A DNA stretch of 35,306 nt from Legionella nautarum. Its GTDB lineage: Bacteria > Pseudomonadota > Gammaproteobacteria > Legionellales > Legionellaceae. A program made the translations under genes and the position numbers. The notes under the pieces are model-generated. The model saw only the letters and a list, made by a program, of their open reading frames with translations, did not search any database and was not told where the DNA came from. Shown here in pieces: positions 1-35,306 of this stretch; the first letter of the stretch is position 1; every line of letters begins with the position of its first letter. The stretch lies in the NCBI RefSeq assembly GCF_001467895.1, contig NZ_LNYO01000017.1:31226-66531 (forward strand), written 5' to 3'.

Positions 1-60
1 AATAGTGACTGGCCTAATGATTTTGAAACTGATTTAAAAAATGGCTATTTTAATTATTAG
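1..60 (+). other. possible 3' tail of an unidentified coding region
   Basis: Frame 1 is open from the window edge to a TAG at 58-60 and would encode about 19 residues (starting NSDWPNDFETDL). It could be the end of a gene that begins outside the window. The stretch is too short to identify a family or to exclude chance. From 61 to 178 the sequence is AT-rich, and I see no gene, tRNA or clear terminator in it. Confidence 0.25.
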
Positions 61-178
61 GATAGATTATCCTTACTGGTGAATTGGCAATCGATATCTT
101 TGAGACCAACTTTTTGTCAACGTCTTTCAATTTTCGTTTTCAATATGTATTTAATAATTTCCTGATGTTAATCTATAA

Positions 179-793
179 TCAAATACTGCCAAGCAATTTT
201 TTACCATCCTCCCGTAATTCCCCGTTTGGAGCTACATGCCTATATAATGTTTGCTTCGTTATGCCCAGCTCCTCACACAAAGAGCCAATTTTAGTTTCAG
301 GCTGTCCTAGAGAAACCATGGCCAATCTAAGCTTTGCTTGAGTCATTTTATAAGGTCTGCCACCTTTTCTCCCTCTTGCACGAGCAGATGCCATCCCTGC
401 GAGGGTTCGCTCTTTAATCATTTCACGTTCAAATTCGGCCAAAGCTGCAAAAATACCAAATACTAGTTTTCCAGCAGCAGTTGTTGTATCAATAGCGGCG
501 CCATGCCCAGTTAATACTTTAAATCCAATTTCTCTAGCTGTTAAATCATGAACTGTATTAACAAGATGACGTAAATCGCGGCCCAGTCGATCCAGTTTCC
601 AGACTACCAAAGTGTCATTCTTGCGTAATGCTTTTAAACAATTAGCAAGTTCAGGGCGATCATCCTTTTTACCTGAAGCAAAATCTTCATAGAGTTGATT
701 CGGTTCAACACCTGCTTCCAAAAGAGCATCACGTTGTAAGTCCGTACTTTGCGAACCATCAGCTTTTGAAACTCGCATATAGCCAACTAGCAT
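179..793 (-). CDS. serine recombinase (resolvase/invertase family)
   Basis: Site-specific recombinase of the small serine resolvase/invertase (TnpR/Pin-like) family, which cuts and rejoins DNA through a serine-phosphodiester intermediate. The N-terminus carries the GYMRVSKADGSQ block with the nucleophile serine. It is followed by the arginine-rich catalytic segment KLDRLGRDLRHL, the long E-helix region (FAALAEFEREMIKERT) and a C-terminal helix-turn-helix (LCEELGITKQTLYRHV). The length of about 204 residues is normal for a complete resolvase with its HTH. I chose the ATG at 793 because GGAGAG lies just upstream; an upstream in-frame GTG at 817 falls inside a palindrome and has no such site. 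It is the only minus-strand gene in the left half and sits alone. It may be a remnant of a Tn3-type transposon or the recombination gene of the island; no transposase partner is visible. Confidence 0.9.
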   Translation of the reverse strand: MLVGYMRVSKADGSQSTDLQRDALLEAGVEPNQLYEDFASGKKDDRPELANCLKALRKNDTLVVWKLDRLGRDLRHLVNTVHDLTAREIGFKVLTGHGAAIDTTTAAGKLVFGIFAALAEFEREMIKERTLAGMASARARGRKGGRPYKMTQAKLRLAMVSLGQPETKIGSLCEELGITKQTLYRHVAPNGELREDGKKLLGSI

Positions 794-812
794 TTTTCTC
801 TCCATCGCTTGC

Positions 813-838
813 GTCACATAAACGTTCGATTATGTGAC
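813..838. promoter_or_regulatory. inverted repeat upstream of the recombinase gene
   Basis: A perfect inverted repeat with 9-bp arms, GTCACATAA and TTATGTGAC, separated by 8 bases (acgttcga). It lies about 20 bases before the chosen ATG of the serine recombinase. Resolvase genes commonly have their crossover and operator sites just upstream, so this is a candidate binding site. The assignment is by position only. Confidence 0.5.
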
Positions 839-970
839 TAATGGGGTTGATTACTAATAACATAATAAAATAGTAACTTAACTGGTAACTTAAATAAAGT
901 TAATTAAAGTCTATGAAAATTAGATTATGTTACTATTGATTTGATTCAGGTTGAATTGCATCAATTAAAA
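839..970. other. AT-rich intergenic region between recombinase and abiE
   Basis: No gene is seen here. The stretch is very AT-rich and holds two direct copies of GTAACTTAA (873-881 and 885-893), 12 bases apart. Together with the inverted repeat at 813-838 this could form a multi-subsite res region for the adjacent recombinase, but the subsite pattern is not clear enough to assign. Confidence 0.3.
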
Positions 971-997
971 GTTAAGATCACATTTTGTGATCTTAAC
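971..997. repeat. palindrome upstream of the abiE operon
   Basis: A perfect palindrome with 12-bp arms (GTTAAGATCACA and TGTGATCTTAAC) around a TTT centre. It lies about 110 bases before the likely AbiEi start. AbiEi antitoxins are known to repress their own operon through inverted repeats upstream of the gene, so an operator is plausible. A near-identical palindrome lies just after the operon at 2736-2760. No T-run follows, so a rho-independent terminator is less likely. Confidence 0.65.
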
Positions 998-1105
998 TAA
1001 ACCTGGATGTTTAATATTTCGTATTAAATGAAGGTAAGGGAGCATTCTTAGGGGCAAAATCATTTTTTGTATGCAAATTATATTAAATTATGTTATTATT
1101 TGAAT

Positions 1106-1906
1106 ATGAAAAATGAAAACTTATCCTCTTTGATTAAACACTTCCTTCAAAAAGGCAGATATAGCTTTGAGAAAACGGAAGCTATTAAACTACTTGATTG
1201 TAATACTCCATCTTTTATTAATTCCGCAAACAGATTAGCCAAGAAAAAAGAGTTGGCTTTAGTAAGAGAGGGGTTCTACATTATTATACCTCCGCAGCAT
1301 TTTTCACTTGGTTGTTTACCCGCGGATTGGTTTATAGATGATTTGATGAAATATTTAGGACAACCCTATTATACCAGTCTTTTATCCGCAGCTTCTTATT
1401 ACGGCGCATCACATCAACAACCCCAGCGGTTTCAAGTTATGACGAATAAACAAACACGAGCTATTTCAATTGGAAATGTATCGATTGAATTTATTGTTAA
1501 AAAAACAATGCCTGATGTAGGTATAAATAAAATTAATTCTTATACCGGCGCTATAAATATATCAAGTCCAGAACTTACCATGATGGATGTGTGTGATTAT
1601 TCAAAGCATGCGGGATATATCCATAATATGGCTCAAGTGATCACTGACCTGGCTGAGTCTGTTAATAAAGATAAATTTAAAGAGTTGCTTGAAAAACTAC
1701 CCGTTAAAACCACCATGTTGCAAAGACTTGGGTACTTACTTGATATAACAGAGCACGAGGAATTGAGCGAAGTGGTATATGCAGTTTTATTATTGCGAAA
1801 ACCTGTGAATTACATCTGGTTGAGCCCTGGAGAAGATTTAAATATCATCGAGAAAAATGAACGATGGAATATTAATGTTAATGAAGAAGTGGAGTTAGAT
1901 ATATGA
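1106..1906 (+). CDS. abiEi: AbiEi-family antitoxin / transcriptional regulator (type IV TA)
   Basis: Antitoxin of an AbiE-type toxin-antitoxin and abortive infection pair. In this family the N-terminal winged helix binds the operon's own promoter, and the C-terminal domain counters the toxin without direct binding. Here the N-terminal part (about residues 5-60) reads as a winged helix (RYSFEKTEAIKLL, then a wing ending LVREGFYIIIP). It is followed by the AbiEi middle signature PYYTSLLSAASYYGASHQQP and a C-terminal helical region. The stop overlaps the AbiEii start by 4 bases (ATGA), so the two are translationally coupled. I prefer the ATG at 1106 (266 residues) over an in-frame TTG at 1067 because the family pattern begins close to it; neither has a strong ribosome site. 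Autoregulation through the palindrome at 971-997 is likely but inferred. Confidence 0.9.
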   Translation: MKNENLSSLIKHFLQKGRYSFEKTEAIKLLDCNTPSFINSANRLAKKKELALVREGFYIIIPPQHFSLGCLPADWFIDDLMKYLGQPYYTSLLSAASYYGASHQQPQRFQVMTNKQTRAISIGNVSIEFIVKKTMPDVGINKINSYTGAINISSPELTMMDVCDYSKHAGYIHNMAQVITDLAESVNKDKFKELLEKLPVKTTMLQRLGYLLDITEHEELSEVVYAVLLLRKPVNYIWLSPGEDLNIIEKNERWNINVNEEVELDI

Positions 1907-2724
1907 TCCCCATCTCAGCAATTACCGAATGGCGAGAATATGCCCCATGGGGTTCAAGTGCTCAGGTTGAGCATGATTTGTTGTTGTCACGAATTTTAGT
2001 AGAATTATTTAATAATGCTTTTTTATCTTCTAAACTCGCGTTTCGTGGCGGAACCGCCATCCATAAATTATTTCTTAAACAGGTGGTAAGATTCAGCGAG
2101 GATATTGATTTAGTTCAATTGAACGCAGAACCCATCGGGGATACTTTGGGTGAACTGCATCATCTACTTAATTCCTGGATGGGTGAGCCAAAAGTAAAAT
2201 TTGCTGAAGGAAGAGCTACGATGATTTATCGTGTTCAATCCGAAGAAGAAAATAAGCCCATACGTATTAAGATTGAAATTAATACAAGAGATCATTTTAA
2301 TGTATTGGATAGAATCGAAATACCGTTTGCTGTCAGTAATAAGTGGTTTAGTGGGGAAACAAAGATAAATACCTATCAACTTGAAGAGCTTATGGCTACA
2401 AAGTTAAAGGCTTTATACCAGCGAAAAAAAGGGCGTGATTTATTTGATTTTTATGCTGTAGTTAAAGAAGTAGGAATAAATATAGAAGAAGTACTTCATT
2501 GCTTCGATTTCTATATGGATGCGCACAATAATAAGGTAACCAAGGCGCAATTTCAAAAAAATCTGGAGCAAAAGCGCAAGTCAAAGATATTTAATACAGA
2601 TATGCATGCATTATTACCTGAGAATATGAGTTATGAGTATGATGTTGAATGGATATACCAATATTTATTCAATGAAGTAGTGCACCGTCTGCCTGGGGAG
2701 CCTTGGAAAGGACTAGATAAATAA
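1903..2724 (+). CDS. abiEii: AbiEii-family nucleotidyltransferase toxin (type IV TA)
   Basis: Toxin partner of AbiEi, a DNA polymerase beta-like nucleotidyltransferase (AbiEii/AbiGii family). Members are known to inhibit growth; related MenT toxins add nucleotides to tRNA. The signature motifs are present. LAFRGGTAIHKLF is the GG-S/T loop that binds the nucleotide. VRFSEDIDLV carries the paired metal-binding acidic residues DID. KLKALYQRKKGRDLFDFY is the conserved K...RDLFD motif. At 273 residues it is a normal full-length member. Motifs look intact, so the toxin is probably functional, which would help stabilise the island. It is translated with AbiEi by an ATGA overlap. Confidence 0.93.
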   Translation: MIPISAITEWREYAPWGSSAQVEHDLLLSRILVELFNNAFLSSKLAFRGGTAIHKLFLKQVVRFSEDIDLVQLNAEPIGDTLGELHHLLNSWMGEPKVKFAEGRATMIYRVQSEEENKPIRIKIEINTRDHFNVLDRIEIPFAVSNKWFSGETKINTYQLEELMATKLKALYQRKKGRDLFDFYAVVKEVGINIEEVLHCFDFYMDAHNNKVTKAQFQKNLEQKRKSKIFNTDMHALLPENMSYEYDVEWIYQYLFNEVVHRLPGEPWKGLDK

Positions 2725-2735
2725 TATCTATCAAT

Positions 2736-2760
2736 TTAAGGTCACAATTTGTGACCTTAA
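2736..2760. repeat. palindrome downstream of abiE, related to the one upstream
   Basis: Perfect palindrome with 11-bp arms (TTAAGGTCACA and TGTGACCTTAA) around ATT. It shares the TCACA...TGTGA core, the TTAAG ends and the preceding 'atcaatt' context with the palindrome at 971-997. It stands between the AbiEii stop and the start of the DUF3987 gene, so it may be an operator for that gene, a transcript-ending hairpin, or one end of a mobile abiE cassette. Confidence 0.6.
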
Positions 2761-2814
2761 GTTCAAACATAACTTGCATCGCAAATTAGCAATATTAAAG
2801 AAGGTGAAGCCCAA

Positions 2815-4323
2815 ATGAGTTCTTTTGTCATAAATACAGAGTTAGATAACGTCGAAGCGGCTATAGCTCGGATCACGAGGGATTGGGAAACCCCAATCCC
2901 TTTTGCAGTGACTAAGCAGGAGGAATCAGCTTATCCTTTACAAGCGCTTCCAAGAATTTTACAAAAAACAGTTTCCGATTATCAACAATATGGCCAACAG
3001 CCAATTTCACTCATTGCGTGTGGTGCATTAGCTAATGTGTCTTTGGCTTGTCAGTCGTTAGCGAATGTAGCAAGAGATCATTATCTAATTAGTCCTGTTT
3101 CCTTATATTTCATCGTATTGGCATCTAGTGGGGAGAGAAAATCTGCATCGGATAATTTATTTTCACATGCTGCCAGGAGCTGGGAAGAAAGGGTTCGCTC
3201 GCAACGCTTACCTATGGCCAATGCGGCTAAAGTGTTGCATCGGGCTTGGAAAATGCAATGTGACGAGCTGATTTATCGATTACGATCCGGCTCTTTTTCT
3301 GACGATTATGCAGATACTCGGGAAGAGCTCGAAGAACTTATGATGCATGAGCCTGAAATACCGTTGCTTCCCACGCTTTATTTTGAAGATGTTACGCAAG
3401 AAGCGCTGGCTCATAGTTTGGCTCATGGTTGGCCAAGTGCGTCTCTTTGGTCTGATGAGGCTGGTATTATTATTGGCAGCCAGAGTATGCAATCAAATCC
3501 GACTCGATTTGTCGCATTACTCAACCGTTTGTGGGATGCAAAACTTTTTACTACACATAGAAAGACATCCGATAATTTTGTCTTAAAAAATCGGCGCCTT
3601 ACTTTAAATTTACTAAGCCAACCCATTTTGATGCAACAATTGCTAGGTCAGTCGCAGCATATTGCGCGTCAGAGCGGTTTTTTACCAAGGTGTTTGCTGG
3701 CTTATCCTAAAAGTCTCATGGGAACACGCTTATACCAGGAACCCAATGATTCTTTATCCTGTTTTAGCGCTTATCACGAGCGCATTACTTCGTGTCTTTC
3801 TCAATCGGAAGAGTTGGGGATCAAAGGATGCATTAATTTGCCAACATTAGTTTTTAGTCCACAGGCCAAACAAAAATGGATTCAGTTTTTTAACCATATG
3901 GAATCAGGGCTGTCTGATAATGGTCCATGGGTGGCGTTAAAAGATTTTGTGAGTAAAGCTGCGGAGAATTCCGCAAGGCTAGCCGCTCTGTTTCACCTGT
4001 TTGAAGGTAAAGTTGGAGACATAAGCACTGAACATATTGAAAGTGCTATTGAAATCATACGCTGGCATATGCAGGAGACTCGGCGGCTGTTGTCTACTGA
4101 AAGTTCTCAAAGTGAGGTTCAGGATGCACAAAAACTGCTGAACTGGTTAATGATGAAAGATCATTACACCATTAGTGTAAGAGAGATTCAAAGATTGAGT
4201 CCTTTAAGGGATAAATCCAGAATGAATAAAGCGATAGATATATTAATGGATCATCATGTAATCAGAGAAACAACCCAGGGTAATAAGACAATTTTGGAAA
4301 TGAACCCTCATTGTTCTCAATAA
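2815..4323 (+). CDS. DUF3987 (YfjI-like) domain protein
   Basis: A 502-residue protein with the layout of DUF3987/YfjI-like proteins, which occur on prophages, plasmids and islands and whose biochemical role is not established. A primase/helicase-like P-loop fold has been suggested for the family. The segment LYFIVLASSGERKSASDNLF (about residue 100) is the family's modified P-loop. LWSDEAGIIIG (about residue 205) is in the place of an acidic Walker B-like motif. The C-terminal about 80 residues read as a winged-helix domain (YTISVREIQRLSP...IDILMDHHVI), suggesting DNA binding. It is preceded by a GGTGA-type ribosome site. It lies between the abiE palindrome and the TGCGACA inverted repeat, heading a run of nucleic-acid-related genes on the same strand. 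Function unknown. Confidence 0.75.
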   Translation: MSSFVINTELDNVEAAIARITRDWETPIPFAVTKQEESAYPLQALPRILQKTVSDYQQYGQQPISLIACGALANVSLACQSLANVARDHYLISPVSLYFIVLASSGERKSASDNLFSHAARSWEERVRSQRLPMANAAKVLHRAWKMQCDELIYRLRSGSFSDDYADTREELEELMMHEPEIPLLPTLYFEDVTQEALAHSLAHGWPSASLWSDEAGIIIGSQSMQSNPTRFVALLNRLWDAKLFTTHRKTSDNFVLKNRRLTLNLLSQPILMQQLLGQSQHIARQSGFLPRCLLAYPKSLMGTRLYQEPNDSLSCFSAYHERITSCLSQSEELGIKGCINLPTLVFSPQAKQKWIQFFNHMESGLSDNGPWVALKDFVSKAAENSARLAALFHLFEGKVGDISTEHIESAIEIIRWHMQETRRLLSTESSQSEVQDAQKLLNWLMMKDHYTISVREIQRLSPLRDKSRMNKAIDILMDHHVIRETTQGNKTILEMNPHCSQ

Positions 4324-4326
4324 ATT

Positions 4327-4411
4327 TTGCGACACTGCGACAATTGCGACAAGCTTTGAATGATGGGGGATATTGTAAAAACGAACTGTCGCAATTGTCG
4401 CAGTGTCGCAA
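4327..4411. repeat. perfect 25-bp inverted repeat of TGCGACA units
   Basis: Left arm 4327-4351 and right arm 4387-4411 are exact reverse complements over 25 bases, separated by a 35-base spacer. Each arm holds three copies of the hexamer GCGACA (or its complement TGTCGC) at 8- to 9-base steps. The repeat fills the gap between the DUF3987 stop and the MazG-like start. It could be a multimeric protein-binding site (iteron-like), a long hairpin in the transcript, or a cruciform. It begins immediately after the DUF3987 stop, so one of the flanking proteins may be its ligand; that is inference. Confidence 0.9.
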
Positions 4412-4437
4412 GTAACGAAAAAGTATAAGGCGATATT

Positions 4438-5031
4438 ATGGCTATTTTTGAAGAAATTGAACACTTAGAGCAGGAGGCTGCGGCTTTTGGTTTGCAGTGG
4501 GAAACCAAAGATCAAATCATGACTCAGATTCGTAATGAGTGTTTAGAAATAGAGGAACATCTGCATTCACCCGAACAAAGGGAAGCGCTACAGGATGAAA
4601 TAGGTGATCTTTTGCATGCAGCCTTTTCGCTGTGTGTATTTAGCAATTTTTCACCTGAGCTCACTTTACGAAAAAGCCTCGACAAATTTGAACATCGATT
4701 GAATGCGATGAAGGATATAGCCAAAGAGCAAGGGTTGCCCCATTTGAGAGGAAAATCATTTGATGAATTAATGCAGTATTGGGAGCAAGCAAAAGTAAGA
4801 ACTAAGTTACCTAAACAGGGAAAAGTTAGTGGCACTAAAAAGGCTTTGGACATTTGGGAATCGAAAGTGACGCAAAAGGAGTTGATTCTAAAAAATGTTT
4901 GGTGTGGTCAATGCCGTTCTACCTGCACCATTAATGATCCTGTTGCAACAATCATTGGTAAAAGCATCGTATTAAATGGAAATTGTGGAACATGTGGTGA
5001 AAAGGTTGCGAGATATATTGAGGAAAGCTGA
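4438..5031 (+). CDS. MazG-like nucleotide pyrophosphohydrolase with C-terminal zinc-binding tail
   Basis: Predicted all-alpha NTP pyrophosphohydrolase of the MazG family, which hydrolyses nucleoside triphosphates to monophosphate and pyrophosphate. The metal-binding motifs are visible: NECLEIEEHL (EXXE) at about residues 35-44 and DEIGDLLHAAFSL (EXXD) at about 57-69. A helical segment RLNAMKDIAKEQGL follows. A linker (KLPKQGKVSGTKKAL) leads to a C-terminal domain with CGQC and CGTCG pairs that should form a zinc ribbon. This tail is not part of a minimal MazG and may direct the enzyme to a nucleic acid or partner. The start ATG has AAGGCG upstream. Genes on both sides run in the same direction. 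It could act in nucleotide-pool control during phage attack, as some MazG relatives are thought to do. Confidence 0.82.
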   Translation: MAIFEEIEHLEQEAAAFGLQWETKDQIMTQIRNECLEIEEHLHSPEQREALQDEIGDLLHAAFSLCVFSNFSPELTLRKSLDKFEHRLNAMKDIAKEQGLPHLRGKSFDELMQYWEQAKVRTKLPKQGKVSGTKKALDIWESKVTQKELILKNVWCGQCRSTCTINDPVATIIGKSIVLNGNCGTCGEKVARYIEES

Positions 5032-5085
5032 AGTTTTTTCAACTGAGAAAGAAGCATTTGCTAAAGACTAAATTTGGGAGTTCGT

Positions 5086-8000
5086 GTGCATTTTGAAGCA
5101 GATCAAATTATTTATTCTCCTTCTGACTTAACGCTGTATATGGAAAGTCCATTTGCTTCCCTAATGGAGCATTTGGCTTGTATTGAGCCATGCACGCTCG
5201 ATTTGGTAGATAAAGAAGATCCTTTGTTATCCGTATTGCAACATAAAGGCTTACAATTTGAGCAGGAAATTTTAACATCATTTATGTCGCAAGGCTTGCA
5301 AGTCGTATCTATTGAAAGAGGGAAGCACGCCTATCAGGATACTCTGAACGCCATGCACAAAGGTGTAGATGTCATCTATCAGGCAGCTTTATCCCTGTAT
5401 CCATTTAAAGGATATGCTGATTTTTTAATGAAGGTTGAGGGAGACAGTGATTTAGGAGCATTTCACTATGAACCTTGGGATATTAAGCTTTCAAAAACAG
5501 TTAAACCTCAGTTTGTTATTCAATTATGTTGTTATGCAGAAATGCTGGAAGTGATTCAAAATAAACGACCTAATAGGATTACTGTTGTTACGGGTGATAA
5601 ACAACAGGTTCAGTTGGCAACAAACGAACATTTTTATTACTACGTGCATCTTAAAGAACGGTTTTTTGAAGTGCATGGCCATTTTTCAAAAGAAGATTTA
5701 CCCGATCCAGCTGATTCTGATCGCTTTGGTCGTTGGTCTACCTATGCTAATGAACGTCTTATCGTGTCTGATCATTTATCTCAAGTTGCAACGATTACCA
5801 AGAGCCAAATCAAAAAGCTAAACAAGGCTGGAATCAAAACAATGCAATCCCTGATGGAACTGCCCCAATTGAGAGTTAAGGGAATTCAGACAGAAGTGCT
5901 TAAACGCCTTCAGTTACAGGCGAATATTCAAAAAATGAGTATAGGTAAAGAAAAACCTTTATACGAGATATTGCCACACGACAATCAAAAGAAAAGTGGT
6001 TTGGCTTTGCTTCCTCCTGAATCTCCATTGGACATTTATTTTGATATTGAAGGATTTCCTTTAGTAGATGGGGGATTAGAGTACCTTTGGGGCATTGCCT
6101 ATTTTGATGAGAAAGGAATTCGGCAATATAAAGACTTCTGGGCACATGATAAGGTGCAGGAACAAGCAGCATTTCAATCGTTTATCGAATGGGTATTTGA
6201 GCGTTGGCAACGTGATCCGCATATGCATATTTACCATTATGCGAATTATGAAATAGCCGCATGCCGGAAATTGATGGGACGGTATGGCATTTGTGAAGCC
6301 ATGGTGGATACTTTGTTGCGCAACGAGGTATTTGTTGATTTATACAAAATTGTTAAAGGCTGCTTGCGCTTAGGTGAGCCGCGTTATTCAATAAAAAATG
6401 TAGAGCATTTATACAGAGCGAAACGCGACACAGAAGTGGGGTCTGGTGGTGATTCTGTGGTGGTTTATGAACGTTGGCGTGAAGAGCCTGATGGAGATAG
6501 CTGGCAGAGCTCAAGCATTTTAAAAGCTATTCGGGATTATAATATTGATGATTGTCATTCTACCCAAGAGCTGGTCAATTGGTTGCGGGCTCGTCAGCAG
6601 GAGAATAGTATTATCTACCTCGGAAAAACTGAGATAGTGCCTGAGCCTGAAAATGAAACTATCACAGAATCTATTCGTTTACGTGACAAACTGCTTGAGA
6701 AGGCCAGTTACTTCAAAACACAAGGATTAGAACAAGAGAGTAAAGTTTCCAGTCTGTTTGCCTGGATCCTGGAATTTCATCGCCGTGAAAAGAAGCCGAT
6801 GTATTGGAGATTATTTGACAGGCTGGGATCAAGCTTTGATGAGTTGTTTGATGATATTGATTGTCTTGCCTATTGTGTACGTACTGATAAAGCCCCCTAT
6901 AAACCTACGCCACGATCTAAAAACTTAGCGTATGAATATCGGTTTGATCCAAGCCAGGAATTCAAAGCGGCTGCTGATAAATACAAAGTTTTGGGAGAAG
7001 AACGCCCAGACGGAAAAACATTAAGCGTTACCGTGGTTAAAGAAGATTCAAGATTGAATGAGGGTATCATTGTTCTACAGACGGGAGCCAACTTAAGTGA
7101 AGTTGTGACTTTAATTCCCGATGAAGACATCAATGCAGAACCGATCCCTACAGCGATCATGCACCGTGCCGAACAATTTTATCAAGGCCAATTAGAGAAT
7201 ACCGCGATTCATGATTTTTTGATGCGACATCCGCCTAGAATCACAGGAATGTTACCGGATTTGCCCATAGCGCCAAGTCATGAGCCATCTACCCGTTTGA
7301 CTCAAATTATTTCCGCCGTAATCAATCTGAATAATAGTTATCTTACTATTCAAGGCCCACCAGGCTCAGGCAAAACGTATACCGCAAAACATATTATTGC
7401 CGAACTTTTAAAACAGGGAAAACGAATAGGCATCTCGTCCAATAGCCACAAGGCGATTAATCATTTATTGATAAGCACTACTGAATATTGCAAAAAAGAA
7501 GGCATACCGGCTTATTTTGCCTGCACAAAAGAAACAGATGAGTCATTAACTAAACTTGGCATTTCTATCTTTGAAAATAAATCGATCGCGGGTAATTTGC
7601 GACCCTCATGTGTTATTGGAACCACTGCGTGGGGATTTGCAAGGCCAGATTTAGAAAATTCATTCGATTACTTATTCATCGATGAAGCAGGGCAGGTGAG
7701 TGTCGCGAATTTAATCGCGATGAGCCGTGCTACCAAAAATATCATCTTAATGGGTGATCAAATGCAGTTGGGACAACCCTCTCAAGGCAGCCACCCAGAA
7801 GAAAGTGGTGCATCAATTTTAGATTATTTATTACATACCACACCAACAATTCCTGAAAACATGGGCGTATTTCTAGGTACTACATATCGCATGCATTCAG
7901 CTGTCAATCAGTTTATCAGTGACGCTATTTATGAGGGCAAGTTGGAATCAGCAGTAGAAAATGACAAACAACGTATTTTAGTGCCTGAAACCTATCAAGG

Positions 8001-8496
8001 CATTTTAAATAAAGAAGCAGGTATCATTGCCGTACCAGTTATGCATGAAGGTAATACGCAGGCTAGCGATGAAGAAGTGGAACAAATTGTCTTATTAGCC
8101 CAAGATCTTCTTGGCCGAACATTTATTGATAAAGATGGGAAAGAACGCCTCATTGAGTGGCAGGATATCCTATATGTTGCACCATACAACCATCAGGTAA
8201 ACAAATTAAGGCAGGCTCTTGGAGAACAAGCCAAGGTGGGTAGTGTCGATAAATTCCAAGGACAGGAAGCACCGATTGTATTTTTGAGTATGTGTGCAAG
8301 TAGCGGCAATGAATCTCCACGGGGGATTGATTTCTTGTTCAACAAGAACAGAATGAATGTTGCTATTTCCCGTGCACAATGTATTGCAATCATGGTTTAT
8401 AGTCCGATGTTGCTTGATACCTGTGGCAATAATTTAGAGCAAATGGAAATGGTTAATCTATTTTGTACGTTATTGAAGAGTAAAAAATATACTTAA
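5086..8496 (+). CDS. TM0106-type RecB-like nuclease / RNase H-like / SF1 helicase fusion
   Basis: A large DNA-processing protein (about 1136 residues) combining three modules. The N-terminus is a RecB/Cas4-like PD-(D/E)XK nuclease (YSPSDLTLYMESPF, then GYADFL, WDIKLSK and QLCCYAEML) as in TM0106 family proteins. Next is a helix-hairpin-helix-like stretch and an RNase H-like exonuclease domain starting IYFDIEGFP near residue 317. The C-terminal third is a Dna2/UPF1-like superfamily 1 helicase. It has Walker A GPPGSGKT (about 757), Walker B LFIDEAGQ (about 864), motif III GDQMQLGQP (about 891), DKFQGQE (about 1055) and NVAISRAQ (about 1091). I chose GTG at 5086 because GGGAG sits five bases before it; an in-frame TTG lies 12 bases further up. 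It may repair or degrade foreign DNA; a defence role is inferred from context. All key residues appear intact. Confidence 0.85.
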   Translation: MHFEADQIIYSPSDLTLYMESPFASLMEHLACIEPCTLDLVDKEDPLLSVLQHKGLQFEQEILTSFMSQGLQVVSIERGKHAYQDTLNAMHKGVDVIYQAALSLYPFKGYADFLMKVEGDSDLGAFHYEPWDIKLSKTVKPQFVIQLCCYAEMLEVIQNKRPNRITVVTGDKQQVQLATNEHFYYYVHLKERFFEVHGHFSKEDLPDPADSDRFGRWSTYANERLIVSDHLSQVATITKSQIKKLNKAGIKTMQSLMELPQLRVKGIQTEVLKRLQLQANIQKMSIGKEKPLYEILPHDNQKKSGLALLPPESPLDIYFDIEGFPLVDGGLEYLWGIAYFDEKGIRQYKDFWAHDKVQEQAAFQSFIEWVFERWQRDPHMHIYHYANYEIAACRKLMGRYGICEAMVDTLLRNEVFVDLYKIVKGCLRLGEPRYSIKNVEHLYRAKRDTEVGSGGDSVVVYERWREEPDGDSWQSSSILKAIRDYNIDDCHSTQELVNWLRARQQENSIIYLGKTEIVPEPENETITESIRLRDKLLEKASYFKTQGLEQESKVSSLFAWILEFHRREKKPMYWRLFDRLGSSFDELFDDIDCLAYCVRTDKAPYKPTPRSKNLAYEYRFDPSQEFKAAADKYKVLGEERPDGKTLSVTVVKEDSRLNEGIIVLQTGANLSEVVTLIPDEDINAEPIPTAIMHRAEQFYQGQLENTAIHDFLMRHPPRITGMLPDLPIAPSHEPSTRLTQIISAVINLNNSYLTIQGPPGSGKTYTAKHIIAELLKQGKRIGISSNSHKAINHLLISTTEYCKKEGIPAYFACTKETDESLTKLGISIFENKSIAGNLRPSCVIGTTAWGFARPDLENSFDYLFIDEAGQVSVANLIAMSRATKNIILMGDQMQLGQPSQGSHPEESGASILDYLLHTTPTIPENMGVFLGTTYRMHSAVNQFISDAIYEGKLESAVENDKQRILVPETYQGILNKEAGIIAVPVMHEGNTQASDEEVEQIVLLAQDLLGRTFIDKDGKERLIEWQDILYVAPYNHQVNKLRQALGEQAKVGSVDKFQGQEAPIVFLSMCASSGNESPRGIDFLFNKNRMNVAISRAQCIAIMVYSPMLLDTCGNNLEQMEMVNLFCTLLKSKKYT

Positions 8497-8592
8497 CCGC
8501 AATCATCACCTATACTTAACCTTGTTTGACCGAATATATCCTATTTTAATTGGTTATAATGGTTTTTCACAAGAAATAACAAGAGAACGGCA
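8497..8592 (+). promoter_or_regulatory. probable promoter region of the restriction cluster
   Basis: A 96-bp gap between the helicase gene and the HTH gene. It has a consensus -10 box, TATAAT, at 8555-8560, about 33 bases before the HTH start. A TTGACC at 8526-8531 resembles a -35 box, but the 23-base spacing is too long for a standard sigma-70 promoter, so the true -35 is unclear or an activator is used. The downstream gene has only a weak ribosome site (AAGAGA). Confidence 0.4.
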
Positions 8593-8781
8593 ATGAATGA
8601 TAAATGGTTATCCGTTGATGAAATTGGCGAATATCTAGGTGTTAAAAGAGATACCATCTACAAATGGATCAGTGAAAAAAGAATGCCTGCACATAAAATT
8701 GGACGGCTCTGGAAATTTAAAATATCTCAAGTCGATGCCTGGGTTGAAGCAGGTAGTGCAGCAGAAACTGAAAAAGAATAG
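8593..8781 (+). CDS. excisionase-type helix-turn-helix protein
   Basis: A 62-residue MerR/excisionase-like DNA-binding protein (HTH_17 type). The fold pattern is WLSVDEIGEYLGVKRDTIYKWISEKRMPAHKIGRLWKFK, given here only as reference for residues 5-43, with the wing around RLWKFKISQVDAWV. Such proteins can act as recombination directionality factors or as small transcriptional regulators. Here it directly precedes hsdR in the same direction with a 51-base gap, so a controller of the restriction genes is the more likely role. No tyrosine integrase is nearby to suggest excision. Full length for the family. Confidence 0.8.
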   Translation: MNDKWLSVDEIGEYLGVKRDTIYKWISEKRMPAHKIGRLWKFKISQVDAWVEAGSAAETEKE

Positions 8782-8832
8782 CAATTAAGAGGGTTTTACA
8801 TGAATTACAGCATGCACAATAGGTAAGTAATT

Positions 8833-11640
8833 ATGGTCAATCAGAATCCAGAACAAATAGCCCGCGATGAGATCGATGTTTTGCTTAGAAAAGCAGGCTG
8901 GGCTGTACAGGATAAAAAGAAGATCGATTTTTCTGCCTCGTTGGGTGTGGCTGTGCGTGAATATCAAACTGATATTGGCCCTGCTGATTATGTTCTTTTT
9001 GTAGACAAACAGGCAGTAGGTGTTATTGAAGCGAAGCCCGAGTATTGGGGCGAAAAAATCACTACCGTTGAAGAGCAATCCGCTAATTACGCAAATGCGA
9101 AACTCAAATGGGTTAACAACAACCAGCCATTGCGCTTTTTATATGAAAGTACAGGGGTAATCACCCGTTTTACCGATAATTTAGATCCGAATCCACGTTC
9201 ACGAGAAGTATTTAATTTTCATTGCCCTGAAACGCTAGAAAAATGGATGCGTGAAAATAAAAGTCTGCGTGGCCGTCTGCAAGATTTCCCACAACTTCAA
9301 ACCGATAGCTTGCGTAATTGTCAAATTACAGCAATTACTAATTTAGAGGATTCGCTCAAGCAAGACAAACCCCGTGCATTAGTACAAATGGCCACGGGCT
9401 CAGGCAAAACATTTACTGCTATTACAGCTAGCTATCGATTATTAAAAGAACCTGTGAGTGCCAATCGCATCTTGTTTTTGGTAGACACAAAAAACTTAGG
9501 CGAACAGGCAGAGCAAGAGTTTATGAGCTTTGTTCCCAATGACGATAACCGTAAGTTCACAGAGCTCTACTCCGTACAACGACTGAAAAACCAATACATC
9601 GCCAAAGATGCCCAGGTATGCATCAGTACGATCCAGCGGATGTACTCCATTCTGAAAGATGAACCGTTTGATGAAGCCTTGGAAGAAGAAAATCCCGCAG
9701 AAAAATACACTCGATTGAAAGAACCCTTACCGGTTGTTTACAATCGAAAAATTCCTCCAGAGTTTTTCGATATTATTATTATCGATGAATGTCACCGATC
9801 TATCTACAACCTATGGAGACAGGTTTTGGAATATTTCGATGCTTATTTGGTGGGATTGACTGCGACACCCGATAACCGTACCTATGGTTTCTTCCGTAAG
9901 AATGTAGTTAGCGAATATGACCACGAAAAGGCCGTGGCCGATGGTGTCAATGTCGGTAATGAAATCTATGTGATTGAAACTGAAAAAACTAAACAAGGTG
10001 GAAGGCTAACTGCCAAACAACAGGTAGAAAAGCGTGAGCGCACGACTCGTCGTAAACGTTGGGAAACACAAGATGAAGACGAAGCATATACAGGCAAGCA
10101 ACTGGATCGAAATATAGTCAATCCAGATCAGATCCGAACAGTGATTCATGCCTTTAAAGAAGCTCTACCTAGTATATTCCCTGGTCGCCAGGAAGTACCA
10201 AAAACGTTGGTTTTCGCTAAGACTGACAGTCATGCCGATGACATCATTCAAATTGTGCGTGAAGAATTTGGAGAAAGTAATCAATTCTGCAAAAAAGTAA
10301 CCTACAGGGTAGTAAATGACAAAACTGATGCGGATGGAAACATCATAGAAAAGGGAGAAGATCCAAAATCGGTGCTGGCTCAATTTCGGAATGATTACTA
10401 TCCACGTATTGCTGTGACCGTCGATATGATTGCCACTGGTACAGATGTGAAGCCATTAGAATGCTTACTATTTATGCGTGACGTAAAAAGCAAAAATTAT
10501 TTTGAACAGATGAAAGGTCGTGGTACTCGCACCTTGGATAAAGATAGTTTGCAAAAAGTTACGCCCTCTGCGCAAAGCGCAAAAACTCATTATGTGATAG
10601 TCGACGCTATTGGAGTTACACAATCGGTGAAGACTGCCAGTCAACCTCTTATTACAAAACCTGGTATATCACTTAAAGATTTAGCGATGGGAGTCATGAT
10701 GGGCGCTTGTGACAGCGATACAGTGTCTTCACTTGCCGGTCGCTTGGCGCGGCTAGACAAACAGTTAGACGATAAAGAGCGTGCCCGTATTGCGGAAAAA
10801 GCTAATGGTACACCATTATTAATGATTGTTGGTGAGCTGTTTAATGCTATTGATGGCGATCGAGTGGAACAAAAAGCACTGGAAATTACAGGTCAGCCAA
10901 CGGGTACGGATCCTGGAGAAACTGCACGTGAGCAGGCGCAAAAAGAGTTAGTACGTCAAGTTGCGAATGTGTTTAACGGTGAACTAATTGAACTGATTGA
11001 CACAATTCGCCGCGACAAAGAACAAACCATTGTACACGATGATTTAGATACCGTACTTAAAGCCGAATGGGCTGGTGAAACGACAGAAAATGCTAAAGTC
11101 TTAACTCAGGAGTTTGCTGAATATCTTCAACATCAAGCCGATAAGATCGATGCCTTAAACATTTATTTTCATACCCCAGCACGACGTTCTGCGGTCACCT
11201 ATTCTCAAATTAAAGACCTGCTAGAACAGCTCAAGCTAGATCGGCCAAAACTCGCTCCACTACGCATTTGGCATGCCTATGCACATCTCGATAAATATCA
11301 GGGTGATAATCCCATAAGCGAATTGACCGCATTAGTGGCGCTGATACGCCGTGTTTGTGGTATCGACAATCGTATTACACCATTTAATAAAACCGTTAGA
11401 AAGAACTTTCAGGATTGGATAATGAAGTATCATTCAGGCAACAGTGATAAATTTAACGAACAACAAATGGCTTGGCTGCATTTAATCCGAGATCATATCG
11501 CTAGCTCCTGCCACTTTGAGCGTGATGATCTAGATATGGCTCCTTTTAATGCTAAAGGTGGTTTGGGACGTATGTATCAGCTATTTGGTGATCGCATGGA
11601 TTGGGTTATACAAGAGTTAAATCAGGAATTGGTGGCGTAA
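8833..11640 (+). CDS. hsdR: type I restriction enzyme HsdR subunit (EcoEI-like)
   Basis: Motor and nuclease subunit of a type I restriction-modification enzyme. With HsdM and HsdS it translocates unmodified DNA and cuts it at a distance. The N-terminal nuclease domain shows D52 (GPADYVLF) and E66-A67-K68 (VIEAKPE). The helicase has Walker A ATGSGKT (187-193), a DECH box (about 318-321), LTATP, and the motif VI region QMKGRGTRTL (about 559-568). The C-terminal part matches EcoEI-type HsdR. At 935 residues it is complete. AGGTAAG lies about five bases before the ATG. A tiny leader frame of 8 codons (8800-8826) precedes it. The stop shares one base with the hsdS start. The cognate HsdM is not found in this window. 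Confidence 0.95.
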   Translation: MVNQNPEQIARDEIDVLLRKAGWAVQDKKKIDFSASLGVAVREYQTDIGPADYVLFVDKQAVGVIEAKPEYWGEKITTVEEQSANYANAKLKWVNNNQPLRFLYESTGVITRFTDNLDPNPRSREVFNFHCPETLEKWMRENKSLRGRLQDFPQLQTDSLRNCQITAITNLEDSLKQDKPRALVQMATGSGKTFTAITASYRLLKEPVSANRILFLVDTKNLGEQAEQEFMSFVPNDDNRKFTELYSVQRLKNQYIAKDAQVCISTIQRMYSILKDEPFDEALEEENPAEKYTRLKEPLPVVYNRKIPPEFFDIIIIDECHRSIYNLWRQVLEYFDAYLVGLTATPDNRTYGFFRKNVVSEYDHEKAVADGVNVGNEIYVIETEKTKQGGRLTAKQQVEKRERTTRRKRWETQDEDEAYTGKQLDRNIVNPDQIRTVIHAFKEALPSIFPGRQEVPKTLVFAKTDSHADDIIQIVREEFGESNQFCKKVTYRVVNDKTDADGNIIEKGEDPKSVLAQFRNDYYPRIAVTVDMIATGTDVKPLECLLFMRDVKSKNYFEQMKGRGTRTLDKDSLQKVTPSAQSAKTHYVIVDAIGVTQSVKTASQPLITKPGISLKDLAMGVMMGACDSDTVSSLAGRLARLDKQLDDKERARIAEKANGTPLLMIVGELFNAIDGDRVEQKALEITGQPTGTDPGETAREQAQKELVRQVANVFNGELIELIDTIRRDKEQTIVHDDLDTVLKAEWAGETTENAKVLTQEFAEYLQHQADKIDALNIYFHTPARRSAVTYSQIKDLLEQLKLDRPKLAPLRIWHAYAHLDKYQGDNPISELTALVALIRRVCGIDNRITPFNKTVRKNFQDWIMKYHSGNSDKFNEQQMAWLHLIRDHIASSCHFERDDLDMAPFNAKGGLGRMYQLFGDRMDWVIQELNQELVA

Positions 11641-13097
11641 TGGAATCAGAAACTAATTTGTATCAATTACCAAAAGGGTGGGTAAGAACAAAGGTTGGCG
11701 ATATTTTTGAGTTTGCATATGGTAAAGGATTGGTAAAAAGCGCTAGAAAAGAAACCGGTCCATATCCCGTGTATGGTTCTAACGGTGTTGTGGGTTTTCA
11801 TGATGAATATGTTACGGTGGGGCCAAAAGTAATTGTTGGTCGAAAAGGCGCAGCAGGGGCTGTTCACTATTGCAATGAAAACTGCTGGCCAATTGATACA
11901 ACATATTTTATTAACAGCATTAACGTCATAGATTCAAAATTTTCTTATTATCTCTTAAAAAATTTGCGTCTCAATCAATTTGAAACATCTACGGCCATAC
12001 CAGGATTAAATAGAGATGATGCCTACCGGTTGGATATTTTACTTCCTCCACCTCCTGAACAAAAACGCATCGTTGCCAAAATCGAAGAACTCTTCTCCGA
12101 ACTAGACAATGGCATCGCTGCCCTCAAAACCGTCCAAGAACAACTCAAAGTTTATCGCCAAGCTATACTCAAACACGCCTTCGAAGGCAAACTCACCGCC
12201 AAATGGCGCGAGGAAAACCCAGAAAAACTGGAAATCCCAGATCAACTACTCGCCTGCATCCAAAAAGAAAGAAAAACAAAACTTCAAGAGCTTGTTAATC
12301 AAGGAGATAATGAAGCAAAACGTTATCTAACAAAAATAGCGAGAGCTAAAGTTAATCGCCCTGAAAACAAATTACCCTTCAGTGCAAAATGGGTTTCATT
12401 AATTGAAATTTGTACCCTCATCGTCGATTGCCATAACAAAACAGCACCCTATGAAAATCAAGGAATATGGCTCATAAGAACACCATGTGTTAAAGATGGA
12501 AAGATATTTCTAAATGACGAAGCAAGATTCATCTCTGAAGAAACATATGAATATTGGGCAAAGCGCTGTTATCCAAAACCAGGTGACATTATTTTTACTC
12601 GCGAAGCACCAATGGGAGAAGTCGGTATTATTCCTGAAAATACTAAAATATGTATGGGCCAAAGAATGATGTTGCTTCGACCATCAAACCATTTAGCATC
12701 AAAATATCTTCTCTATTCAATGATGGAGCCTGGGTTCCAATCACGAATGAACTTATCTGCTGTAGGCACTGGTGTAAAGCATTTAAGAGTTGGTGATGTT
12801 GAAAATCTTTGTATTCCTATTTTTGGGAGAGCTGAGCAGTCAGCTATTATTGATATCTTGGATGAGCAATTATCTGTGATTGAAGAGCAAGAAAAAGAAA
12901 TAGAAGCATCCCTGAATAAATCCGAAGTTCTCCGCCAAGCCATTCTAAAAAAAGCCTTTTCAGGTCAGCTTGTTTCGCAAGACCCAGAAGATGAACCCGC
13001 CAGCAATTTGCTTGAGCGTATAAGAACAGAAAAGGCAGTAGCAGCCACAAAAACCACTAATAGAAAAAAGCAAAACAAGGTCGTTTGCCATGATTGA
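11640..13097 (+). CDS. hsdS: type I restriction specificity subunit HsdS
   Basis: DNA-recognition subunit of the type I system. It has the usual two-half layout. The first target-recognition domain (about 1-135) is followed by a conserved helical spacer starting PPPPEQKRIVAKIEELF, with the repeat-like segment RQAILKHAFEGKLT. The second recognition domain is followed by EQSAIIDILDEQLSVIE and RQAILKKAFSGQL. The two helical spacers are clearly related, as expected of HsdS. I chose the ATG at 11640, which overlaps the hsdR stop as TAATG (485 residues); an in-frame ATG at 11601 lies inside hsdR. The 3' end overlaps the next gene by 8 bases. The two recognition domains look unrelated to each other, which predicts a split, asymmetric target site. 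Normal full length. Confidence 0.94.
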   Translation: MESETNLYQLPKGWVRTKVGDIFEFAYGKGLVKSARKETGPYPVYGSNGVVGFHDEYVTVGPKVIVGRKGAAGAVHYCNENCWPIDTTYFINSINVIDSKFSYYLLKNLRLNQFETSTAIPGLNRDDAYRLDILLPPPPEQKRIVAKIEELFSELDNGIAALKTVQEQLKVYRQAILKHAFEGKLTAKWREENPEKLEIPDQLLACIQKERKTKLQELVNQGDNEAKRYLTKIARAKVNRPENKLPFSAKWVSLIEICTLIVDCHNKTAPYENQGIWLIRTPCVKDGKIFLNDEARFISEETYEYWAKRCYPKPGDIIFTREAPMGEVGIIPENTKICMGQRMMLLRPSNHLASKYLLYSMMEPGFQSRMNLSAVGTGVKHLRVGDVENLCIPIFGRAEQSAIIDILDEQLSVIEEQEKEIEASLNKSEVLRQAILKKAFSGQLVSQDPEDEPASNLLERIRTEKAVAATKTTNRKKQNKVVCHD

Positions 13098-14160
13098 ATC
13101 CTTATCCATAGCAAAAGTGGCAACTTATGGTGAACAAGCTGAAAATCTCTCTGGATTATCCAAATTTAATTTTATTTTTGGTTCAAATGGAACAGGAAAA
13201 ACGACTATTAGTCGAGTGATCGCAGATCCTGGTGGCTATGAACATTGCACAGCAAACTGGACAGCTAACACAAAACTTCAAACGCTAGTTTATAACCGTG
13301 ATTTTATTGACTCTAACTTTAATCCATCAACTGAAATTAAGGGTGTTTTTACTCTAGGAATGGAGAACATTGAATCACAAAACGAAATTCTTAGAGCAAA
13401 ATCAGATGTAGAAGAGCTGAGAAAAAAAATAATAACTTTGAAAAAAAATTTAGAAGGAGAAGATGGACAAGGCGGTAAAAATGAAGAATTGAAAACGCTT
13501 GAAGAGAATCTCAAAAATAAATGTTGGTTCCAAAAGCAACAATATGATGACAAGCTACATAGTGCGTTTGAAGGCTATCGCAACAATAAAGATAAATTTA
13601 AGGAAAAAATTATTCAGGAATGGAAAGACAATACAGTAACACTAAAACCCTTGGCTGATTTGGAAAAAAATGCCAAGACAATATTTGGTAAAACACCAGA
13701 TAAAGAAATTTTAATTCCGAGCTTTAATTCGGCCACTTTGATTGAATATGAATCAATCTCCATCCTCAGTAAGAGAGTTCTGGGCAAAGCAGATGTTGAC
13801 ATTGCAGGCATGATTAGAAAATTAGGTAACAGTGATTGGATTCGGCAAGGACGTCAGTTTTATGAAGAAAATGAGGGTGTTTGTCCTTTCTGTCAGCAAG
13901 AAACAAACGATGATTTTGCAAAGAGCCTGACTGAATACTTTGATGAGACTTTTGAGGAAGATACTAAAACGATTGATGATTTGGAGGCAAATTACAAATC
14001 AAAAGCAGCCCTTCTCCAGCAAGAGATTACCGAAATTATTTCTAAACCCTCTCGATTTTTAGATATAGAAAAGTTAACGCTGGAAAAACAGCTACTTGAT
14101 ACACGTGTAACACGCTGGCTGCCAAGCGAGATTCCATCGCGAATACTGTTAGCTCCATAA
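13090..14160 (+). CDS. RloC-like AAA ATPase with zinc-hook motif, 3'-truncated
   Basis: N-terminal part of an AAA_13-type, ABC/SMC-like ATPase resembling RloC, a tRNA anticodon nuclease linked to type I restriction loci. Walker A is FGSNGTGKTTISRVI (residues about 30-44). A charged coiled coil spans roughly 95-180. CPFC at residues 265-268 is in the place of a zinc hook, a known feature of RloC. The gene overlaps hsdS by 8 bases, the usual position of rloC/prrC-type genes. Native sequence ends near residue 337 (about 14100). The last about 19 residues, ending RILLAP, are the antisense strand of traD and not real ATPase sequence. The return coiled coil, the Walker B and signature regions and any nuclease domain are therefore missing, and the product is very likely inactive. 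A generic AAA_13 restriction-associated ATPase is the alternative. Confidence 0.8.
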   Translation: MIESLSIAKVATYGEQAENLSGLSKFNFIFGSNGTGKTTISRVIADPGGYEHCTANWTANTKLQTLVYNRDFIDSNFNPSTEIKGVFTLGMENIESQNEILRAKSDVEELRKKIITLKKNLEGEDGQGGKNEELKTLEENLKNKCWFQKQQYDDKLHSAFEGYRNNKDKFKEKIIQEWKDNTVTLKPLADLEKNAKTIFGKTPDKEILIPSFNSATLIEYESISILSKRVLGKADVDIAGMIRKLGNSDWIRQGRQFYEENEGVCPFCQQETNDDFAKSLTEYFDETFEEDTKTIDDLEANYKSKAALLQQEITEIISKPSRFLDIEKLTLEKQLLDTRVTRWLPSEIPSRILLAP

Positions 14161-15677
14161 GAATAATTTTCTCGTGACTCTTCAATTTCTTCTTCTCCCA
14201 ACTCGCTGGCAACCAAACGCGCCATATCTGCACTTGGGCTTCTAAAGAAAAATCGGGTGTTCAGCAGGTCAAACAATTCCTTAGCGCCACCTGATTGACC
14301 ATAAACTTTGGTGAGCTGTGAGAAACTTTGCATTCCTAATAAAAAGCAACCTCCGAATTTTCGGACTTCTGCAATGGTCTCTCCTAAAAGCGGTAATTTA
14401 TGAAGGCTTGGCAATTCATCGCAAATGAACCAAATCCGCCTATCTGGATTAGGCGTAAGGCTTAACAACGTGAGAGAGGCCATGGCTAGCCACATAGACA
14501 TCAAAGGCTTTAATGATTTATGTTGTTCGCCATTGGATGAAATAAAAAGCCAACCACTGTCCTGTTCATTTAATATGTAATTGCGAATAGAAAATGGGCT
14601 TACCCCTTCTGAATTCAATCCTGACAAGGTGGTAAGCGATTTTAAATAGGTGGTAATGACTGAGCGAATAGAAATAGCTGTTTTTTCAATTTTACCGCTT
14701 ACCAAAGTTGCAGCAGGGGTTCCTTTAAGGTAATCCTCCAAATGAGAAAATTCGCCGGTTAATAACAATTTAAGCAGTTTCTCAACGGATCGATCTTTGT
14801 CTTTTCGCATTTTAGCAGCAACTGAGGAGAATACGGTTCTCGCAGCATTCACCCAAAAGGGATCAGAATCACCATGCATCGGAATAAGGCTTTCTGCCAT
14901 GTTTTCAAAATCGGAATCCCGAGGTGCTTCAAGCCACATATCCCAATTAGGACACCTCGCATCAAATGGATTTAGAATGACATCCTGATTTGAATCAAAA
15001 TAATGCGGAATAAAGGCACATCCCTTATCATAGACAATAACTCTATCTCCCCTCTTGCGTAAGGCATCCATAATTTTCATAATGAGCTGACTTTTTCCTG
15101 TACCTACGGTTCCATGAACCAAAAGGTGTTGAACTTCGCTGTTCACTTTGAGCGGAAACCCATCAATGGTGATATCAGAGTTTTCTTTTTTCTCTAGGAT
15201 TTGTTGAATTACATTCTCCTTTGTATCAATACGGCTGCCACGAATAAACTGATTAGCCCGCTGCGCTTTACCCCTGCGAATAAAATAAAAGGCAAGACAA
15301 AGTCCTAAAACAAATGAAAGTACGAATGCTGCCAGGGAAGATTTTCCTAGTAGATCCACTATGTGATTGGCATTCTCTTTGTAATAGGGATAATGCAGAA
15401 TTGTATCCACGCTTTGTTGATAGTTTTTCCCGTGAAAGGGAAGCGTGAAGGTATGCTTTTGTTTCACGAGATTTAAGAAACTTGCATAGTAATAAGCAAT
15501 GGCTTGGTGGAATTTCTCAGGTGATGTAACTAGCCAAGTGATTAAGCCTGTTAATACGACCCAAAGAAAAAGACAAACCCATACCAGCGTTTTAGTAATT
15601 TGATCCCACATCCGCAGATTGTGAAAACTGATTTGCCCGCCACGGGTATAGTGTTTGAAATTAGGCTCTTCACGCAC
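13992..15677 (-). CDS. traD: TraD-like type IV coupling protein, C-terminally truncated
   Basis: Coupling ATPase (VirD4/TraD family) that brings the relaxosome to the secretion channel at the inner membrane. Two membrane segments lie near the N-terminus (VWVCLFLWVVLTGLITWLV and SSLAAFVLSFVLGLCLAFYF). Walker A is GTVGTGKSQLI (about 183-193) and the Walker B region is IWFICDELPSLHKLPLL (about 415). The start is GTG at 15677 with GGAG upstream. TraD-like sequence ends at SIRDGISLGSQRVTR, about residue 525, and the final about 36 residues come from the complement of the RloC-like gene. F TraD is about 717 residues, so the C-terminal region that contacts TraM and directs the relaxosome is missing. 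The ATPase core may fold, but specific docking should be lost. It is separated from the preceding gene by 91 bases. Confidence 0.9.
   Translation of the reverse strand: MREEPNFKHYTRGGQISFHNLRMWDQITKTLVWVCLFLWVVLTGLITWLVTSPEKFHQAIAYYYASFLNLVKQKHTFTLPFHGKNYQQSVDTILHYPYYKENANHIVDLLGKSSLAAFVLSFVLGLCLAFYFIRRGKAQRANQFIRGSRIDTKENVIQQILEKKENSDITIDGFPLKVNSEVQHLLVHGTVGTGKSQLIMKIMDALRKRGDRVIVYDKGCAFIPHYFDSNQDVILNPFDARCPNWDMWLEAPRDSDFENMAESLIPMHGDSDPFWVNAARTVFSSVAAKMRKDKDRSVEKLLKLLLTGEFSHLEDYLKGTPAATLVSGKIEKTAISIRSVITTYLKSLTTLSGLNSEGVSPFSIRNYILNEQDSGWLFISSNGEQHKSLKPLMSMWLAMASLTLLSLTPNPDRRIWFICDELPSLHKLPLLGETIAEVRKFGGCFLLGMQSFSQLTKVYGQSGGAKELFDLLNTRFFFRSPSADMARLVASELGEEEIEESRENYSYGANSIRDGISLGSQRVTRVSSSCFSSVNFSISKNREGLEIISVISCWRRAAFDL
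14098..14106. other. junction between truncated RloC-like gene and truncated traD
   Basis: Read on the minus strand, TraD-like sequence runs to GSQRVTR and then stops matching at 14103; what follows is the complement of the ATPase gene. Read on the plus strand, the ATPase frame enters the complement of traD at the same place. Both genes are cut at one point, as expected for a deletion or recombination that joined two regions. The palindrome ACACGTGT (14101-14108) lies at the joint. No target duplication or IS sequence is seen. Confidence 0.75.
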
Positions 15678-15768
15678 GATATTTACTCCTTATCATCTTT
15701 TTTAGGCAAAGCAGTAGCTACCATTGCCCGAAAAACGGTTAAAATTTATTCTTTTTGGATTTTATTTT

Positions 15769-16356
15769 TTATTTCTGAGTTTCTTCTATTGAGATAGTTT
15801 TTCCTTTAGAAAAAAATTCATTGAATAGAGTAAATAAGCTGCTAAAACCAATACGGCTTAATTCCATGTTGACCACAAGATGAGTCGCTCCTAAACTCAG
15901 GAAGAAAGACAGTGCCAGCAGAAAAAAGATCTGCTGTCCAGAAGCATAGCTGCCAAACAAAATACAAAAAGATGCAAACACTCCAAAAAAAACCATTGAA
16001 ATGTGGCTGCATTTTTTTCTTATTAATGCACCAGTCTTTAATTTTTTCTCGAGATGAAACTGAAATTGAACAAAAAAACTAATCGGATTTAGCAAGATAA
16101 GCATGGCGACAGTACTTAAGAATAGAGCGGTAACACCAGAATCAATAAACAAGGTGGAAAAAGAGACTGACTCTTTGTCATCACTCATAACATAGCATAG
16201 CGTTAAAAACAGGATTATAGACATCAGCCATACCCCATTAAAAACTCCTTTTAAGAGTCCTCCGTAATAGACACGAGCAGGAATAATCTCTGGGTTTAAC
16301 ATTTTAATAGTTTTCATGTCCTCTGCTATGACTTGCTTTAATTGTTGTGGATCCAC
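15769..16356 (-). CDS. TraS-like inner-membrane protein, candidate entry-exclusion factor
   Basis: A 195-residue protein I do not recognise by sequence. It has four clear hydrophobic segments: GVWLMSIILFLTLCYVM, a segment around GVTALFLSTVAMLILL, ISMVFFGVFASFCILFGSY, and IFFLLALSFFLSLGATHLV. The N-terminus and a middle loop are charged. It lies one base after traG and just before traD, exactly where plasmid F carries traS, the inner-membrane entry-exclusion protein that blocks redundant mating through the recipient's TraG. TraS proteins are poorly conserved, so position and topology are the main support. No TraT-like lipoprotein gene is present next to it. Confidence 0.6.
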   Translation of the reverse strand: MDPQQLKQVIAEDMKTIKMLNPEIIPARVYYGGLLKGVFNGVWLMSIILFLTLCYVMSDDKESVSFSTLFIDSGVTALFLSTVAMLILLNPISFFVQFQFHLEKKLKTGALIRKKCSHISMVFFGVFASFCILFGSYASGQQIFFLLALSFFLSLGATHLVVNMELSRIGFSSLFTLFNEFFSKGKTISIEETQK

Positions 16357-16357
16357 T

Positions 16358-19165
16358 CTACTCTCCTTTTTTATGTAATTTCTTGTTCTCGAAAGGCAGG
16401 TGCATACTCTCTGGCACTACTACATTTTTTTGAGCATTGACCATGCCTTCTTGTAACTTCAAATTCCTTTCATTCATTAGATCATGCTGATCTGACTTAA
16501 TCAATTGCTCCCCTTGCTTAAGGTTTTGAGGCAAAGTAGCGTTTTGCTGATGTACCTCTTGCTGAAATACTCCAAGCTCTTTTCCATCAATGCCAACCTT
16601 CATTGATTGTGCTTGCTGAAGAAACTCTTCACTGTTTTTTTGATAGTGGGCTCCTAATTGATTTTCTTTAGCAATAAAATCGTTTTGTTCTTTTTGATAC
16701 AACGATTCAATCTGCATCTTTTGCTGCGTGTTACCAAATTGGGTAATTAACGCATCTCTTTTGGATGCAATAAACTCCTGGCCTAATGCCTGAAGTTTAT
16801 TAAGCGATTGCAGATCCCCTGGGCGGCTATACAATTCATCACGCTCTGACTCATTAAGCTTAGCAGCTACATAGGCTGGGAATGCTTGATTTAAATCAGT
16901 GGTTATTTGAGAAGAATGAGACTCCACGAAGCTTTTCGCATTCTGGATGCGTGTGGCTTTGGCAAGGGAAGCATCCACATTACGACTGGCTGTTTCTGCT
17001 TCTCGCAGATCAGCACCCAATTGATTAGACAACGAAGCTGCTTGTGAATGACTGTCATCAAAATGATGATTTTGAGAAAACTGCTTCACATAGCTCATTG
17101 CATCATTAAAATCACGCGATTCACGAGCTGAAAGAGCGACATCCATACCAGTATGGTATTTATCACTACTGGAAGAGTTACGATCAAATTTAAGATGCGC
17201 GTCAGCGCCCGCATGGAAACCAGTACCCAATTGTGCAAGCTTGCCAAATATACTGCCCTGGCTTTTAACACCAACTTGCGCACCCCAACCACCGCTTGTC
17301 AAATGAGTTAGTGCGTCTTCCTTACTAATTCCTGTGCGCCGTGCCACATCCTCTGCAATATGGCTAATAGTGGATAAGGCTTTGGAATATTGACCTGTTT
17401 CTGATTCTGATATCCCATCGCCTAGTCGCATGTCATGGCCTGCCAGTTGTGATAATTGCAATGCCCTATGGGCAAAATTAGACAATGAACTTTGATAGTG
17501 TGCCGATTCGTTTCGAGCCACCTGTGTAGATTGCTCATATGCCTGATTTAGTGACGCACTCAAACCCTCTTGAGCGTTAATAGATATAGCACTTCTCGTC
17601 ATTCCAGGACTAACATCAAAGACTCTATCGCCACTACCTGTGATGGTTTTTAATACCCCGCTGCCTAATTGTTCAGTATGCATGCCATGCATGTGTGTCC
17701 AATTGGAATCATGTTTGTTGGCTGAGAAATTATTCGCTGTTGTGTTATAAAAACTAGTTTGACCAAGACCAAAGGAACCACTAGCCGCCTCCCCTGCTAC
17801 CGACATGCTGGAGCCTTGCATATGACTCATCATACTGGTTGCAAGATTACTAAATGCGCCACCCAAATTAGAAACCAAACCATGCGACAGAAAAGGAATA
17901 AGCATCATCAAATAGCCACATGCCCCTGAAATATCTGCGTGCAATTCATCAATCTTATCCAGATTCACCATCGTAAACTGACCATATTCACCAGAAGAAG
18001 ATGCCCCATAAATAGTCATTCCAGCATTAAGTATTGCAAAAAGCACAGGCCAAAATTGCAGTGACATAAAAAACTGCATATAGCCGTAAAGAATACGTAT
18101 CCCACCTGGTAACGTGGTTAAAGCAATAATCAAAGGAAACACACCAAACAATAAAAGAGTCAGGCAGGTATGAGTAATCGGTAAAATCCATAAGGCTTTT
18201 TGCCCTAATACTTCCCAGCTCCAACGGTGTTGTACCTGAGACTTGGTAAATTGTTGATTCACAATTCCTGCCGTAGCATCCGTAAACGCCTGATAATGAG
18301 CCACGCCATCTCCCATGGCATTAATCATCATGCTTTGCAAAAAGATATTACTGGATGAGTCCGTTAATCCCTGATAATAATCAAAGGCTGATTTTAGATG
18401 GGTACTGAACAGTGCTTCATAAGTGGTATTCTTAGGCTTTCCAAACAAATTCACTCCAAAAAACGTATAGGCCTTTTTAATCTCAACATCTAATTTTTTT
18501 CGAAGACTGTATTGTCCATCAGGTTTTGAAGCCTCCTGGCAAGTCACTAATTTGCCACTCACCGAAATCATGCGAAGTGGTGAGGCACGCGTTGTGATGA
18601 GATTCCAGATGTCCGTGGAATGGGCTAAATCACCTACACTATACTTTCTATTTAATCGAATGTCCCCTACGACGCAAACGCGGAAATACTCATTCATTTC
18701 TTCCTTAAGCACCGGATCTTTAATTCGAAATGACGTTGACGCAGAAACCAGACGCGAACCAAAAAGAGCTCCTGTCTTGGTGTATTGCAAATCATCGGGC
18801 ATGGTAAGTAATGCATCGTAGGATTGAGCCAAACCATAGCCAATGGTTGTGACTAAACTGGCGCTTAACGCAAATATAACAGGTACATTATCTACAAGTT
18901 TCGGCGTTTGCGAAGAAATGTCATCAATCAGCACGGAGGTTTTAGGTAATAGCACCAAATTCACAAACAGCACATAACCTAAAAACCATCGAGCAAAAGC
19001 CATCGGATCGCGAGTTTTGAGAAAACCGATGGTGGCCATGACGATTCCAATTAATGCTGTAATTCGTAAAAGCCCAAGAAAACTATCCTGTTTCATAAAA
19101 GCACTAATGGCATTCAGCACGTGTTGGAATAATTCACCACCAGCTAAAACATGAATCGTTATCAT
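16358..19165 (-). CDS. traG: TraG, mating-pair stabilisation and pilus assembly protein
   Basis: Inner-membrane protein of F-type systems needed for pilus assembly (N-terminal part) and mating-pair stabilisation (C-terminal part). It is also the partner of the exclusion protein TraS. At 935 residues it is almost the same length as F TraG (about 938). The N-terminal half has several membrane segments (LLRITALIGIVMATIGFL, then FLGYVLFVNLVLL, then TCLTLLLFGVFPLIIAL and a run near 385-440). From about residue 450 the protein is hydrophilic and rich in Ser, Gln and His, with long helical stretches and the ending HKKGE. A GGAGAG ribosome site precedes the ATG. It follows traH after 12 bases. Confidence 0.95.
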   Translation of the reverse strand: MITIHVLAGGELFQHVLNAISAFMKQDSFLGLLRITALIGIVMATIGFLKTRDPMAFARWFLGYVLFVNLVLLPKTSVLIDDISSQTPKLVDNVPVIFALSASLVTTIGYGLAQSYDALLTMPDDLQYTKTGALFGSRLVSASTSFRIKDPVLKEEMNEYFRVCVVGDIRLNRKYSVGDLAHSTDIWNLITTRASPLRMISVSGKLVTCQEASKPDGQYSLRKKLDVEIKKAYTFFGVNLFGKPKNTTYEALFSTHLKSAFDYYQGLTDSSSNIFLQSMMINAMGDGVAHYQAFTDATAGIVNQQFTKSQVQHRWSWEVLGQKALWILPITHTCLTLLLFGVFPLIIALTTLPGGIRILYGYMQFFMSLQFWPVLFAILNAGMTIYGASSSGEYGQFTMVNLDKIDELHADISGACGYLMMLIPFLSHGLVSNLGGAFSNLATSMMSHMQGSSMSVAGEAASGSFGLGQTSFYNTTANNFSANKHDSNWTHMHGMHTEQLGSGVLKTITGSGDRVFDVSPGMTRSAISINAQEGLSASLNQAYEQSTQVARNESAHYQSSLSNFAHRALQLSQLAGHDMRLGDGISESETGQYSKALSTISHIAEDVARRTGISKEDALTHLTSGGWGAQVGVKSQGSIFGKLAQLGTGFHAGADAHLKFDRNSSSSDKYHTGMDVALSARESRDFNDAMSYVKQFSQNHHFDDSHSQAASLSNQLGADLREAETASRNVDASLAKATRIQNAKSFVESHSSQITTDLNQAFPAYVAAKLNESERDELYSRPGDLQSLNKLQALGQEFIASKRDALITQFGNTQQKMQIESLYQKEQNDFIAKENQLGAHYQKNSEEFLQQAQSMKVGIDGKELGVFQQEVHQQNATLPQNLKQGEQLIKSDQHDLMNERNLKLQEGMVNAQKNVVVPESMHLPFENKKLHKKGE

Positions 19166-19177
19166 CAGTTACTCTCC

Positions 19178-20542
19178 TTAACCCGCTGTGCTGTTCATTT
19201 GAGAGGCCACCTGCTTTTCAATTTGTGCCATACGCTCAATCAGGTTGAGCTTTTCTTGCAGTTTTCGACCTACCTTGGGATCAATAGAAGCTACGCGCGT
19301 GGTTGCCTCATTAATTCGTTTTTGAATTTCTTTGACCAAATCGGTATTTAATTCAGAACCTGCTGTTGCTACACTGACTTCAGTCAGTAATTCGGTTAAA
19401 TAATTGGTTAACAAGTCCTGAGCTATCAACATCGAATACTCTTCAATATCTACCGCGCTACTGCCGTAGTGCATACTGTTTAATACCGACAAAAACTTCA
19501 TGACAGGCAAAGATGTCATACTTAAAAAATTAAGCTCTCGATTGCCTGGCTTTTCGTCATTAATTAATTTGGTATTAATGGTGCGAATGATCTCCCGTAC
19601 TTTGTAGGTCAGCGTAGACGCTTCTGGGATGGTAATATCCTGCAAACTAACCTGCATGCATTGGCTATTGCTGCCCGCATCCTTACAACGCCATATTTTT
19701 GCAGTTTTAGCACCAACTCCGGTGCCAATCAGCGCATTCACTAAATCAGCATTTCCCGCAAGCGAGGGTACGTTGGTCACTTTACCTTCTTTATCAATAA
19801 TCAGTGTCCCCGTTAAACTCATCACCATTTCAGCCAACTCCCTGTCACTATTTAAAAATGATTTGGCTTGTAATAGTGACCATACAAGATTTTTATTTAA
19901 AACTACCTGCTTTTTACGCTCAGGGTCTTGAGATGCTTTGTTCATCACATTATCAAAGCCATTACCAGAACAGGCCATCCGCGCCTTCACATAATCACTG
20001 AACAATCCCTCTTTCCCCATGGCTGCCTGGTCTTTACAAATTTTTTGCTGGCTTTCTGCGGTTTTAGGCCAAATGCCACCAACCATATTTTGCGAGAGCT
20101 GACAAGAATTAATGCTGGCCTGATTGGCCATCTGCTCCAATTGCTGTAAATAATCCCTAACCTGTTTAAGTTCAGGCACCGTAGAAGCCAGCATCACATC
20201 CACTGCATAGGCACCAGCATTGGTCATAACCGATTTACCCAAATCAACAAGCTTTTGCTCACTTAAAAAACTCATGCTACCCGTAAATAAATCAATCCCC
20301 CCGCAGCCGGCACGGTAACTGGGCAAATCCAATTGTACCAGCTGGTACTGGCGAACCTGATTGCGAGCATAAAGTGAACCGCCGCCAAAAAATCCTGCTG
20401 CTTGAGATTCAAAGGCAGCAGGTGAAGTCGCATTTGAGGCATAACCCATTCCATTAAAAAAACCATCCAAATCTTGACTAACGTTCGCTTGAACAGTGGA
20501 GAAACAACCAATCAGACTAAGAGTGAGAACTAATTTTTTCAT
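19178..20542 (-). CDS. traH: TraH, conjugative pilus assembly protein
   Basis: Periplasmic F-type pilus assembly protein, thought to form an outer-membrane-associated complex with TraF, TraU, TraW, TrbB and TrbI. Residues 1-19 are a signal peptide (KKLVLTLSLIGCFSTVQA). Then come the hallmark features of TraH: a glycine- and alanine-rich stretch (AAGFFGGGSLYARNQV) and SYRAGCGGIDLFTGSMSFL. The C-terminus is a helical coiled-coil-like region (RKLQEKLNLIERMAQIEKQV). Its 454 residues match F TraH (about 458). The start overlaps the trbB stop by 4 bases. Conserved cysteines suggest dependence on TrbB. Confidence 0.95.
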   Translation of the reverse strand: MKKLVLTLSLIGCFSTVQANVSQDLDGFFNGMGYASNATSPAAFESQAAGFFGGGSLYARNQVRQYQLVQLDLPSYRAGCGGIDLFTGSMSFLSEQKLVDLGKSVMTNAGAYAVDVMLASTVPELKQVRDYLQQLEQMANQASINSCQLSQNMVGGIWPKTAESQQKICKDQAAMGKEGLFSDYVKARMACSGNGFDNVMNKASQDPERKKQVVLNKNLVWSLLQAKSFLNSDRELAEMVMSLTGTLIIDKEGKVTNVPSLAGNADLVNALIGTGVGAKTAKIWRCKDAGSNSQCMQVSLQDITIPEASTLTYKVREIIRTINTKLINDEKPGNRELNFLSMTSLPVMKFLSVLNSMHYGSSAVDIEEYSMLIAQDLLTNYLTELLTEVSVATAGSELNTDLVKEIQKRINEATTRVASIDPKVGRKLQEKLNLIERMAQIEKQVASQMNSTAG

Positions 20543-21048
20543 TCTATTTTCCCTTCGCTCTCATACATTTTGATTTTCGGAATCAGCACTTCCATGCGGC
20601 CATTTAGCTCAGCTTCCGTCATTGAACCAAACCCAACGGGATACAACGCTTTTGTGTTCGGGTTAACCACAAAAAGTGCTGGGTAATTAATGGCATTGCC
20701 TCCAAATGCGGCATTAATCCATTCCGTAGTTGCTGGTAAGAATTTGGGAAATTCCAGTAACGGTTGATTATCCAACGACAGAGGCATCAGCTCTGCTTTG
20801 TTGCGAGTAATCCAATGTTTCAAAATCGGCGCAAACTGCTTGCAGTGGGGGCATTGGCTGCCATAAAACAAAATCAACCCATGAGTACTAAAAAACCCCT
20901 TCCCTTTTGTATTGAGTGGCGCCTCGCGTTGATGCGTTACTACGCCTTCTTGTTCCGCTATCAGGTTAGTTAACCATTGTGACCCTTCGGCCTTAGCACC
21001 CAAGCCAATAAAAGCTAACATCACACTCAACAATACACGGGCAAACAT
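20539..21048 (-). CDS. trbB: TrbB-like periplasmic thiol-disulfide isomerase
   Basis: Thioredoxin-fold protein that helps form correct disulfides in the periplasmic Tra proteins. A signal peptide (FARVLLSVMLAFIGLGAKA) leads to a thioredoxin domain with active site FYGSQCPHCKQF at about residues 62-73. The cis-proline loop is NYPALFVVNP. The length of 169 residues is slightly less than F TrbB (about 180). ATG at 21048 overlaps the traF stop as TAATG. It lies between traF and traH as in F. Its likely clients are the cysteine-rich TraN and the cysteine-bearing TraH and TraU. Confidence 0.92.
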   Translation of the reverse strand: MFARVLLSVMLAFIGLGAKAEGSQWLTNLIAEQEGVVTHQREAPLNTKGKGFFSTHGLILFYGSQCPHCKQFAPILKHWITRNKAELMPLSLDNQPLLEFPKFLPATTEWINAAFGGNAINYPALFVVNPNTKALYPVGFGSMTEAELNGRMEVLIPKIKMYESEGKIE

Positions 21049-21791
21049 TATTCATCTCCTTTAAATTGGCTGTATACTTGTTTTATACGTTCCATCAAGA
21101 CATCCTGTGTAGTTAAGCCATATGCCACTGGTGAAACACGTTGGCTCACTGGGTTCACCAAAAGCAGTGCTGGAAAATAACGAACACCCAATCGATTCGC
21201 TTGCCCTTGATCCATTCGAGAATTCAGTAGTTCTGGAGAGGTTGCGCCATCGACACTAACGGGCATCAGATGAATGCGAAATCGCTTGCAAAAATCAACA
21301 ACAATGGGAATTTGCTTTAAGTCATAAGGGCTTTTTCCTCGATAGAAAAACAACAATCCATGAGATTTGGATAAACGGTTTATGACCTCTACTGTTTGGG
21401 ATTCGCGCACTTCATCGGTGATTTTGGCACCCAGATTAGAAGTTGGATGAGTCACCGCATAATCATATTCGGGATGCGCCAACATCGTTTGCTGAAACAA
21501 CGACTTAAACCGTGAGGATTCTTTAAGCCAGTAATCCTGGAGACTTAAAAATACGCGCATGTCCTCTACTTTTTTGGTATACCGTGCTTTATGAAGCGCT
21601 TCCATGGTGTAGAAACGCAAAACGGCATCGCGCTCAGTATAACTTAGGTTATTAAAGTCAATACCGGCGGGCTTTTTCTTCTCCACGCTTTTGTTTTCTT
21701 TTTCTTTTGTGTACCAAAGAAATCCCACGGGCTTATCGGCAAATACCACCCCATTAAGAAGCAAAAGTACCATCAGAATAGCTCTAGTCAT
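21048..21791 (-). CDS. traF: TraF, conjugative pilus assembly protein
   Basis: Periplasmic F-type pilus assembly protein with a thioredoxin-like fold. A signal peptide (TRAILMVLLLLNGVVFA) is followed by an N-terminal helical region and then the thioredoxin-like part from about residue 135. The position of the CXXC active site reads FFYRGKSPYDLKQI, so both catalytic cysteines are absent, as in F TraF, which is not a redox enzyme. The loop RYFPALLLVNP matches the cis-proline loop. At 247 residues it equals the length of F TraF. It overlaps traN by 8 bases. Confidence 0.94.
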   Translation of the reverse strand: MTRAILMVLLLLNGVVFADKPVGFLWYTKEKENKSVEKKKPAGIDFNNLSYTERDAVLRFYTMEALHKARYTKKVEDMRVFLSLQDYWLKESSRFKSLFQQTMLAHPEYDYAVTHPTSNLGAKITDEVRESQTVEVINRLSKSHGLLFFYRGKSPYDLKQIPIVVDFCKRFRIHLMPVSVDGATSPELLNSRMDQGQANRLGVRYFPALLLVNPVSQRVSPVAYGLTTQDVLMERIKQVYSQFKGDE

Positions 21792-23475
21792 GAGCGCGCC
21801 CCTGTTGCTTTAAGCGTTCAATATGGGATTGATTGGAATTGTTAATAGAACCATTATTTGGCAAAGCCATGCGCGCAATCAGTTCTTGCTGGATAGGGGA
21901 TAAATCCAATGCGGCAAAATTGATGCGTTCCAGCTCTTCGGGTGTCAATCCTCGGCAGTTAGGATATTCCGCCGTTCCATATGGAATACCTAATTGCCCG
22001 CCACGCCCCTGAATTTGAACAATGGATGCCAGTTTGGTTGGGAATATGCAATAGGTGTAATGGCGAGCGCCCAATTTATGGTTTTTATAAGAGCCTAAAT
22101 ACACCACACGGTTTTCCTGTTTAGCGTGTTGAAGCACTTGCAAGTCTTGCGGGCAATGCTTTACCCAATCACCCCAACCTGAGTCAGTGCAACAATCACG
22201 AAAACCTAAAGGATATTTTTTACACTCGCGGGCAGTGCCAGTAAAAATAGATGGTGTTCCACTCCTGACCTGATTGGCAGACACATCTCCTGCCACACCT
22301 GCGAGCGCACCTAGCCGCGATAAACCTTCCGCCATATCATCACTGGCCTCACTCTTTGAGCTATCGCATTGACCCTCGCTGCATCCGATCTTCCCAGGGC
22401 AAACTGTTTTTTCCGGCATACAAAATTGTTGCATGCAGGAAAACGTTTGCGAATAACGTTCACAACGATTGGCTTTGGCCTGAACACAGGTAGAGCCTGT
22501 TTGGGAGCAGCCTTGATTGATTAAGGGAGTACATGCACTCTCGTCAACAGCGGCACACTGATAATCATATCCCCTGCCCCAGCAGGATCTTTTAATAGAA
22601 ATGCCACCAATCACTTTCGTCTGATTAGGTTCCAAACAAGATTGGCTCGAATCCATGATGCAAATACTCTTTACATGTTCTGTTTTAATACGTTCGCAAT
22701 CACGAGTACTCCATTGGTCTTCGCTCACATATTCAGTGACATTCACAAGGAGAGGTGCTGAATATCTTCCCCTTCCTGAAAACTGTACTGTAACAGACGG
22801 ATCGGTGCAGGTTGGCTGCTTGGTGACTAACATTGATTGGTTATAGCGAGAAACACTCACTGCAAGATGTTCGCAATTAGGCAGAATTACGGCAGTATTG
22901 GCTGTCGTACATCGCCAGTCTCTTGGAGGACAGGCTTGCAAATCAAAGGTGGCAGTTGATTGAAATCGACTGGGTGTGACTACTCTGGTAAAACTTTGTG
23001 TGATGGGTTTAACCAATACATTTAATGTGTCTTTGCAGGAGCTTGTGGTGTAGTGTACGGATTCATCACATGTTTTAACGACCGATTGATTTTTACATTC
23101 GCCTGATTGCTTATAACATGCACCATCTAAAACGCTATCTGGATTCTCAAGAAGTTTTTCTGCGTATTGCATTTCAACACTATTAGGATTCGATTTAGCT
23201 TTGGCACGACAGCCTGCCTGGCTGTAAACTTCATTAGCCGCCCCATTATTTTTTAACGCATTCAATCCTGCCGCACCCAGTGCATTGCTCCCTTCTTGTG
23301 GTTGCAGCGCTGACTCTTGAGGATTTGCTGTATATCCTTTTAAGGCCGTTGCTGGATTAAATCCCTTTAATGCTCTTAAGGCTTCATCACGCGCTTGAAG
23401 TGCGTCATCCTGATTTTGTGCAGAAACAAAAGCAGTAAATAGAAAGCCAAATAAAATGAAACCCAATTTACTCAT
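21784..23475 (-). CDS. traN: TraN, outer-membrane mating-pair stabilisation protein
   Basis: Cysteine-rich outer-membrane protein that stabilises mating pairs by contacting a receptor on the recipient, such as OmpA or LPS in F relatives. Residues 1-19 are a signal peptide (KLGFILFGFLFTAFVSA). The protein holds about 29 cysteines, most in the middle and C-terminal parts. Typical TraN segments are CPGKIGCSEGQCDSS and a late CCTDSGWGDWVKHCP. It is 563 residues, compared with about 602 in F. Variation in TraN usually lies in the exposed tip that sets recipient range. Start and trbC stop overlap by 4 bases. It needs disulfide formation, which TrbB would support. Confidence 0.94.
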   Translation of the reverse strand: MSKLGFILFGFLFTAFVSAQNQDDALQARDEALRALKGFNPATALKGYTANPQESALQPQEGSNALGAAGLNALKNNGAANEVYSQAGCRAKAKSNPNSVEMQYAEKLLENPDSVLDGACYKQSGECKNQSVVKTCDESVHYTTSSCKDTLNVLVKPITQSFTRVVTPSRFQSTATFDLQACPPRDWRCTTANTAVILPNCEHLAVSVSRYNQSMLVTKQPTCTDPSVTVQFSGRGRYSAPLLVNVTEYVSEDQWSTRDCERIKTEHVKSICIMDSSQSCLEPNQTKVIGGISIKRSCWGRGYDYQCAAVDESACTPLINQGCSQTGSTCVQAKANRCERYSQTFSCMQQFCMPEKTVCPGKIGCSEGQCDSSKSEASDDMAEGLSRLGALAGVAGDVSANQVRSGTPSIFTGTARECKKYPLGFRDCCTDSGWGDWVKHCPQDLQVLQHAKQENRVVYLGSYKNHKLGARHYTYCIFPTKLASIVQIQGRGGQLGIPYGTAEYPNCRGLTPEELERINFAALDLSPIQQELIARMALPNNGSINNSNQSHIERLKQQGRAHD

Positions 23476-23888
23476 CTAAGGCTCCTGACATCTTGAGGTG
23501 CAAAATCAACTTCCCCACGGCCTGCCATACGGGTGAATCCTTCTTGAATCGTCAAGTGACCATAAATCACATCAAAGGCTTTACCATCATCCATAACCAA
23601 AGCGGGGACTTGATGGATGCCAAAACGCTCAAACTTCGTTGGATCAATATTTAAACTTAAATCAGGAATACGCTTGCTTAATGCCATCACTTTGAGTGCT
23701 GTCTCACTCATCGAGTCATGGTATAGACCATTTATATACGCTGGAATATTTAGTTGGGCGCTTTCTTTTAATGTCTCTTGCAAAAGCGTATCTGGCATAG
23801 AAAAGCTAACAAACACAGATACTTGTACTGCAAAAGATGAAGTCATTATCAAAAATCCAATCAATAACAAAATTCCTTTTCTTAACAT
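23472..23888 (-). CDS. trbC: TrbC, F-type pilin assembly protein
   Basis: Periplasmic F-type protein needed for pilus assembly. I start it at the ATG at 23888, with GGGAG just upstream, because the signal peptide begins there (LRKGILLLIGFLIMTSSFA); a longer frame to 24026 runs back inside traU. The mature part has the TrbC signature VSVFVSFSMPDTLLQETL and the segment FGIHQVPALVMDDG. The latter is thioredoxin-like around the proline but has no active-site cysteines. The product is 138 residues, clearly shorter than F TrbC (about 212), lacking most of the N-terminal extension. The gap to traU is 13 bases. Confidence 0.92.
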   Translation of the reverse strand: MLRKGILLLIGFLIMTSSFAVQVSVFVSFSMPDTLLQETLKESAQLNIPAYINGLYHDSMSETALKVMALSKRIPDLSLNIDPTKFERFGIHQVPALVMDDGKAFDVIYGHLTIQEGFTRMAGRGEVDFAPQDVRSLR

Positions 23889-23901
23889 AGAATTCTCCCG
23901 A

Positions 23902-24885
23902 CTAAAGGAATGTACAGTGACGTTTTCGCCACACCAAAAACCCATATTGGTCAGGCGTATGTGGCTTGATTTTTCCAGCTTCCCAGGCCAGGGTGCTGTG
24001 GCCCGATGGGTAGCAATGCTTACCATCAGGCACTTGATTCACCATCTCATAGCGATAACGTGATTTAGGAGTTACGGTGTAGTAATGCTCTTTGCAAATT
24101 GCCCCAGATTTTGGGCTTGAGTCAGATACTAAAAACTCACGGTGCATTTTGTAATTCATGCGCTCGGTCAACAGCAGTGCAGTTTGCACGGGTGAAACAG
24201 AAGCAGTAACATGCCCTGTCATTGGATAGTGAGTTCCTTGACTGCCCGCACACCAAAAAAGGCTATCCAGTGGTTTATTGGTCATAGTGGATGAGAGTGC
24301 GTCCGCAGCACACGCACTTGCAGCCACGGGATTACCAAACAATACCGACTCAGGGCTTAACACAAAGCTCATCTCTGAATCCTGCCAGGTCGGATCAAGT
24401 TCGGTCAGATAAGCAATATCAAAGTCACCTTTTTGCAAGCAACCCACGGAGGTAATGAGATTCAACCAGTTAATCAATGGATATTTGTACCAGTGCACAT
24501 GGAAAAATGCACGTTGCTGCCCATTGCCCACCACATGACGACCACCCCTACCCTGCTTTAACCCCAAATTCAATTTAGTACCACCAAGATTTACCAGACA
24601 ATACGGTGTATCCGTCACATCCGTAAGCGCTATCGGTTCCCAAAATCCAATATTCAAACCAATTCTCACGCCAGTACTTGCAGGACAAACACCTATAGGA
24701 CTGGATGCATTTTCCGTATCAGGAAGAGACGAATTCACCACCTTTGCATTGCCAATAGACAATGGAAATAAACAACGCCAGCACACATCCGTCACTGGGT
24801 TCACAAAATGCCCTGTACATTGCTTGGCATTAAGTGGCGCAAAACCAAGAAAAAGGATCATTAAAATCAATATCCTAAAGCACAT
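23902..24885 (-). CDS. traU: TraU, conjugative pilus assembly protein
   Basis: Periplasmic F-type protein required for pilus assembly and DNA transfer. I chose the ATG at 24885, which has AAGGAG seven bases ahead; two in-frame starts lie further upstream (24912, 24891). This gives 327 residues, close to F TraU (about 330). Signal peptide: CFRILILMILFLGFAPLNA. Family features include the CWRCLFPLSIGN segment near the start, FWEPIALTDVTDTPYCL, and MTGHVTASVSPVQTALLLTE. The protein has many cysteines. It overlaps traW by 11 bases and is followed by trbC. Confidence 0.95.
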   Translation of the reverse strand: MCFRILILMILFLGFAPLNAKQCTGHFVNPVTDVCWRCLFPLSIGNAKVVNSSLPDTENASSPIGVCPASTGVRIGLNIGFWEPIALTDVTDTPYCLVNLGGTKLNLGLKQGRGGRHVVGNGQQRAFFHVHWYKYPLINWLNLITSVGCLQKGDFDIAYLTELDPTWQDSEMSFVLSPESVLFGNPVAASACAADALSSTMTNKPLDSLFWCAGSQGTHYPMTGHVTASVSPVQTALLLTERMNYKMHREFLVSDSSPKSGAICKEHYYTVTPKSRYRYEMVNQVPDGKHCYPSGHSTLAWEAGKIKPHTPDQYGFLVWRKRHCTFL

Positions 24886-25510
24886 CACCATTCTCCTTGA
24901 TTGCTTGCTCATGAATGACCAGGTGATTTTGGTGACGTGTCACTTTTGCCGGTACATGGGTAATATGAAGCTTATGAGTGATTTTTCCTGCCTGATCGAA
25001 ATAAATCACCGCATTGAGTTTTTTCTCAGCTGTATTAATTGCACCGCCGGTCAGAATCAATTTAGGGTTCGCGCACTGAGTTTTTTGAAGTACCGCCCAA
25101 TTCAACTGTGCTTCATCATCGGCATTAAAGAATAACCAACACGGTGTGTAAGAAGGCATGTGTTGCAACGCATTTACATGAGTTCCTTTTGAGTACAAAA
25201 TTCGACCACTTTCATTAGTTATATCCTGGCTTAAGGTCATTTCTGGCGCGTAATCATGACGCATTGAACGGTTAGTGCGCGGAAGATCCAATGCTTTCGG
25301 CCTATTTGCGTGCTCGGCTGCTGTTTGAATCCAGCGTTGATTCATTGCTTCAAGCTCACCACTTGCTTTCAAAGCAGCTAATCGTTCTTCAATAAGCGTT
25401 AAAAAGCTCTTTTCCGCAATAGGAAACACTTCACCTACTACACCAAAAGACTTGGCGTGAACCTGCCCCGTTGAAATCGCAAGAAGAATCAAGCAACCAA
25501 AAATGTTCAC
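24875..25510 (-). CDS. traW: TraW, conjugative pilus assembly protein
   Basis: Periplasmic F-type pilus assembly protein that works with TrbC, TraU and TraF. Signal peptide at residues 1-19 (NIFGCLILLAISTGQVHA). The start of the mature protein has the TraW signature FGVVGEVFPIAEKSFLTLIE. Later come YSKGTHVNALQHMP and the C-terminal segment AVIYFDQAGKITHKLHI with HVPAKV, which is strongly conserved in TraW. Its 211 residues match F TraW (about 210). The start overlaps the trbI stop by 4 bases. Confidence 0.95.
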   Translation of the reverse strand: MNIFGCLILLAISTGQVHAKSFGVVGEVFPIAEKSFLTLIEERLAALKASGELEAMNQRWIQTAAEHANRPKALDLPRTNRSMRHDYAPEMTLSQDITNESGRILYSKGTHVNALQHMPSYTPCWLFFNADDEAQLNWAVLQKTQCANPKLILTGGAINTAEKKLNAVIYFDQAGKITHKLHITHVPAKVTRHQNHLVIHEQAIKENGDVL

Positions 25511-25845
25511 GATTTGTTCCTCATGGCACGGCTCAAATTAATTCGCACCTCATCGGTAATATCAACACCACCGGCTAGAACATCAGACGCCCTTAAAATG
25601 ATGAGTTTCTTTTGCTGTGCTATATCAAGAAGCACCTTATTCAGTACTTCATTAAATCTTCTGGTAGACTGTTCCACTTGAGATTCAGTCGCTTTTATTT
25701 CTGCCAATTGACGAATAAATTGACCTTGAACCACCTCTTTATCAAAAACAACAATCGACTTTTGAAGTGATACACCATAAAAAATGCAAACCACACCAAA
25801 AACCGCTAATGCACAACCTAAAACCAGGGAAGTTAATCGCATCAT
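25507..25845 (-). CDS. trbI: TrbI, F-type conjugation protein
   Basis: Small inner-membrane protein of F-type systems that influences pilus outgrowth and retraction. One N-terminal membrane segment (TSLVLGCALAVFGVVCIFYG) is followed by a helical, likely coiled-coil region (QFIRQLAEIKATESQVEQS) and a C-terminal part with a DITDEVRINL motif. Length 112 residues, compared with about 128 in F. It lies between traC and traW, as in F, and overlaps traC by 4 bases. This is the F-type TrbI, not the VirB10-like TrbI of P-type plasmids. Confidence 0.85.
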   Translation of the reverse strand: MMRLTSLVLGCALAVFGVVCIFYGVSLQKSIVVFDKEVVQGQFIRQLAEIKATESQVEQSTRRFNEVLNKVLLDIAQQKKLIILRASDVLAGGVDITDEVRINLSRAMRNKS

Positions 25846-28430
25846 TCTGCCCCATAAGATTGGTGTGCAACGCGCTGTACTGCATCAGACAAGCTAACCC
25901 CTTGCTTGGTTAACGATTCAATGAGACTCACCTCCTCCCCTGAGGTGGAAAACAGAACACGTGAAAACGGATCGCAAAAATAACGATGAAAAGTGGTGAC
26001 ATTTCCAAATTGGATCATCAAATTGGAAAACCCTTGAGTTTTCGCCTCACCAAAAGATTCAATAACTTTTACTTCTAATGGATTAAAATGCTTTGGATGC
26101 TCATCAACGTATTGTTTGAACCCGCCCTGACGCATAATGATTTTAGTATCAGAGCTTGCAGCAATCGCCCTCCCCTGAATGGTGTTCATCGTATCCACAA
26201 GATTTTGTGTAATGACCGCAAACCCGCCCATATGCTTTCTTGCAGTACGAAAACCCTGCTCGATAAAACTGGCACACACAGGATTTGAGCCAAGCGCTAA
26301 AAACCGCCAGGCTTCATCAATCACGCAGCGTTTTTCGCGTTTTCTGTCTGAATGATAAAATTGCCCCTGGATAATCACTATCATGACAAACATGACAATG
26401 GTCAAAAGCTCAGGGTTGGATTCCAGCTCACCCATTTCCAGAACCACCAAATTGGAACCATTGAGAAGTGGGGTATCGCTGTTAAAGAGGTGGCCGTAAA
26501 GACCACGACTTCCATATTTGCCGAGCAAAATCGTCAAATCCTTAAGTCGTTGATCCCCCTGATTCTCTTTCTTCTCCAGCATTCCATTGAGACTTGCTAA
26601 TACATCATCCATTTTTGCTGTCCTTCCATGCGCTTTCCAGCATTCAGTCACAGCATCTAAAAGCCAGGATTTTTGCACTTCGCTCAAGGCTTCAGACGGG
26701 CTTGCCATAATAGCCAACAAGTCCCTGATTTGAATGTAATCATTAACCTTCTCCCCTTTAATCTCAGTGACACCATCGAAATCAAACAGCGTGAAGGGAT
26801 TAAGTGCTAACGTTGCTGCATTAATATAGCTGCCACCCACCATCTCACATAAATGCTTGTAGGAGCCGCCCAAATCAATAACGAAAATCTGCTGACCTCG
26901 CGATAAACCATCTAAAATTTGGGCTTGCTCAAAGAATGACTTTCCAGCACCAGGGCTTGCTACGGTTAGCCGATTAAAGTTGGTAATCGGCAATACTCTG
27001 TCATCAAAGGTATTTAAATAAAACAGTTGATGGCGATAAGTAGGAACGATTAATCCCTGTCTTGCCCCTTTAAAATCAGCAATGACAGGCAGCAAATTAG
27101 CAACGTTGGTATGGGTTAGTTTTTTGGTCATGCCCAAAAACGCAATACTCGAAAAAAGCCCCTCGGTCAGCATAAAAGGCAAGCTGCTTAAGAACCTTAA
27201 CCATTGTTTGCAACGACTGATGCTTAAGGTAAAACCCATTTGCCTGAAACTTGCAATCGCTTTAGCGACATGCTCACGTTCGCGGTCGCTAGTTGTATAA
27301 AGAATGACATTGTAAAACGTTGGCAATAGATGCAATTCACCTTTGGTTGCATGCTCATGAACAAATTGCCACTCAGCCGCTTCTTCACGAATGGAAGGAT
27401 TAATAAAACCTTGCACCGCATTGTTGTTGGCACTCAATGATTTAGCGCGAGCCTTAGCTTTCGCCTTCACCTTTTCCTGATTGACTCCTCGAATGGTAAA
27501 TGAAATTAAAAATGGACATTGAATCCCCTGCTCCGTATCCAAGAGATTCGCAAATAAATCCGGTGTTTGCCATAAAGCAAAGGGTTTGACCGGATAATCA
27601 GAGAGCTCACAATTAACCAGTCGTGTTTGCTGGATTGCTCCTTTCAAATCCACCAGTGAGGATTGAATGCATTCATCCCCAATTTCAATTTTACTGGAAC
27701 GATTAGGTATACTCTCCGAAATAAGCCCTTGGGATTCGTTAATGACTGGCCAGGATAACTCGTTAAAATCAGGGGAAAAAAGAGCGCGCATCAGCACCTT
27801 AAAATCATCTTCCTCAAGCCGCTTATACCCAAATCCTGCAACCTTTAATTCAGATTCAAAGTCAGCTTGTAACAGATGAAGCTGCTCTTTGACATCCTGT
27901 TGAATAGGTCTTGAAACAAAAAGATAACAACAATAATCACTCAATCCTGCGGGAACATTACGGCCATTTTTATACCCTTTTTTGATGGCATTTAAGTGAT
28001 ATTTAAGGCTCTCACGTGCAAGCTCCGCATAGATACCGCCCTGCTTTAAAATAGGTTCATAATTTTGTGACAATGAGGCGCCAAGCCAGGGATGTTTATA
28101 CAACAGCACCGTGCAATCAGTCCCTACAGTTAATTTATTTTTAAACAGTTGCGACAAACTGCTCATTAATGACTCGTCCGCACCAGACATCGGGAGAAGC
28201 TCTAATCCGAAGCCCATTGAGTTGCGATTAACAAAAAAGCCTCTTTCGTTCACTGTTTCATAGGGCAAAAGGGCTTTTATCGAGGGCAAGTCAAGCGCAC
28301 ACGACTCATGCGCCTTATCATGCGCATGCAGTGAAGCAGGCTTAATGCCTGATGTTTCCCCAAGTAATGTCGCAGCTTGATGCAATAAATTGCGGGCTTT
28401 ATCACGAAATGCCGCCAAAGTTAAGCCCAT
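25842..28430 (-). CDS. traC: TraC, type IV secretion ATPase (VirB4-like)
   Basis: Cytoplasmic ATPase of the VirB4 family that drives pilus assembly and substrate transport at the inner membrane. I start it at the ATG at 28430, preceded by GGAGGGG, which overlaps traV by 10 bases. An in-frame start at 28460 lies further inside traV. The product is about 862 residues, close to F TraC (about 875). Walker A is SPGAGKSFFEQ near residue 490, and Walker B is CVIDEAWRFLAL near 702. The N-terminal half carries the VirB4/TraC-N region (ALLPYETVNERGFFVNRNSM). No membrane segment is seen. Motifs are intact. Confidence 0.96.
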   Translation of the reverse strand: MGLTLAAFRDKARNLLHQAATLLGETSGIKPASLHAHDKAHESCALDLPSIKALLPYETVNERGFFVNRNSMGFGLELLPMSGADESLMSSLSQLFKNKLTVGTDCTVLLYKHPWLGASLSQNYEPILKQGGIYAELARESLKYHLNAIKKGYKNGRNVPAGLSDYCCYLFVSRPIQQDVKEQLHLLQADFESELKVAGFGYKRLEEDDFKVLMRALFSPDFNELSWPVINESQGLISESIPNRSSKIEIGDECIQSSLVDLKGAIQQTRLVNCELSDYPVKPFALWQTPDLFANLLDTEQGIQCPFLISFTIRGVNQEKVKAKAKARAKSLSANNNAVQGFINPSIREEAAEWQFVHEHATKGELHLLPTFYNVILYTTSDREREHVAKAIASFRQMGFTLSISRCKQWLRFLSSLPFMLTEGLFSSIAFLGMTKKLTHTNVANLLPVIADFKGARQGLIVPTYRHQLFYLNTFDDRVLPITNFNRLTVASPGAGKSFFEQAQILDGLSRGQQIFVIDLGGSYKHLCEMVGGSYINAATLALNPFTLFDFDGVTEIKGEKVNDYIQIRDLLAIMASPSEALSEVQKSWLLDAVTECWKAHGRTAKMDDVLASLNGMLEKKENQGDQRLKDLTILLGKYGSRGLYGHLFNSDTPLLNGSNLVVLEMGELESNPELLTIVMFVMIVIIQGQFYHSDRKREKRCVIDEAWRFLALGSNPVCASFIEQGFRTARKHMGGFAVITQNLVDTMNTIQGRAIAASSDTKIIMRQGGFKQYVDEHPKHFNPLEVKVIESFGEAKTQGFSNLMIQFGNVTTFHRYFCDPFSRVLFSTSGEEVSLIESLTKQGVSLSDAVQRVAHQSYGAE

Positions 28431-28711
28431 GATTGCCCCTCCACTTTTTTCGCAACCCATACGGACTGACCATTGTTTTGCTTGATGACTTTGCCTTCAA
28501 AATTTTGGAGATTATTTTCCGCCTTCATCATGCCACGTCTTGGAGACGCTGGTTTTACATCATCAGCGAAGCGGGTCATGGCATCAACCTGCTCGATGGT
28601 TAAACAACTATCCCCTGCTGTGGCATTACAACTGAAATTGGAATTCATCGTGCCACAACCCGTTAAAAGGAGCGCCAGCAAAGGCATTAAGGAAAACGTT
28701 GGGCGTTTCAT
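28421..28711 (-). CDS. traV: TraV, outer-membrane lipoprotein of the core complex
   Basis: VirB7-like lipoprotein that anchors the TraV-TraK-TraB core in the outer membrane. The N-terminus is a lipoprotein signal peptide with lipobox LLTGC, giving lipidated Cys near residue 19. The TraV signature CNATAGDSCLTIEQVDAM follows. At 96 residues it is much shorter than F TraV (about 171), but the conserved N-terminal part is intact and the frame ends cleanly, so it looks like a short natural variant. The start overlaps the traB stop by 4 bases. Confidence 0.9.
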   Translation of the reverse strand: MKRPTFSLMPLLALLLTGCGTMNSNFSCNATAGDSCLTIEQVDAMTRFADDVKPASPRRGMMKAENNLQNFEGKVIKQNNGQSVWVAKKVEGQSWA

Positions 28712-30081
28712 CGTAAACCTCCTGTTTCATTGCGGCTTAATGTATTCACCTGATCAATTTTCCCCAAGACTTCTGGAGGAACAGTAAAATTCATCTCAGG
28801 ATTTTGGTTATCCTCTTGACTTGCTATCAGTTCATGATTTTCTTGCTGTGCTTTAACTTGGTTCATCGCATGTTGACTGTTGTCTTCGTCTGGCTCTAAG
28901 TAAAAACCATCTTTAAAAACGATGGTGACCACATTGCCAGAGCCTACCTGAATCACAGGATGATATTGTTCTGCGCGTTTGACGTAGTACTGAGATAACG
29001 TGTCAGCCGCTTTGGAAGCACCGCCATAGGCTGCAAAAGGTGCGATTTGACTGCTTGGCACAACTGAAGTTGCACCATATGGTCCAATGGCTTGTACGCT
29101 TTGGGCGTATTGTGCAGCACTTGCTATGCCTGATAACGCGCCACTAACACCCGCCCAGGTCATTACTTTGTTGTCCCGCATCAAAGGTTTTCCTTTAATG
29201 CCAACCTTGCCATTGAAAAACACCCAGCCTGTTACTTCCTTATCAATAATCGGCTCACCAGGATGAGCGCACGATAGGCGATAGAGCGTTCCGTAAGCAC
29301 GTTCACTGGAAATATCCCCATACGAATTGGCACTGACGCGGCAGCCTCTTAAGCGTGAGCGCTGCCCGTTAGGTAATGTTCCGTCTTCCAGAAACTTAAA
29401 CAGCATCACACCATTGTTTTTGGATTGGCCATTCACGGAGGCATCCGCATCTGCCCCGCCTAAAATAACTGCCCGTACTGATGTATTGGACGGTACGTAA
29501 TGAGCAGGATTTAGATAAAAATTATGGTGCGTTTTGATGATGCGTCGTTTAGGACGAAACGATACCGTGTGAATGCGAGGACTTGCATCGGATAACACCG
29601 CACCACCATTCATTACGTTGTTCATCGCATAGGTATTAGGGTTATGCCACAATTGTGGGTTTTGTACTTGGTTTAATTCAGACAAGTTATTTTGCGGCTC
29701 TGTACTGATTTGCTTTTCTTGGTGAGCTAAAACCAGCTCTTGTACTTGAGACGTCAATTCTTCTTTTTGCACTTGTAATTCTTTTTGATGTGCCTCACCC
29801 ATTGATTTAATGTTAAGGGTTAATTCGCTGAGTTGCTTTTTTAATGATTCCAGCTCTGTTTGTTGCGCGGCCATAGCATTATCTGCAACCGCATCGGTAA
29901 ACGATTCCTCCACAATTCCTGTTAAATCAACTGATTTTTTTATGGCTTGAGTCTTTTTAGGACGACCATCGGCTAATAGCACAATCATCATGGCAACAAT
30001 AAAAAACAGACAACCTCCAGCCACAATCAACGTGCGCACCTGACGCCCTTTAACTATTTTATTCCATTGCCAGTTAGCCAT
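28708..30081 (-). CDS. traB: TraB, core-complex scaffold (VirB10-like)
   Basis: VirB10-type scaffold spanning the inner membrane and periplasm and forming the channel with TraK and TraV. An inner-membrane segment lies at about residues 18-36 (LIVAGGCLFFIVAMMIVLLA). A coiled coil covers about 70-120 (TELESLKKQLSELTLNI). The C-terminal beta-rich domain has SVRAVILGGADADAS, LPNGQRSRLRGCRVSA and ITGWVFFNGKVGIKG-like segments typical of TraB. It is 457 residues, close to F TraB (about 475). It overlaps traK by 8 bases and traV by 4. Confidence 0.95.
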   Translation of the reverse strand: MANWQWNKIVKGRQVRTLIVAGGCLFFIVAMMIVLLADGRPKKTQAIKKSVDLTGIVEESFTDAVADNAMAAQQTELESLKKQLSELTLNIKSMGEAHQKELQVQKEELTSQVQELVLAHQEKQISTEPQNNLSELNQVQNPQLWHNPNTYAMNNVMNGGAVLSDASPRIHTVSFRPKRRIIKTHHNFYLNPAHYVPSNTSVRAVILGGADADASVNGQSKNNGVMLFKFLEDGTLPNGQRSRLRGCRVSANSYGDISSERAYGTLYRLSCAHPGEPIIDKEVTGWVFFNGKVGIKGKPLMRDNKVMTWAGVSGALSGIASAAQYAQSVQAIGPYGATSVVPSSQIAPFAAYGGASKAADTLSQYYVKRAEQYHPVIQVGSGNVVTIVFKDGFYLEPDEDNSQHAMNQVKAQQENHELIASQEDNQNPEMNFTVPPEVLGKIDQVNTLSRNETGGLR

Positions 30082-30790
30082 GACTGACTCCCTGAACGCG
30101 ATACAGCATGGCTTTTTCGCCAGGTGCTAAGGATGGTTTGGAGAACTTAATCGCGAGCGTTCCTTCTTTGGCAAACCACTCTTGCGCCAATTCCAGGGGC
30201 TCTTTACCACCATTGTACAGTTCGATGGTTTCGCCCTTTAAAAGCTTGCCGTCCCAAGAGTCGCGGGGTTTAAGGGTTAATCCTTTTGACCAACGTTCCA
30301 CTTTGCCAAATTGGCGTTTTATGCTCACATCAGCAAAAGGTTTTTGTTGCTCCATGTGTGTTAGCATGGCAAGAATTGCTTCAGGAACTGCTTCTTGTGT
30401 GATTGTTTTGGGATTTGTTTTTGGGGTATTAACTACTGTTTTTGTACCAACAGACTGCGAAGGAACCAATTCAATAGTCTTGCCTAAGGACTCTTCGCCA
30501 TTTAACGTTACTGAAAAATGACGGCCTGTTTCCGTGGTTAAAAATAACGTAAAAGGATTGCTAGCCGCCAACATCACATAAACTGAGCCGTCCTGCTCAT
30601 CACGTTTAATGGCCATAGAGTTGGGAGGAAACACTGCTTCCATGATTTTGTCGTTTTTGACCACCAGGCGGTTGTAATTACCCTGACTTAGAGTTAACGC
30701 AATATCGCTGTTGTCTTTCACTGGGATACTGGTAGCACCCATTGCAACCGTTGATAGTAACGCCAGCGCGATACTTAATGGTTTACGCAT
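30074..30790 (-). CDS. traK: TraK, outer-membrane core protein (VirB9/secretin-like)
   Basis: Periplasmic and outer-membrane core subunit that interacts with TraV and TraB. Signal peptide: RKPLSIALALLSTVAMGA. Early mature sequence NYNRLVVKNDKIMEAVFPPN matches the TraK N-terminal domain. A C-terminal segment, NGGKEPLELAQEWFAKEGTL, corresponds to the TraV/TraB-binding region. The length of 238 residues agrees with F TraK (about 242). AAAGGAGAAG precedes the ATG. It overlaps traE by 8 bases and traB by 8. Confidence 0.94.
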   Translation of the reverse strand: MRKPLSIALALLSTVAMGATSIPVKDNSDIALTLSQGNYNRLVVKNDKIMEAVFPPNSMAIKRDEQDGSVYVMLAASNPFTLFLTTETGRHFSVTLNGEESLGKTIELVPSQSVGTKTVVNTPKTNPKTITQEAVPEAILAMLTHMEQQKPFADVSIKRQFGKVERWSKGLTLKPRDSWDGKLLKGETIELYNGGKEPLELAQEWFAKEGTLAIKFSKPSLAPGEKAMLYRVQGVSHG

Positions 30791-31352
30791 CTTGCTTCTC
30801 CTTTAAAAGCGAAAACTGAACTATGGACAGACGGCTGTCTTTATATTGGAACTGCAAAACATAAGTCTTACGCTCATCATTTAATGCTTGAAGCCCTACG
30901 AACCGCTTCAAAGTACCGGAAACAACGACCGTTAGTTCCTGTGGGTTGGCTTTATTTTTGTCGATATAAAAAATGGACGACATTTTCTTAGCTTTGATGA
31001 CCTTAGCCTCATTGGTTAGAACACGTAGCATCGAGGTATAGTTTTGATGCCCAACATAAGACAGCAGGCGCTGATGGTTGGCATCCACTGTTTCGGGTGT
31101 GACGTTTAAACGTTCATTAACAAAATTTTCTGCCATAAGGCTCAAGTAATGGCCATCAACACTGGATGCTGATTTCAAATAGGATGGAGCACCACTAAAG
31201 GGAGTTACCTCGACGGTATGGTTATTCCATGCTTTAAAAAGAAAACACGACAAAAAGACGTTAGACACCAAAAGACCAAACACTAAAACCACCATCAGAT
31301 TAAACCGCGCAGATAATTGGCTTAAGCGGCTTTGATAACTTTTAAAATCCAT
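30783..31352 (-). CDS. traE: TraE, VirB8-like assembly protein
   Basis: Inner-membrane protein of the TraE/VirB8-like group, part of the channel base. A single N-terminal membrane segment (FNLMVVLVFGLLVSNVFLSCFLF) is followed by a periplasmic domain with YLKSASSVDGHYLSLMAENFVNERL, a TraE hallmark. The C-terminal strands (LTVVVSGTLKRFVG, TYVLQFQYKDSRL) complete the fold. At 189 residues it is the same size as F TraE (about 188). An AAGGAGAG ribosome site precedes the ATG. The gap to traL is 9 bases. Confidence 0.95.
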   Translation of the reverse strand: MDFKSYQSRLSQLSARFNLMVVLVFGLLVSNVFLSCFLFKAWNNHTVEVTPFSGAPSYLKSASSVDGHYLSLMAENFVNERLNVTPETVDANHQRLLSYVGHQNYTSMLRVLTNEAKVIKAKKMSSIFYIDKNKANPQELTVVVSGTLKRFVGLQALNDERKTYVLQFQYKDSRLSIVQFSLLKEKQDA

Positions 31353-31361
31353 GTTCTCTCC

Positions 31362-31658
31362 TTAAGCCACGTACACACGGTGGTGCGATAAAGGTAATTT
31401 AGGCAAGAAAAATTGGGTGATAGCACTGGGTAAATACCAGTAAGCCAGCACTAAAAGGGCTTTTGGCCCCTCCCCTTTCTTTAAATACCGCAACCCACTT
31501 AACAACCCCAACCCAAACATCGATACCAACACTTTTTGATTGGCGATGATGAGCAACATGAAACCAAGTCCTGCCACCACCAGCTCATCCATGGTTAACG
31601 TTAAGACCCTTTTTGGCGCATCAATGTGATTTAGGAATTGATAGTTCATGGTGCTCAT
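31362..31658 (-). CDS. traL: TraL, pilus assembly membrane protein
   Basis: Small inner-membrane protein of F-type pilus assembly (VirB3-like). Two hydrophobic stretches (LVVAGLGFMLLIIANQKVL and VSMFGLGLLSGLRYLKKG) are followed by ALLVLAYWYLPSAI, where the YWY-P motif is typical of TraL. I chose ATG 31658 (98 residues); a second ATG three codons on at 31649 is nearly as good because GAGG lies ten bases before it. F TraL is about 91 residues. The in-frame start at 31682 lies at the end of traA and is unlikely. Confidence 0.9.
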   Translation of the reverse strand: MSTMNYQFLNHIDAPKRVLTLTMDELVVAGLGFMLLIIANQKVLVSMFGLGLLSGLRYLKKGEGPKALLVLAYWYLPSAITQFFLPKLPLSHHRVYVA

Positions 31659-31671
31659 CCTCTTTTCTCCT

Positions 31672-31959
31672 TCAAAAAACAAAGGTTTTCAGTAGGAACG
31701 CTGGTATAAAAGCAACAGCAGTCACGCCTACAAACACCATAGGATTTTTGCTTTTTACAGCCATAGCCGTTGCTAAAATGATGTCCACCAGAATAAACAC
31801 TTTCCAAAACATCGAGCCGCTTCCTAGCGAATCTTTGACATCACCTTCTAATGCTTTAGCAAGCAAATCATTAGCAAAAGCACTTTTTGAAAGCAAAGTC
31901 ACTGCCGCAACAGTAGATAACTCCTTTGAAAGGGCTATTATTTTTTTCAATATTTTCAT
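31672..31959 (-). CDS. traA: TraA, F-type propilin
   Basis: Precursor of the conjugative pilin. A long leader (about residues 1-29) ends with SKSAFA, a likely signal peptidase cleavage site before NDLLAKAL. The mature pilin is about 66 residues, close to the 70 of F pilin. It has two hydrophobic helices (MFWKVFILVDIILATAMAV and PMVFVGVTAVAFIPAFLL) separated by a short basic loop KSKN, as F pilin has around its lipid-binding loop. The C-terminus is LKTFVF. A GAGGAAG ribosome site precedes the ATG. No TraQ or TraX homologue was found, so maturation needs another chaperone or none. Confidence 0.9.
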   Translation of the reverse strand: MKILKKIIALSKELSTVAAVTLLSKSAFANDLLAKALEGDVKDSLGSGSMFWKVFILVDIILATAMAVKSKNPMVFVGVTAVAFIPAFLLKTFVF

Positions 31960-31983
31960 TACTCTTCCTCTCGTTAGTTCGAA

Positions 31984-32214
31984 TTACTTACATCCATTTG
32001 CAACACAATCTTTATCACCTGCCTCTAAACTTTTGGTATCAGCCACAGCATGGGCTAAATATCCGTCAATTTTGTAAGCCATCCTTGCATTAGCTAATGC
32101 AACCAAATTTAGGATATAACCCTTACTTGTTTGATTATTTTCATCGCTATTAACCGGATAAATTGATGATTTTTTAATGCCCGAAAGATTGGCATTATCA
32201 TGCGAATTATTCAT
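31984..32214 (-). CDS. small protein of unknown function between traY and traA
   Basis: A 76-residue hydrophilic protein I do not recognise. I start it at ATG 32214, preceded by GGAGAAG; an in-frame ATG at 32268 lies deep inside traY. It has a Ser/Asn-rich N-terminus (NNSHDNANLSGIKKSS), an alanine-rich middle (LVALANARMAYKIDGYLAHAV) and an ending with two cysteines (DKDCVANGCK). There is no signal peptide or membrane segment. It overlaps traY by 8 bases and is followed by traA after 24 bases. Plasmid F has no gene at this place. A relaxosome accessory or regulatory role is possible because of the traY linkage. Confidence 0.7.
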   Translation of the reverse strand: MNNSHDNANLSGIKKSSIYPVNSDENNQTSKGYILNLVALANARMAYKIDGYLAHAVADTKSLEAGDKDCVANGCK

Positions 32215-32449
32215 CTTTCTTCTCCAACTGCTTTTTATCTTCATTATTAAACTGGGGAACGGCGGCATTTAATTCGGATATTGATCGGTATCTATTGAGG
32301 TGATCTTCCAAGCGTATTTTAGCTTCCTGCACTTTCTTTCGATTTGATCTTTTTGCAGACTCCGAAAGAAATCTATTTGACTCCTCCGAAATCTGTATCG
32401 TGACAAAGACTTTTTTGTAATTGTTATTTGATTCCAATTTCAACTCCAT
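32207..32449 (-). CDS. traY: TraY-like ribbon-helix-helix relaxosome protein
   Basis: Small DNA-binding protein of the Arc/MetJ ribbon-helix-helix fold, similar to TraY of F-like plasmids, which binds oriT and the tra promoter. The strand KVFVTIQISEESNRFL is followed by helices SAKRSNRKKVQEAKIRLEDH and LNRYRSI. The segment AKIRLEDHLNRYRS is close to AVIRLKDHLHRYPK of F TraY. It is 80 residues, a single-unit form as in R1/R100 TraY, whereas F has a double form of about 131. It is the first gene of the operon. Only a weak ribosome site is seen. If an oriT exists, it should lie near, and TraY would be its ligand. Confidence 0.78.
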   Translation of the reverse strand: MELKLESNNNYKKVFVTIQISEESNRFLSESAKRSNRKKVQEAKIRLEDHLNRYRSISELNAAVPQFNNEDKKQLEKKDE

Positions 32450-32546
32450 GAAAAAATGGTGCTTTTTCTTTATGGTTATTCATAAAATTTATCTATAAAT
32501 AGCCAATGCTTAGAAAATTGATGTAAACTAAAAGTATTATTTAACC
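32450..32546. promoter_or_regulatory. divergent promoter region between traY and the regulator gene
   Basis: An AT-rich gap that should hold the tra promoter (leftward) and part of the regulator promoter (rightward). No convincing -35/-10 pair of consensus quality is visible on either strand. An oriT nic-like site is not recognisable either. The operator at 32547-32584 ends this gap on the right. Confidence 0.45.
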
Positions 32547-32584
32547 ATATTACCCTTTATCGGGTACCCTGTAAAGGGTAATAT
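32547..32584. promoter_or_regulatory. double overlapping operator TACCC-N6-GGGTA
   Basis: The region is a long inverted repeat with 13-bp outer arms (ATATTACCCTTTA at 32547-32559 and TAAAGGGTAATAT at 32572-32584) and a central GGGTACCC. It can be read as two 16-bp operators that overlap by two bases: TACCCTTTATCGGGTA (32551-32566) and TACCCTGTAAAGGGTA (32565-32580). It ends 7 bases before the regulator start, so bound protein would block its transcription or translation. Similar layouts are bound by dimers of XRE-type repressors, so autoregulation is the obvious reading, with reach into the tra promoter. Confidence 0.8.
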
Positions 32585-32590
32585 ACACTT

Positions 32591-33289
32591 ATGTCAATTA
32601 TTTCTGAAGAACAGTTAAAACATCGATTTTCATCAAATATGCGCCAGTTGATGGCCACTCGCGCCGTTAGTGAGAATGAACTAAGCAAGACAACAGAGAT
32701 TAGCCAATCAGCCATTAATAGAATTAAAAATGGACAAGTATGCCCTTCTTTGTATCAAGCTATAGCCATAGCGGAAGCATTAGGAAATAAACTTGAGGAT
32801 TTTATTGATATTTCGGCAGAAGATATCAAAGAATCAAATTATATTGCTGTAATTAGTACAAGCAATTTGACGGAACCAGATCAAACTAAAGTATTAGGTT
32901 TTATTGAAAATGATAACGATTGGAAGAAAAATACAGTTGGCTTCAAAGTTGATAGAAATTTTGATTGTAAGATATTGAACAATGAAAGCATTGTTATTGC
33001 TTCCATAGACTCATTATCAACATATCAAGATGGAGATACAGTTCTTTTCCTATTTAATAAAAAATATATGATTGGTACCATGCATCAAGGTTTTATTAAA
33101 CCAATTGATAACCTACTATTAAAAATAGACGTAAAAAATGCCTCGATGGTCGGCAAAGTTATGAATATAGAAACTAAATATATTAAGGACAAAAATACTG
33201 TGGTTTCTATTCTAGAAAAATTTAATTTAGGCACCCTATCAAATCTTATTAGCTCGCTCAGCCAGTCACTCCATTCACATCCTGCTTAG
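32591..33289 (+). CDS. XRE-family regulator with S24/LexA-like C-terminal domain
   Basis: Phage-repressor-like transcription factor, probably controlling the tra operon. Residues about 10-68 form an XRE helix-turn-helix (LMATRAVSENELSKTTEISQ, then INRIKNGQVCPSLYQAIAIA). The C-terminal half has the S24 layout: GFKVDRNFDCKILNNESIVI, then YQDGDTVLFLFNKKYMIGTM, then VGKVMNIE. The usual SM-P motif with the catalytic serine is replaced by NFDCK, so self-cleavage is doubtful and the domain may act only for dimerisation or sensing. It is transcribed divergently from traY, with a twin operator next to its start. The 3' end overlaps the convergent transporter gene by 32 bases. Confidence 0.85.
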   Translation: MSIISEEQLKHRFSSNMRQLMATRAVSENELSKTTEISQSAINRIKNGQVCPSLYQAIAIAEALGNKLEDFIDISAEDIKESNYIAVISTSNLTEPDQTKVLGFIENDNDWKKNTVGFKVDRNFDCKILNNESIVIASIDSLSTYQDGDTVLFLFNKKYMIGTMHQGFIKPIDNLLLKIDVKNASMVGKVMNIETKYIKDKNTVVSILEKFNLGTLSNLISSLSQSLHSHPA

Positions 33290-34199
33290 AGTATATATTA
33301 TTCGATTCATCATAATTTATTTCCCATTTGATAGGCGAGAAATCGGTATTCCAATCGATAATATCGCTTTTTTCTTCTTTTTTGATAATAGTGATTAAAG
33401 GTTTTGTAATAATTGAATACACAACTATTTCATATGTAATTTTAGTAAAATAGGACACCAAAATAAATTTCATCATGTATTCCATGGGCCATATTCCATA
33501 AAACGACAGGAAACAGAATAGTGTTGTATCCGTTATTTCTGAGATAAGGAGAGATTGGAATATTCGTTTAAATAATGATCGCCCCTTATTCTTTATTTTT
33601 AATTTCTGAAAAATAAATGACGATATGAAAAAGGAAACTGAAAATGCAATAGTCGAGGCAACGTATGTTCTAAGCATTCTTGAAAATACGGTTTCAAAAT
33701 CATGTTGAAATTTCCAAAATGGCGATGGCGGCAAGATAATCACCAAATAGATGCAAATATCAAATAATACCAATGCAGCAATGCAAGACAGTAATATTCT
33801 TCGGGCGTTTTGATACCCATAAATATCCGTAATTATATAGTCAAATATGTAACTGAATGGATATAAAAGCATCGCTCCAGTTATTGTGAATCCGCCTATG
33901 CTTATTAACTTTGTCGAAAGTACATTGCTTAATAAAATGATGGTAACGAATAAAATCGCTATTAAAACAAGATACTTATATCTTGGTAATGCGTTTGCTA
34001 AGCTTAGCTTATTTAAAGTTTTAGATGCGAAAATTGTTCCAATAAGATACCCATCTTTTCCAGAAAAATTATTCATAAAATCAGGATTATCTACAACATC
34101 TTCATAGTCCAATGTTGATGGTTTTTTATGACCACCATCTATGAGACTATACAGTAAATTATTATTTACAAAATCGATATTTAACTTATATTTATGCAT
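33258..34199 (-). CDS. VUT/YhhQ-type transporter (queuosine precursor transporter-like)
   Basis: Membrane protein of the VUT family (YhhQ-like), members of which import the queuosine precursors preQ0 or preQ1. From about residue 75 there are six hydrophobic segments, beginning YLVLIAILFVTIILLSNVLS. The family marks FDYIITDIYGYQNARRIL and SLLISEITDTTLFCFLSFYG are both present. Unlike YhhQ, it has a hydrophilic N-terminal extension of about 70 residues (with LLYSLIDGGHKKPSTLDYED and FSGKDGYLIGTIFA) of unknown role. Substrate in this protein is unproven. It overlaps the methyltransferase gene by 8 bases, so the two form an operon. Base composition is markedly more AT-rich than the tra genes. Confidence 0.82.
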   Translation of the reverse strand: MHKYKLNIDFVNNNLLYSLIDGGHKKPSTLDYEDVVDNPDFMNNFSGKDGYLIGTIFASKTLNKLSLANALPRYKYLVLIAILFVTIILLSNVLSTKLISIGGFTITGAMLLYPFSYIFDYIITDIYGYQNARRILLSCIAALVLFDICIYLVIILPPSPFWKFQHDFETVFSRMLRTYVASTIAFSVSFFISSFIFQKLKIKNKGRSLFKRIFQSLLISEITDTTLFCFLSFYGIWPMEYMMKFILVSYFTKITYEIVVYSIITKPLITIIKKEEKSDIIDWNTDFSPIKWEINYDESNNIYSKQDVNGVTG

Positions 34200-34896
34200 T
34201 TTTTCTTAAGGCTATGTAGTAGTAAGGAGCAAAACTGTATTCATCGATATAATTTATGCCATCTTTTTCACTGCCGAGTGCTAAATGTGTCCCTAAATGC
34301 TTAAACCCTATTTGTTCTGCGAGGTGAATTATAAAGTTTTCACTCCAATAATAATCATTAATTTCACAATCTATAGTTAGTAGCTTTATTTTAGCAAGAT
34401 CACCATCCAAGGAAGGAGCCTTTCCAATTCCTTTAACGGTTAAGTAATTTCGAGTATAAAGATTTTTAGTGCCACTTATAATAATTAAATTCCCATTTTT
34501 TTCTAAGGAATTAAAGCATTTCTCCAGCTCTGTTTTTATTTCATCTTCCGTAGATAAGTGAAAAAACATTAAAATTGAAAAGATAGCAGTATATTTTCCA
34601 TACGGGTATGAAGTATTTTCAGACGTGTTTTCGAAATATATCGAATTATCTTTGAGGCTACTATTTCTCGCATTGTTTAATGCATTTTGATCTATATCAC
34701 ATCCATTTATTTTTTTACAAAAAGCACTTAAAAAATTAGTTGATCTACCAGAACCACAGCCTAAGTCTAAAACATAATCCAGACTTGTATCATATTTTTC
34801 AGCAAATTCTTCAACATCTCTAAATGCAAGAAATCCAGTACCAGTGATACTACTCTTTCCATACTTCTTAATTTGTTCATCGCTAAACTTCAACAT
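34192..34896 (-). CDS. class I SAM-dependent methyltransferase
   Basis: A 234-residue methyltransferase of the Rossmann class. Motif I is YVLDLGCGSGRS at about residues 41-52. It is followed by NGCDIDQNAL (acidic residue binding the ribose of SAM) and the motif IV region YTAIFSILMFFHLS. The C-terminal part includes YYWSENFIIHLAEQIGFKHL. The substrate cannot be told from the sequence. It is the first gene of a two-gene unit with the VUT-like transporter, so it may act on a transported or related small molecule; that is inference. The start ATG at 34896 has no strong ribosome site. Strongly AT-rich, suggesting a different origin from the tra genes. Confidence 0.85.
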   Translation of the reverse strand: MLKFSDEQIKKYGKSSITGTGFLAFRDVEEFAEKYDTSLDYVLDLGCGSGRSTNFLSAFCKKINGCDIDQNALNNARNSSLKDNSIYFENTSENTSYPYGKYTAIFSILMFFHLSTEDEIKTELEKCFNSLEKNGNLIIISGTKNLYTRNYLTVKGIGKAPSLDGDLAKIKLLTIDCEINDYYWSENFIIHLAEQIGFKHLGTHLALGSEKDGINYIDEYSFAPYYYIALRKNA

Positions 34897-34916
34897 TTAT
34901 TAAAATACCTCTTACG

Positions 34917-35236
34917 GTAATCCCCCCATTTTTAATTGAAGTTAAAAGTAGAGGATTAGGCAACTAGTGCCAATTTTTGCCTAGGAGGAATGCCTCCAAT
35001 AGCAGTATTTGGACGTTCATTGTTGTACGTCCATAACCATTGTGTGGCATGTAGTTGCACCTCAGCAATACTTTCGAATAAATATTGGCTTAACCAATCA
35101 TACCGAACAGTGCGATTATACCGTTCAATATAAGCATTTTGCTGTGGATTTCCTGGTTGAATAAAGACCAATCGTATTTGATTTTTATCAGCCCATTGTT
35201 CTAGCAACTTACTTATATATTCAGGGCCATAGTACC
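34917..35236 (-). mobile_element. IS3-family insertion sequence remnant
   Basis: The 3' part of an IS3-family element: the end of the transposase gene plus about 30-40 bases of non-coding end containing CCCCCC and TTTTTAATTGAAG. The outer end is probably close to 34917-34926, but the exact terminal repeat cannot be fixed without the other end. The element is cut at about 35236, after which the sequence no longer fits a transposase. Confidence 0.7.
34956..35236 (-). pseudogene. IS3-family transposase (OrfB), 5'-truncated
   Basis: C-terminal part of an IS3-family OrfB integrase-core transposase. The visible frame starts at about GPEYISKLLEQWADKNQI and continues with IQPGNPQQNAYIERYNRTVR, which contains the glutamate of the DDE triad (IER). 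It ends with NNERPNTAIGGIPPRQKL, a typical IS3 OrfB C-terminus. An ATG-started frame begins only at 35207, but homology extends upstream to about 35236. There the usual DNGPEY motif is broken (it reads YYGPEY) and similarity stops. The first two catalytic acids and OrfA are missing, so it cannot be active. Confidence 0.85.
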
Positions 35237-35306
35237 CTTTGAAGAGGAGTCATAGTTGAGAAACAATCTTTAGGTTAACCCAATGAAAGTAAACTTAAGG
35301 AGAATC
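35237..35306. other. short unassigned sequence at the right edge
   Basis: About 70 bases to the window end. They do not continue the transposase frame, and I see no gene or RNA in them. They probably belong to whatever sequence interrupts or replaced the 5' part of the IS element. Confidence 0.3.

What the first reader, a model, noticed from the sequence alone, without database searches (positions are those of the whole stretch)
13950..14180. One junction truncates both traD and an RloC-like gene head to head
The plus-strand ATPase frame and the minus-strand traD frame both lose their family sequence at about 14103. Each then runs into the complement of the other. This is a fossil of one recombination or deletion that fused a defence cluster to a transfer operon, and it must have removed the end of traD and probably traI, hsdM and the end of the ATPase.
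Basis: partly seen in the sequence, partly recalled or inferred. Interest (0 to 1): 0.8.

Follow-up and report, generated by a model that had tools for sequence, protein, structure and literature searches.

The report
Deletion scar in a conjugative element
One stretch of DNA was probably lost from a mobile element in a Legionella genome, cutting off the ends of a DNA-transfer gene and a defence gene at the same spot; it looks like an ordinary, fairly recent scar that should leave the element unable to send its own DNA.

Summary
TraD homology (minus strand) starts at 14103; DNA homology of the plus-strand RloC-like ATPase ends at 14100. Each frame then reads the other's complement (18 and 36 foreign residues). 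The genes converge tail to tail, not head to head. L. brunensis has an intact sister of the TraD side (0 mismatches in 14103-15678, then the missing 86 residues and traI). traI, hsdM and the two gene ends were not found elsewhere in the 99.98%-complete assembly. Best explanation: one illegitimate deletion of at least about 8.9 kb inside an F-type element that already carried defence cargo beside its tra operon. It took the relaxase, the end of the coupling protein, the methylase and the nuclease domain; 15 other genes of the transfer operon align almost end to end with L. oakridgensis. One-step replacement by a truncated hsd fragment is not excluded: no element with the complete module beside traI was found. 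Ordinary decay, well resolved.

The parts
14100..14103 (.). junction: last base alignable to intact rloC DNA (14100), first base of intact traD DNA (14103)
13090..14160 (+). truncated RloC-like ATPase: Walker A and CPFC hook kept; ABC signature, Walker B and nuclease triad absent; last 18 residues read from antisense traD
13992..15677 (-). truncated F-type traD (residues 1-525; intact copy in L. brunensis 611) plus 36 residues from antisense rloC
8833..11640 (+). hsdR, type I restriction subunit, 935 aa; no N6_Mtase (hsdM) found in the genome
11643..13097 (+). hsdS, type I specificity subunit
5074..8496 (+). TM0106 RecB-like nuclease with SF1 helicase part; also directly upstream of hsdR-hsdS in L091, but not in L060
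4438..5031 (+). MazG-like gene, full frame here; partial in L. brunensis, small remnant in L. oakridgensis
2815..4323 (+). YfjI/DUF3987, backbone gene on the far side of the cargo site
15769..31682 (-). rest of the F-type transfer operon (195-aa gene, traG to traL); 15 genes checked against L. oakridgensis, trbC (23472-24026) not checked

Best explanation
The junction is the scar of one illegitimate (non-homologous) deletion inside an F-type (MPF_F/MOBF) conjugative element of a Legionella genome. The ancestor read YfjI-MazG-TM0106-hsdR-hsdS-rloC-hsdM-...-traI-traD-traG... The deletion ran from about codon 338 of rloC to codon 525 of traD and took the rloC C-terminal half, hsdM, anything behind it, traI and the last 86 codons of traD (at least about 8.9 kb, summed from relatives). 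Shown: the shared breakpoint, intact relatives of each side, and failure to find the lost pieces in this genome. Inferred: that it was one step, that the hsd module was once complete here, that the TraD and RloC remnants are inactive, that HsdR/HsdS are silent without HsdM, and that the element can no longer transfer itself.
For: Homologies end at 14100 and begin at 14103. Intact traD-traI in L. brunensis with 0 mismatches over 14103-15678; intact traD-mobF on an L. oakridgensis plasmid, 88% identical over 14103-34914, with YfjI on the other side. hsdR-hsdS-rloC-hsdM in L060, 80-83% DNA identity over 8518-14100 in two pieces (its hsdR holds a run of unread bases). A methylase gene lies downstream of hsdS and one or more other genes in 3 of 4 neighbourhoods of close hsdR relatives that I read: L060, L069, L091/L093. 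Not found in own genome: traI and traD end by DNA, TrwC relaxase (control rang in E. coli only, 1 of 14), N6_Mtase (control rang in 13 of 14), a second TraD_F above cut-off, a second AAA_13, rloC end plus hsdM by DNA.
Against: No element with the complete hsd module beside traI was found; the rloC start matches 2 of 143 order genomes, own included, at E 1e-15, so the earlier state is pieced together from different relatives. In L060 hsdR is not preceded by TM0106. None of five fetched MazG or TM0106 loci (L088-L092; 61 of 112 genomes matched) has traD, traG or traI in the stretch read. The fourth hsdR neighbourhood, L070, shows no annotated hsdS or hsdM and an insertion sequence behind hsdR (that gene table is incomplete). 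In L072 the order is hsdM-hsdS-hsdR-AAA_13. The exact rloC parent is unknown, so microhomology cannot be judged. One search had no positive control. My confidence went from 0.78 to 0.75 on rereading these.
Confidence: 0.75

Rival explanations
1. One-step replacement: a linear hsdR-hsdS-rloC' fragment (by transformation or transfer) recombined into the cargo site, by homology at its left end and illegitimately at its right end inside traD, replacing traI. hsdM was never there.
For: Gives the same junction. The block similar to L060 spans 8518-14100 and starts just after the TM0106 gene, which L060 lacks at that place. Homology-facilitated illegitimate recombination is described in three competent species and in E. 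coli conjugation (PMC3240628, start of abstract seen).
Against: TM0106-hsdR-hsdS occurs as a unit in L091, so 8518 need not be an insertion edge. It needs a fragment that happened to lack hsdM.
Confidence: 0.17
2. Assembly artefact: two unrelated pieces were joined at 14103.
For: Draft assembly of 27 contigs; reads not available.
Against: The severed pieces were found on no other contig of an assembly scored 99.98% complete; no direct repeat at the joint within 13500-14700.
Confidence: 0.04
3. Several nested deletions, or an inserted and later lost mobile element, with only the last boundary visible.
For: The neighbouring cargo site shows other scars: MazG is cut after about 55-57 codons in L. 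brunensis and reduced to a 37-bp remnant match in L. oakridgensis.
Against: At most two unassigned bases (14101-14102) lie at the joint; one event suffices.
Confidence: 0.12

Closest known systems
F-type conjugative plasmid of Legionella oakridgensis (NZ_CP004007.1) and the L. brunensis element (NZ_LNXV01000037)
   Same: YfjI - cargo - traI - traD - traG layout; tra DNA 88% and about 96% identical where it aligns
   Different: Both keep traI and full-length traD; no hsdR, hsdS or rloC match in the stretches read
RloC anticodon nuclease (Geobacillus kaustophilus protein; PMC2610378, passages read)
   Same: ABC ATPase with a zinc-hook type CxxC; 5 of 5 intact relatives carry R-X3-E-X37-H with Ser before His, within the paper's R-X3-E-X36-52-H
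   Different: The window copy lacks signature, Walker B and triad; it lies beside type I restriction genes, a linkage the paper's abstract calls rare for RloC
Decayed ICEs and IMEs (e.g. PMC7563491, PMC5357655; search listing and start of abstract only)
   Same: Elements that have lost parts of the transfer machinery
   Different: Here the loss is tied to one junction, resolved to about three bases, with a defence cargo gene

Membership tests
TraD, F-type coupling protein (TIGR02759) | score above the curated cut-off | tested here: met
   800.2 bits against cut-off 521.35
TraD, F-type coupling protein (TIGR02759) | complete motor domain and C-terminal tail | tested here: not met
   TrwB_AAD_bind 2-355 of 387, against 2-387 in the intact L. 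brunensis copy
RloC | ABC ATPase Walker A and CxxC hook | tested here: met
   GSNGTGKT at residue 31, CPFC at 265
RloC | C-proximal R-X3-E-X36-52-H nuclease triad | tested here: not met
   absent from the window frame; present in 5 of 5 intact relatives: a remnant, not a working RloC
RloC | anticodon cleavage | not testable with these tools
   needs an assay
Type I restriction-modification system | HsdR, HsdS and HsdM together | tested here: not met
   R and S present; no N6_Mtase in the genome
F-type self-transmissible element | mating-pair genes, whole coupling protein and relaxase | tested here: not met
   mating-pair genes checked are near full length; TraD cut; no TrwC relaxase in the genome

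The most novel reading that the evidence does not exclude
The deletion was favoured because one stroke disarmed an addictive defence module (methylase and anticodon nuclease together) and the element's own export, while the intact mating-pair channel was kept and now serves another element or function in the cell.
Probability: 0.08. Interest if true: 0.5.

Novelty: new member of a known kind. Interest (0 to 1): 0.25.

Why it matters
It shows, to within about three bases, how a conjugative element can lose self-transfer while keeping its channel genes, and how a type I system may lose its methylase and its linked RloC nuclease together. It also warns that the HsdR/HsdS and AAA_13 hits here should not be counted as a working defence system.

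Tried and rejected
Inversion or translocation: set aside because the reciprocal pieces were not found in the genome. Homologues sharing the foreign TraD tail: 0 of 36 loci. Repeat-mediated deletion: no direct repeat at the joint in 13500-14700; that call did list a 17-nt, 88% inverted pair (14081-14097 with 14672-14688) whose first arm ends three bases before the joint. It was not followed up and may be chance. The 10-bp palindrome TACACGTGTA at 14100-14109 is one of 36 ten-base palindromes in the window and spans the joint, so I take it as chance. tRNA target beside the element: none found in L067, L068 or the window. Promoter and terminator scan of 12900-16400: counts near those of shuffles (10 against 8.1; 4 against 2.6), nothing used. 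Papers: Legionella with integrative conjugative, F-type and defense systems gave 0; Legionella, traD, type IV secretion, genomic island and restriction-modification gave 12, seen as listing and starts of abstracts only. No further search for this junction in print was made.

Full report
Setting. The window is C17:31226-66531 of a 27-contig, 3.65-Mb assembly (C17 is 170,917 bp). Its named relatives are Legionella. Genes that I would call sdh and recX (my naming from the frames, no call) lie to the left and insertion-sequence-like genes to the right, so the element is probably chromosomal.

The junction. The plus-strand frame 13090-14160 is AAA_13 up to profile position 333 of 713; the minus-strand frame 15677-13992 is TraD_Ftype up to position 518 of 566. 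Against relatives, rloC DNA similarity ends at 14100 and traD DNA similarity begins at 14103. The genes are convergent. Past the joint the ATPase frame has 18 and the TraD frame 36 residues read from the other gene's complement.

The TraD side. L. brunensis (L016/L061) has an intact 611-aa traD followed by a 1971-aa traI with a TrwC relaxase domain. Window and L. brunensis do not differ in 14103-15678, while L. oakridgensis differs at 98 of 1575 and G004 at 77 of 1543 positions. The cut copy is thus as yet unchanged from a copy that is still intact, which suggests a recent deletion. (The L. brunensis contig has a run of unread bases and a repeated stretch in traG, so its traG is not reliable.) Across 36 loci (33, plus L063, L065, L071; L021 and L065 look like one contig) the true tail follows residue 525 in 34, and traI sequence lies downstream in 35; the miss, L041, ends 230 bp after the core. 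In one search, 6 of 22 genus genomes match the region, own included, and all ten alignments outside the own genome start at or beyond 14103. In one search the same holds for the 30 listed of 48 plasmid records.

The ATPase side. In 143 genomes of the order only the own genome and G080 match at E 1e-15. G080 has a 740-aa protein covering AAA_13 3-713, in the order hsdR-hsdS-rloC-hsdM, with further ATPase and SbcD/SbcC-like genes behind (the last names are mine). PADLOC places both copies in its candidate group PDC-S06, the window copy over 1-335 of 732 and the G080 copy over 1-728; the G080 copy also matches PrrC weakly in its C-terminal half. G080 and four plasmid relatives carry the RloC triad R-X3-E-X37-H, the signature and Walker B; the window copy keeps only Walker A and CPFC (triad definition from passages of PMC2610378).

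Where hsdM sits. In L060, L069 (Gemmobacter) and L091/L093 (G028) a methylase gene lies behind hsdR-hsdS and one or more other genes (in L069 by its annotation). A fourth hsdR neighbourhood, L070, shows none in an incomplete table. Of four AAA_13 plasmid neighbourhoods read from 30 listed of 150 records, L072 has hsdM first and AAA_13 last, and L073-L075 have no hsdR or hsdS annotated beside it. So hsdM downstream fits the close hsdRS relatives, not AAA_13 loci in general.

What is missing from the genome. No traI or traD end by DNA: the four matches are traD up to the joint, the MazG piece, and two short ones outside traI. No TrwC relaxase, no N6_Mtase, no second AAA_13, no rloC end or hsdM by DNA (no positive control). 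Two other TraD-like hits (C27, C6; 47.9 and 26 bits) are far below the cut-off of 521. The lost rloC end (1209 bp), hsdM (1524 bp), traD end (261 bp) and traI (5916 bp), taken from the relatives' frames, add up to about 8.9 kb.

Was it a fusion? YfjI, and MazG or pieces of it, stand on the far side of the cargo site in L. brunensis and L. oakridgensis. TM0106-hsdR-hsdS is a unit in G028, though not in G080. None of five fetched MazG or TM0106 loci carries tra genes in the stretch read. The cargo was most likely resident before the event, but one-step replacement by a truncated fragment leaves the same scar and stays open at about 0.17.

Consequence (inference). TraD without the end of its motor domain and tail, and no relaxase: no self-transfer. 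Fifteen other genes of the operon (14 tra/trb genes and the 195-aa gene) align to L. oakridgensis with at most five residues missing at either end and no internal stops (trbC not checked). HsdR and HsdS without HsdM should neither modify nor restrict; RloC without its triad should not cleave tRNA. Losing methylase and nuclease together may be why the deletion was tolerated.

Verdict. Observation right to within three bases; interpretation right in what was lost, too strong on 'fusion'. Ordinary decay of a mobile element.

Noticed in passing
window 15967-17100: Between window and L. brunensis, identity is near 100% on both sides (checked to 17880) but drops here (up to 75 of 250 bases): the 195-aa gene between traG and traD plus the traG 3' end. 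F places its entry-exclusion gene traS there (recalled), so this may be an exclusion-specificity swap. The gene has no Pfam match.
   Followed up: partly
L063 7482-11422 (G004:C2): A sister element shows the opposite loss: traD from residue 12 on and traI are kept, but window 15645 is joined to 32771 with a 4-base overlap, so the mating-pair operon is gone from that place.
   Followed up: partly
window 4438-4603; L061 1008-1199; L071 11745-11780: MazG-like cargo gene is a full frame here, cut after about 55-57 codons in L. brunensis, and a small remnant in L. oakridgensis: the cargo site looks prone to deletion.
   Followed up: partly
window 5074-8496; L091; L088: A TM0106 RecB-like nuclease/helicase lies directly upstream of type I restriction genes here and in G028, and 1.9 kb from a distant HsdM-like match in G034: a possible partner of type I systems.
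   Followed up: partly
window 34913-35306 and L068 6824-7217: Two 89%-identical copies of a stretch with a transposase-like frame at the right edge of the element, with other transposase-like frames beyond.
   Followed up: no
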